From Daphnia pulex (Eukaryota; Arthropoda; Branchiopoda; Diplostraca; Daphniidae), in the NCBI RefSeq assembly GCF_021134715.1, contig NC_060028.1, positions 394,501 through 458,500 on the forward strand: DNA of 64,000 bases, written 5' to 3'. Shown here piece after piece: positions 1 through 64,000 of the stretch. The notes below the pieces were generated by a model. The model saw only the letters and a list, made by a program, of their open reading frames with translations. It had not been told where the DNA came from and did no database searches. Both the position numbers and the translations under genes were made by a program. Position 1 is the stretch's first letter. Every line of letters starts with the position of its first letter.

Positions 1-1148
1 TGGCGGAGGCGGTTGTGGTTTGGCTTGCTGTTGGCCAGTTTCCCTAGCGGTTTTGTCCGGCTCTTCGTCTTCTTCATCGTAGTCAAAGTCCAAGAGCTTC
101 TTGTTGAATCGAATTTGCCCCGTATCGTTGGCATTCGCAGGGACTTTGGCTGGCGTTAAAGGCTGAGCCGCTAATGGATTGCTCGAGTTATTGGGAGGTT
201 CTTGTCCAAATAGATGTTGCAGGTGCTGCAGCCTGGTAGCTAGACTCATTTCTGTGCTACTCAGGTTGGGAAGATTTCCCATTACCAAAGACTGACTCTG
301 CAAAGGACAATCTTTATTAACAATGTGCATCTTTGGGCACAACTGACGGTAAGTTACCTGCACCTGATTTCCATCATTGGATGTTTCTTCAAAACTAACT
401 GCTGCCTCATTGTTGCCATTAAGATTAGTAGTATTGTCCTGAGAATTGCTTTTGCCTGCAGATATCCCTGAACTGGAGGCCCCTTTTGAGTTTACATATT
501 GCGCTACTTCCTTGAACTTTGGATGACTGGAATCAGCCATATCAAATAGTGGCTGGATGACTTCAGGAGGGAACACTGCATTTTTCTGCCACAAGTTGAG
601 CACCCTGATGACTTTACTCTGTGTAGCAGTACAATGTTATTTAGATCAAATGATGTCAAGTTGTTAAATAAGTTGGTTACCTTTTCTTCGCCAGTGCACT
701 GATAAATGAAGTAGAAGGTGTATGTTACGTTTTTTGAGAACCGAGGAGCAAACACATCTTTATCTGCTCCGAATTGATGCCTAGATTGTCGAACTATAGA
801 GTCAATCACATATAATCCAGGGATTTTGTATTCAGGTCGACACTGAAATCAAGAAAAAAGTTTAATGTCATTATGTCAACTAAAAGCGTGTTTGACAACT
901 GGTGGCCAAAATTACTGACTTTTTGCAAAAATTTTTCGACAGACTGAACAACATGTTTGTAAAACTTGACTGCTTTGATGGCGCCTTTTGTGATTGCAGT
1001 CATTTTTGCCTTGGATATAGGTGGTTTCATGTCGTAGAGCGACGAGAGCTGTAAAATTTTGATAATATTTTGAAAAATACATCCCCCTAGTCACAAGTTG
1101 AAAGATTCGAGCGTTTACCTCCGCATTAAAAGCCTTAACAGTATCCAT
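1..1148 (-). CDS. SCAF4/SCAF8: SCAF4/SCAF8-like RNA polymerase II CTD-interacting factor (5' part, runs off the left edge)
   Basis: This is the N-terminal part of an SR-related CTD-associated factor. Four exons are visible on the minus strand: 1119-1148, 920-1048, 681-842 and 1-618, all joined in phase 0 with GT-AG introns. The protein opens with a CID (CTD-interaction) domain. Recognisable blocks are KPPISKAKMTAITKGAIKAV, FYKHVVQSVEKFLQK, YVIDSIVRQSRHQFG, DVFAPRFSKN and VLNLWQKNAVFPPEVIQPL, nearly identical to metazoan SCAF4/8. In that family the CID binds the phosphorylated Pol II C-terminal domain, and the protein prevents premature cleavage and polyadenylation in the nucleus. Exon 4 continues into a low-complexity Gln/Asn/Pro-rich region. 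It contains an acidic LDFDYDEEDEE patch and is still open at base 1, so the RRM and the rest lie outside the window. The start at 1148 matches family N-termini. SCAF4 and SCAF8 cannot be told apart here. Confidence 0.92.
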
Positions 1149-1643
1149 GGTGGTGGCCTGCAATTATCCAATAACGCGTTTAATAATCCTTGAGTTGAAG
1201 ATCGATGCAAAAACACTAGTTCCGGCAAGAAATTCACAATGTTTTCAAGTCCATTTCCCACACAAAATTTTCGACGCCAAAATTTTTAACGAAAAAAAAT
1301 TCTCAATGGTGGACGCCCGGAAATATGTGGCATTGCCACGTTTACATTGAAAACTTTATATTGAATATTTAATTCGGTGATTTTTATTATTAATGACGAA
1401 TTCAGATTTTTAAAATTATTCTTTCCTCTTCTTTAAAAATAAAAACTACTTTAAAAATTCTTTACTTTTTTAAAAATCTTAAATGTTAGAAACTGACTGA
1501 TAAATTATGCTTCAGCAAGATGTTCATGCTTTCAAGAAAACAATATTTTTCAGTTTGGGGATTCTTTCAGATTTATTTATGGTTCAATTGCCAGGGAACA
1601 TGAATGAATTCATACAAAAATATCACATAACAACATTTTCATA
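1149..1643. other. AT-rich gap between the SCAF gene start and the next gene's 3' end
   Basis: About 500 bases hold the presumed promoter of the SCAF gene and the 3' flank of the zinc-binding protein gene. A short open frame begins opposite the SCAF start but has no recognisable protein similarity. I see no repeat or RNA gene. Confidence 0.5.
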
Positions 1644-2061
1644 TCATGATTTCAGCTGATCCACCTTACTGCTTGTCAATCGGACAGGAGGTAGGACATG
1701 GAGTTGGCACTGACACTTCTGTCCAGATAGGAAATCAAAGGTACCAAGCCTGGCATCACAAGAAGGGCAAACAATTTTACCCTTGGTCCAGGAAGACTTT
1801 AATACAGAAGAAAAGGGATTTTGGTCATTCTTCATGAGTTTGTAAAATATTATTGAGCGTACTTACTGTCTGAACTAGGGTTTCAAGCCAGACTGGCAGT
1901 TTCTCATCCTTAACATATAATATTGACTTATCCAAGAGACACTCTGAATTATCCTCTCCCTGAGAATCAGAAGGTCCATGACAAGTTGTCAGGCAATCTT
2001 TTTCTTCAGGTAAAATCAATTTTGTTCGACATTTTCGACAACGAACGTGAGTTTCTGACAT
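1644..2061 (-). CDS. Small zinc-binding protein with DUSP12 C-terminal / RNF180 N-terminal-type domain
   Basis: The gene has two exons, 1867-2061 and 1644-1796, joined in phase 0 through a GTAAGT donor, giving 115 residues. The N-terminus carries CRKC (residues 8-11). The C-terminal half has CPSCDARLGTFDF followed by CQC and ends near a KVD motif. This order (CxxC, a middle WxETLVQT/SSWTKGKI segment, then CPxCxARLGxFxF and CxC) matches the zinc-binding domain at the C-terminus of the phosphatase DUSP12. It also matches the region at the N-terminus of the ubiquitin ligase RNF180. Neither a phosphatase domain nor a RING finger is encoded, so the gene seems to carry the zinc module alone. Only 85 bases separate its start from the NTAQ1 stop upstream. 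Molecular function is unknown; a protein-binding or substrate-docking role is a guess. Confidence 0.72.
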
Positions 2062-2146
2062 CTTTTCGTCTGCTATAAACGCGTGTGAATAATGCGCAAG
2101 CGGCCAAGCGCTGAAGATAATATATTTTTTTGTATTTTGTCAAATT

Positions 2147-2922
2147 TCAAGAGAATTTCGAGACAAAATCCCGATAATTGAAAATTTGACCGGGAACTTC
2201 TCGACTACTCATACTTATAAAATCATTTAAATTATTTGCGGATGTGGCAGTAAAAATTGGGGGATAATTTGGGGGAGGTTTCAACCATTTGGCATCCTTA
2301 ATCATGTGTGATCTGTCAGAAGCAAATCTTGTTAGGTATTGCTCAGCTGGTATGACTCTAAAATATCTGGAGAAGAAGAATATTAGTTTACTGAGAATGG
2401 TGAAATAATGGCAATCAATTAAAATTCAACCTTTGAAATTGAGTTTGCAGATCATGATCTAGGCCCAAAGCTTTAGTTTTGTACTCTTCAAATGAACAGG
2501 GAAACGGTAATGTAGTATCTAAATCATAAACATCAAAGTAATTTTCTTTGGCGTGGTAAATGAATATCACATGATAATCCTACAAAGAAATATTTAAAAA
2601 TCAACATAAATCTATGCATTAGTGATTTAATTTATGTTTTACCCAGATAACTAGCCCTTTCTCATCAGTGCTCTGCTTTTGACTCCACAACGGGATGGTT
2701 TGCTTTTCATTTGAAATGAATACAGCAACACACTTGTCAAGAAGTCCAGGGTGATTTTCTTTCACATATTTGCATACATGCCATACATTCTCCTCGCTTC
2801 TTGTATGTAACAAATAAAAAGTATGTCACTATTCAGTAAAGCTGGGGCAAAAGAAGTCATTTTAATATTTACCAATAACAGCTTGTGTAGACGCAGTCTT
2901 CTGAATTTATTGAAATAGACAT
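2147..2922 (-). CDS. NTAQ1: Protein N-terminal glutamine amidohydrolase
   Basis: Four exons (2873-2922, 2643-2796, 2431-2579, 2147-2366) splice to a 190-residue protein, close to the roughly 205 residues of the human enzyme. NTAQ1 deamidates an N-terminal glutamine to glutamate, the first step of the Arg/N-degron pathway for such proteins, in cytosol and nucleus. The catalytic triad of the family is visible. The cysteine is in CVYTSCYCEENVW, where a phase-2 intron splits the second CYC cysteine codon. The histidine is in DYHVIFIYHA, and the aspartate in YDLDTTLPFPC. Further conserved blocks are AVFISNEKQTIPLW, RFASDRSHMIKD and NNLNDFISM. The start at 2922 lies just before the first conserved cysteine region. 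Every exon joins in the correct phase and no residue expected for activity is missing. Confidence 0.93.
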
Positions 2923-3107
2923 TGAATTAAATATCTAGTTGAGGGACGAATCTAACTCATCGAATTTCGGTGTTTTATTTTTTTATTATTATTTATTATA
3001 TCCTTTTTCGAAGATTCGAACGGTTTCAAACTCGCAAAATTTTTTTCTTCTGCACTTTTCCCTGCGTAGAGACAAATTTCTACGACAGATGTCTCTTTAC
3101 TCTTTAG

Positions 3108-3144
3108 GGCTGTGGCCCGGGCCATGAAAACCCGGGCCACAGCC
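3108..3144. repeat. GC-rich perfect hairpin (14-bp arms, 9-base loop)
   Basis: Arms at 3108-3121 and 3131-3144 are exact reverse complements around a short CCATGAAAA loop. They sit inside a locally GC-rich patch (about 3100-3260) that differs in composition from the AT-rich DNA around it. A second, shorter inverted pair (CGGGTTG with CAACCCG) follows at about 3211-3242. The patch may be a small foldback element or transposon remnant; no terminal duplication was found. Confidence 0.6.
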
Positions 3145-3601
3145 TGTGCTGAAGGAAAAAAAACCAACCCAACTCGACCCACCGAGGCATATTTTCTACG
3201 GGCCGGGCGACGGGTTGAACCACCGGGTCCGCGGGCCAACCCGAGCGGTGACGCCATCTAGTAGTCACATAGAGAAGCTCGTTATTCTCTATGCCTGCGG
3301 CCTCAAGAAAGACATTTTGTTGTTTGTTTCAGGTTAGAGGAATTTTCCGACCTCAGTTTAATCGAGATAATAAATAATTAAATGAATCTGCATTCGAGAA
3401 TAATTCGAAAGAATCAAAACACATATGACATATCCAATTTGCTAATTTATTTTAGATGTGGCCGAATAAATTTTTATCTTGATGCAACCTTGCCCCATTC
3501 CCCCTCCAGTTTCAGTTAAATTATTCAAAATGGTGGCCACCGTCGACACCCGACGAGTCGACAGTAATACAGTATGTGTTTTTTTAAATTAGGCAGTACA
3601 C

Positions 3602-5057
3602 ATGATGTTGGAAGTATTATCGTTACCAGATCGTTTCTACAATTCTCTACGTTCGTTTGGTAATTTGTATTCGTTTCGCGTTTCCCCAGATAAATCGGTA
3701 AAATTGTTAGCATAAATTCTTTATCATCAAGTGTGTGGTCTGTTTTTTGCGCTTAGTTAAACGTAACTATCAGTCAACAGGAATTATTTTATTGAACCCA
3801 AAGTTTAGATCTCATGATCTGATCGTGACTTAAAGCAAGGTTTTTATTTTTATTATGCTCATATCTTGCTTCATTGTTGCATGATTACAAAAACTTATTG
3901 AATTACTAAAAAGCATGGTATTACACCCCATCCTATCTTATATTGTGATACTATATTAGGCTATTTGATACTTGAAATAGGCTTTAAACTGTAAACGATT
4001 TGAGTATGTACAGCTTTATAGAACAGAGGACTTATAATCCTGTATAGCTTTATAGAACAGAGGACTTATAATCCATGTGTTCTTGATTTAGATAATTCCA
4101 AATGAAGTAGTCATGAGACTGATGCTGCTGGTATTGGAGCAATCAAGAGGCCTAGCCTAACTCTTTCGACATTCATAAATTTTTCTACTTAGCAGGTATA
4201 GTTTTTTTCCATAACTCTCGAGTTTTTATTGTTATGATTCCACCACCACTCCACACCTCATTTGTTCATAGTAAAGTGGGTGTAGAGATTGAGTGAAAAT
4301 GAAGTTGGAACACAATATGGCTTCGATTTGAATAAAAGATTGTGTTGTATTTAAAGCAATGAGCACATTTAAGGAGTATTGATTTCTTCCAAAGCTTGGG
4401 CCCATTAATGTTATTATTATTTTTTCATTAATATTTATAAAATGTAATTATTTTGTTTACATTCAGCCACCAGGGGCCTTTGAATTTCTATCCATCAGGC
4501 GGCGACGACGGATGTCAATAACAAATTTGCTTCCGTCAAATGATCCTGTGAGTCAACTCTAATCAGCTGAGAGCCTGCAGACTGCAGGTGACTGTTTGCT
4601 TCCCGGAGTTTATGTCAAAATGCTTCGACCAGCAATTTATTCAGTTGAAACATTTCAAGTTGGATTTCACCATAAACTTGTTACTGATTTGGTTATAGTT
4701 TTCCCCCCATCCCTGTCTAGTACCGTGATGATAGGTGCCATCAGGTAAATAACTATTTAACAATCAATTGTATTAAAGAAGTTTTCGTTTTCTTGTACAA
4801 GTAAAAAAAAAATATTAACTTTGACAATCTATTATTAATCTTCAATTCATGCTTAGATGTGTTTGTACCATGTTTAACTGTTCATCACAAATTTTACAAT
4901 GATAGTTCTTACAAAAATGTATGTCTTATAAATTTTACTAGGGAATTTCCAGTTTGGCAGTCTCCAAAATGTGGTGCCCAGGCCAATTCAGTTCTGTGGA
5001 AACTCAACTGACCAGAACCCTCTAGCCATGGCTGATGAAGGCTACAAGAACATTTCG
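3602..5057 (+). CDS. Unidentified small three-exon protein
   Basis: Three candidate exons at 3602-3697, 4467-4547 and 4953-5057 each have consensus splice borders and are open in phase 0. They code for 32, 27 and 35 residues. The middle exon has a basic run, LSIRRRRRMSITNLLPSNDP. The last has NVVPRPIQFCGNSTDQNPLA followed by ADEGYKNIS. These read like real protein, with conserved-looking composition and no shadowing gene on the other strand. If the third donor is used, an acceptor near 5143 would add a TAA stop immediately, for a protein of about 94 residues. I do not recognise the family. An upstream ATG at 3531 could be a non-coding or alternative first exon. Intron lengths of 769 and 405 bases are long for this window, so the model is tentative. 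Confidence 0.4.
4012..4074. repeat. Tandem duplication, 34-bp period, two copies
   Basis: A 29-base stretch starting AGCTTTATAGAACAGAGG occurs exactly at 4012-4040 and again at 4046-4074. It lies in the first intron of the unidentified plus-strand gene. This is a recent local duplication with no evident function. Confidence 0.85.
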
Positions 5058-5401
5058 GTAAGTCATCCTTTTCTGATTCATTTGATGGGAATTAGATGAA
5101 GGGAAATCTAGTTTACCACCAACTTTATTTAAAATAGCTACAGTAATCAATAGAAGCCCCTTCCTCGTTTAAGTGTCTTGATATTTATGGGTCACATTTT
5201 TATTAATTCAAATCTACATTAAGACGAAAATGTCAACGTTTGTTTTCCCGCACGATTTGTGTAAAACATGATGCAGGATACGTCTTCCTTATCGATGATG
5301 CGCTACCGGCTAGTTTTGAACAGCGTTGTGTATTTTGCCAATAGAAGAAATTCAGACCATTTTGTGAAGATAACTGATCATAGTTAAGCAGGTCACGTTG
5401 C

Positions 5402-9234
<3,833 letters not shown>

Positions 9235-9239
9235 TTTCA

Positions 9240-9560
9240 ATTTGAGGTACTCACGAATTTTGTCGAAATTGTTTCAAAGTAGACGCACCTTGCTCGAAGG
9301 GAGAAATCGAATGTCTGATGACTTTTTCTCTGTGCTTAGATCGCCTAAAAAAATTCCAAACCGCAAAGAGTGGTTTTCGTTTTGTACAAACATTTCCACA
9401 TTTGAAACCAGCAACATTAACGTCCTGTTTGCACCCGTTTCGTTATCTCTAACGGACGTGTTGATGCCAAATTTGTAGCGGATATTTGTGGTTTTACCTC
9501 TCGTTAATAACTTCCTTGTCGGAAAATTGAAATTCTTTCCCTTTTTGTTTTAAGTAGATT
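9240..9560. repeat. RTK upstream segment, diverged copy at 12.18-12.47 kb
   Basis: The sequence just upstream of the receptor start (shared landmarks ATGTCTGATGACTT, AATTCCAAA, ACAAACATTTCCA) recurs in the same orientation at about 12180-12470 with many substitutions. The open frame that covers it therefore looks like a duplicated promoter or 5' region rather than a gene. Confidence 0.6.
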
Positions 9561-10211
9561 AAGTTGATTTCACAAGTTTTTATGATTATATTTCCTATAT
9601 TTTAATGGGGTGTTTTTTTTTTGTCCCTCTCCACTTGTGCATTGCACTAAACAGGTGAGAGGCGGGAGACTGGAGTTGGATACGATCTCTGTGGGGGGGC
9701 AGCCAAGACGACTCCGGACGGTTCATGGGTAAGTGTATTTACGAGTACGTTGAACGAATGCATGAGATAAATATTGTAACGAATTTAATGCAAATCCTTT
9801 TAGCCAGATTCGGTTCACTTATTTCTAACTGCTGATGTGTCCATTCGTCGTGTGGTTCGTTTTTGTTTTGCAACGAGTTTCTTTAATGCGCTGATAAAGA
9901 TTTAATTTTAACCGTAGGGGAATAGTTTGTTTTGTGCGCTACTGGAATTTCCGTTTGCCAAATCCGTAGATTAGATGGGAAATTGATTTATTTTTTCCTT
10001 CTCGCCCATTCTCGCTTAGAATTCTTACTTTCAGAAATGTGTAACAGTAGGCCTGCCCACGTGATAAACAACAGATAGACGTCATTATATCGGTTTGACA
10101 CGGAGTGCAGATATTTTAAAAACAAAATCGTTAAGTCACATTTCCAAGTCACTCCTAGTATGCAGTTTACCCGATCTGTGTTAATTTTAATTTGATCAAA
10201 ATGTAATTTCA

Positions 10212-11763
10212 ACGTCCTACATTTGGCTGATGTAGGGCGATTTCTGAACGCATCCGGATCCTTCCGGAATTACCGATGGGTAGATCGGTGGATTTTCCCT
10301 TTGCCATCAGGGATGGGTATTGCTTTATGTCCTACTGTATCTCAGGGTATTTCACCTGAGCCTGTTGGATTTTCTGTTCAGAATTGCAAGCAAATCTGAC
10401 GGACCCACCTCCGAGGATAGGGGGTCTAAGCACATTGTGATATTCATCAGAATGTACCAAATCAACATACAGCTCGTCTGGCCGTGATTACTACCGAGAT
10501 TACCTCCTCCTCCTCAATCTCAGTTTCATCAAGCCCCCAAGACGCTCGGCCGTCGTGAAGTAGAGAGGGGTGGGCCTTTTATATAAATTCTGTGGCGCCG
10601 CCTGATGGTTGGGTGATGTACCAACCATGATCCCTTTGAGAGTTGAACTCATGCCTTGATTTGTTTTTTTTTGGTTAAAGCCACGCCCTATCCTACTTAC
10701 CCACTCTGTTCACACAATGCAATGTCTTATTTGACGCCACAATTTTGACATGTGACATCTATTTATTAACCATTTGGCAGTTATTTCCGAAGGATTAACG
10801 GTTGACATAAACTAATATGCACTAATATGATGCGCATTTTGGCCTTTTATACAAATGTGGACGATTCAGTATCTATTAGATTTTTGGCCGGCTAGACACC
10901 AGGGAATCTTTCTGTCAATTAACGTAGCACATTTTTTATTGTTTGATTTAATTTTCATTGGATTTAGTTATTAATATTTAATTGAGTGGATGGAATACCG
11001 GATTATCGTCCGATAGAGTGTCATACCCTGGCGGCGGATGTTGGCAACGTCGGGGATTGGGCGTGTCTATTCTAATCTACTGGACCTTTTTTTTGCCGGT
11101 TAGATCACACTCATCACAGGAAGAAAAACATCCAAGTAATCTTTTTGAAATATTTACATTTTTTCCCCACAGTATTCATGATTTATTTCATCGTTTAATT
11201 TCATTTTAATTGGTTTTAATTCAAGTCACACTAAAATCATTCCGAAATAACTGCTGAATGTTAAAACTGAGGTGTTACATGTCAAAATTCTGGCGTCAAA
11301 TGAAACAAATAATTGTGTGTGCAGAGTGGGTGACTCGGATAGGGCGTGGCTTTAACATCAGAACGTATCGAGCCCCGAGTTCGATTCTCCAAAGGAACAT
11401 AGATGGTTCACCACCCAACCACTGGGTGGCGCCCCGCCCAACTCTGCGTCACACAAGCGAGAGTCTAGGGGGGTAGTTAAACCTGAAGGTTTAATCATTT
11501 CAGACTCGCTGTATGTTGGTTTAGAAGAGTAAAGCTTCGCCCCATGTATCGGACATGTTTCGGGCACGTTAGGTTTGTTTGCAAGCCTGCGTTAAAATCC
11601 AACAGGCTCAGGTGAAATACCCTGAGAACAGTGACAATACCCTTCCCTGATGGCAAAGGGAAAATCCACCGAAAGCCTTCGGTAATTCCGGATGGATCCG
11701 GATGTGTTAAATCGCCCTACATCAGCCAAATGTGGGACGGTTTTTTTTTTAAATACCGTGGTC
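10212..11763. mobile_element. Foldback DNA transposon with about 600-bp inverted arms and candidate 9-bp TSD
   Basis: The left arm (about 10212-10800) and right arm (about 11215-11757) are imperfect reverse complements over most of their length. Shared blocks, read on the left arm, include ACATTTGGCTGATGTAGGG, GGATTTTCCCTTTGCCATCA, TATTTCACCTGAGCCTGTTG and AAAGCCACGCCCTATCC. Roughly 400 bases of non-coding loop separate the arms. GTAATTTCA occurs at 10203-10211 and again at 11764-11772, a possible 9-bp target-site duplication. Nine-base duplications with long inverted repeats are typical of Mutator-like elements. The right end carries about 24 extra bases (a T-run) not mirrored on the left, so the exact end is uncertain. 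No transposase is encoded, so this is a non-autonomous element. Confidence 0.75.
11320..11400 (+). other. tRNA-like patch with B-box motif inside the foldback arm
   Basis: GAGTTCGATTC near 11377 fits the Pol III B-box consensus. The preceding bases (AGTGGGTGACTCGG, then GGGCGTGGC) resemble a degenerate tRNA D-arm region. The fold is not that of an intact tRNA; a tRNA-derived origin for part of the element is possible. Confidence 0.25.
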
Positions 11764-11929
11764 GTAATTTCACTTGAAGAATTTTAATTTCATTTTAATT
11801 TCACGGTCGCGATCCCCCGCTTTTGCAACCCATGGACTGAAAGTTAAAGCAAACTTAAGCCAAATTAATCGAGTATCCATTAAATTATTTTCACTTCCCA
11901 GCTTAGTAAAAAAGGACTGTGGTTGGATT

Positions 11930-12225
11930 GGACTGGACCGAAAGTGTTTCCAGCGACGAAAAAGTTTTCTCGGAAGACGAAGAATCCACCGACGACGATG
12001 ACTATGATTACAATTCTTTCGTGAGTGTCTACTTTTACGAAGAACCATCTGTAGACAATCTCCTCCAACCACTTGGTAACTCGACTTAAAAAATTCATTT
12101 AAAGTTATTATTACTTTAACACCGAATTGTTTTTTGAATTCCCAGTGCCTGAGGATGTGACGAATGACTTTTGCGGGGCTATTCAGTTTATAGAGAATTT
12201 CACGTTTCGTAAAGAAAGAAATGTC
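11930..12225 (+). other. Possible acidic exon pair, unidentified
   Basis: A frame reading SSDEKVFSEDEEST followed by DDDDYDYNSF ends at a GTGAGT donor-like site at about 12019. A second stretch after an acceptor-like CCCAG near 12145 reads EDVTNDFCGAIQFIENFTF and reaches a stop at about 12225. The phases do not join cleanly, and the second part overlaps the duplicated RTK upstream sequence. It is recorded as a candidate only. Confidence 0.2.
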
Positions 12226-12469
12226 TGATGACTTATATGCTCTCCGATATCACGGTAAAGAATTCCAAAACCGAAGGAAGCGGTTTACATTTTGCACAAA
12301 AAAATTTCCAGTTTCAAAACTAACATCAAGATCCTGGTGGCATCATTAGCTTCGTTATTTTTAAAGGTCGCGTAATAAACCACCGGGAGAGCACAGTATA
12401 CTTTCTCAATCAACCTTTCTTATCTTTTTAAAAGATAATTTCCCATTTTTGATTTAAGTTACATCTGAC

Positions 12470-13580
12470 CTGGGTCAAAGATTAATCAAGATAATAAAAA
12501 TGGACGATTGTCAGCAAAGAATAGAACAAACAGGAGCTTGAAATCGAAAATTAAATCGAAAAGCGTCAAAGATTTTAAAACTCCCGCTCGCCAAAAATTA
12601 TATTAGAGAAAATAATCCATAATGGCCGCCCATCTTTTTCTTATTTTTAGTCAGTTGATGTTCTGCTTCTGCCGCAACTGGACATTTCAGATTCCTGCAG
12701 CCAACCTCAATCAACGTCTTGTCTTTTCCACATTTAGTTCATCGGCGACGACGACGATTTCAAGAACACTGGGGATTTCCCCCCCATGAACTTTCTAAAG
12801 GTTTTCAGTACATCATTTGTATTCGTTTTATCTTTACGACATGACGTCATGAAGTTTCAGATTTTACTTTTATTTACTTGTTTTAATCTTTTGGCAGAGA
12901 TTCCATTAACTTCAACTGCAACAGTGCAGTGGACGTGAATTAGTGGCGTTAATAAAGACATCATTGACTAGCAAGTAGCAACGGTGCGGCCTTCAGCATA
13001 ACACGTTTCCTGCAGGTCCACACTTTTTAGTTCGGCAGTGTGATTGGGTATGTAAAAAACCTGTTCAAACTTTTTTTGTGTGTTTTTCAAAATTCAGTTC
13101 AATGACAAACTTTCAATGGGGAATCCCCTTCTGGCTCGATCATGATGATATGATATCGATCAATTGAACTTTTTCCTCTAAACTGATTCAGTAGGTAATT
13201 AGATATGAGTTGATAAATATCTCACAGTAAATAAAGAAATAAAATGGAATACTACTTGCACTTTTGAAAGCGCAGGCCCATTTGTGCATTCGTAATGAAC
13301 GTAAAATAACCGTTGTCGACATTCAAATTTTTGTATTTAATTACATTTTTGACAGTTGAAATTTCGTATGGAGTTTTGCTGTGACGTCTGCACTTTTTAA
13401 CATACTGTTACAGTTAAGAAATTTAGTCGAACATTTCGCAATTAGAATGGACGCGGCCAGCCTTTGCTGCTGAGTGACAACAAAGTATGACTGTAAACAC
13501 CATAAACGAAAAATTGGGTCAAACCAAACTGACGGCCTTTCACTGAGCGATTTAGATAGTTGACTGTTACATGGGAGCAT
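12470..13580. other. Non-coding stretch upstream of the cuticle gene
   Basis: No open frame here has recognisable protein content. A short minus-strand frame overlaps the cuticle promoter and is a shadow. The segment ends in the TATA box of the cuticle gene. Confidence 0.5.
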
Positions 13581-13587
13581 CGGCGAG

Positions 13588-13594
13588 TATAAAA
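13588..13594 (+). promoter_or_regulatory. TATA box of cuticle gene 1
   Basis: TATAAAA stands 63 bases before the ATG. TCATTCG, an arthropod initiator-like motif, follows about 33 bases downstream at 13621, the spacing expected for a transcription start. Confidence 0.75.
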
Positions 13595-13650
13595 TGTCCA
13601 GCGAGTGTCCATTCAAAGTATCATTCGTACGACAAAACAATCGAATCAAC

Positions 13651-14317
13651 ATGAAGCTGGTAACTAATAATAATCCACTTAATTCAATTTCTTTTTTTAC
13701 AAGTTAAATTTCATTTTTATTTAGTTTATCGTTGCTGCTCTCTTGGCTGTTGCTGTCGCCGCACCTTCCGGCTATGAAAGAGTCTCCAGTTACATGACGT
13801 CTCCCAGCTACGGTTCTTCCGGCTACAACAAGGACAGCAGATATGGCGGAATCACCATCACCAGCCAACACGACGTCCGCAATCTCGACGGAAGCAGCAA
13901 ATGGGGGTAAGTCCATATTCTCTTTAAATGAATTAAGAAAAATAATAATAAAAGTTAACTTGTTAATTTTGCAGCTACTCTGGATCGGACTACACGACCC
14001 GCGAGGAATCGCAGGTGCAGAAGAAGATGCAAGGCGTCGCCTACGATTCTTACGGCAAAGCCACTTACGACGACGTTTATGGCAATACCAACGCTGGATC
14101 CTCTTACTGGGTCTCCCCCGAAGGCGAGAAATTCACTCTGACCTGGACAGCCGATGAAAACGGATTCCGGCCAAAGGGCGACCACTTGCCCGTCGCTCCC
14201 GTCCACGTCTACGAGCTCCCAGTTGCTCCCGTTCACGAATACGAACTCCCAGTTGCCCCTGCCCTCCCTTACCGCCGCACTGGAGCAGGCAGCTACAACA
14301 CTTACAATACTTATTAA
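13651..14317 (+). CDS. RR-type cuticular protein (chitin_bind_4)
   Basis: Exons 13651-13659, 13725-13906 and 13975-14317 give a 177-residue secreted structural protein. The first exon codes only MKL. The signal peptide continues in exon 2 (FIVAALLAVAVAAPSG), the usual arthropod cuticle gene layout. The mature part has a Ser/Tyr/Gly-rich stretch and then a Rebers-Riddiford domain. That domain ends in SSYWVSPEGEKFTLTWTADE and NGFRPKGDHLPVAP, typical of RR-1 soft cuticle. The C-terminus repeats ELPVAPVH three times with small changes. Such proteins bind chitin in the exoskeleton. TATA box, initiator and an AATAAA at 14357 frame the gene. Expression probably follows the moult cycle, by analogy with the family. 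Confidence 0.92.
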
Positions 14318-14356
14318 CTTATCTAGAGTTGTACCATGACAAAATTTGATTAAATT

Positions 14357-14362
14357 AATAAA
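14357..14362 (+). terminator. Polyadenylation signal of cuticle gene 1
   Basis: AATAAA lies 40 bases after the cuticle gene stop. Confidence 0.7.
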
Positions 14363-16035
14363 GTACTTTCTTTTAAAAAAATTTCTATGGGGTTCCGCCA
14401 GAAATAGTTGATAGAATTTTTTCCTTTTAGCATTGCCAGAACCATATCTGGGAGCCCAGCCCAGATATGCACTTGTAATTTATCTAAGTCTACACAAATT
14501 ATCAATCTTCAGTTTCCAAACAACTATAATAATGGCTGAGGGATTAACCTGAAAGGAGAGTATAATTAATAATTTTAAAGTGACAGAAAGCAATACCTCA
14601 AATCTATCAATCTTACATTTCCCTAAATTAGAACTCAATGGCGTTCACCATAAAACTTGAGTAGCAGCATTTTCTTGCTTGTGTCCTTAAAATAGATTGC
14701 AGTAAAGAATTGGATCTGGTGAAGGCACCAATATCTTGAAGATTTACAACTTGACAGGGAAAAGTTAACCTGAAATGTTAGAAACCTTGAATATCACAGT
14801 AATTTAAAAACATGTTGGTAAAAGTAACTACCTTGCAACAGAAATTATTTAGCTTCAGAAGACATAGCTTGCATTATTGGCTGCTTTACTTATTGGCCCC
14901 AGTTGGCCAGGTCACACAACAACTTCAGCTCATTATCTAAAAATCTGACTATCTGACATTATCTAAAAACATTTAGTCAAGGATGCTGTAAGAATCATTA
15001 GCTAAAGGTTGTGTTATCTAGGTTATCTATTACTTACAAACAGTTGACTCATTATCCGATCTCCTTTGTTTAACTTTTTAATTTGTTTCGAACTTCGAAG
15101 AAACTTATGAAAGTTACGACTTGTTGGACGTGAAACGTGTAATGTCATATCTCTGTCTGACTGTCGAGTGCAACCAACATAAGATTCAAAACTCATTACC
15201 AGATGGCGTCACTGTCGCCCTTGTTGTTTCTGCACCGTGAAATGTGGAGAAATGGGCGAAACAAAGTGTTGCTATTTTATACTTATTTTTCTGTGATTTC
15301 AAATATCAAGCTGGACTTCGCATCTTATGTAGGTTTAGTTTGCCCTAGTTTCCTTATTTTGTATATTATACCAATTTATTTCTGCAAGTCTAGATGTATG
15401 CTGTCATTCCAACAAGTTGGTTTAGCGCTCAGTCACTGTTCAGCATGATCCTCAGGATATCAAAAGCCTAAAACCCATGTTTGAAGCCCACACATAGTGG
15501 AATACAAATGTTCCGAGATAGGTAATTTTGTCTTTACTGCTACCATACCAGAACAGTGAAGCATTAAGACCATCATAATTCAGATTTTCATGTAACATAG
15601 GTACTCTCGCTCATGAACCACAGGATCTTTTCGGAATCTTGCAATTTTGGTGGTTTAACCTACAACAGCTTGTCTTTTATTATGGCTGTTTCTACTTCTG
15701 TTTAGAAGGCAACTCAGCTGAGGGATAGGTAGAGTTTTATTTTTCATTTGTTTATCTGTGTAAATTTGTAAGTAACATAGAGTTATTTTTCCCATCTACT
15801 TAGAGTTTCAGTGACATGAAGAGTGTGGAATGAATAACGTACCTGCCATGTGTTTGTAAACATACCAGATCTGCTGGATGAAAATCCAATAATGCTTACT
15901 ATATTCATCACTCAAATGATAAAGGTAAAGCATCAGTTTATATCACCTGCCACCATACTGCTGCAAAAAAGTTCATGACACTTTCTTTATCATCAGAAAT
16001 TTATCTCAACACGAGGAGTAATGCTGTTGGTTGCT
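14363..16035. other. Long stretch without a recognised gene
   Basis: Only weak open frames are present; an 81-residue plus-strand frame at 15203-15448 has no family signature. A 10-bp inverted repeat (CATATCTGGG with CCCAGATATG) sits at about 14443-14470. The right end abuts the 829-bp direct repeat that flanks the retrotransposon array. Confidence 0.5.
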
Positions 16036-16864
16036 GTGAATGCCATTTTTACTGTTTTTCATCATGAACATTTTCAGTGTGCTTCTTAGAAAAGGTAAAG
16101 AATGATATACTTTTTACATTTTTATATTTTCATTAATGTAACACGTTTTTTTTTTTTTACAGAGCACGCAAGATCCCCACGGACATCCTTGAGCCAATGC
16201 TGGATTTGTCCATGGCAGAAGAGGGACTTCCACCAACGTTCTGCTCCAGCCTTATCTTCAAGACGTACGCTCATCCAGCTTCACTACTTCAGTGCTTCTT
16301 ATGCTGCTACAAAACTTTCAACTTTTCTCGCTTCACTGGCGAGTTGGATCACTTCAGTTGCTGTGACACACCTACAGTCACTCTCCACGGGATTATGGCC
16401 AGGTACCCGACAATTGACTTATTTTTGTAGATTATCTACTAGTAATATATTTGCGTTGAACTCTGTGTAATAATTCTAAAATCAGGCCCTTCTTGCGCGC
16501 AAACGAAGTTTTACTTGGACGTTTCTTTTTTCTAACGCTAGATGGCTTTTCGATATTTTTCAGCTGTCAAAACAGTCAGTTTCAGATACTTTGCACATCT
16601 CCTTAAACATTTATCGGTAGTTTTTTGTGGTAATCTTTTAGTGATAACTGACGATAACTATTCCCCCAACAAAGCTCACTTGTTAAATTTTCGATATTTG
16701 CTTTTTTTTTCTACTTCCGGTTTTACTCATTTCAGTCAGTAGTTTAGTAAATATTCATTCTACGTTCAAACAAATCACATATCCGTGATCCTCGTTAAAT
16801 TTGTGGTAAAGTTCATGTATTTTTTTGTACGATTTCGTACTTCCGGTTTCGAAAATTTTCCTGA
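16036..16864. repeat. 829-bp direct repeat, left copy, flanking the retrotransposon array
   Basis: This segment recurs at 29149-29977 with a constant offset of 13113 and identical translations throughout. It ends inside the left arm of the palindromic MITE (from 16668), just after TTTTCCTGA where the retrotransposon 3' end begins. The two copies bracket all three element copies, as an unusually long target-site duplication would. Confidence 0.9.
16163..16401 (+). other. Possible exon in the flanking repeat
   Basis: A T-rich tract and ACAG acceptor precede an open segment ending at a CAG/GTACCC donor. One frame reads RKIPTDILEPMLDLSMAEEG, another LIQLHYFSASYAATKLST. Neither is recognisable. 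The same candidate exon recurs at 29276-29514. Together with the candidate exon at 30308-30388 it could belong to one plus-strand gene interrupted by the array. Confidence 0.25.
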
Positions 16865-17083
16865 TGCATAGAATTTATTTTCATGAGATCATGACAACGA
16901 TCTATCAATAAAATGTGAACGATATGATGATACATTAAAAAGAATTAAAACATGGAGAATGAAAAAATGGAGAGATGGAGCAACTACAATACGCAATTAC
17001 AGCACATGCCACATATCCACTTCGATTACACTTACACGACACGATTTCGTTAAGTTCATACAGTTTGAGTTCTGGAGCTATCC

Positions 17084-20000
17084 TTATGCGGGCCCCAGTA
17101 GGCCTTCATCCCTGTCAGCTGCGTGAAGGTGGTTAGAGACCACTCTCATTGACCCTTGGATGGCTGCAAGTCGACTCTTCCGCCTGAAACGGCGCCACGC
17201 ATTAGGTTGTATGTTGAGGGAGTTGGCCACCGCGTTGTTGGACGGCATCCAGGAGCCCAAAGCGCCGATCACCACCGGAAGCGTCGGTCCAAGATGACCA
17301 TATTTGGCCACTTTCCGGTCGAATCCAGCTTGTAGGGATTCCGGAGCATCGAAAGGTATCGTCACGTCGATGATGAGCTGCGGTGTTGCGGAGGTGATGA
17401 CGATATCTGGGCGGAGGGTAGTGTCCGGGAACACCTGGTTGACACGAATCGTGTGACCGGCCCTGCAGATGATTTTGGCCAGTTCCAGCAGAATTGCGTC
17501 GTGTCGCCGTCCGATTTCCGGAAGGTTGACCCGGCAATGGCTGGTCACGTGAGACGTGGTCTCGGCGTCCGTCCTGCACCTTCGGCACTTCTTGTCAGGA
17601 GCCGAAATTCCAGGTGTGCCGAAAAGAGGTAGGATGGATAGTCGGCTGCGATGGATCAGCTTCCATTCTTCGAAGTTGAGTTTGGTGCGTGATGATGTGA
17701 GCCTGGCGATGTCGCTCGACGAGTCCAAAAGGAGACCTCTTGCCACTCTTCCCTGGTTTGAGGCGTTGGAGAGTTCGGTTGTCCATCGGCCCCTGATCAC
17801 CGTCCTCAATCCGCGGACAGCCTTGTTCGACAGGCAGGAGACGTCATCAGCGATCACTTTTGAAAGGGAACTATCGCTGGATACGTCGATCCTTGCGTGA
17901 AGACGCCTGGCTGCTTTTCGCGTTCGAGTCCATGTGTTCGGACCGCACCCGTAGAACCGAGTGTCGTACAGGCCCCCCTGTGTTGAGCCAGACAGGAAAT
18001 CGGAGAGGGGGAGCGGCACATCCGTGGCTTGGTCAATACCCCTGGAGACGGTTTTCTCAAGTTGGGCTCTGGCAACGAGACGGACAACTTGATCTTTGCT
18101 GTCCAACAGTTGAACGGCCCTGGCAATCGTCCACACATCAGCGTCTTTTTTAAGCTGAGAGGCGCCAAGCCCCCCAGCCCTCCGGTCCGCAAACAAGAAA
18201 GCAGTGTGGGCTGTGTGTGGCACGTATGCCACTTGGCGGAGGAATTCCGCACACCGAGTGTCCAGCTCGTCAAGGAAGCCCCTCTGTACGCGGCCAGTCG
18301 CCAGGTGATGCGAGAGAGACGGCAGGAGGTGCGCACGAAATACCTCCAGCTTCTGCCAAGGAGCCAGCAAGGAGTCCGCAATCTTGACTAGCTTCTCACG
18401 GAGGTCTGTGGCTGGTCTGAAGGTGAGCTTAGTTCCCATAGGGACGCCAAGATAATTTTCATACTCCCCTACATCCAGTGCCCGAATCTGGACACCGTTG
18501 ATGGAGAGCTTAGTGGACGTGCTGGCTCTCCCGTTGGTAATGGTGAGAGAAGAGCACTTCTTGGCATTGAAGCGGAGACCAAGAATTGAGGCTGTCGAAT
18601 TCATTCCATCGATAGTCGATTGAAGGCTGGTAGTGTCGGAGTCGGCCGCAGAGATGTCGTCAGCATAGGAAGTGGATTTCAGGCGAGTATTGAAGAGCTG
18701 GAATCCATGGGAGTTCGCCTTGGCCCGGCGGACTAGAGGCTCCGCTGCAAGATTAAAAATTATGGAGCTAAGCCCATCGCCTTGGCGGACTCCGGATGTC
18801 GGTCTCACCATCACCAGCTCCTTGCCGACAACGAAATGGAACTCGTTATGTTGGTAGATGTCGGTAAGGATGCTCCTTAAGGCCGGAGGGACTGGAAGAC
18901 TGCAGAAGAGTTGGTTGAGGTAGTCGTGAGGAAGTGATCCAAAGGCATTGGCCAAGTCCAGCCAGCAGATTGTTAAGTTTCTTTTCTGGGACTTGGCCTC
19001 CTCGATGGCACTCTCGAGCAGCATTGTGTGCTCCTGTATTCCGTGCATCCCCGGGAGGAAACCTTTCTGCTCTGGTGAAAGCCACTCGTTGCCGCTGGCC
19101 ACTGTGGTGATCCGGGAGGCAATGCATCCGGAGAAGAGCTTGTACAGCGTTGAGAGGAGTGAGATGGGCCGGAAGTTGCTGTAGTCTTCAGTCGACCCTT
19201 TCTTGAAGATCGGGATGGTTCGGGCCGATTTCCAGCACTTCGGTACACCAAGGCGCCACACTGCGGCATAAAGGACCTCCAGCAGGCGACATTCCGGATC
19301 CAGACGGGAGATGTCCTTGTACTCGACTCCGTCCGCTCCTGGGGCCGTGTTTGAGGCTCTTTTGAGTTTCCTGGCAATCTCAGATCTTGCTGGTGGGCTG
19401 GCAAGATGTTCGAGCTCTTCCTCAGATGGATTAGCCCAGCTGCATCCATCGTACACCCGCCTCGCTTCAAGTACTGCTGCCTCGGACGGGCGGGGCTGTT
19501 CATATGCACCCTTCAAGAAGTCAGTGGCAGCCTCAACAGTGCCGGTGTAGGCCTGGGAGGTCTCGCCCAGCACCTTCCGCACAGCTCGTTTCGGGAATCG
19601 CTTGAAAAGGGCTTGGATTCGGCCGGCCTCTTCCTTCTTCTTGGTGTTGTCTTTTTTTTTAATCCGCTGTTGTTGTCTTGACTGCTGTCTTCTATGAGCT
19701 GCAGGACTGTTCGGTGATCGCTCCTGAACCACTTGCTTTCTGCTGGCAGTAAGATCATCCGACTTTTTAGTGAGTCGATGCCAGTCGGCAGCGCAGCTTT
19801 CTGTCGCCAGATCCATATCCCCACGGTTGGAGCAGCGTAAGAAAACCGGGGCCCAAAGGTTAAAGAAAGCCTCAGCTGGAGATAAGGTGGAATCGACGGT
19901 CTCCTCCGCATCGTCGTCGCTCCCATCCGAATCCGTTTCGCTATCAAGTGGCATAGTGATCACGATTCCAGCACTCCGAGATGGTTGATTGCAGCGGAGT

Positions 20001-20878
20001 GAAGCGTCCACAGAGAGGTTGGTGTCAGAAACTTGTGTTGAGGTCGGAGGCTCCACTGGATAGGCAGCCCAACCGGTTGCGTCGAGAGCCCGTTGTGTTG
20101 TTAAAAGAGGAGATGGGTCATCAGAGAGTTCTCTCTCAGCGCTGGTGAGGTTGTGATTGGCTGGTAGAGCGAGAGTGGCGGCTTGTGAAACCGGGAGCAA
20201 AGAAGGAGCAACGGCTGATGATGTTGGAGGCGAGTTGTTGGTGACGCCATGGTTGTTGATGTTTCCCCTCCTGTGCTGACGGCCCTCGGCCAGCGTGGTC
20301 GGCGAGCGACGTTCCGGTGGTGGGGACCAGGAGTCATCACTGGCTCCTGAAGCAAGATTTCCATCCGGGGTCTCAACAGCCACCAGCTGAGCAGGAGCAG
20401 GTGAGAGCGGAGTGGTGCTAGGAGCCGAAGCGTCTGTCCAAGTTGGTGAGATGGCCGGCGCAGCTGCCGGTTGCCTGGTAGAACTAGATGGCCGGCATGG
20501 AAGCGAACAGTACTGGCGGCTACGCGAGGTTCGAGAAAAGTAGTTACAGCAGGCTGTGCTACGACAGCGGATGAAAGTCGCGGCATTCGTCGATGAGCGG
20601 CCAGGAGTGGTAGCAGGGCGGCCGGACGGAGATGGAGCCCAAGATGTGTCGAGGCTTCTGGCAGCTGGAGAGCTGGAAGGAGACTCGGTGTAGATTGGTG
20701 GGGCAGCTGGTAGGCTAACGGCTGGAGCTGGAACGACTGATTTATGGCCACGGCCCAGACGCTTGGCAGCTGCAGTAGCGATGACTGACGGGTAGCAGGC
20801 GGCCGAGCAGAATTTCTTTCTGTTGTTGGAGCTGAAGAAAGTGTTGTTGCATGCCTCGTTCCCGCAAGCCTTTTCCAT
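17084..20878 (-). CDS. Retrotransposon ORF: two zinc motifs, reverse transcriptase, CCHC and restriction-like endonuclease
   Basis: The ORF codes for 1264 residues. Two copies of an unusual zinc motif, C-x4-C-x13-C-x3-C, lie at residues 5-28 and about 103-126, where R2 elements carry CCHH fingers and a Myb domain. A long Ser/Pro-rich linker and a basic region follow. The reverse transcriptase spans roughly 500-850, with PISLLSTLYKLFSGCIASRI, motif A WLDLANAFGSL near 640, motif B SGVRQGDGLSS near 694, catalytic YADD at 738-741 and YLGVPMG downstream. The C-terminus has CRRCRTDAETTSHVTSHC (C-x2-C-x7-H-x4-C, from about 1098) and the endonuclease core RPDIVITS near 1154 with IIDVTIP near 1167. 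The protein would nick the target, bind element RNA and prime cDNA synthesis there. All catalytic motifs are present. The start at 20878 places the first zinc motif at the very N-terminus. Confidence 0.93.
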   Translation of the reverse strand: MEKACGNEACNNTFFSSNNRKKFCSAACYPSVIATAAAKRLGRGHKSVVPAPAVSLPAAPPIYTESPSSSPAARSLDTSWAPSPSGRPATTPGRSSTNAATFIRCRSTACCNYFSRTSRSRQYCSLPCRPSSSTRQPAAAPAISPTWTDASAPSTTPLSPAPAQLVAVETPDGNLASGASDDSWSPPPERRSPTTLAEGRQHRRGNINNHGVTNNSPPTSSAVAPSLLPVSQAATLALPANHNLTSAERELSDDPSPLLTTQRALDATGWAAYPVEPPTSTQVSDTNLSVDASLRCNQPSRSAGIVITMPLDSETDSDGSDDDAEETVDSTLSPAEAFFNLWAPVFLRCSNRGDMDLATESCAADWHRLTKKSDDLTASRKQVVQERSPNSPAAHRRQQSRQQQRIKKKDNTKKKEEAGRIQALFKRFPKRAVRKVLGETSQAYTGTVEAATDFLKGAYEQPRPSEAAVLEARRVYDGCSWANPSEEELEHLASPPARSEIARKLKRASNTAPGADGVEYKDISRLDPECRLLEVLYAAVWRLGVPKCWKSARTIPIFKKGSTEDYSNFRPISLLSTLYKLFSGCIASRITTVASGNEWLSPEQKGFLPGMHGIQEHTMLLESAIEEAKSQKRNLTICWLDLANAFGSLPHDYLNQLFCSLPVPPALRSILTDIYQHNEFHFVVGKELVMVRPTSGVRQGDGLSSIIFNLAAEPLVRRAKANSHGFQLFNTRLKSTSYADDISAADSDTTSLQSTIDGMNSTASILGLRFNAKKCSSLTITNGRASTSTKLSINGVQIRALDVGEYENYLGVPMGTKLTFRPATDLREKLVKIADSLLAPWQKLEVFRAHLLPSLSHHLATGRVQRGFLDELDTRCAEFLRQVAYVPHTAHTAFLFADRRAGGLGASQLKKDADVWTIARAVQLLDSKDQVVRLVARAQLEKTVSRGIDQATDVPLPLSDFLSGSTQGGLYDTRFYGCGPNTWTRTRKAARRLHARIDVSSDSSLSKVIADDVSCLSNKAVRGLRTVIRGRWTTELSNASNQGRVARGLLLDSSSDIARLTSSRTKLNFEEWKLIHRSRLSILPLFGTPGISAPDKKCRRCRTDAETTSHVTSHCRVNLPEIGRRHDAILLELAKIICRAGHTIRVNQVFPDTTLRPDIVITSATPQLIIDVTIPFDAPESLQAGFDRKVAKYGHLGPTLPVVIGALGSWMPSNNAVANSLNIQPNAWRRFRRKSRLAAIQGSMRVVSNHLHAADRDEGLLGPA

Positions 20879-20888
20879 CTTAGAAGAG

Positions 20889-20986
20889 TTGGTGTAGTAG
20901 AGTCGGTGTAGTAGAGTCGGTGAGGTAGAGTCGGTGTAGTAGGATCGGTGTAGTTTAGTCGGTGTAGTAGAATCGGTGTTGTTGAA
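20889..20986. repeat. Seven 14-bp repeats in the element 5' UTR (copy 1)
   Basis: Degenerate units of TCGGTGTAGTAGAG run head to tail directly upstream of the ORF start. Tandem repeats in a non-LTR 5' UTR often hold promoter or RNA-binding functions; that role is an inference. The same block is at 26092-26189. Confidence 0.85.
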
Positions 20987-21881
20987 GAGAGCTGTAAAAC
21001 GGAGAGACGGCTGGCGCCCAGATGATCAGTAGATAGTAAAATTCTTAAAATTTAGCTTGCCGGAGGAATAAAAATATGATGATAATAATGATGATGATGT
21101 AGGGAGCGTCGAGAGACTCCGTTAGTTGAAGTGGCTTTATTCCTTGATGCCAAGTATCGTCCTTGCATGCCCCAGTGGCAGCTGCCATCTGGTGGCGTTG
21201 TTGGAGTGCTGGATGGAGGCCACCTGGTGGAGAAAGTTGAAAACTCGGACCGTAGCGTTGAGCAGAGATCAGAGTAAGCAAATGCAGATAAATGGATGAG
21301 AGGATGGGTCAGCTCGGACAAAAATCAGCAGTGGCGTAGATTGATCATGCGGAGATGAAGACGAGCAAGCGATATTTTAAAACCTGCCCATTAGTTGAGT
21401 CCAGTGGAGCAGTATCAGCCGGGGCAGCGGTGAGGTGCCGAAAAGAGTGGAGATAGAGAAGTTGCCGTGGCCGAAAAGTGGTTGCAGCCAAGATGTGCGG
21501 TGTGGTGGTGGGAAGCGATGCGGTGATGGCCAGCTGCGGTGGAAACCAAGCTAGACAAAATGCGGCAGCTAGGCTAAAAATCGAAGTCGGAGCACCGGAG
21601 TATTAGCTCGGGCACTGGAGTAGAAGAAATAGCCTCGGTGTAGTAATGGGAGCGGCCAAGAATAGTCGGAGCACCGTAGATAGTTCGCTGGGCAGCGGAG
21701 TAGAGTTTTGCACGGCATACAGGTGTAAGGCGCAAAACAGTAGGAAGGACCTCTAGCGGCAGAAAGTTGGAGCTTGGGCCGGGGCGTCGGACTGTCAGAT
21801 GGATTGACACAGTAAAATAAAACTTGCCCAAATGCACTAAAATCACGGCCGAAATGTGGGGAACACTTAACTGCACGAGTG

Positions 21882-22067
21882 CTTGTTAAATTTTCGATAT
21901 TTGCTTTTTTTTTCTACTTCCGGTTTTACTCATTTCAGTCAGTAGTTTAGTAAATATTCATTCTACGTTCAAACAAATCACATATCCGTGATCCTCGTTA
22001 AATTTGTGGTAAAGTTCATGTATTTTTTTGTACGATTTCGTACTTCCGGTTTCGAAAATTTTCCTGA
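21882..22067. repeat. 186-bp MITE-arm segment at the copy 1/copy 2 junction
   Basis: This is a repeat of 16679-16864 and of 27085-27270. It abuts the 5' end of copy 1 on its left and the 3' end of copy 2 on its right, as a 186-bp target-site duplication would. Confidence 0.9.
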
Positions 22068-25000
22068 TGCATAGAATTTATTTTCATGAGATCATGACAA
22101 CGATCTATCAATAAAATGTGAACGATATGATGATACATTAAAAAGAATTAAAACATGGAGAATGAAAAAATGGAGAGATGGAGCAACTACAATACGCAAT
22201 TACAGCACATGCCACATATCCACTTCGATTACACTTACACGACACGATTTCGTTAAGTTCATACAGTTTGAGTTCTGGAGCTATCCTTATGCGGGCCCCA
22301 GTAGGCCTTCATCCCTGTCAGCTGCGTGAAGGTGGTTAGAGACCACTCTCATTGACCCTTGGATGGCTGCAAGTCGACTCTTCCGCCTGAAACGGCGCCA
22401 CGCATTAGGTTGTATGTTGAGGGAGTTGGCCACCGCGTTGTTGGACGGCATCCAGGAGCCCAAAGCGCCGATCACCACCGGAAGCGTCGGTCCAAGATGA
22501 CCATATTTGGCCACTTTCCGGTCGAATCCAGCTTGTAGGGATTCCGGAGCATCGAAAGGTATCGTCACGTCGATGATGAGCTGCGGTGTTGCGGAGGTGA
22601 TGACGATATCTGGGCGGAGGGTAGTGTCCGGGAACACCTGGTTGACACGAATCGTGTGACCGGCCCTGCAGATGATTTTGGCCAGTTCCAGCAGAATTGC
22701 GTCGTGTCGCCGTCCGATTTCCGGAAGGTTGACCCGGCAATGGCTGGTCACGTGAGACGTGGTCTCGGCGTCCGTCCTGCACCTTCGGCACTTCTTGTCA
22801 GGAGCCGAAATTCCAGGTGTGCCGAAAAGAGGTAGGATGGATAGTCGGCTGCGATGGATCAGCTTCCATTCTTCGAAGTTGAGTTTGGTGCGTGATGATG
22901 TGAGCCTGGCGATGTCGCTCGACGAGTCCAAAAGGAGACCTCTTGCCACTCTTCCCTGGTTTGAGGCGTTGGAGAGTTCGGTTGTCCATCGGCCCCTGAT
23001 CACCGTCCTCAATCCGCGGACAGCCTTGTTCGACAGGCAGGAGACGTCATCAGCGATCACTTTTGAAAGGGAACTATCGCTGGATACGTCGATCCTTGCG
23101 TGAAGACGCCTGGCTGCTTTTCGCGTTCGAGTCCATGTGTTCGGACCGCACCCGTAGAACCGAGTGTCGTACAGGCCCCCCTGTGTTGAGCCAGACAGGA
23201 AATCGGAGAGGGGGAGCGGCACATCCGTGGCTTGGTCAATACCCCTGGAGACGGTTTTCTCAAGTTGGGCTCTGGCAACGAGACGGACAACTTGATCTTT
23301 GCTGTCCAACAGTTGAACGGCCCTGGCAATCGTCCACACATCAGCGTCTTTTTTAAGCTGAGAGGCGCCAAGCCCCCCAGCCCTCCGGTCCGCAAACAAG
23401 AAAGCAGTGTGGGCTGTGTGTGGCACGTATGCCACTTGGCGGAGGAATTCCGCACACCGAGTGTCCAGCTCGTCAAGGAAGCCCCTCTGTACGCGGCCAG
23501 TCGCCAGGTGATGCGAGAGAGACGGCAGGAGGTGCGCACGAAATACCTCCAGCTTCTGCCAAGGAGCCAGCAAGGAGTCCGCAATCTTGACTAGCTTCTC
23601 ACGGAGGTCTGTGGCTGGTCTGAAGGTGAGCTTAGTTCCCATAGGGACGCCAAGATAATTTTCATACTCCCCTACATCCAGTGCCCGAATCTGGACACCG
23701 TTGATGGAGAGCTTAGTGGACGTGCTGGCTCTCCCGTTGGTAATGGTGAGAGAAGAGCACTTCTTGGCATTGAAGCGGAGACCAAGAATTGAGGCTGTCG
23801 AATTCATTCCATCGATAGTCGATTGAAGGCTGGTAGTGTCGGAGTCGGCCGCAGAGATGTCGTCAGCATAGGAAGTGGATTTCAGGCGAGTATTGAAGAG
23901 CTGGAATCCATGGGAGTTCGCCTTGGCCCGGCGGACTAGAGGCTCCGCTGCAAGATTAAAAATTATGGAGCTAAGCCCATCGCCTTGGCGGACTCCGGAT
24001 GTCGGTCTCACCATCACCAGCTCCTTGCCGACAACGAAATGGAACTCGTTATGTTGGTAGATGTCGGTAAGGATGCTCCTTAAGGCCGGAGGGACTGGAA
24101 GACTGCAGAAGAGTTGGTTGAGGTAGTCGTGAGGAAGTGATCCAAAGGCATTGGCCAAGTCCAGCCAGCAGATTGTTAAGTTTCTTTTCTGGGACTTGGC
24201 CTCCTCGATGGCACTCTCGAGCAGCATTGTGTGCTCCTGTATTCCGTGCATCCCCGGGAGGAAACCTTTCTGCTCTGGTGAAAGCCACTCGTTGCCGCTG
24301 GCCACTGTGGTGATCCGGGAGGCAATGCATCCGGAGAAGAGCTTGTACAGCGTTGAGAGGAGTGAGATGGGCCGGAAGTTGCTGTAGTCTTCAGTCGACC
24401 CTTTCTTGAAGATCGGGATGGTTCGGGCCGATTTCCAGCACTTCGGTACACCAAGGCGCCACACTGCGGCATAAAGGACCTCCAGCAGGCGACATTCCGG
24501 ATCCAGACGGGAGATGTCCTTGTACTCGACTCCGTCCGCTCCTGGGGCCGTGTTTGAGGCTCTTTTGAGTTTCCTGGCAATCTCAGATCTTGCTGGTGGG
24601 CTGGCAAGATGTTCGAGCTCTTCCTCAGATGGATTAGCCCAGCTGCATCCATCGTACACCCGCCTCGCTTCAAGTACTGCTGCCTCGGACGGGCGGGGCT
24701 GTTCATATGCACCCTTCAAGAAGTCAGTGGCAGCCTCAACAGTGCCGGTGTAGGCCTGGGAGGTCTCGCCCAGCACCTTCCGCACAGCTCGTTTCGGGAA
24801 TCGCTTGAAAAGGGCTTGGATTCGGCCGGCCTCTTCCTTCTTCTTGGTGTTGTCTTTTTTTTTAATCCGCTGTTGTTGTCTTGACTGCTGTCTTCTATGA
24901 GCTGCAGGACTGTTCGGTGATCGCTCCTGAACCACTTGCTTTCTGCTGGCAGTAAGATCATCCGACTTTTTAGTGAGTCGATGCCAGTCGGCAGCGCAGC

Positions 25001-27084
25001 TTTCTGTCGCCAGATCCATATCCCCACGGTTGGAGCAGCGTAAGAAAACCGGGGCCCAAAGGTTAAAGAAAGCCTCAGCTGGAGATAAGGTGGAATCGAC
25101 GGTCTCCTCCGCATCGTCGTCGCTCCCATCCGAATCCGTTTCGCTATCAAGTGGCATAGTGATCACGATTCCAGCACTCCGAGATGGTTGATTGCAGCGG
25201 AGTGAAGCGTCCACAGAGAGGTTGGTGTCAGAAACTTGTGTTGAGGTCGGAGGCTCCACTGGATAGGCAGCCCAACCGGTTGCGTCGAGAGCCCGTTGTG
25301 TTGTTAAAAGAGGAGATGGGTCATCAGAGAGTTCTCTCTCAGCGCTGGTGAGGTTGTGATTGGCTGGTAGAGCGAGAGTGGCGGCTTGTGAAACCGGGAG
25401 CAAAGAAGGAGCAACGGCTGATGATGTTGGAGGCGAGTTGTTGGTGACGCCATGGTTGTTGATGTTTCCCCTCCTGTGCTGACGGCCCTCGGCCAGCGTG
25501 GTCGGCGAGCGACGTTCCGGTGGTGGGGACCAGGAGTCATCACTGGCTCCTGAAGCAAGATTTCCATCCGGGGTCTCAACAGCCACCAGCTGAGCAGGAG
25601 CAGGTGAGAGCGGAGTGGTGCTAGGAGCCGAAGCGTCTGTCCAAGTTGGTGAGATGGCCGGCGCAGCTGCCGGTTGCCTGGTAGAACTAGATGGCCGGCA
25701 TGGAAGCGAACAGTACTGGCGGCTACGCGAGGTTCGAGAAAAGTAGTTACAGCAGGCTGTGCTACGACAGCGGATGAAAGTCGCGGCATTCGTCGATGAG
25801 CGGCCAGGAGTGGTAGCAGGGCGGCCGGACGGAGATGGAGCCCAAGATGTGTCGAGGCTTCTGGCAGCTGGAGAGCTGGAAGGAGACTCGGTGTAGATTG
25901 GTGGGGCAGCTGGTAGGCTAACGGCTGGAGCTGGAACGACTGATTTATGGCCACGGCCCAGACGCTTGGCAGCTGCAGTAGCGATGACTGACGGGTAGCA
26001 GGCGGCCGAGCAGAATTTCTTTCTGTTGTTGGAGCTGAAGAAAGTGTTGTTGCATGCCTCGTTCCCGCAAGCCTTTTCCATCTTAGAAGAGTTGGTGTAG
26101 TAGAGTCGGTGTAGTAGAGTCGGTGAGGTAGAGTCGGTGTAGTAGGATCGGTGTAGTTTAGTCGGTGTAGTAGAATCGGTGTTGTTGAAGAGAGCTGTAA
26201 AACGGAGAGACGGCTGGCGCCCAGATGATCAGTAGATAGTAAAATTCTTAAAATTTAGCTTGCCGGAGGAATAAAAATATGATGATAATAATGATGATGA
26301 TGTAGGGAGCGTCGAGAGACTCCGTTAGTTGAAGTGGCTTTATTCCTTGATGCCAAGTATCGTCCTTGCATGCCCCAGTGGCAGCTGCCATCTGGTGGCG
26401 TTGTTGGAGTGCTGGATGGAGGCCACCTGGTGGAGAAAGTTGAAAACTCGGACCGTAGCGTTGAGCAGAGATCAGAGTAAGCAAATGCAGATAAATGGAT
26501 GAGAGGATGGGTCAGCTCGGACAAAAATCAGCAGTGGCGTAGATTGATCATGCGGAGATGAAGACGAGCAAGCGATATTTTAAAACCTGCCCATTAGTTG
26601 AGTCCAGTGGAGCAGTATCAGCCGGGGCAGCGGTGAGGTGCCGAAAAGAGTGGAGATAGAGAAGTTGCCGTGGCCGAAAAGTGGTTGCAGCCAAGATGTG
26701 CGGTGTGGTGGTGGGAAGCGATGCGGTGATGGCCAGCTGCGGTGGAAACCAAGCTAGACAAAATGCGGCAGCTAGGCTAAAAATCGAAGTCGGAGCACCG
26801 GAGTATTAGCTCGGGCACTGGAGTAGAAGAAATAGCCTCGGTGTAGTAATGGGAGCGGCCAAGAATAGTCGGAGCACCGTAGATAGTTCGCTGGGCAGCG
26901 GAGTAGAGTTTTGCACGGCATACAGGTGTAAGGCGCAAAACAGTAGGAAGGACCTCTAGCGGCAGAAAGTTGGAGCTTGGGCCGGGGCGTCGGACTGTCA
27001 GATGGATTGACACAGTAAAATAAAACTTGCCCAAATGCACTAAAATCACGGCCGAAATGTGGGGAACACTTAACTGCACGAGTG
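22068..27084 (-). mobile_element. Non-LTR retrotransposon, full-length copy 2
   Basis: This copy repeats copy 1 at +5203 with the same 5' UTR repeats (26092-26189), ORF and 3' UTR. Its 5' end at 27084 again adjoins the 186-bp MITE segment, so the element's 5' end is defined identically twice. Confidence 0.9.
22287..26081 (-). CDS. Retrotransposon ORF, copy 2
   Basis: The 1264-residue protein is identical to the one at 17084-20878, with the same paired zinc motifs, RT motifs A-C (YADD), CCHC and RPD...D endonuclease. The ORF is intact. Complete identity over 3.8 kb argues for very recent duplication, gene conversion or an assembly repeat. See copy 1 for domain details. Confidence 0.93.
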   Translation of the reverse strand: MEKACGNEACNNTFFSSNNRKKFCSAACYPSVIATAAAKRLGRGHKSVVPAPAVSLPAAPPIYTESPSSSPAARSLDTSWAPSPSGRPATTPGRSSTNAATFIRCRSTACCNYFSRTSRSRQYCSLPCRPSSSTRQPAAAPAISPTWTDASAPSTTPLSPAPAQLVAVETPDGNLASGASDDSWSPPPERRSPTTLAEGRQHRRGNINNHGVTNNSPPTSSAVAPSLLPVSQAATLALPANHNLTSAERELSDDPSPLLTTQRALDATGWAAYPVEPPTSTQVSDTNLSVDASLRCNQPSRSAGIVITMPLDSETDSDGSDDDAEETVDSTLSPAEAFFNLWAPVFLRCSNRGDMDLATESCAADWHRLTKKSDDLTASRKQVVQERSPNSPAAHRRQQSRQQQRIKKKDNTKKKEEAGRIQALFKRFPKRAVRKVLGETSQAYTGTVEAATDFLKGAYEQPRPSEAAVLEARRVYDGCSWANPSEEELEHLASPPARSEIARKLKRASNTAPGADGVEYKDISRLDPECRLLEVLYAAVWRLGVPKCWKSARTIPIFKKGSTEDYSNFRPISLLSTLYKLFSGCIASRITTVASGNEWLSPEQKGFLPGMHGIQEHTMLLESAIEEAKSQKRNLTICWLDLANAFGSLPHDYLNQLFCSLPVPPALRSILTDIYQHNEFHFVVGKELVMVRPTSGVRQGDGLSSIIFNLAAEPLVRRAKANSHGFQLFNTRLKSTSYADDISAADSDTTSLQSTIDGMNSTASILGLRFNAKKCSSLTITNGRASTSTKLSINGVQIRALDVGEYENYLGVPMGTKLTFRPATDLREKLVKIADSLLAPWQKLEVFRAHLLPSLSHHLATGRVQRGFLDELDTRCAEFLRQVAYVPHTAHTAFLFADRRAGGLGASQLKKDADVWTIARAVQLLDSKDQVVRLVARAQLEKTVSRGIDQATDVPLPLSDFLSGSTQGGLYDTRFYGCGPNTWTRTRKAARRLHARIDVSSDSSLSKVIADDVSCLSNKAVRGLRTVIRGRWTTELSNASNQGRVARGLLLDSSSDIARLTSSRTKLNFEEWKLIHRSRLSILPLFGTPGISAPDKKCRRCRTDAETTSHVTSHCRVNLPEIGRRHDAILLELAKIICRAGHTIRVNQVFPDTTLRPDIVITSATPQLIIDVTIPFDAPESLQAGFDRKVAKYGHLGPTLPVVIGALGSWMPSNNAVANSLNIQPNAWRRFRRKSRLAAIQGSMRVVSNHLHAADRDEGLLGPA

Positions 27085-27270
27085 CTTGTTAAATTTTCGA
27101 TATTTGCTTTTTTTTTCTACTTCCGGTTTTACTCATTTCAGTCAGTAGTTTAGTAAATATTCATTCTACGTTCAAACAAATCACATATCCGTGATCCTCG
27201 TTAAATTTGTGGTAAAGTTCATGTATTTTTTTGTACGATTTCGTACTTCCGGTTTCGAAAATTTTCCTGA
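27085..27270. repeat. 186-bp MITE-arm segment at the copy 2/copy 3 junction
   Basis: Third occurrence of the 16679-16864 segment, placed between the 5' end of copy 2 and the 3' end of the truncated copy. Confidence 0.9.
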
Positions 27271-29140
27271 TGCATAGAATTTATTTTCATGAGATCATGA
27301 CAACGATCTATCAATAAAATGTGAACGATATGATGATACATTAAAAAGAATTAAAACATGGAGAATGAAAAAATGGAGAGATGGAGCAACTACAATACGC
27401 AATTACAGCACATGCCACATATCCACTTCGATTACACTTACACGACACGATTTCGTTAAGTTCATACAGTTTGAGTTCTGGAGCTATCCTTATGCGGGCC
27501 CCAGTAGGCCTTCATCCCTGTCAGCTGCGTGAAGGTGGTTAGAGACCACTCTCATTGACCCTTGGATGGCTGCAAGTCGACTCTTCCGCCTGAAACGGCG
27601 CCACGCATTAGGTTGTATGTTGAGGGAGTTGGCCACCGCGTTGTTGGACGGCATCCAGGAGCCCAAAGCGCCGATCACCACCGGAAGCGTCGGTCCAAGA
27701 TGACCATATTTGGCCACTTTCCGGTCGAATCCAGCTTGTAGGGATTCCGGAGCATCGAAAGGTATCGTCACGTCGATGATGAGCTGCGGTGTTGCGGAGG
27801 TGATGACGATATCTGGGCGGAGGGTAGTGTCCGGGAACACCTGGTTGACACGAATCGTGTGACCGGCCCTGCAGATGATTTTGGCCAGTTCCAGCAGAAT
27901 TGCGTCGTGTCGCCGTCCGATTTCCGGAAGGTTGACCCGGCAATGGCTGGTCACGTGAGACGTGGTCTCGGCGTCCGTCCTGCACCTTCGGCACTTCTTG
28001 TCAGGAGCCGAAATTCCAGGTGTGCCGAAAAGAGGTAGGATGGATAGTCGGCTGCGATGGATCAGCTTCCATTCTTCGAAGTTGAGTTTGGTGCGTGATG
28101 ATGTGAGCCTGGCGATGTCGCTCGACGAGTCCAAAAGGAGACCTCTTGCCACTCTTCCCTGGTTTGAGGCGTTGGAGAGTTCGGTTGTCCATCGGCCCCT
28201 GATCACCGTCCTCAATCCGCGGACAGCCTTGTTCGACAGGCAGGAGACGTCATCAGCGATCACTTTTGAAAGGGAACTATCGCTGGATACGTCGATCCTT
28301 GCGTGAAGACGCCTGGCTGCTTTTCGCGTTCGAGTCCATGTGTTCGGACCGCACCCGTAGAACCGAGTGTCGTACAGGCCCCCCTGTGTTGAGCCAGACA
28401 GGAAATCGGAGAGGGGGAGCGGCACATCCGTGGCTTGGTCAATACCCCTGGAGACGGTTTTCTCAAGTTGGGCTCTGGCAACGAGACGGACAACTTGATC
28501 TTTGCTGTCCAACAGTTGAACGGCCCTGGCAATCGTCCACACATCAGCGTCTTTTTTAAGCTGAGAGGCGCCAAGCCCCCCAGCCCTCCGGTCCGCAAAC
28601 AAGAAAGCAGTGTGGGCTGTGTGTGGCACGTATGCCACTTGGCGGAGGAATTCCGCACACCGAGTGTCCAGCTCGTCAAGGAAGCCCCTCTGTACGCGGC
28701 CAGTCGCCAGGTGATGCGAGAGAGACGGCAGGAGGTGCGCACGAAATACCTCCAGCTTCTGCCAAGGAGCCAGCAAGGAGTCCGCAATCTTGACTAGCTT
28801 CTCACGGAGGTCTGTGGCTGGTCTGAAGGTGAGCTTAGTTCCCATAGGGACGCCAAGATAATTTTCATACTCCCCTACATCCAGTGCCCGAATCTGGACA
28901 CCGTTGATGGAGAGCTTAGTGGACGTGCTGGCTCTCCCGTTGGTAATGGTGAGAGAAGAGCACTTCTTGGCATTGAAGCGGAGACCAAGAATTGAGGCTG
29001 TCGAATTCATTCCATCGATAGTCGATTGAAGGCTGGTAGTGTCGGAGTCGGCCGCAGAGATGTCGTCAGCATAGGAAGTGGATTTCAGGCGAGTATTGAA
29101 GAGCTGGAATCCATGGGAGTTCGCCTTGGCCCGGCGGACT
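27271..29140 (-). mobile_element. Non-LTR retrotransposon, 5'-truncated copy 3
   Basis: It matches the other copies from the 3' end up to GGCCCGGCGGACT at 29140, then breaks off between RT motifs B and C. An 8-base filler (CCATTTTG) joins it to the right 829-bp repeat at 29149. 5' truncation with short filler or microhomology is usual for target-primed insertions. Confidence 0.9.
27490..29140 (-). pseudogene. Truncated retrotransposon ORF (RT motif C to endonuclease)
   Basis: The remnant keeps the last roughly 550 codons: YADD, the thumb region, CCHC and RPD...D endonuclease. It lacks both zinc motifs and RT motifs A and B, so it cannot work alone. An open frame continues into flanking DNA to an ATG at 29184, adding about 16 unrelated residues; that fusion is accidental. 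Confidence 0.9.
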
Positions 29141-29148
29141 CCATTTTG

Positions 29149-29977
29149 GTGAATGCCATTTTTACTGTTTTTCATCATGAACATTTTCAGTGTGCTTCTT
29201 AGAAAAGGTAAAGAATGATATACTTTTTACATTTTTATATTTTCATTAATGTAACACGTTTTTTTTTTTTTACAGAGCACGCAAGATCCCCACGGACATC
29301 CTTGAGCCAATGCTGGATTTGTCCATGGCAGAAGAGGGACTTCCACCAACGTTCTGCTCCAGCCTTATCTTCAAGACGTACGCTCATCCAGCTTCACTAC
29401 TTCAGTGCTTCTTATGCTGCTACAAAACTTTCAACTTTTCTCGCTTCACTGGCGAGTTGGATCACTTCAGTTGCTGTGACACACCTACAGTCACTCTCCA
29501 CGGGATTATGGCCAGGTACCCGACAATTGACTTATTTTTGTAGATTATCTACTAGTAATATATTTGCGTTGAACTCTGTGTAATAATTCTAAAATCAGGC
29601 CCTTCTTGCGCGCAAACGAAGTTTTACTTGGACGTTTCTTTTTTCTAACGCTAGATGGCTTTTCGATATTTTTCAGCTGTCAAAACAGTCAGTTTCAGAT
29701 ACTTTGCACATCTCCTTAAACATTTATCGGTAGTTTTTTGTGGTAATCTTTTAGTGATAACTGACGATAACTATTCCCCCAACAAAGCTCACTTGTTAAA
29801 TTTTCGATATTTGCTTTTTTTTTCTACTTCCGGTTTTACTCATTTCAGTCAGTAGTTTAGTAAATATTCATTCTACGTTCAAACAAATCACATATCCGTG
29901 ATCCTCGTTAAATTTGTGGTAAAGTTCATGTATTTTTTTGTACGATTTCGTACTTCCGGTTTCGAAAATTTTCCTGA
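29149..29977. repeat. 829-bp direct repeat, right copy (contains the unoccupied insertion site)
   Basis: It repeats 16036-16864 with a constant offset. Here the sequence runs on past TTTTCCTGA into the rest of the intact MITE, so this copy shows the target as it was before insertion. Confidence 0.9.
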
Positions 29978-30170
29978 ACTATAGTTCAGGAAAATTCTCG
30001 ATTTTGGCCAAAAATTGGATTTCGTTTAAAACATATCAGATCGACCCCAAATTTCATGGGGATCACGAATATCTGGTTTATTTTGACGACAGCCCAACAG
30101 TTGAGGAGCTATTGCTTACTTCCGGTATACTTCCGGAAAATTTTCGACAAACTAGCAAGTGAGCTTTGTT
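29781..30170. mobile_element. 390-bp palindromic MITE (retrotransposon target site)
   Basis: The ends are AACAAAGCTCACTTG (29781-29795) and its exact reverse complement (30156-30170). The two halves pair imperfectly over their full length. The central 30 bases (29967-29996) form a perfect palindrome centred between 29981 and 29982, so there is almost no loop. No clear target-site duplication was seen. The retrotransposon 3' junction in the occupied copy corresponds to 29977/29978, four bases from the centre. Confidence 0.85.
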
Positions 30171-30307
30171 CTGTGTACCATTCTCAGTATTGCTAGTTAA
30201 ATTTTAAGCAATTGAAATTGCGCTTTTTAAGTTTTGAGCAAAAAAAACAGATAAATGTACCTTTATGTGTCCTGTAACTTAATGAGAATTATTTTGTCTC
30301 CATCCAG

Positions 30308-30388
30308 GAAATACAGACGTTGAGAAGACGGATACCAAAACATCGCCAGTATCTCCAAAATGTCATCGCGGATCATCATTTGTTGTTG
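30308..30388 (+). other. Possible orphan exon (27 codons)
   Basis: CATCCAG acceptor and TTG/GTAATA donor enclose an open phase-0 stretch, EIQTLRRRIPKHRQYLQNVI and seven more residues. It may belong to a plus-strand gene spanning the retrotransposon locus. No family is recognised. Confidence 0.25.
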
Positions 30389-30410
30389 GTAATATGTGTG
30401 TGTTTGTTAG

Positions 30411-30623
30411 TTAACCCGTTGCTGCCACGCCTTTGTTCCCCCTTGTCGATACGGTGATCCATTCTTGAGGCATGCATTCCATGTTCTCCTATCACCGTGT
30501 CAGCCCGGACTTGTCAGCAATGGCAAGTCCCCCTCCCACCCTTGGTCATGGATCCTTCAGACATGGCTCGTAGTGAGTAGAGAACAACCTACGGGTTGTA
30601 TGGCGTGGCAGCCAACGGGTTAA
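30411..30623. mobile_element. piggyBac-like MITE, about 210 bp
   Basis: TTAA stands at both ends. Inside it the termini are CCCGTTG-CTGCCACGCC and its near-perfect inverse GGCGTGGCAG-CCAACGGG. TTAA duplication with CCC...GGG ends is the signature of piggyBac-family elements. No coding capacity. Confidence 0.8.
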
Positions 30624-31145
30624 CTTAAGTGTATGTATATGTGTATCAGTGTATGTGTGCATGTATGTTGTTTTCGCAAAACTGTGGAGGAATTGTGGGT
30701 GGAGGTGGGACAATATACACAATTCTCATATCATTTATAATTTGTATATTTCATTTCTCACTCATACAGAAGATACACCATAGCACAAATTATATATTAC
30801 TGTTGCTCAACTCAAGTTACTGCTGTAAAACTTAAATCTGTAACTAGATAATGTTGAATCCCCTTGTTGTTTAAGAGTAGACTCCACTCGAATCTCTTCA
30901 ACCATTTCAAGATGAACATTCTACTTACTACAATAAATTCTCTGACAGGAACAAATACGGCAGCCCCTTTCAGATTAAACAGTTGCTAAACCTGCAACAA
31001 AATAAAGAAAAGAAAAATTTCAACAAAAAAGGAATGGACAGTTACTTTGCACATTGATAAACAAAAATCAACAACCTACAAATACATACATCAATAAGGT
31101 GGCTTTCATTTAACCATTTGGACTTGCACGGCATCAAGAGTACAA
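30624..31145. other. AT-rich stretch without a recognised gene
   Basis: It contains a GT-rich run (about 30625-30665) and short open frames without protein-like content. Confidence 0.5.
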
Positions 31146-32113
31146 TCAGCACGCAGTAATATGGTGTAGATTCTTCAGGCTATTCTTCAGGCGTACGGTG
31201 TAGCAGCAAATCACAACTATCCAAATCTTGGGAAAGTCTGTGTCATTTCTTAAAAAGAAAAAAATAAGAGCTTGTATAAAATCACTATAAATTGTCTTAA
31301 ATAAACCAAATTACCCAAATTAGTCCTTAATTATCCAATTTAACAAATCAATCCTTATAGAAAGTCCCTAAATGAAAAAAAAGATGAAGGTTATTCACAC
31401 TTGAAATAACATCATTTGTCTGCATAATTAAAAAAAAAAGAAGAATGGAGTGAACTCACTAACCAGAAGAAACACCACACTTTCTTTCAGTGTGGCGTCT
31501 TTAAATCCTTGATTTTGGTTGCTGGTAGCTTACATTAAACTGCGTTCTTTAAAATAAGTTTGTAAATCAAGATTTTTCATGAAAGAGACATGTCTAACAT
31601 AACTTACCTCTGGTCAATGTTTAGCTTCAATTGCACATTAGCACTCCAATCTAAACTACTCCAGCAATCTTGACACTTCAAGTTAAGTGTTGACTGTTGA
31701 GTTTGAGTATCACCAATCTGAGCTTCGATAGCAGCAGTTTCGGAGAATATCACTACCTAAATAAGAAAGAATAGAAATTAATTAATACTTTTTACAAAAT
31801 ATGAATCCTTAATTCCGTAAATTTACGATTTAAGGGAACGGCAAGCGTAGAAATGGATACCGGTAGCCATTTTATTTTTACATCGTGTGGTGTTGCCGGT
31901 TTACTGAATGCCATACCTTTTTTTTAAAATCAAACTTCAAAAAGCGATAAAAAATAATAAGAAAATTCTTAAATAAATTAAATTTTGACTTAAAAAAATA
32001 AAGGAATTAATCAAAAGTTGAGTTAATCAAAATAAAGAAAATCTGAATTTTGATTGAATGAATAAAAATAGGAGAGAAAAAAAACCCACCGCAATGTTGA
32101 TGTCTTGGACCAT
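31146..32113 (-). CDS. Short spliced gene, unidentified product (91 aa)
   Basis: The exons are 32090-32113, 31608-31756 and 31146-31248. They give 92 codons including the stop and join in phase with GT-AG introns, but I know no homologue. The N-terminus is MVQDINIAVVIFSETAAIEA. The middle exon has CQDCW and a tryptophan-rich WSSLDW. The last exon has a hydrophobic KIWIVVICCY. Upstream, an exon-like segment ending in a GTAAGA donor at about 32229 could be 5' UTR spliced to an acceptor near 32161. A degraded copy of the first-exon region, with ATG changed to ATA, lies at about 34440-34600 on the other side of the cuticle gene. Treat as a prediction. Confidence 0.35.
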
Positions 32114-32228
32114 GGTAATGCAGGTAACTCTGACTGAAGCACACATCAGAGATCATCCACCTAATAAAAGAGAACAATTTATTTCAAATACTGACAAAAC
32201 TTAAATGGAAAATAAAGCAATTCTTACT

Positions 32229-32590
32229 TGTTTCTCGTCTCTAGTTCGTTATTAGACCATCGCCCTCCAGTCCATCCGCATTCAGCAATTGCAAATGCTG
32301 AAGACCTGCTGAAGACCTCCTCAGGCACACACTGCAGTATTTTCCCACCGATTGAAGTCGTCGCAGTGAGATGGATTAGCTCATGCTTTGTTTGAATGGA
32401 AGCAATGAGACACGGTAGGATCCAACAACCCGCAAACATCCAAAATCGGCAAAAGGGAGCAGAATCGTCCGTTGGATTCCACTGGAATCGTTTTCTCGCT
32501 CGGTGTCCAGTAGCGGAAGTTGTGCAGTGACATGGGCAATAAGCTTCCGTGACAGATGCGGAGGTCTTTCACTCTTACACCCTGTTGCAA
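32229..32590 (-). pseudogene. Decayed LITAF-like segment or 5' exon
   Basis: One frame reads FAGCWILPCLIASIQTKHEL and then IHLTATTSIGGK. This follows the spacing of the LITAF membrane-zinc motif (GCxxGPCLIPxxxDxxKDxxHxCPxC), but the second pair of cysteines is replaced and the rest is out of frame. It ends in a GTAAGA donor. It may be a relic now used as non-coding exon. The resemblance is partial. Confidence 0.25.
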
Positions 32591-33539
32591 TTAGTTAAAA
32601 CATCCGAAAACAAAAATTCGAAACCCCAATGCCTTGTAGGATGGAGTGGAGTAGGAAGTCTCAGCTTTTGTTTGTTTTTTGGGGCTCAGCGTACTAGGGG
32701 TACCCATTCGTCAACGACATTGTCCGTGCGCAATGACACCAACACACTACACACAAACAAAAGACCAAGGAAGAATATTATTACCTAACACGTAAAATTT
32801 GATTTAACGTGTTCTTACTCACTAACAAACTTGACACGACACCATGAACTTTTATGCCACATTTGCGACAACTTTTCTTTCTGCAATAAAAAAGACGAAA
32901 CAAAAGATTTTGATTCGGTCCCAACTTTTCTTTAGCAATTTGGAAATTGAAACGTAACCGTACATTTAAGCGTTACAAAAAGGAGGATTCTCTCTAAAAC
33001 ATTTGATTTGATTTTAATAACCCATCACTCCTACCGACTGACTTACGAATTGACTTTACGGAATATATTCTATATCAGTGAAGCAAAGAGGAAAATTTTT
33101 AAAGTTTTTCTGCAGGGATGAGACATTAAGCCCATACAGGCTGCGCCCCAAACAACATTTCGGCATAATGGAGAGCATTTTTCAGGCCACGTCATCAGTA
33201 CAATGTAACGGGAAAAAAACTACCGACTTAGAAAAATTAAATTTATAAACGCAAGAATTTTCTTAAATTTACGCCGGAATATTAGAGATCGGGAAAACAT
33301 TTCGGTAAGAAAATGTGAAGAACCTTGAGATTCACCATTTACGGAAAAAATCTAACCGAATTAAGCTCAATAGTAAAATTTGCGATTCACAAAAGGCTTG
33401 GAATTCCAGCAAATGCTGTCTGTTGCATCATCCCTTTCGCTCATTTGCATATTTACCCGAAGTCTATCCCCAAAGAAGAAGAGAATGTTTCCAGCGGAAG
33501 GTCTTGGCCCATCACTTTCACTCAGCCGCAACTGCCAGG

Positions 33540-33546
33540 TATAAAA
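33540..33546 (+). promoter_or_regulatory. TATA box of cuticle gene 2
   Basis: TATAAAA stands 83 bases before the ATG in a context (CCAGG before, GG after) like other arthropod cuticle promoters. Confidence 0.7.
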
Positions 33547-33628
33547 GGTGGCCAACATCGAAATCTTCTTCACACAATTCCTTCAACTGTCTTCAGAAGA
33601 GAAGCTAAACAACCTAAACCAGCTAAAA

Positions 33629-34140
33629 ATGAAATTGGTAAGTTAGTCAACCCTTATTTGATTAAATATCAAGTTAACCTTTTATTTTGACTTGATGCAC
33701 TGCCAGATCGTCGCTGTCGCTTTCTTGGCCGTGGCCCTCGCCGCTCCTCAAGGAGATAAAAAGCCCATCGAAATTGTGTCGTCCAACAGCCAAGTGAACG
33801 CAGACGGCAGCTATTCATTCGAGTAAGTTAATATTAGTATATCCTAATGTCATTTTCTAATTTTAAAAATTTTGTCAAAATCAGTTTCGAGTCTGCCGAT
33901 GGGACCAAAGTGTCTGAGAGTGGCAACCAGAAACAAGTTGGTGCCAAACCGGAGGAGATCGGGACCGTGTCCAAGGGCTCCTACTCGTTCACGACTCCAC
34001 ACGGCGTCGTCCTCACCGTCAATTGGGTGGCCGATGAAAACGGATTCCAGGCCACCGGCGACCACCTCCCCACTCCTCCACCCATGCCTGAGCACGTTGT
34101 CAAGATGCTCGCAGATCTGAAGGCGGCCGGAGTCCTGTAA
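33629..34140 (+). CDS. RR-1 cuticular protein (endocuticle structural glycoprotein type)
   Basis: Exons 33629-33637, 33707-33822 and 33885-34140 give 126 residues. Exon 1 is MKL alone, as in the first cuticle gene. The signal peptide continues as IVAVAFLAVALAAPQG. The mature protein has the RR-1 chitin-binding domain: GSYSFDFESADGTKVSESG, then GTVSKGSYSFTTPHGVVLTV and NWVADENGFQATGDHLPTPP. Its C-terminus is PMPEHVVKMLADLKAAGVL. Such proteins sit in flexible endocuticle and bind chitin. TATA box at 33540 and AATAAA at 34258 frame it. It is a distant paralogue of the gene at 13651 rather than a local tandem copy. Confidence 0.93.
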
Positions 34141-34257
34141 AAAATTTAAAAAAAAATGTCTTTCAACCGGAAACGAATTCGAACAAAATCTACCAGATGT
34201 ACATAACGCGCCGATTCCCCGCCCACAATCAGTTGTACTAGAGTCAGAGAGACGAGG

Positions 34258-34263
34258 AATAAA
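34258..34263 (+). terminator. Polyadenylation signal of cuticle gene 2
   Basis: AATAAA follows the stop by about 120 bases. Confidence 0.6.
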
Positions 34264-34439
34264 AAGTTGTGTTTCTTTTCACTTTTGAGATATTTTAAGT
34301 TAATTGGAAATTCAAAGGCGATGTTGATGCTTAATCACAGAAATTTATGGAAGGAACGAGCTCTTCAAAATTGCACGTAATTTTCCTGGCGAGTCCAACC
34401 TTGAAACAGGAATCAAAATAAAGAAAATTTGAATTTCAA

Positions 34440-34600
34440 CTAAATGAAAAAAAAAAGAGAAACTAATCACCTCGATATTGATGTCTTTGGCCTATGATAT
34501 TGCAAGCATCTCTCACCTGAAAAAAACAACGATTTCATTCAGACAGAAACTGAACATCAGGGTTCGCCCACCTAAAAGAGAACATGTATTCAAATAGGAT
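34440..34600 (-). pseudogene. Degraded copy of the first exon region at 32.08-32.18 kb
   Basis: AAGACATCAATATCGAG with a GTGATT donor-like end mirrors AAGACATCAACATTGCG/GTGGGT at 32106-32084. Further shared words (CATCAG, CCACCTAAAAGAGAACA) follow in the same order. The start codon is ATA here. It is a decayed paralogous segment. Confidence 0.45.
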
Positions 34601-34920
34601 AACATACTAATATTCGAAGAACTGCAGCAATAATAAGTAGTTATCAATTAAACGACCCCACAGCTGTGAATGACTAGTTGATGAAAACAAGAAAGATCAA
34701 GCAAACAGACGGATTAAGGTTATAAAATTTACTGCTGATAAGATATACTTACTATGACAACTAGAACCACGATAAAAGTGTAAAACGTAGTTGGACCATA
34801 GCAACCCGCTTTGTTTAATATCAACGCAAGTTGCCCTTGACTCGGCACTCACGGTTCTGCGTTTACCAACAACATTTAAATAACAGCCACCCGCTTACAT
34901 ATATAACTGTTTAAACCAAA

Positions 34921-37143
34921 ATGGCCGATGATTCGCCATCGCTACTAGGAATCGTTCACGGTAAGCCCAACAAGCAACAACTATTCTTCATACCTTGTGA
35001 TGACGAAACCAGTCACGAAATATCTAAACATGTCCTGTTACTCAACAAAAAGAGAATAATTAATATTGACGAGTGCAATAAATCTGGCGAAACTGCCCTA
35101 CACATTGCCGCCAAGGCGTCCAACGTCACAACTGCACGTCACCTGTTATCAAGGGGCGCCGACATCAACCGCCGTGACAAAAACGGTATTACTCCACTTC
35201 TTTTGGCTGCAAAATTTGCAAAGGAAATGGAATTGATCGACTTGTTTCTTGACAATCAAAAAGTTGATCTACGCTATTGCGACGAACTTGGGAATAATAT
35301 CATCGACTACGCAGAGAAAAACACGTACGGTTTGCGCCAAGAAATTATTGATCGCGTGCAAGAAATAGACGACGGAGTGCTCAAAGAATACAACGTACTG
35401 AAACTGACCAACTGTGAAATGCAGCATATCCCCGGCTGGAAAAGTCTCATCTGGATTCTACAAGATTACTTTGATAATGGCAGTAGTTGGCTTCAGCCGT
35501 TTTCAGCTTTAATTGTTCATTCGCCACTCACGAAAAACTGCAAATTAAAACTATTCTACGTGCCATTTGCTGATCTTAGACCCGGTAAGGGCAGCGATAT
35601 ATCCGAATCATCGTTCATCCGATTAATGGCAAATGAAGAAAGTATTCAACAGCTGAATTCGGCTGAATATGAAATGCTGAGCATTTTCGGCGACATCGCT
35701 CACGATTCCAAAATCACGCAAGTTCACGTTTACCAAAGCAACAGCCATTCCAAGACGAACTTTATGAGCACTTCGAATTGTTACGGCGTTTACAAGACGA
35801 TGAGTGAAAAGGACGGAGAACGCTGGTGGTCCTTGGATGAGGTGAACGCGAATTATTTCATCCTGCAACGATCCCGCGACAAAGACGCAGTCGAAAACAA
35901 GTTTGGAGGTAAAGAGCGAAAGGACGTCAGACTTTTGGGTAGCAACTTGGAAGGAGAAGTTTCGATTAAGATCAACTTCGCAATTCTTTGGGCCATTAGC
36001 ATACTACAAAAGAAATTACAAAAGTTTAATTTTCAACTGCCATTCTTCACCAGCATGACGGAGCTAGAACACAACAGAGAGGATATTATTAATAACATCC
36101 AAGCTCGAAATCCCGTATTGAAGGATTTAGTTCATATTCTTACTGGTGTCCCTAGTTGGCCTCCGTCACTCCTTGCGGTTTATTTCGGGAATGCACAGTT
36201 ATTCGACCGAACTTTTGCAATGACAAACAATTTCTACGCTGAACTCCATCCGCTCCATTTAGCGACGGTACTTCCTAATCAAATGAAGATGGTTAGACAC
36301 CTGATGGAAAACTACAACGCCGATCCCACGGTTCGAGATGGACTAGGGAGAAATGCACTTGAAATGGCCGCCATGCACTCAGATAACACGGAGGTATTAA
36401 ATTTACTTCTAAGACACGAAAACGTGGAAATTGACGGATGCGACGAATCCGGGAAAACTGCACTTCATTTCGCCGCCCATTCGTCAAATGTCGTCGCTGC
36501 AAGACATTTGATCAAAATGGGAGCAACACCCAACCTGTTTGACAGACACGGCAATTCTCCGCTTCATTCGGCAGCATATCACTGCAACAACACGCAAATG
36601 ATAGATTTACTTTTAAAAGCCCAAAAGAAAATTCAAGGCGACGATGGAATTGACAATGTCGATGATCGAGTTGAAATTACCGCTCTACATAGTGCCGCCA
36701 TCGCCTCCAATGAGATCACAGCCAAACATTTGATCAAAAGGGGAGCAGACCCCAGGCGAAAAGACAAATTTGGTCGCACGCCACTTCATTATGCGGCATC
36801 CTACGCCAAAGACATCAACATCATCGATGTTTTGGTCAACAACAAACAAGTCGACGTCGACGCCTTGGATTATTCTGGACTAAGAGCACTCTCCTACGCC
36901 AAATGTAACCAGCACGGACTAACCTCGGACATTGTGCAACGGTTAAATGTTCCACTCCATACAGCAGTTGTAGCACACTCTAGACGTCCGCTTATCCTTT
37001 TTGTAGTTGTGATCCTTTGTTTGTGCTCCTTCGACTCTGTTTTATACCAATTTAGTACTTGGTGCTTTCCTTGTTTTCTTATTGTCTTTATTTTTAAGCC
37101 TAAATTCTTCCGCTACTTGACAAGAAAGTTGCATATTTATTGA
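34921..37143 (+). CDS. Intronless ankyrin-repeat protein 1 with WWSL/QRSRDKD module and C-terminal membrane segment
   Basis: A single 740-codon exon. Residues 1-35 (GKPNKQQLFFIPCDDETSHE) begin like the larger paralogue at 43506. Ankyrin repeats then start at about 55 (GETALHIAAKASNVTTARHL) and run to about 150. Residues about 200-345 form a non-ankyrin module: LFYVPFADLRPGKGSDISES, later KDGERWWSLDE with WWSL at 302-305, and FILQRSRDKDAVENKFGG. A second ankyrin block occupies about 440-680, with repeats such as GKTALHFAAHSSNVVAARHL. The C-terminus is strongly hydrophobic (PLILFVVVILCLCSFDSVLY onward), a probable membrane anchor. Compared with the paralogue, the N-terminal WWSL module and first ankyrin block are missing, as if about 350 residues were deleted. 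Function is unknown; ankyrin repeats imply protein binding. Confidence 0.85.
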   Translation: MADDSPSLLGIVHGKPNKQQLFFIPCDDETSHEISKHVLLLNKKRIINIDECNKSGETALHIAAKASNVTTARHLLSRGADINRRDKNGITPLLLAAKFAKEMELIDLFLDNQKVDLRYCDELGNNIIDYAEKNTYGLRQEIIDRVQEIDDGVLKEYNVLKLTNCEMQHIPGWKSLIWILQDYFDNGSSWLQPFSALIVHSPLTKNCKLKLFYVPFADLRPGKGSDISESSFIRLMANEESIQQLNSAEYEMLSIFGDIAHDSKITQVHVYQSNSHSKTNFMSTSNCYGVYKTMSEKDGERWWSLDEVNANYFILQRSRDKDAVENKFGGKERKDVRLLGSNLEGEVSIKINFAILWAISILQKKLQKFNFQLPFFTSMTELEHNREDIINNIQARNPVLKDLVHILTGVPSWPPSLLAVYFGNAQLFDRTFAMTNNFYAELHPLHLATVLPNQMKMVRHLMENYNADPTVRDGLGRNALEMAAMHSDNTEVLNLLLRHENVEIDGCDESGKTALHFAAHSSNVVAARHLIKMGATPNLFDRHGNSPLHSAAYHCNNTQMIDLLLKAQKKIQGDDGIDNVDDRVEITALHSAAIASNEITAKHLIKRGADPRRKDKFGRTPLHYAASYAKDINIIDVLVNNKQVDVDALDYSGLRALSYAKCNQHGLTSDIVQRLNVPLHTAVVAHSRRPLILFVVVILCLCSFDSVLYQFSTWCFPCFLIVFIFKPKFFRYLTRKLHIY

Positions 37144-38673
37144 TCTATTGGAATAGGGATTGGAGACTGCCGGTAAAATGATTGGCAAGGCTATTTTCAT
37201 CTACTCCTGTTTTACCCTTCACGCAATCGAAGTTCAACTTCTCCGACGAGACACAGCGCACTCCTACAAATCCTAGACATAGTACTACCTAGTCTTGATA
37301 CTGTCAGAAAGCCCCAACAGATAACCGCAATACTCAATGTGTTATTTTGACTTTGTTCCTACCTTGTTTATCTCGTTCACCTTTCCATCCACACACGTCG
37401 GCAAAGAGTTGGGATAATTGGTGTTCATTTTCTCCATCCAGATCTCGACAAAAAGGCGCATCACCGGTGAAACCTGTTGGTCAACGACATCAAGAAAAGG
37501 TCATTAACATTCGAATGAGATATACTAGTATTCACTATTACTTAAGAACAATGCGCAGGTTATCGATGCAGTGAAACTATTTTTAAATCATCTCAGACAA
37601 TATTTGTAATCGAATATCTGGGGATAAATTTGCCTGTACTATGTTTTAAAAAGCACATTTAGTCGACAAATAGCATAGCAGCAAATCGAAAAAACGCCGC
37701 GCACGAGAGGTGCTGCATGGACGACACGATTAACACAATTGCAATAGGCCAAAAAGTTTAGAAAGGACATATGGCATTTCTATGACAAAGCACCAACAAC
37801 ATTTTTAAATTCTTTACTGGAGATAAGAAAAGGAGGACTGGTGAGCCAAATGGCAAATCACTTGAGTTGAGGTTAGGTTAAGCAAATTCGAGGTCACACA
37901 ACGCCCAGAAATAACACGTCTACCCAAATTGATTCAATTAAATGCATTATCGTTGACGTGAATGAAATTCCAACTCGTGCGTGAAGCTAGCACAAAAGAT
38001 TAGGAGTCAGTCGCAATAAATACCCACCACGTCCATGAAATAAGAAACTACTATAATTAAATAAAATACTTAAATTCAGTTTTTTTACCGGTCCATTCCT
38101 GGTAGATTGAGAATTCCCTACGACGAATCCAAGTTAAAATCCTCCCTGTTAGCGTCCAGCAGCAAGCCACCGTTTTTGTTCTGTCAAATAATTCAAAATA
38201 ATAGTTTGACGTCTGAACTAGTCCCCGACGTAATGGATGACTTTGTTACCTTAAAAGAAGATCAAAGGGAACCTTCCTAGATCTCATTTTGTGACTCCAG
38301 CAAATCTAATTAGGGGACCAAGTATCAAACAAAAGATTAAATCAAGTCACATAGCAAAGAAGAAAGGAGGAAAAAGAAACTTTTAACTCACCCAACAAAA
38401 GAATTTCCATTACGGACTGTGATCAGGACATTTGCATGGCCAGGGCATCTGCATCGTGGGTACCAAAACACCTGTCTAGCTATTTCTGTGAGGTGAAATG
38501 AGTAATTTGGTTAAATTGTAAACACTGGTTTTGTTACACCCCCAGTCGAATGGTATTAAATTTAAATGCAATTATATTTGAAACAGGTCAGGGAATCGGA
38601 ACGAGGGAGCAAGTTTGAGGCCGATTGAATTTTTTTTTATTTGTCAATTAATACTTAAACAGCGCTGAGGCTG
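37144..38673. other. 3' flank of ankyrin gene 1, no recognised gene
   Basis: About 37330-37530 (TTTGTTCCTACCT, CGGCAAAGAGTTGGG, AACCTGT, ACATTCGAAT) is related in order to 48045-48215, downstream of the third ankyrin remnant. It is therefore part of the duplicated unit. The rest shows no coding signal. Confidence 0.5.
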
Positions 38674-40592
38674 TTACACCGCTGTGAATGTCGCTTGCAA
38701 ATTATATGGTCCACTTTTGTTTCTTGAATAGCCTTTAAGATTAATGGTCATTTGGCTGGTGGATGTGTTTAAGACCGATGTCTTAATTTGGTTTCCAAAC
38801 GTACTGCGCATTATTGTGTCACCTTGTGCATCGGAAACCTGAAGAGGGAATCAAGTTTTCATTAATATTCCGGCGCCTTATAAAATCCTCCAAATATAAA
38901 ATTAAGCTAGGGTGATTTGATGGATGGCTCACAGAAACGTAATCGCCAGGTGCCAAATTGAAGTCGGTGAACGTCAATTGGATTCCCCTTCCTGGTGAGA
39001 CACCAATAACGGCGATGCAATCAGATGAACCCACGTAGTCGGCGGGAAAATTGAGACTCTGTACAACACCTCCCGTTGACGTCAATGGGCCACAGACCAA
39101 TCCGCACGCTTCACGTCCCCCCCAAAAATGATAGTTGGTGACGTGGAGATTCGCGCGTACATTAGATGAGTCAGTTATCAATTTGGTTCAACAAAAAATT
39201 GTGCGCGTTACCTGGATCAAAAGTCGCACAAGTCGGATTAGCCGGCAATTGAATTGAACGAATCGTCGCCCTTGTTGTTGCAGTGGATGTTATTTGACCA
39301 GCGCTTGTCGTTCCTTTTGTTGTTGAAATGGCCGCCGAAGTTGTCGAAGGAGTTTTGGACGTTTCTTCGAGTCCCACTAATGTGAAAAATGAGGTGGCTG
39401 ATGTCGTCATTGGAGCAGCGCTGGTTGTTGACGTCGAGAAACTTGTCCATTTGCAATCGAACCAATCTCCGTTACTGAATTGCGAATACAGTTGGATGCT
39501 CGTTCCATTTGACAAATAAATTTCGTTTTCAATGGGCGGATCCTCGTCTAAATCAGACACACCGACCAGCTATATTTAAAAAATAATAAATAAATAAATT
39601 TTTTCAGTAAATAAACTACAATGTTGTGCTTCATGTATAAAAAATTACTTGTAAATAACTCCCAGGACTGTTGAGGCTAACGTTGGAGCACATCAACTGA
39701 ATTCGTTGGTCAGAAGAAACGATAATGGCAAACATGCACATTCTCGGCTCTATGCTGGTATCGTCCGCTGATCGCTGAATGGTCCCGTTGGGTGAAGTGG
39801 ACGTTCCATCCCGACAAACTGAAATCGAATAAAATTGGCAAATAAGAACAACTTTTAACTTAAATTTTTTCGTTTCCCCTAAGGAACGAACGAATTACGT
39901 TGATATTCAGTTGTTTTCGGCACGGGAATCGTTTTCCATTTGCAGTCGAACCAGTCCGTGTTGTCGACCCTGGAAAACAGGAACATACTATTGCTCCTTG
40001 ACGTGTAAATTCGATTTAGTACGGGCGGATTGACGTTGATTTCAGCACCTCCGTAGATGGCTAATTCAGCGCCCGGACTTTTAAGACTGACGACCGAGCA
40101 GTTCATCTGGATGAGCTTATTGGCGGGTGCGTTGATGTGAAAGCTGCACTGTCTTTTCCCGTTGCTCGACTTATTGATGGTGGGACGAAGGGTCCCGTTG
40201 GTCGCCATTGAAGATCGGTTCAAACACGCTAATATGAAAATTCACGTACAAATGAACAAGGGTCCATTAGAAGTGGCCGTCTCAAAATTAGAAATTTATA
40301 ATAAACTTAATTCAACTTACGTCTGCAGAAGGACGGAAGAGATCGAATAGCCATTTCCGGTTTTAAAATGTCGGCAAAATTGCGGCTTGTCAATCGGTTA
40401 TCCGACGAACCCTTGCTGGACGATCGTTGCTTGGCTGATTGGGCCTCCTGTTGGAAACAATAAGTTGGTTTCAATATTTTTAGTTAAAAAGAGCTTAGAT
40501 ATTTCAGATAATAAGAGGAATGCGAGGCAACTTACCGCGGCCACAGCCAAAGAGATGACAAGTAGAAGGAAGGAAATTAAAAATAATTTCAT
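38674..40592 (-). CDS. Secreted CUB-domain protein with Thr/Ser-rich linker
   Basis: Seven exons (40536-40592, 40321-40447, 39899-40228, 39649-39818, 39212-39569, 38939-39108, 38674-38838) join to 458 residues. The first exon is a clean signal peptide, MKLFLISFLLLVISLAVAA. Two related middle units follow, each with a Cys pair and an NGT...IxMxCSxVSLxSPG pattern. They end in NTDWFDCKWKTIPV and NGDWFDCKWTSFST and look like diverged CUB-like domains. Next is a mucin-like linker rich in Thr and Ser (TTSAAPMTTSATS, TTKGTTSAGQITSTATT), likely O-glycosylated. The C-terminal domain (ACGLVCGPLTSTGGVV, LNFPADYVGSSDCIAVI, GIQLTFTDFNLAPGDY) is a better CUB match. CUB domains bind protein or carbohydrate outside cells. 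A TATA box lies at 40644-40650. The specific role is unknown. Confidence 0.82.
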
Positions 40593-40643
40593 TTTCTGTA
40601 GGAGATTTTAGAGAATAGAATTTGAACGCTAAAAGGGACCACC

Positions 40644-40650
40644 TTTTATA
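40644..40650 (-). promoter_or_regulatory. TATA box of the CUB-domain gene
   Basis: TATAAAA on the minus strand, about 50 bases upstream of the ATG at 40592. Confidence 0.65.
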
Positions 40651-42298
40651 CCCTTCAAGATTTTCTATATAACTATATAAAAATAAGCGCAAGTTTTCTA
40701 TCGATTCCAACAGAAACAGGACAACTTGTGGTATATCGTCACTCGTTTGGGCTAAACGCCGTGACACATTGTGACACGTACTTGAACTAATCCATTGGTC
40801 AAAAGGTTTCCCATTTCCTACCCTTTTCAAGTGCAGAGTTTGTGCGTTACAAACCAAAGGATGCGACGATTGTACACATTTGCGGCCATACCCACAACAG
40901 CCTGGGATATAGTCAACTGGTATGCAATTTTCCTGGTTGTTTCCTAAACGACAATTGCAGATGCTCCGATAATTTGGAAGTTGCATTAGTCAAACAGGTT
41001 TTCTCACTTAAAAAGCAGCTCCCGAGCTGACGGGCAGTTTAGTTCACAACAAAAAACACGAACGTTTCTCGGGTGTTCTGTTTTTGACAGCTGCAGTAGC
41101 AGTTGTACAGCAACGGTGAAGGGAAAGTACAGAAAACGAAAACGGCAAGAAAATGTCTTTCTGAACAACGGCATCCAGATAGCTTCCAATATCTAACTCA
41201 TTATTAGATTACAAATATGAACAAAATTAAAAGAAGAAATTGTTGTGTTGAAAGTTGAAAACTACAATTTAATTCTAGACTGGTGGTACTGTTGGGATAA
41301 TCAAAGTTGTTTTTAAAAAAGGGATCAACGTCTATCTAAAAAATTTAGTCTAAAGAAGGAATACCTCGCCAATTGTCTTTCAGTGAAGACCTTGTTCAAA
41401 TTAGTAAAAATCTGATGGTAATCACTTGAATGCCATATGTGGCGTTATCTTTTTTCTTTCGCTTAACAAGGAAAAAGAAAAAATTTCACAATGAATTTTT
41501 TTTTTCACAATGACAGTAGACAAAAACGAAAATTAAACGCTTCTCACCTTAGAAAATCAGAAGAAATCCAATTTATCAGTTGGAGACGGCAGATGCCTCG
41601 TCCTCATGTCTCCTTACTCATGTGGGTAGACCTATATGTAGCGGGTCGGTGACGTGTCCACTTGGTAGAAGACATCCCAACATCATCTTACATCACAAAA
41701 GACCTGGGGGGATGAGGGTCGAACACAAAATTAAAATCTACGAATTGAAAAAAAAAAAAATAAATTAAAACGAAACGAGAATTAGACTAAAATCGATAGT
41801 GCCGATGCGAATGAAATTCGAACCACCCCAGGGCCTCCAAGCCTAAGAAATAATGTGGAATAAAGTTATCAACATCACACGAGTAAATATTAATCAATAC
41901 ATAAACACATAAGCTTCGACAGCTTTTTTTTGGCAACAGTTTTCATTACTTGAAAACCGCCTTCAACTAGAACGAAAAACGTTACACGATACGCTGCAGT
42001 CTAATTTCAACATCATTATCAGGGTCATTAAATCACAAAGGGAATGACGGACTTTGAGGGTTTCAATCTTTCACTTTGTCCAGACGCGGATACTTTTACA
42101 ACTAACAAATTCTTCAGCAATCGGATATTGGAGCTCGTCTTGTTCTCTATTCCAAGTCAAAACACAAAAAAAATTAAAGCTTTTTTAGCCCGAATATTTT
42201 AAGTTCAACATTTTACCCGATTGTACCAAGTGGTCTATATTTCGTTCCTATTTATTTTTAACGTTTGCGTGTTTCTAATACATTGTCTCAGCAATTCG
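40651..42298. other. Stretch without a recognised gene
   Basis: A cysteine-rich minus-strand frame at 40504-40986 overlaps the CUB promoter and first exon, and has no splice or family support. Other frames are short. I see no RNA gene or clear repeat. Confidence 0.5.
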
Positions 42299-42960
42299 TC
42301 AAATGTCAATCATATTTTCTTCATTCTGTCTGACTTCATCAATCGTTCGACCCAGTATATAAACTTCTGGGCGTCTTCGTGAGTAGCAGACATCACGAAC
42401 AGCTGAACACAACCTAAAAACAAACGTGAAAGGTGCCGGACAACAATCACTCACTTGGAGACTAAAAGCTTCCCCATATCGACACTTGGTAGCAAAATGT
42501 TCGCAATTTTGGGTGAGCACATGATAAAATATCAAACGATCTTCCCTGAGAAATTCCCGTGCCCTTTCAACAATCACGTCAGGTCTGAATGGCCGCAATC
42601 CTCTTTCTTCAGCAGCCTCTTCCAGGTTGTTGACTCGACAACCGTGTACGTTACACAGGTTTCTTACAGTCTTCTCTACAATTCGAGTGAAGAAAAATAA
42701 CCGCGGAGAATCGACGCCTACGGTGTATCTGTAACAATGAGAAGACAAGCAATTAATACAGAAATAAAAATACGAGGCTCTTAGTCAAATGTTCACCTGT
42801 CACCGACGGGTTGATTGGTTTGGATCTGATTAGCTTCACAATCGTCAGTGTAGACGGCAAAGTGATAATAAGTCAACATTCGAAAAAAATGACAGCGCCG
42901 AAATTCGATGAGATCTCCCTTGGTGGCCGTTATTTCGTCAGGCGAATAACAAAGTTTCAT
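42299..42960 (-). CDS. LRAT-domain (NlpC/P60-like) acyltransferase or phospholipase
   Basis: Two exons, 42797-42960 and 42299-42728, join through a split Arg codon to 197 residues. LRAT/PLAAT enzymes use a His-His-Cys triad in a permuted papain-like fold to move or release acyl chains of phospholipids. The first histidine region is visible as MLTYYHFAVYTDDC at about residue 30. The catalytic cysteine is in the hallmark TQNCEHFATKCRYG, near residue 130. The N-terminal KGDLIEFRR also fits the family (GDLIEF). Length is in the PLAAT range of 160-230, but the C-terminus lacks an obvious hydrophobic anchor. The gene lies between the two ankyrin genes and is divergent from ankyrin gene 2. Whether it is an acyltransferase, a phospholipase or a non-enzymatic member cannot be told from sequence. 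Confidence 0.85.
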
Positions 42961-43447
42961 ATTTAACTATTGGAAAAAAAAAGTTTAGAACACGAATAAT
43001 ATGAAATTGCCAGAACAGTCAAATGAATTGCGTAAGCCTTCGTCACTTGTTGACGTAAAATCAGACATTGTGGGTTATTGATACCTGTTGGAGTAGTACA
43101 GAGGAATGAAGGATGGAAAAGACACGGAAGCGTACTCGTATGACTTCCACTCGTTAACGGGGTCTGTAAGGGGTCGTCAAACGGATTTCACGCGACTATT
43201 AGGGCGACCTCCGAAGTCGTCGTGCATTTTTACCAAAGTGAAATGAGCTCTTCATTTTCATCTCTCCTCTCCCACATGAAGGGTTCAAATTCTTTCACTA
43301 ATAATCAAGCACTGGTTAGTGCGTCGAATAAAACACTAGGCGTTGGCGGTACCGAAGCGGAAAGGCCACTCCGGTCTGGTTTTCACTCCTACCAACTGTT
43401 ACTGGATCCCGGCACGATCAAGCAACACTCCCCGGTTTTGTTCTCAA

Positions 43448-43454
43448 TATAAAA
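43448..43454 (+). promoter_or_regulatory. TATA box of ankyrin gene 2
   Basis: TATAAAA stands 58 bases before the ATG. ACTCAACAGCAGT about 25-30 bases downstream may hold the initiator. Confidence 0.65.
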
Positions 43455-43505
43455 CGACACGAAACAAAGCCACTCAACAGCAGTAAGTTTTGAAATTTTT
43501 CTAAA

Positions 43506-46487
43506 ATGGACGTTTGTTCGCTACTTGGATGTGAGGGTAAGCCTAATATTAAAGCAAAGTTATTCTTTATACCTTGTGCTGCCGACAATCCAACCAACAG
43601 CTGTCACGAAATACCCGAAGTGATTCTATTTCGATCTTTACTCAACGAAAATGCTGATTCAGCCATTAAAGAAACAAATGGGACGTGTAAATTGGTGCAA
43701 ATACCGAGAGGAATCGACCACGAATCCAAGATCAGTCAAGTGGAAACTCACCGTCAAAAGAAAATTTCATTTTCTAATTCAACTTTTGGCATTTTTTTGG
43801 TCTTCCAAACAGTTGGCGAAATGGGCCATTTCTGGTGGTCACTAGAAACATACCGGAATCACGTCGTCATGCAACGATCCCGCGACAAAGATGAAGTCAA
43901 GAATAAATTGAAAGGGGAAACGCGCGAAGGAACTGAACTCATGGCCGAAAAATTGGAAGGCAAAGGTTGTATGAGACAACTGTTAACATTATTGTGGATT
44001 CACATGACTATTGATTTAAAATGCCAACGTTTCTTGTCTCGCTGCGAGTCGGTCATCCCGTTGGTCATTCAAAAAATCACGAAAATCGGTTACGAATACG
44101 AGAACGATTTCACTTATTCTGCTCTGTCCGCTGAAGAGAGAAACCCAGATTTGTCAGACATTATTAATTTCCTATCGAATGTTTCCAATTGGCATCCGCT
44201 TGTAGTTGCAACTTATTTAGGAGACGCTGAATTACTCGACAGAGTCCAGCAAGACGGAAAGCACAACATCAACGGCGTGTACAACAGTTTCACTCTGCTC
44301 AACCTGGCCATTCTCTTTGCTAAAACTGAAATGGCTCAACATCTTCTGGGGCAACTGAAAGCTGATCCCACTAGACGCGACGAAAAAGGAAGGAACGCAC
44401 TTCACATGGCGGCCAAATTCAACAGAGAAAAGAAAATAATAGATTTGTTATTAAACAAAATTCCCATTGACCAATGCGATGCAACAGGAACGACAGCCCT
44501 CCACCACGCAATCATGACATCCAACACCGAAATCGTTCAGTGCTTGTTGGATAACGGCGCAGATCCCAAAAAACAGGACCAGATTGGACGTTGGCCACTT
44601 CATGTGGCGGCATTCTACGCCACAGACACGAACATCATCGACATATTACTTCAGAAAAAGGAAATAATTGACGTTAACGACTGCGACAAATTTGGCGTTA
44701 CCGCCCTTCATAATGCCGCCATGGCATCAAATAGCAAAATGGCTCGTCATCTATTGGCAAATGGCGCAAATATAAACTGCCGAGACAAAAACGGTCTTAC
44801 TCCACTTCACGTGGCTGTAACATTTGCAAAGGACATGGAAATGATCGACTTGTTTCTAAACAACAAAAAGGTTAATCTACACTATTGCGACAAACTTGGG
44901 CAAAACATTATCGCCTACGCACAGAAAAACATTTACGGATTACGGGAAAAAATTATTGATTGCCTGAAAGAAATCGACGGCGGTATAATCGAAGAATATA
45001 ATCTACTGAAACTGGCCAAGTCTGAAATGCATACCCCCATCTGGAAAAGTCTCATTAACAATTTACATTGTTACTTTAATAACGATACTTTCACTTTTCA
45101 GACTTCCCATCGGTCAGAGCTGTTCTACGTCCCTTATGCTGACCTCAAACCAGGAAAAGGCAGCGAAATATCCGAATCTGTGTTGATATGGTACATTGCC
45201 AACAAAGCAAGTAGGAAACAGCGCAACTCTCCTCAACCCGAAATGCCTGGAAGCATACAACTTTTAAACGACATCGATCATGACTCCCAAATAACAGAAA
45301 TCCAAATTTATAATCGAAGCAAAAACAATTCAGCGACGTATTTAACAAGAGCTTTTTCTTTCGTTTTTAAAACGACTAGCAAAAAGGACGGAGAACACTG
45401 GTGGTCCTTGGAAAGGAACGAGAATTACGTTGTCCTGCAACGATCCCGCGACAAAGACGCAGTCAAAAACAAGTGCGGAGGCAAAAATCGAAAGGAAGTT
45501 GAACCCAATGTTAAAATCTTGATAGAAAACGGGTCGATTAAGAACATTTCCCATCAAAACCCTATGTTGGATTTAAAACATTTCCTTACAAACATGTATA
45601 ATTGGCATCCGCTATTCCTTGCGATTTATTTCGGAAATGCCAGGTTATTTGAGCGAACCAAGGAAATGGCAAAGTTAGACAAGGAATTCACTCTGTTAAA
45701 CTCGGAGAGAACCTTTTCTAATCGACAGGAAATAGTTTTTCAAGAAAAACAAAAGGCCGACCCTACAACTCGCGATGTAACAGGGAGGAATGCACTTCAA
45801 ATGGCCGGCATACACGCAGATAACGCGGAGGTATTAGATTTACTTCTAAAACACGAGAACGCGAAAATGGACGACTTTGAAAGATCTGCACTTCATTTCG
45901 CCGCTATTTCACCAAATGTCGATGTCGCAAAACATTTGATCAAAACGGGAGAAAATCCCAACCAGTTGGACAACAATGGCCTCACTCCACTTCATTTGGC
46001 AGCATATTATTCAGACGACACGGAGATGATCGATTTACTTTTGGAAGCTCAAAAACAAAGTCAAGGCGACGAAAGAATTGACAATTTGAATAAAGACGAT
46101 GGAATCACTGCTCTACATAGTGCCGCCATCGCATCCAATGAGATCACAGCAAAACATTTGATCGAAAGGGGAGCAAACCCCAACCGAAAAGACAAATTTG
46201 GTCGCACGCCACTTCATTTGGCAGCCTACTTTGCTAAAAATACCAAAATCATCGATGTCTTCCTAAACAACAAGCAAGTCGACGTAAATGCCTTGGATTA
46301 TTCTGGACAAAATGCGCTCTATTACGCCAAACGTAACCAGTATGGACAAACTCAGAAAATATTGAAGGGAATAGGCAGCATGAACAGAGGTAAAAATACT
46401 ACTGCACTCAACCTTGCCATTCAATATTCCACAGAAATGGTAAAATTTCTTTTCATTTCTGTGTTGCCGTACTCTCTTGTTTTTTAA
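43506..46487 (+). CDS. Intronless ankyrin-repeat protein 2 with two WWSL/QRSRDKD modules
   Basis: A single 993-codon exon with the order module, ankyrin block, module, ankyrin block. The first module starts at KLFFIPCAADNPTNSCHEIP, has WWSL near residue 109 and VVMQRSRDKDEVKNKLKG. Ankyrin repeats follow from about 265 (GRNALHMAAKFN, GTTALHHAIMTSNTEIVQ, GVTALHNAAMASNSKMAR) to about 475. The second module runs from ELFYVPYADLKPGKGSEISE at about 540 to KDGEHWWSLERN (WWSL near 632) and VVLQRSRDKDAVKNKCGG. A second ankyrin block spans about 720-970. The final residues include a short hydrophobic stretch. It is close to ankyrin protein 1 over shared parts. A lineage-specific duplicated family is likely; the role is unknown. 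Confidence 0.87.
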   Translation: MDVCSLLGCEGKPNIKAKLFFIPCAADNPTNSCHEIPEVILFRSLLNENADSAIKETNGTCKLVQIPRGIDHESKISQVETHRQKKISFSNSTFGIFLVFQTVGEMGHFWWSLETYRNHVVMQRSRDKDEVKNKLKGETREGTELMAEKLEGKGCMRQLLTLLWIHMTIDLKCQRFLSRCESVIPLVIQKITKIGYEYENDFTYSALSAEERNPDLSDIINFLSNVSNWHPLVVATYLGDAELLDRVQQDGKHNINGVYNSFTLLNLAILFAKTEMAQHLLGQLKADPTRRDEKGRNALHMAAKFNREKKIIDLLLNKIPIDQCDATGTTALHHAIMTSNTEIVQCLLDNGADPKKQDQIGRWPLHVAAFYATDTNIIDILLQKKEIIDVNDCDKFGVTALHNAAMASNSKMARHLLANGANINCRDKNGLTPLHVAVTFAKDMEMIDLFLNNKKVNLHYCDKLGQNIIAYAQKNIYGLREKIIDCLKEIDGGIIEEYNLLKLAKSEMHTPIWKSLINNLHCYFNNDTFTFQTSHRSELFYVPYADLKPGKGSEISESVLIWYIANKASRKQRNSPQPEMPGSIQLLNDIDHDSQITEIQIYNRSKNNSATYLTRAFSFVFKTTSKKDGEHWWSLERNENYVVLQRSRDKDAVKNKCGGKNRKEVEPNVKILIENGSIKNISHQNPMLDLKHFLTNMYNWHPLFLAIYFGNARLFERTKEMAKLDKEFTLLNSERTFSNRQEIVFQEKQKADPTTRDVTGRNALQMAGIHADNAEVLDLLLKHENAKMDDFERSALHFAAISPNVDVAKHLIKTGENPNQLDNNGLTPLHLAAYYSDDTEMIDLLLEAQKQSQGDERIDNLNKDDGITALHSAAIASNEITAKHLIERGANPNRKDKFGRTPLHLAAYFAKNTKIIDVFLNNKQVDVNALDYSGQNALYYAKRNQYGQTQKILKGIGSMNRGKNTTALNLAIQYSTEMVKFLFISVLPYSLVF

Positions 46488-46639
46488 ATGGTGAGACAGT
46501 AAAGTAGAGACAGTAGACAATTTTTTCTCTTCCATATTAATCGTAATTTTAACTGGCTTTCATCTTATAAACTTTCTGCCTTAAAAATCTAAAAAATCAA
46601 TTCCCTTCGTTTTAAATGTCCTGAGACAAGTTTAATAAA

Positions 46640-47870
46640 AAGTAGCGCAAATTCCTGATAATAGTGGAAGCAAATCAAATCCTAACCAAAATGCTCGTAC
46701 CTCACTTCAAGTGGTAGTTTCAACACACAAAAAACGGTGCAGATAATTGAAAACAATTCAGAGTAATGATTGTGCAATAATAAAGGAAATAACGCCATCG
46801 ACTACGCAAGAGAAAAGACTTTAAAAAATTAACCGTCGTGCGTGCGTAGTTGAATAGAAAATCATCGTAAATTGAAATCCATATCCATATCTACTCCTTT
46901 CTTTCAACAATCTCTGGCTTCGCCTCTTCAAGTGTCGGAACGCGAACGATCATCAACCGCAGATGGACGCATGTTTAAGTGATTCGAGTGCATAAAAAAA
47001 GAATCAGCCGCAAATTGCGATCAAAAAGATCGAAAGCAACATCGAAATCAATTTACAGTTAATCCTGTCGCTGAAGATGTTTTAGTTTTCACCCTACCTG
47101 TGGGTCGGTGGATCTCTCGTCGACTGTCCGTCCTCATATCAGCGAAGAGTTGGCCAAACTTAAACACCCATGTGCTCAATCCGAGCCAGCTGGATGGGTT
47201 GACGATGGACTCCATTCCTCATGAAGAAATCTATTAAGAAGTAAACGAGAAGCGAATGTCAATTATATCGAGCTTTTGGCAAACTTGGACTTTCACTTTT
47301 AGATTTCCAAATTTAAGACAAAGAAGATTCATCGGGCCAAGGTGTGCTCATGAACAGAATAACACGACTGTTGCAGGCGCGATTGCAGGGTTTCCTTTGT
47401 AAATATTATCTTGCTTACTTAAACAAGGCTTATTCAATTAAATCATATTCATCTGTACAGGTCAAACGAATTACGAATCCTATTGAAACGGGAAAGGTAA
47501 TTCGTCAAAAAGAATAGACTGATTCGCACATCAGCTTGTTTCATTCAAGTACTTGTGTCAATTGGTCAACTTTCCATGTGAATGCTGGCCTAACCTTGGA
47601 GGAACAACTGAAACAACTCATGGAAAGGTGCGTGAGTAAAAAAGAAATCCAACAATCTATCTCATTAGATTTCACTTACTCAATTTCATTTTGCCAGTAA
47701 ACTTTACCGAGGACATCAAGATCATCGAAGCACGATGTTAAACTAAACAGCAAGCAACTCGACGTCAACTCGTTGGACAAAATGCGCTCTATTACGTCAA
47801 ATCTAACCAGCATCATGGACTAACCAAGGGAAATAGTAAAACGATTCAAGGATCACTTTAGACTATTTGA
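46640..47870 (+). pseudogene. Remnant of a third ankyrin-gene copy
   Basis: Scattered fragments match the two intact genes in order but lack a continuous frame. Examples are ACTTCAAGTGGTAGTTTC (ankyrin repeat), AACGCCATCGACTACGCA near 46790, and near 47715-47860 the block ATCATCGAAG, AACAGCAAGCAACTCGACGT, GGACAAAATGCGCTCTATTA, AACCAGCATCATGGACTAAC. The last block equals the C-terminal end of the ankyrin genes. Frameshifts and losses are many. It is a dead gene, not a functional CDS. Confidence 0.6.
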
Positions 47871-49036
47871 CCTTTTAATGATTCTATCCTTATTCTATTC
47901 CTATCTTTAAAGAAAAGAGATTGGAGAATCTTAAAACTTTCAGTATTAGTTGAGCTATTATCACGTTCAATACGTTGATTCATAGAAAACACATTGGCTC
48001 ATTTGACTAGCGAGGTAAACTACGGCAGACTAATACTGCAGGATGTATTGTTAACTTTGTTCCTACCTGGTGCACCACGAGTCATCTGAACGCCTCACAC
48101 CGGCAAAAGAGTTAGGGTTTTTCCCCGTTCAGCTCTCGGCAAGACGTCGCTTCACCAATAAAACCTGTAGATTAAAGAAATAACCGTTACATTCGAATAC
48201 TAGGAAATGTTGACTAGTTAATTTACTTAGTCAGGAGGTTACAATACAACTTGTATTGCTCGGATTCAAAGACTTTTCAACCAATTTCTTGACACGAGCA
48301 AGAAACTAAAAAACACTGCTCTGCTCAAGTCATAACACAAGAAGAAAATTAAGTTATAGTTTACCGAGTGCCATCCGTTCCTTCAGACAGCTAATGCCGG
48401 GCATATCGTTAAACGCTATTGATGCAATTGCCAGGAGCAGCAATCACGTCCAATAAACGAAATGGCGAGAACAGGAAAAGACGATCAATTCATCTGTAAA
48501 GTCAAGAAAATGTGATAATTAAACATTGAACTAATTAAACGAAAATATTCTTTTAACAAATTCTAATCATAATTAAATAGACAAAGCAAAATTCAAATAT
48601 TTGTTAAATGAGAGAAAGTCTGGCGAGTATTAGAAAGAGGCTGGTACGTTTCACATTTGATTGAAATAAAATACGAAAAGACAGGTGTGAGCTAGACACG
48701 TCAAAACAGATTTAGACCCCGAACTTTACTACTATAACACCTGATGTAATCAGACAGGAAGAACTCTGTGGCCCCACACCATTCATCCAAAAAAGGCAGC
48801 GAAAAAAAAAATCGCATTTCGGTTAGGATTGCTCTTCCAATGGGTTAGAATTAAGACAGCTGGCGGAACTGCTGTTTTGCGTCACTTGGGTAAGTGACAT
48901 TGCATTTACAGTGAAGGCCGCTCACATCAGTCAAACTATACGTGCGTCATCACACCGCCCAGTCTACTTTCCGTCCTGGATTGTTCCCTTGTTAAGCCCA
49001 TAAAATACGAAGACACGAATTCAAATGTTCGGCGGG
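47871..49036. other. Flank of the ankyrin pseudogene and promoter region of the next gene
   Basis: 48045-48215 resembles 37330-37530 downstream of ankyrin gene 1. The rest has no coding signal. A TATTTAAAG box at about 49037 starts the next promoter. Confidence 0.5.
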
Positions 49037-49120
49037 TATTTAAAGAGAGGACCCCCACCGTTAACATGTCACAGTACATCTTCATTTTTTGTTACGTTCA
49101 GATCAACTAGTTGTAAAAAT

Positions 49121-49622
49121 ATGAACCTAAAGTTATCTCTACCATCATTGGTAAATTGGCCCAATTGTTTTGAATTTCGCCTTTCAAATAATTAACAGAT
49201 TATTCAAAAGGTGTTGTTAGTTTCCTGTTGCATAGCTTTTGTGACGGCTGCGCCATCCAAATCAAGATATGCATCAGAATACGAATTTGCAACATCTACT
49301 CTGAAGCGACTGCACAATTTCGATCCATTGCCACCGATCAAGCACAATTCGGCTACGCGCTATTATTTCAATAAAAACGACGGTATGCAAATGATTAACT
49401 TAATTCCATAACGACTTGTACAAATGTTAAAATTAATTTCCAGCTGACTCCCAAGTCAATAAATACAACGCCGACAAGCAGAGGATGTGTATCCTCCGTG
49501 ACAACAAGTACAGTCGGGTTGGCTGCAACTTTCTATATGTCGTGTTCACACATCCACCAGTGTACCGCATATTGGCCGAATCGATTGCCCTCTACAGAGT
49601 CATACTAGACAATTTGGTTTGA
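49121..49622 (+). CDS. Small secreted protein, unidentified (130 aa)
   Basis: Exons 49121-49150, 49199-49382 and 49444-49622 join in phase to 130 residues. The N-terminus is a signal peptide in which the hydrophobic core (KVLLVSCCIAFVTAAPS) sits in exon 2, the split-leader layout also used by the cuticle genes. The mature part is basic, with SRYASEYEFATSTLKRLHNF, and carries two cysteines in RMCILRDNKYSRVGCNFLYV, likely a disulphide loop. The C-terminus is ILAESIALYRVILDNLV. TATTTAAAG lies about 84 bases upstream and AATAAA at 49677 follows the stop. I recognise no family. A cuticle, peptide-hormone or antimicrobial role would be speculation. Confidence 0.65.
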
Positions 49623-49676
49623 AAACGATTAGAAAAGTTGGGCTTTTAAGTTAAAACTTCAACTTTGTTAAAATCC

Positions 49677-49682
49677 AATAAA
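49677..49682 (+). terminator. Polyadenylation signal of the small secreted protein gene
   Basis: AATAAA 55 bases downstream of the stop. Confidence 0.65.
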
Positions 49683-49739
49683 ATCCAACTTGTTAAAATG
49701 TTTAACAATAAACTGCGAATAACGTACAGTTTCAGCTCT

Positions 49740-51351
49740 TTATAGACTTGAATTTATCGCGCTATGTCACACGAATACCCCGAGCGCAAATTTGCATTAC
49801 TGTCTAAGGTTCATTAGCTCATCTGAATTAGCTGTTCTTTCATTTTCTTTTTGCATTACACAGAACCACTACATGGGTCATTAGCTACACCAGCTGTCAA
49901 CGTACACCGTTGTAACTTTACATAACAAACCACAGTAAAGAGTATCATTTTATAGTAGCCATTAATTTGATAGTCTCTTTAAAGCTGCTGTTAAGGCTAG
50001 CATAAAGAACCTATCAGAAAAGAATATAAAAATCAACACTTACTTGTTGTTTCTTGGGTCCACCTTTCAGTTTGACGATGGCTTTTCAATCTCCCAACCA
50101 GCTGACTTCCTTACAATGGACAAATGGGGGGTCCCATCAGATGGATTCCGTCTGATTTGACAAATGACTCCAGGTTCGCTGTCCACGAAGAATCGTCTAT
50201 ATAAACCCAAACTGCAAAATGCTTGAAACAATAAAAAATTTTAGTTATGGCGTTGACAACAAAATGCACGTCTTGAAATGAAATTGGAAATAAAAACGAC
50301 ACCATGCCAATTTGTTACTTCGAACGAAGTACGATATGATAGGCATGATCCCAACTGAACTCAAACCACTATGAATGTAGAAACTACTGCGACAGTTGAA
50401 TGCTTCCACCTGTAAATAAATCAAATCAGGGAGGTCATAAAAAGTGACAAAAGGTCTTCTTTCCTTCTAAACCGTTTTCAAAAAGTCAATTGAGTTCCTC
50501 AAACGTTGGATGCAAATATGCACAGTCATGAGATTTCAAGGTAAAACTGGTGTCGAATAGTGCAAATCAAATCAAATAGCTTAATCGTTGCAGTTCAAAA
50601 ACACTGTCACTGTTACATCACCTCATGATAAAATTTAAATCTTTCTTTCACTTTCCTATCACGACAAATCAATGGGAATGCCTCATCCTATTTCTATCAA
50701 CACACTGCATGCAAAATTCCAACTTAAAAACCAATAAATGGGTGTGAACAGGATTCTTGGATGTAAGTAGGAACAGACTCGTCGCAATGTCCGGCTGGAA
50801 AATATGAGCTAATTTCACTTTCAGATGAGAGGTGTTCACGAAAATTCACCCAACATAACAAACACAAAAGAAAATTTGAAAATTTAAATTATTGAACGAG
50901 CACCTTAAACCCACAACCTCACCAGAGACGGCATGGCGCCTAACTGAAGAAAACAGAAAGAGAGAAAAAGCGGGTAAGCGGCCATCTTGGATTATTTTCT
51001 CCCTCTACCCCCAATTTTAGATTACCCTTCCTGTGGCAGAAAAACCCGCGATTTTCGAAATAAACTTGGAAGATGCGCGTTTCTTTGTTTTAACTTTTAA
51101 CACAAGGAACATAAACATTTAACGAACTAATATTTTTTGAAAAATTGAATAAAAGACATCTGAATTGCTTACATGATTCCAGTCACCAATTTATTTCAAA
51201 ACTGATTGATTGTTTCAAAAAGGATCTTGGACACCACCATCACCCGGTAACCGACACATTCATTCATCAATTTTAAAAACATTTCGTCAAAGAACATTTA
51301 AAAAAATTAACACCCGTCACCACCATGAGTACGAATTCAGTGAGGAAATAA
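49740..51351. other. Stretch without a recognised gene
   Basis: Only short frames occur, for example a 64-residue minus-strand one at 50111-50305, without family features or splice support. I see no repeat structure. Confidence 0.5.
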
Positions 51352-54300
51352 TTAAAATAAAGATCGACACTGCCCAGTTGCTTCGTTAAAACGAGTCGAA
51401 GGTCCGCAACTGGCCGCTCGACTGTCATCAACACACGAGCCCGAGGCCGTCAAGAAACTGTCAGCTGGGCAAGTGACTAATGGAGGCACCGGAGGAAGAG
51501 ACCCTCCAGAACCAGAATCAGACCTAAATCCATGAAAAATTTAAATGAATAAGCCAGAATAAACCTAATTAACTCTAAGAAGATACAACTTACACTAAAG
51601 GATTGGCGCATTTGAAATTATTGTCACTCCGAGCTCCAGATCGACACGGTTGAAGAAGAGAATCGGGTGATGAACTGGGTAATTGAAGAATTCCTGCAGT
51701 GTCTTGTCTCTCGATTGGTTCCATCAATTTGCTTCTTTGAATTAAACTGAGGGTGATTAAATATTCGATCCATCCAATTCTCTCACTGATGTAATCCTGC
51801 AAATACAATTCCTTGTTTTCTACAGCATCGACCAGTTCGTTTTGTTGAGATGCTGAAGATTCCGGAGAGAAAGGATCGACTACGCACTGCAATTGTCGTT
51901 TGAATATGTCGTAACCCAACAGTTGAGTGGATGAACAAGGTCCGCGTGAACCCAGAGCGAAACAAGTTCCTTTCTCATCCGGAACTAATTGCTGGAATCG
52001 TCCGTCATCGCCTCCATTAATCGACTGACATTCAAGTGGTTCGCAATTCAATCGACCGTCCTCAGTTATAACCAACACTTGGCGATTTGGGCAGGAACCT
52101 AAAAATCAATTTATATTGTAATTAAGGCAAAATGGATTCAATAGAATTAGAAATTACCTTGAGAGAATAATGAAACGCAATCGTCTTTAGTGCTGTCGGG
52201 AAACGGATATTGTCCGATGGGACAATCGCATATCGGATCTCCATAGGCCGTGTAATAAAGGCGGCGACCTCCTTGACATTCAAGTGGATCGTTGACGTCA
52301 TGACAGAGGCCAGTCCGGCCAACGAAAACTCTTCCTTCCTCACAAAGACGCAAAGTGCATCCACCCTGTAATTACAAGACGAAAAATTCATTTGAACTTT
52401 GAAAACATTTTAGAAATCCATCACTTACCTGTAATGAAATGGGGTCGACTGTAACCCAATGAGTTTGATTACAAGGTCCTCTGCTGAAAAGTGGATGACT
52501 ACTTCCGTCAAGAAATCGAATGGAACTGTCACCACTTCCGTCATCCGGAAAACTTAATCCGACAACTGGAATCGGTAAATTATTTGCGGGGGTCTGATTG
52601 GAGATTTGGGCCAATTGTTGATTATTATTATTGTTGTTGTTGTCATTATTGTTTTGTTGGTTGCTGGCGTCGACTACAGCTGCCACTGCAATTCCGGCCG
52701 CTACACCTCCGCCAACTCCAACGCCGATTGCCGCAACTCTTCCCGCTGCCGCAATAGATGTTGATGCGACGCTGCAATCGACTAGTAACTTTTCACAATC
52801 TTTGTTATTGACAGAAATTACTAAAAAAGTGCCCCAGTCCAATGAATCGGGACCTATTAAATATTGGCTGGCTTCGAAAACGGAAGTTCGAGTGCAGTAA
52901 CCAACACCACACGGTTGCTCAGATGAAAAACAGGTTGCTAAACAAGAGTCGGAAAACCCACCTAAAATATTACACGTGCATACTGCCGCTTGTCGCCCAG
53001 ATAGTTTTAAAAATGTCGGGACATTTAATATTTCTTCCATCGAACTTTCAATGCTAGGTGGGCCAAGCGAAGTTTGTTGTTCGAATTCAATTGTTGGAAC
53101 GTCGCTCAATTTTGTTTCAATTTCACTCTGATTTCTTTCTTTGGTAAATGACATTCTCTTGCTTCGTTTTCGTCTGCCATAAGGATCTTGTACGGATGGA
53201 TAATCACCATATTCTTCGTATGTCGCACTGTCCACAGCTTGGCTATGTTTAGCCTTAATTATGGCAATTCCAACAGCTCCAGCGGCCAATCCGACCGACA
53301 AGGCAGCCACATCTGCCGCCGGTTGCCTTGCCTTCGCTATATGATCAACTGCATTGCATTGGCTCTCGAGTATTTCACATCTTTCGTCGTCAATTTGCGA
53401 AAACGTTCTGGTTAAAATGGTGGAAAGAAGTTGTGAATCCTCTATACCATTATAAGAACAATAGAACCGTGAACCAGATAAAAAGGAATAAACAGCCATG
53501 AAAGTGGTGGTCCGGTAACAGGTTCGCGAGCCGGAACACAACGTCTCGCTATTTGTGCAAGTTGTGCTACAAGCTCGTCCTATCGTCTCCGCTGATGGAC
53601 TTGGGTCATCGCAGGTGCAAGCTGTCACACTTGTAACCCCTTGTTGAACACCGAATAGACCAAACAGATCAATTATGGAGAACTTTTTCAAATTCTTTTC
53701 TTCGACGATTGAACTTTCCAGGAATGGTTCAATTTCATCAAACGAAGAATTTGATTTCAGCAGGGAATCAAAATACTTTAATTTCTTTACTGTGCGTCTG
53801 GTATAATTAAAATGCAAACGCTCATTTTCCTTCGCTGTTCCGTTACTTTTATTACTTGCGGTTATGAAAAGTTTAGCGGCTGCTCCCATTCCAGACGATA
53901 AAGCCGCAGCGGCCAGTCCAGCTGCAGCGCCAATCTTGGCCACAGCGCCGATAGCGGACGATGCGATGCAATCGGCTCTCAACTTCTCACAATCTTTGTT
54001 ATTGACGGACAGAAATGTTTGTGTAGTTAGTTCGCTATTGCTTCCGGTTGGATACAAAAATGCATTGAAAACGGATGTCTGGGTGCAAAAATTATTGCCG
54101 CAAAGTCGTTTTGATGACAGACAAGTCGTTGTACATTCTTGGACGAAGAATAACGGAATGCTGACGCTACAGCTGCATATTCCTACTGCTGGTTGTGCTA
54201 TTCTTTTTAATGCAAGACCCAACAAACCACGGGGCATCGCATCGAATTGCTCATCGATTGGAACCATCGAACTTTTCAAATTTTCGAAATAACTTCTGGA

Positions 54301-55071
54301 TTTTCGATACAACTTTTTTGAATATTCTGGTTCTTGATAATCTTCGTCATATCCTTCCTCTTCTTCCTCTTCATTTGGTTTAGTTTTCTTGTCCTTTGAA
54401 ATCCCAATCGACAAGGCGATGGCAGCCCCTGTACCTAATGCGCCGATTACTTTTGCTTGCGTCGATGCGGATTTTGCGATGCATTTGCTTTCGAGTAATT
54501 CACAATCGAATTCATCAATTTCTATCTTCTGGGTGGTACTTAGAAATGATATGGGAAATGTCTCTTGTCCTAGAAATTGTTCTCCAGTAAAAAGGAAATA
54601 AAGAGCCGAGAAAGTCGTTGTTCGGGTACAAGTCTGGCCATAACACAATGTCTCCGGTTTCAAACAAGTCGTGGAGCAAATGCGTCCTATTGTTACTCCT
54701 TGCGGATTGGGATCTGAGCAAGTGCATCCCGTCTGTTTCGTGTTAGTTATCTCTACAGCAAGATTATTGAGTAAACTCAGCCACAGTTTCGGTGGGAAGA
54801 TTTTCAATTCGCTTTCGGATGGTGCGGCAATCGAACTTTCTAATGGAGGCAACACTTTGTCGACACTCAATTTCCCCTTTTTTCTCCAATTATGCGAGAA
54901 TACCTTTCCTAGTCGCTGTTTCCATGAATGTTTGTCAGGGGATAATTTTAATGATCTTTCGGATGGACGGTGATCGCTCTGAAAAGGTTCACTAGTGATT
55001 TTGGTAATAAAGGTCAATGGAAACAGCAACAGAATACAAATCAAAAGTCTGGGGTAGCAGGTGATATTCAT
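51352..55071 (-). CDS. Large secreted cysteine-rich protein with four A-B-A-B repeats and DUF4789-like C-terminal domains
   Basis: Exons 52429-55071, 52158-52365, 51594-52098 and 51352-51523 join to 1175 residues. A signal peptide (LLICILLLFPLTFITKITS) opens the protein. Four cysteine modules follow at about 112, 296, 485 and 695. Modules 1 and 3 share CTCxDPxPxxxTIGRxCSTTC...TCxRTTTF and CExLESxC. Modules 2 and 4 share CxCxxS/C...CxTxCxSSxxxCGxxxCTxTSVF and VNNKDCEKL. Each module ends in an Ala/Gly-rich hydrophobic helix of 20-30 residues. A poly-Asn run (about 800-815) precedes three cysteine-rich domains with RGPC-type motifs (SRGPCNQTHWVTVDPISLQ, ALGSRGPCSSTQLLGYDIF), fitting the arthropod DUF4789 family. 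The last domain is CPADSFLTASGSCVDDSRAA. A dibasic-rich stretch (GRRKRSKR near 640) may be a furin site. Function is unknown; a cuticle, matrix or secretion-granule protein is possible. Confidence 0.8.
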
Positions 55072-57030
55072 TTTGCCTATAAGATTCTAGAGTTCAACCT
55101 AAAGTTACTGGATGCACCACAACTTTGTGCAATTCTATGGGCCCAACTTTTCGTTTCGGTAAGAAAGAAATGACTACTGTGAGTTCCCTGTGTTTGGCTC
55201 CTTTATGTAGTTGGCGGTGCAGTATACTTACAGCCCGTTAAAAATGTGACTTGTGCCTGCCAGCTATGCTTAATGTCTCACTTATGTTTCTCTTTCAGGG
55301 GGATTCATTCTAATTCGAAAAAGAAAACTACGAACGAGTCAAACACTGCTGAATACCCATAGTCAACTAAAATCAAGACATTCTACTCGATACTAACCCA
55401 AAAGATCTCAGCATTCGTTAACTTACGAGCATTAGTGTTAAATGTATTACAACCAATACTACATATAGCTCAAATAGCGAAGCCCCATTAGAAATTGTTC
55501 CACTTGAACGAGTTTATTTGCCCCCTAAGTAACTGTTGGCATGCTAGAGTAAACAGCTTGTACTATCATTCCCATTTCTCGTAAAAGTACAAGGCCAACA
55601 ATTTTGAAAAAAAAAGAAAAGTATAGCATGGTTTTGATTGCATATGTCTGTGGCACAGGCGCAGTCTATGAATCACCAGCAGGTGAGTGCCCTCGAGAGT
55701 CTATATGGTCTCCGCAACAAAATGTTTCTACCGGTCTACCCTATTACCTTTCTTTAATTAAGAGAAATAAAAAAAGGTGGACAACGATCGCGTTATAGCA
55801 GCAACACATTTCCATCTCGACATTACGTCTAGAGATGATGGTTTTGTTTATAGTCTGCCGTGATTGCAGGATATTTTTATCCTAGGACCGGAGGGGTTTA
55901 ACAGAAAATCCCCGATAGAACTACTTTTCGTCACTTCTATTCTGCCTAATTTACTTATGAATTTGTGGGGGTTTAAAAAATTTCTTCCTTTGAACTCAAA
56001 GTCTTAAATTAAATCAACCGGAAGAATGCGAAACAAAAATCACGAATCAAGGACGGAATAACGATTATGAAAAAGTCTGACATTCTAAATTATTATCTAA
56101 CACTTTCGCTTTTCGCAACTGCATCGTCAGCAGTTTTGTTATACATCCGTCATCAATGGAAGCGTCATTAACGAGAAATGAATGCAATCACAATTCGTGA
56201 TTGGTTCACTTACCTTACTGTTGCCACCTCTGCTATCCGGTCATCCAGATGTAGAAAAAACGAATTCTGTGCTGTTTCAATCCGGTACGGATCCCGAAGC
56301 TGAATTCACCATTGGCTTGAGACAACCTAAAATGATGGACCCCTCTAGAAACCAATTGTAAACACAGTTTAGGAATTTGAAAATTAAACTTTGTTGCTCG
56401 ACCAACTTTTGACGAAATCCACTTGTGAATTTTATGAAATATGTTTACTGAAATTGGATTACAACTTGTTTAAAGCATTTAATGAACTATTTCCAGTTGA
56501 AAAAAACTGACAATGCTTACATCTAGTGCCGAAGGAGTGAAAACAAAACAAACCATGACAAACAATGTCTTGACTGACTACTTAAGTCACAAAAATTTCT
56601 TTCTTTCCTGATTCGATAGTGAATACCTGTAAATGTGCAAGTATTTCGCGATGTGACATTGTTTACCTTTTTACAGAAGAAGAACGAAAGCGAGAAAACA
56701 CGTGGAAAACTACTGCATAGAATTCTCTTCATTACAAGTGATTCTTCAGTTTCTTTTGCTGCAAAACCCAGCACGTCGACCACCAACTTTGTAGGATTAA
56801 AGAATTTAAAAACAGAAATAATTAAAGTCATTAAACCAAAACAATAAGCTGGTGAAATTTACACACGTTCGTATGAGCCGAAACCTTAAAAACACTGACA
56901 ACCTTTTCTCCCCTAAATTACACACAATTGAAATCTACACTCATAGATGTCGCTAAATAATGTTTCAAATGTTATCAATAGGTGGCGAAAATTGTTTTGA
57001 TTTCAAGTGATTGTTGTCTCTCTGGGTAAT
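55072..57030. other. Gene-poor stretch with one small secreted ORF candidate
   Basis: Apart from the 59-codon candidate at 56182, I see no supported gene. A frame near 55630-55730 reads YVCGTGAVYESPAGECPRES, which may be a decayed piece of a cysteine-rich protein like its neighbour, without further support. Confidence 0.4.
56182..56361 (+). CDS. Candidate small secreted peptide (59 aa)
   Basis: An ATG-to-TAA frame of 60 codons begins MQSQFVIGSLTLLLPPLLSG, which looks like a signal peptide with a small-residue end. A polar stretch with HPDVEKTNSVLFQSGTDPEA and RQPKMMDPSRNQL follows. It could be a genuine small gene, a first exon, or chance. No cysteines, dibasic sites or family motif are present. 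Confidence 0.25.
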   Translation: MQSQFVIGSLTLLLPPLLSGHPDVEKTNSVLFQSGTDPEAEFTIGLRQPKMMDPSRNQL

Positions 57031-57518
57031 ATGGCTGGGCTCGTTCAATATGTCATTATCCGGGGTGATTTGAAATCGGTACATTTTAAAAGTCAATAAT
57101 TAATTCAGTTTGTTTAAACTAACAGATTTTTTTCTGTTTCAAATCAAGGTACTTCAATGGCCACTCGGGGCTTTGATGGCTCAAGCTTGCCACGCTTCTA
57201 CAGCTGTCACTCACCTTTTTTACCATGATCCAAATACCCAGGCGTATTTAGCCGACTTGGATAACATGCATAAAGTTGTCTTAGAGGTATTTTCATACAA
57301 GTTCTATCAAATGTATTTTGTGTCATTGTTGGTTTATCTCCTAGATTGCCGATGAACCAGCCATTAGAGCACTAGCAGAGAAGCTTGTTGAAAAGAAAAT
57401 CGATCACAAGTTATGGACTGAGCAACCAGAAAACATACCAACTTGCCTTGTTACCAAACCATATCCTAAAGCGGAAGTCCAGTCTCTTTTTAGACATTTA
57501 AAGTTATGTAAAGGGTAA
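57031..57518 (+). CDS. PTRHD1: Putative peptidyl-tRNA hydrolase PTRHD1
   Basis: Exons 57031-57078, 57149-57286 and 57345-57518 code for 119 residues, joined in phase 0. PTRHD1 belongs to the Pth2 fold, whose archetype releases tRNA from stalled peptidyl-tRNA; the activity of PTRHD1 itself is debated. Conserved stretches match the human protein: [41 protein letters not shown], and [20 protein letters not shown] ending in KPYPKAEVQ. The start at 57031 sits just before the first beta strand, so the protein lacks the N-terminal extension of some vertebrate forms. It lies 3'-to-3' with the methyltransferase gene, with 195 bases between the stops. Confidence 0.93.
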
Positions 57519-57713
57519 TAAAAATATAAACATGCACACTGCAACAGAAATAAATTTGACTCAATTCACAATTTCAAGAAAGAAAAGAAAACAAATACAG
57601 GTAAATTTTCATAGTATGTATTGAAGGGCTGTTTTTTTTTTTACATTCAAGTAAAGGGGCTTGACACGGAAATGGCATAACAAGTTTTTCAGATCAGATT
57701 TTCTTATAGAAAA

Positions 57714-60525
57714 TTACTTGTGAGCAATGAATAGACCCCAAGCTTGGTCACCTTCACTGCAGCGCTGAATCTTGTCTTGCCATCCGGATAGGATATCGTT
57801 GTAATCTTCTGCCGAAAATTCCTTGATGAAATCCTCTTTTTGCTCGGAGAAAAATTTCGTTTCCTTGTGCAGAATCTCGACGAAGTAATCGGTGACATCT
57901 TTGGCTTCAATGCTAGCGAATCCGACTTTGGTAAAGATGGTGCCGTAGTCGGGAACGGTCAACAAATGATAACCGCGCTGGGCGACGTAGCGCAAAAAGT
58001 GTTCAGAGTGCTCTTGATCTCCACGACAATAGTCGGAAATCAAAACTTTGCCTCCAGGTCTCAGCCATTTCTAAAAATGAAAGTTAAAAATTCAAAATCT
58101 GGAAGAAATCGACTACAAGAAATTCTGTTTTCATACGAAAAAGTTGGCAAAAAGCGTTTCTTTGTCGCCAATGTGCAACAGAGTGTCTCGGCTGTAGATA
58201 ACGTCAAACGACTCGTCAGGGAAGATGGCTTTCGTGATATCCGTGATTTCAAAACAGACCTGAAAATAAAAATTAAAAAACATGGCATAAATGGGATTGT
58301 TGGGGCTTGAGGGTGACGACAATATTTGTTATTACCTTCTTTTTAACCTCTTCTTCTTGCTTAGCTTGGTTTTCAAGAGCAAGTGTGATCATGTTAGTGG
58401 AAAGATCGACACCTCTTACTTCAACTCCGTACTCTCTAGCCATGTGGAAAGCGGAACCGCCGATGCCGCATCCCACATCGAGGACTTTCTGGCCTGGTGT
58501 TAAATCAAGTTTCTTGCAGAATTCCTGTGTGAAAATGTTTAGTAAACTATTTGGAGTGCAAACCCTTTGGCAACATTGCTGAAAATATTAAATTACGATA
58601 GTGGTCTCCTGTCCTCCAGTGCTGATGTAAGTGGGCCCAAAGATTTTCTCATAACGCAGAATGCTTTTTCTCGAGTATTGGTTCTCATCCAGGAAGGCCT
58701 GGAAGCTCTCGTATTCTTGAGCAGAGTAAGGCATTTTCTTCAGCAAGAAGCACAATTGGTTGGGATTACCTTTAGCCTAGAAATCAATCAAATTTATCAA
58801 TAATTAGACCCAGATTAGCCACTTGAAATCACAAAACATGCATAAATCTGCTAAAATGAAACACGGGAGAAGTTTATATGGATGTTCCATCAAATTAACA
58901 GATTCGTGACACCAATAAAAATTGCCTTGAACATTTACTTGTTATCGCTTGTTATCGAGAGAATAAGAGACTGGCTTGTCGCAAAGTAGTAAGCCAACAA
59001 GATATCCCATTTATAATGGATCGAAAGGGAAAAAAAGACGTTTCCGGGTTTCATTTTTCTGTTTACATTTGTTAAATTCCTTCTGCTAGGATTCCGCCTG
59101 CGTTGTCGGTGCGATCAGATGGCGACATGAGCTGCGCACCAAACAAGTGTCAAATTTCAAGAAACAGGAACTTTCAAGAAATATGCTGCGGGCAAATTTA
59201 ACAAGGACCATTGGGAGAATTTTTTAAAACTTTCTAAAAAATTCATTTGCATAATTGAACGAAAAAGGAGAAAACGATCGTAATTGCAAACGATTTTCTT
59301 TAGAGAAACAAAAACGCAATCACATTTACTAAATTGCATTTTTACCTTGACGTAAGCGGAGACGGAATTGGCTCTGGACAGCTCAAAGACGCTTCGATGA
59401 TGATCCTCGCCGTCGTCCGACAAACAACTGCCTATTTCCTTTTGCAAGAGGCTAAAGTATTCGTTCGGCGAGCGGTAGAATGTCGGGTTGGAACCGAGCT
59501 TGATGTTGCCTGGCAACCGAAAAAAAGGAGAAAAAGACGAACCAATGAGACGAAGCCGTGATCGCACCACCACCACACATGTGTACATGTGTGACTGTCT
59601 GTCTGGTTGGATGTTAAAACCACTCACAAGGTCACTCGTTTGCTTCCTTATCTGTAAAATAAGACCCTTTGCCTTTACAAAAAACGCATTTGCATTGACC
59701 ATCTAAGTCAACAAGCCATTTAATAGGAGAGATGTCATAACGCTTTAAAAGACTTGGCGAGGTCATCCATCTAAATCGATTCTTAAATTATTAGATTATT
59801 AAATTCGGTACAAAGCCATACAAATGACTACTAAGTCGTTCTCAATGGAATAAATATTTCTATACGGGTTGCCGAAACTGATATGTTGAATGGTTAAAAT
59901 TTACCGGACGGATGGAAGCACGATTCGCGGATGAAAAGGTATCCGCCGTCTTTGAGCCAGGAGAGCATGTTGCGAGTGAGGACTTTGATTTCCTCGTCGC
60001 TCAGGTACATGAGAAGCCAATTGGAGAAGATGACGTCGAATTTCTTGTCAGCCGGGAATTGCAGCTCGGTGACATCGGCACGCAGAAAGTCCACGTGAGC
60101 GTGGTGGCCGTGGCGCTGGCGATTCTTCTCCACGTAATCGGCCATGAAATCGACTGTCGTCAGGTGTTTGGCGTTCTCCGCCAAATGTTCCGTAAACCTC
60201 CTGAATATCAAAACCACATATTTGTTTTTAAAATGTCACGAATGATTTGCAAATTTTGGTTTTTTGAACGTACCCGATGCCCGAGCCGAGTTCCAGGATG
60301 GAACGTCCTTTGATGGGCGGCAAATAGGACAGGATTTCGTCCTTTTCCATGCGGTCCAGCTCGTTGGCATCCTGACTGAGCATCATGGATTCGATGCTGG
60401 GTTCATATTGCTCCCAATAGGACAACATGGCCTGTCGGACATCACCTGAAACAAATTAACGACAACGATTAACAACATTTTCAAACGAGACAACAGGAAA
60501 CAGTTTGGGACTTACTGTTGCTCAT
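57714..60525 (-). CDS. pmt: Bifunctional phosphoethanolamine N-methyltransferase (two SAM domains)
   Basis: Eight exons (60516-60525, 60274-60445, 59905-60200, 59346-59509, 58597-58776, 58336-58524, 58137-58259, 57714-58070) join to 496 residues. The enzyme methylates phosphoethanolamine three times to phosphocholine, using S-adenosylmethionine. The N-terminal domain (about 1-215) has [17 protein letters not shown] (SAM motif I), [27 protein letters not shown] and [19 protein letters not shown]. The C-terminal domain (about 275-496) has [41 protein letters not shown] and [14 protein letters not shown]. In plants both domains lie on one chain. In nematodes they are separate proteins, PMT-1 doing the first step and PMT-2 the later two. 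Both SAM motifs are intact here, so the whole pathway may be on one chain. The tiny first exon (MSN plus one base) is supported by its GTAAGT donor and phase. Confidence 0.93.
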
Positions 60526-61387
60526 TTTGTTGATGGAGAGGATCCGGTCAGGCGAGGGGTCGATGTTATGAAACACTTTCAGTGTTTGTGGACGAGCCGT
60601 GGGTCGAGCGCTGGATCATATGCCCGTCCGAAATCTACACTACGCGCTCAGCGCAATTACAATCGCACACGCAAGCGCTCAACCGCCCCATGTTTTTCTC
60701 GAGATACGATCCGTTTGGCTTTCGATTTTCAATCGGGCTTGACGCAGACCATTTTTAAAACACCACAATCTACTTACTAATCTCAGACGGCCATCGGCAG
60801 ACTTTTCCACTTTCGGTTAAGTATTAAGGATGTCAAACACTGGAAACTGCTGAAATCTCGGAAAATGATTTGGAGTGTCGGTCCGAGAGTCGACCAAAGT
60901 CCATCCATCCAAAGTCTGACATCTTTTCGCTTCCATTCATTTATTCCTTATCGTTTCAATTTTCAACTGTAAGCGACGACGACAAATGGACGTATAGGTC
61001 CCATTTCTTCTTTGTTGTAAAATCTGGGAAATTTAAAAAAAGAATTTCAAGAAATGAAAAGTTTAAAATTTTTTTTAAAAAATAAATTACCGGCTGCCTG
61101 CGTCACGTAGACCCCCTCAAACGGTTGCCGAAAGGCGGAGAAACCAGGAAGAGAAGTGGAATGAAGGATATTAATGCGTACTACCTTTGCATCGCAACAA
61201 CCAACTACTATTGCCTCTGGGGGTCAACTTGGTAGCCGAAACCATTTCGTGTTCGCGGGGTTTTAAATAAAAATGTGTAGCAGACGGTTTCTCTCTCCTT
61301 CCAACGTCCTTGTCGGAGAATAGACACTTGTACCTGTAGTTACACCTGCTCTCTCCCAGTGTCTCAGAGACGGTCGGACGTCACAGA
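60526..61387. other. Divergent intergenic region between the methyltransferase and HGD genes
   Basis: The two genes are transcribed away from each other from this 0.9-kb region. It holds the HGD TATA box at its right end and no convincing open frame. A 71-residue frame at 60870-61085 is low in complexity. Confidence 0.5.
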
Positions 61388-61395
61388 TATAAAAA
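61388..61395 (+). promoter_or_regulatory. TATA box of HGD
   Basis: TATAAAAA stands 75 bases before the start codon. Confidence 0.65.
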
Positions 61396-61462
61396 GCTCT
61401 TTCGATTCCGGTAGAATTGGTGTTTCAAATCTGCTCTTCTTCTTGCCATCGCCAGTCAAAAT

Positions 61463-63442
61463 ATGTGGGAAGACCTAAAGGTTAGTCAAATTTCTGATTT
61501 CAAGTTTTAACTTTTAAAACCGAAACAAACAGCTGATTCACCTGACCTTGTCCTTGGGATTCGATCAACAAGTCCGATATCTGCGGAAGGCATTGGTCAA
61601 CAACAACTACGTATAAATATGTTGCAGAGGAACAACAATGTCCTTGGACATTTGTTCAAATTCTTGTGACCTTTTTTGGGTGGGAGGGCAAAGGCATTCG
61701 AAAAAAACAAACCAATTTCTCTGTTCATTAACGTCGTCTTGTTTGTTGTTTTGTTTTTCTTTGGCACACAGTATCTGACGGGGTTCGGCAACGAGTTCGC
61801 CACTGAAGATCCCAGATGCCCAGCCTCGTTACCTGCTGGTCAAAATACTCCCCAAGTTTGCCCTTACGGCCTCTATGCTGAGCAGCTGTCAGGCTCAGCT
61901 TTCACTGGTAATCAATTATTATAATTATTATGAGATAACATGTGATAACTGTCAAATTATTGCAAAAAGCCCCGAGGGAAACGAATCGTCGGACGTGGTT
62001 CTATCGCATCCGCCCGGCTGTTGTGCACCGACCGTTTCAACGCATCGATTCCTCCCATTTGACTGTCGATTTCTCGGCCCATCCGCCCAATCCCAATCAG
62101 GTTTGATTTAACTTGACCCAGTTTCTTAATCTTCAGCGACTTAAAAAAGGTCAAATGACTAACAGATGCGATGGAAGCCGTTCGACATTCCGACTGATGG
62201 CCAAGTCGATTTCGTTCAAGGTTTGCGGACAGTGTGCGGAGCTGGCCAACCTGCCACTCGCAGTGGCTTGGCCGTCCACATTTACACCTGTAACGTTGGC
62301 ATGGAAAACAAATCGATGCAAAACTCTGACGGAGATTTTCTGATTGGTAATTTCAAAAAAATTTAAGTTAATGAAGACTAAATTAATCTGAGCTTATTTA
62401 CCAGTTCCGCAGCAAGGGACGTTGAGAATCAAAACGGAATTCGGCCGTTTGGTGGTTGCCCCGAATGAAATCTGCGTCATCCAACAAGGAATGCGCTTTA
62501 GCGTCGACGTCGAAGGACCCACGCGAGGTTACATCCTTGAAGTCTACGACACTCATTTCATTTTACCTAATTTGGGTCCTATCGGTAACAAATTCCCACC
62601 AGTTTCTTCGCTAGAATTCGACTGATCCTTCTAAACAATAAGGTGCAAACGGGTTGGCCAATCCCAGGGATTTTAAGACGCCTAGCGCCTGGTTCGAAGA
62701 TCTGGACGTCGAGCACACTGTGGTCAACAAATACGGCGGTCATCTCTTCCAGGCTGTTCAGGATCACAGTCCCTACGACGTGGTGGCTTGGCATGGAAAT
62801 TACGCTCCTTATAAATACGATCTGGCCGATTTTATGGTCATCAACTCTGTCGCTTACGATCACTGCGTAAATAACTAAATATTAACATTTCCTCAAAATT
62901 ATTTGAACTATTTTTTAATATTAAAATTTGATAGGATCCTTCGATATTTACCGTGTTGACTTGTCCGTCTGTTCGCCCTGGTGTGGCCATTGCTGATTTC
63001 GTCATCTTCCCACCGAGGTGGGCGGTGACGGAGCGTACATTCCGGCCACCTTACTATCACCGTAAATTCGTTTTAAGAAAAATGATTTCTCTCTTAACTT
63101 AATAACTATTCTACGTTTTCTTCCAAAGGTAATTGCATGAGCGAATTTATGGGTCTCATTCAAGGGAAATACGAGGCCAAGGAAGAAGGCTTCCAGCCCG
63201 GAGGGGCCACTTTGCATTCCATTATGACTCCTCACGGACCAGACGCCGCTTGCTTCGAAGGTGCCTCCAAGGCAGAGCTGAAACCTGCACGAGTAGCCGA
63301 TGGTACCCAGTCGTTCATGTTTGAATCGTCGCTGATGTTGGCCGTCACTGAATGGGCTGAAGAAACTTGCTCGAAACTGGACAAAGCCTATTACGAGTGC
63401 TGGCAACCGCTAAAGAAACACTTCCGGATCGCCGAACCCTAA
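61463..63442 (+). CDS. HGD: Homogentisate 1,2-dioxygenase
   Basis: Eight exons (61463-61480, 61772-61907, 61970-62100, 62166-62346, 62405-62584, 62643-62866, 62935-63061, 63129-63442) join to 436 residues; the human enzyme has 445. It opens the ring of homogentisate to maleylacetoacetate in tyrosine and phenylalanine breakdown, using Fe(II), in the cytosol. The N-terminus [20 protein letters not shown] and [13 protein letters not shown] are family signatures. The iron ligands are visible: His and Glu in [16 protein letters not shown], and the later His in [41 protein letters not shown] and WQPLKKHF also match. The first exon codes only MWEDLK before a 291-base intron. TATA box at 61388. No changes at catalytic positions. 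Confidence 0.95.
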
Positions 63443-63727
63443 GACAAGATCATAACATTGGACGTCAAATCATACGAGCTATCGTGAAGAGTTGTTATAG
63501 TCTAGTTTAGCATTAGTAGAATCACTTGGAAGGGTCCTATTATATCAAAATTACCTGTTTACTCCGCAAGCAATGTACGAGATCGCATATTAAAGTTATT
63601 CTTAAAAGAAACTTTATTATTAAACAATGTCCAAATTAGTTTGCTATCATTTCAAAATATCCAAGTCCTACCAGCAAATTACTTGTGTAACGAGATCAAC
63701 AAGGATTGGACGGAGGCCTGTCAAAAT
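63443..63727. other. 3' flanks of HGD and of the gene at the right edge
   Basis: Convergent gene ends with AT-rich sequence. An ATTAAA polyadenylation-like motif near 63590 follows HGD. Confidence 0.4.
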
Positions 63728-64000
63728 TTAAAGAAAACTTTTAAAACATTTGGAGAAAACAGAGAGCACAAGGCACGTAGCGATAACCAATAAGTAGAGG
63801 TATAGTGTCCAAAAGCGAGAATGGATCCATAGGACTCCCACCTCCATCTGCCCATCATTTCCTTTTATCATAACCAAAATTATGAGTGTCAATCTCAGTT
63901 TTTAAAGTGTCGGGATAGTTACCGATGGTGGCGAATCCGTAGCCTGACTTAACTACACCCATTCTGTATGAGCAAGTTGGCCAAATCACTTCAGTACAGT
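63728..64000 (-). CDS. 3' end of an unidentified membrane protein (runs off the right edge)
   Basis: Two exons, 63923-64000 (open at the edge) and 63728-63861, join in phase through a GTAACT donor and end at TAA. The visible C-terminal part reads CSYRMGVVKSGYGFATIGND, then a likely membrane segment FWTLYLYLLVIATCLVLSVF and a short tail, KCFKSFL. The VKSGYGFA block before a hydrophobic helix is loosely like the ligand-binding/TM end of ionotropic glutamate-type receptors, but it is too short to assign. Upstream exons are needed to name it. Confidence 0.4.

Follow-up and report, generated by a model that had tools for sequence, protein, structure and literature searches.

A tandem array of an R2-like retrotransposon in Daphnia pulex, probably built from insertions with long target-site duplications at a palindromic site and from later tandem duplication

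The window analysed here, a stretch of 64,000 nucleotides of the Daphnia pulex genome, holds three copies of one element (win1, win2 and win3), which window-internal sequence comparison places in the order 829-win3-186-win2-186-win1 (element sense; Table 1), where the numbers stand for pieces of target in base pairs. Exact copies of the 186-bp piece start at positions 16679, 21882, 27085 and 29792, and the segment 16679-18734 recurs at 27085-29140 without a single difference (2056/2056). The exact repeats of 829, 5203 and 2056 bp are of a length beyond chance. Within the 8-bp filler CAAAATGG, seven of the eight letters match AAAATGG, which is located 8-14 bp upstream in the flank. A first-pass annotation of this DNA had described one 3' junction for all three copies, the same 186-bp target piece after two full copies, and an 829-bp direct repeat that brackets the array and whose right copy continues into unbroken target, and all three observations hold. 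The two copies that it called full, win1 and win2, belong to identical 5203-bp units, and each is short of about 105 bp of 5' sequence carried by 6/6 full-length copies elsewhere. This missing end had escaped the first reading, as had the high copy number of the target repeat and the perfectly palindromic site.

Table 1. Features of the array and its target in the window (strand given where assigned).
Feature	Position	Strand	Remarks
Target-repeat copy, left part	15168..16035	.	alignment to L063; extra sequence near 15550-15895 in the window copy
829-bp target stretch, 3' side of array	16036..16864	-	runs on into left flank; 829/829 identical to 29149-29977
Element copy win1, 5017 bp	16865..21881	-	lacks ~105 bp of the 5' end found in full-length copies elsewhere
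Open reading frame of win1, 1264 aa	17084..20878	-	reverse transcriptase at 559-787; CCHC knuckle and R/K-PD...D endonuclease-like region near C terminus
186-bp target piece, win1/win2 spacer	21882..22067	-	identical to 16679-16864
Element copy win2	22068..27084	-	equals win1; units 16679-21881 and 21882-27084 identical (5203/5203)
Open reading frame of win2, 1264 aa	22287..26081	-	
186-bp target piece, win2/win3 spacer	27085..27270	-	from repeat comparison
Element copy win3, 5'-truncated, final 1870 bp only	27271..29140	-	element positions 3148-5017, 100% identical
8-bp filler CAAAATGG (element sense)	29141..29148	-	parts win3 from the right 829-bp copy
829-bp target stretch, 5' side of array	29149..29977	-	runs on into right flank; read as target-site duplication of win3
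Intact 30-bp perfect palindrome, target site	29967..29996	.	putative nick after TTTTCCTGA, on either strand
Same target-repeat copy, right part	29978..30725	.	alignment to L063 and L003-L007

The 1264-aa open reading frame matches the Pfam domain RVT_1 (1.4e-21), and R2 proteins rank first in a phmmer search (1.9e-50 vs 1e-19 for L1). A single reading frame with a non-LTR-type reverse transcriptase is the arrangement of RLE-type (restriction-like-endonuclease type) non-LTR retrotransposons. Near the C terminus, CRRCRTDAETTSHVTSHC and RPDIVITSATPQLIIDV contain a CCHC knuckle and a PD...D motif and align to an R2 protein over residues 1096-1198 (phmmer); we take the two motifs to be the endonuclease signature of RLE-type elements, from which catalysis is predicted. 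Elements of the strict R2 clade have one or more N-terminal CCHH zinc fingers and a Myb domain. At the N terminus of the Daphnia protein, two Cys-rich motifs were read by eye, while Pfam gave no zinc-finger or Myb domain at its cut-off and only zf-CGNR at 0.025. Rfam searches of the window and of L035, L037 and L040 gave no family at gathering score. For an HDV-like ribozyme at the 5' end, no Rfam match was obtained in L037 372-700 at E values up to 5, and a diverged ribozyme could still be present there. A truncated copy at locus C9 is identical to the window element over 1274 bp, which points to recent activity.

The target is the palindrome, which sits in a high-copy dispersed repeat, and not the R2 site in 28S rDNA. 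Its 26-bp core occurs at 389 sites of the 133-Mb genome with at most one mismatch. The target repeat contains only short reading frames (8 of at least 60 aa, the longest of 121 aa, in the one copy L006). It also has a local inverted duplication. When the insert and one 829-bp copy are taken out of the window, the flanks align unbroken to an empty target repeat on another contig, L063 (emptied-window 15895-17329 vs L063 3825-5276, 78.5% identity with 27 gap openings). This single-piece alignment identifies the 829-bp repeat as a duplication within one continuous target. Since the alignment continues through position 16036, a coincidental repeat boundary at this position was rejected. The same applies to a reading of the 829-bp copies as the LTRs of an LTR element: the stretch is part of a dispersed repeat that extends further, within which the element has its end at a fixed palindrome.

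Next to this target, the 3' junction of the element is constant. All three window copies end in CTATGCA|TCAGGAAAA in element sense, equivalent to TTTTCCTGA|TGCATAG on the plus strand, and the identical junction is present in 20/20 measured copies across the genome, which represent 18 loci, all at the same palindrome. At the 11 loci of the window's family, the A half of the palindrome was used at four and the B half at seven. There is no poly(A) at this junction. In families A and B, the 3' end of the element retains CTAT at -7 to -4, like the intact site, and a used half-site might therefore still be recognised. The count draws on 24 DNA matches, from which five weaker ones (L020, L021, L023, L031 and L032) were set aside; these are 65-78% alike, and none has a target-repeat match in the flanks compared. 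It covers B_C7 and B_C5b for the 3' side only and, of the 47 matches listed, excludes other fragments as well as family C (49-52%). One of the five, the old copy L020 (77-78%), can be aligned as far as position 5013 of the 5017 in the element but lacks the TCAGG junction, and its compared flanks show no match to the palindrome-bearing target, which suggests that the sites used by older relatives may have been different ones. The first-pass annotation had proposed a site-specific element inserting from one fixed position; the R2-like protein and the single junction at 18 loci agree with both proposals. We conclude that a recently active, site-specific R2-like non-LTR retrotransposon is the best explanation of the element.

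In contrast to the 3' end, the 5' junction is variable, and all 5' junctions measured elsewhere differ from one another. Seven other loci show direct target duplications of seven different lengths. Four are exact duplications of 17 bp (C3), 23 bp (B_C8), 105 bp (B_C5a) and 159 bp (B_C9), and that at C2 is identical over 371/371 bp. For C5a and C1, the lengths of 629 and 1284 bp were taken from coordinates, and all bases compared (581/629 and 498/1284, respectively) are identical. Upstream of the element at C1, C2 and C5a, the palindrome is intact. Target losses of approximately 37 bp (C4), 24 bp (C5b), 44 bp (C9), 46 bp (C3tr), 104-122 bp (C10tr) and 54 bp (B_C12) were also found. The 8-bp loss predicted by a symmetric second cut was seen at 0/13 other loci with measured 5' junctions. 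Duplications accompany 6/7 full or nearly full copies vs 3/8 truncated ones (Fisher p 0.12, with win1 and win2 counted once, C10, B_C2, B_C7 and B_C5b left out, and the 5'-completeness of B_C9 and B_C8 uncertain), and we therefore do not claim a link between 5' truncation and target loss. The search for further junctions thus upholds the earlier suggestion of very long target-site duplications, and given the varied lengths elsewhere, the 829- and 186-bp repeats are best read as such duplications.

These loci also bear on two rival explanations. The array could have arisen without any long target-site duplication, through ordinary segmental duplication or through unequal crossing-over of adjacent target repeats; this would suit a target that is a dispersed repeat with a local inverted duplication. 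We consider this highly improbable: the 829-bp copies are 100% identical, whereas the other 38 scored target-repeat copies are 82-88% alike, and the direct flank duplications at other loci vary in length and stop exactly at the insertion. Alternatively, a truncated insertion with the 829-bp duplication and a nearly full-length one with the 186-bp duplication might lie on separate haplotypes that were strung together in the assembly, or a repeat might have been expanded there. Every repeat is indeed 100% identical, including the two 5203-bp units, and the flanks would be common to both alleles. However, the assembly comprises only 13 contigs for 133 Mb, comparable duplications exist at other loci and no sign of a join is visible in the sequence, so that we regard an artefact of this kind as unlikely.

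At 2/18 loci, the flank duplications are inverted rather than direct: at C10 over at least 1500 bp (100%) and at B_C2 over at least 1077 bp (100%), the latter with a loss of six bases at the site. As for a long inverted duplication, a single 220-base probe for each locus, placed about 10 kb out on one side, gave no second copy in the vicinity. Such inverted duplications are not a product of simple TPRT and speak against the full explanation given below. They might be accommodated if the 5' end were routinely closed onto a second intact target copy (sister chromatid, homologue or fold-back partner) instead of the nicked one, with one side of the partner site giving direct duplications, from hundreds of bp up to 1.3 kb in length, and the other inverted ones. 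This would allow a symmetric target without a symmetric second cut, as seen in the lack of 8-bp losses. We put the idea forward as speculation only; if true, the element could seed local palindromes as well as tandem arrays.

As a mechanism, we propose that the enzyme nicks one strand of the 30-bp palindrome after TTTTCCTGA and that cDNA is primed at this nick, the constant 3' junction being what is observed. The 5' end would then be closed by end repair at a distance that is not fixed, so that up to about 120 bp of target are lost in some insertions and as much as 1284 bp directly duplicated in others. In the window, one product would be 5'-truncated, with the 829-bp duplication and the 8-bp filler, and another nearly full-length, with the 186-bp duplication. 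The latter, in a unit of 5203 bp, may have been doubled later; unequal exchange across the 186-bp repeats would be the simplest way. Two routes could have brought both products into one row: insertion of the second product at the 3' half-site next to the first, or recombination between two insertion alleles. Overall, the array was probably built from long-duplication insertions plus ordinary tandem duplication, and we consider the whole explanation, from the fixed nick of an R2-like enzyme and scattered 5' joining to two products and the later 5203-bp duplication, to be likely.

The first-pass annotation had instead suggested three serial insertions at one nick, the truncated copy first (829 bp) and then two full copies at the junction of element 3' end and target (186 bp each). 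This scheme yields the observed repeat order, and the retained CTAT could allow repeated use of the half-site. It would, however, need two independent events that agree in both the 186-bp duplication and the 105-bp 5' truncation, although the other measured 5' junctions differ from one another, and at the other family A loci no second copy is found at the used 3' junction (about 1.2-1.5 kb of 3' flank). We therefore find it improbable. Since win1 and win2 share the truncation and the duplication to the base, they would be duplicates of one insertion; judged from their sequences, one insertion with tandem duplication appears simpler than separate insertions. Stacking at a regenerated intact site, also proposed, fails to give 829-186-186, as the newest copy would then be found on the 5' side of its predecessors, and its piece could at most equal the duplication it had entered in length. 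The earlier interpretation is thus partly supported.

A single event is a further alternative, in which a multimeric or read-through RNA delivered all three copies with one 829-bp duplication and a truncation in the last-copied unit. The truncated copy is the 5'-most, as expected where cDNA synthesis stopped, and template jumping by R2-type enzymes has been published (PMC2718515, PMC3414825). Yet between its units the RNA would have to carry the 186-bp piece of target, starting precisely at the nick position, which requires a pre-existing array as template and makes such an event very unlikely.

Comparing the proposed insertion mode with known systems, the element resembles the R2 clade (R2Bm, R2Tg and others) in its reverse transcriptase, CCHC motif and endonuclease-like C terminus, which align to R2 proteins, and in its fixed 3' junction without poly(A) and variable 5' junction, the behaviour described for R2 (PMC2718515). 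Unlike R2, which targets 28S rDNA, it uses a palindrome in a dispersed repeat, its duplications reach 1284 bp and its N terminus shows two Cys-rich motifs by eye. The long duplication cited earlier for R9 of bdelloid rotifers, above 100 bp, is given as 126 bp (PMC6895275); both elements share long duplications, but the range per insertion here extends from loss to 1284 bp. Tandem stacking, which the first reading had called unusual, has a precedent in Drosophila R1, where tandem copies at one site are likewise spaced by a target-site duplication (PMC2718515). The R1 duplications measure 14 bp, and new copies presumably go into the 5' duplication, while the window pieces, of 186 and 829 bp, stand in an order that such entry alone does not explain. 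Utopia, of the NeSL clade, has been reported from Daphnia pulex, where its authors could not find the termini (PMC4640811). It is also an RLE-type element of this species but targets U2 snRNA genes. L1 carries an endonuclease of another type and is not tied to one fixed site. Long target-site alterations are nevertheless common to both, and in L1 those over 20 bp form the separate classes L-TSD (duplications) and L-TST (losses) (PMC4245944).

The completion of LINE-type insertion, that is second-strand cleavage and 5' joining, is described as little understood, one reason being that cleavage sites in general lack palindromic symmetry (PMC6895275). The Daphnia element offers a natural experiment in this respect. 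Its R2-like enzyme has a perfect palindrome as target, present in 389 intact or almost intact sites, and the first cut is fixed while the second joints are widely scattered; several young insertions have duplications identical over all bases compared. These data suggest that where the second cut falls is not dictated by site symmetry. Where a duplication is long, moreover, the element has an intact target and extended homology next to it, from which tandem arrays can arise directly.

The 1264-aa open reading frame in both long element copies (win1 and win2) encodes a reverse transcriptase (Pfam RVT_1, 1.4e-21). Its nearest solved relatives belong to R2 (1.9e-50), with L1 far behind (1e-19), and its C-terminal CCHC + RPD...D region can be aligned to R2. 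Based on these sequence features, the element is R2-like and of the restriction-like-endonuclease type. Membership in R2 proper is withheld, because R2 in the strict sense targets 28S rDNA whereas this element has another target, because an HDV-like ribozyme sought in the element was not found, and because the N terminus of the ORF gave no Pfam zinc-finger match at the accepted level.

The repeats described in the first-pass annotation (829 bp, 186-bp pieces) proved to be real and exact. Read 5' to 3', the array runs 829, win3, 186, win2, 186, win1, target. Elsewhere in the window, the direct duplicates within 35038-46351 perhaps represent a duplicated host gene.

Features of the retrotransposon array and other repeats in the window
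Feature	Position	Description
829-bp direct repeat, left copy	16036-16864	exact match to right copy
829-bp direct repeat, right copy	29149-29977	exact match to left copy
5203-bp unit, first copy	16679-21881	exact
5203-bp unit, second copy	21882-27084	exact
5203-bp unit, partial third occurrence	27085-29140	first 2056 bp, exact
win1	16865-21881	long element copy, minus strand
win2	22068-27084	long element copy, minus strand
win3	27271-29140	5'-truncated element copy, minus strand
8-bp filler	between win3 and right 829-bp copy	element sense CAAAATGG
Insertion site	29967-29996	perfect 30-bp palindrome
Inverted repeat pair	10213-11739	about 0.5 kb, 69% identity
Diverged direct duplicates	35038-36923 and 44646-46351	about 71-75% identity

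The 829-bp stretch is part of a dispersed repeat (best 40 scored of 655 candidates), and the 38 scored matches beyond the array are 82-88% alike. The 26-bp core of the palindromic insertion site, TTTTCCTGAACTATAGTTCAGGAAAA, has 389 matches at ≤1 mismatch in the searched genome (133,188,837 bases, 13 contigs), with further site pairs spaced 2.7-3.2 kb among the matches listed. One stretch lacking the element (L063, G000:C2:12888600-12895400) is a 6.8-kb self-inverted repeat (97.8%) that contains two target-repeat copies, their palindromic sites 2.75 kb apart.

Genome searches returned 24 DNA and 47 protein matches to the element. The measured set comprised 20 copies at 18 loci: 13 copies of the window's own family (family A) at 11 loci, six of family B, about 67% alike, and B_C2, a further relative detected among the protein matches. 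In all 20 copies, the 3' end lies exactly before TCAGGAAAA. Five weaker matches were excluded from this count, and the target of the window element was not matched in the flanks compared for them. Family A used the A half of the palindrome at 4/11 loci and the B half at 7/11, whereas all six family B copies (L041-L045, L052) and B_C2 used the B half only. A third family, related at 49-51% protein identity (L048, L049, L050, L054; G000:C8:6938977-6967674), forms a tandem array of 8871-bp period, with copies 99.9-100% identical over compared stretches; a tRNA-like gene in L048 adjoins this array, and the L063 target was not matched there.

The long target-site duplications proposed in the first-pass annotation hold up, with direct duplications adjoining the element at seven further loci: 17 (C3), 371 (C2), 629 (C5a) and 1284 bp (C1) in family A, and 23 (B_C8), 105 (B_C5a) and 159 bp (B_C9) in family B. 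The copies are identical over every base compared (in the longest, C2 371/371, C5a 581/629 and C1 498/1284, lengths being taken from coordinates), and the palindrome is intact upstream of all seven duplications. Other loci showed approximate target losses of 37 (C4), 24 (C5b), 44 (C9), 46 (C3tr), 104-122 (C10tr) and 54 bp (B_C12); two family B loci, B_C7 and B_C5b, are absent from the 5' measurements. The 8-bp loss predicted for a symmetric cut of the palindrome was found at 0/13 loci with listed direct duplications or losses.

Two loci, C10 and B_C2, have the site and the opposite half in the 5' flank; past the site, an inverted copy of the 3' flank follows, with 100% identity across at least 1500 and at least 1077 bp, respectively (stretches L040, L064 and L065 on G000:C10; L058 and L066 on G000:C2). 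At the cut position, the B_C2 site is six bases short. A single probe at each locus, placed about 10 kb away, gave no second copy in the vicinity, and the inversion therefore looks local. These loci may be insertions into existing palindromes accompanied by deletion, or the palindromes may have been made by insertion; both origins are considered because an element-free inverted target duplication exists (L063).

Serial insertion of copies, as initially suggested for the array, is replaced here by two insertions and one duplication, given the identical 5' loss and 186 bp of win1 and win2. The 5' end is about 105 bases longer in 6/6 full-length copies elsewhere, and since other measured 5' junctions differ, two independent insertions with the same 5' loss and the same 186-bp duplication are unlikely. 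A single insertion whose 5203-bp unit was later duplicated across the direct repeats of 186 bp would be a simple explanation of both copies. The 829-bp duplication with win3 has a separate 5' junction and therefore represents a separate event. AAAATGG is found in the flank 8-14 bp upstream of its filler, which may thus resemble what templated end joining leaves. Either a nearly full-length copy would have inserted at the used 3' half-site adjoining win3, or alleles flank-829-win3-target and flank-186-element-target would have recombined inside the common 186 bp. CTAT is kept at the element 3' end at an offset equal to the intact site, a weak hint that half-site reuse may be possible. R1-style entry into a regenerated upstream site would not by itself give the observed order, in which an 829-bp piece is outermost. 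It is also possible that the array is an assembly artefact.

In excerpts of published work, R1 arrays consist of tandem copies with 14-bp duplications, for which entry into the regenerated upstream site was proposed, and some R2 junctions show deletions or duplications (PMC2718515). Such excerpts also record R2 duplications >20 bp, R1 tandem arrays and template jumps (PMC3414825), a 126-bp stagger for R9 and mostly non-palindromic cleavage sites (PMC6895275), long target-site alterations as a class of their own (PMC4245944), transposons and other repeats among non-LTR targets (PMC5035012, PMC4640811), and a Utopia family listed for Daphnia pulex, its termini not found (PMC4640811). Judged by title and abstract start, the open-licence papers listed included none that deals with this element family or with duplications near 1 kb in the R2 group, a weak negative.

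Given the duplications and losses measured at other loci, the 829 and 186 bp of the window are lengths that fit the spread seen in this lineage. A 5'-truncated copy elsewhere (L053, G000:C9:9188234-9189283) matches the window copies across 1274 bp with 100% identity, and the lineage has therefore moved recently.
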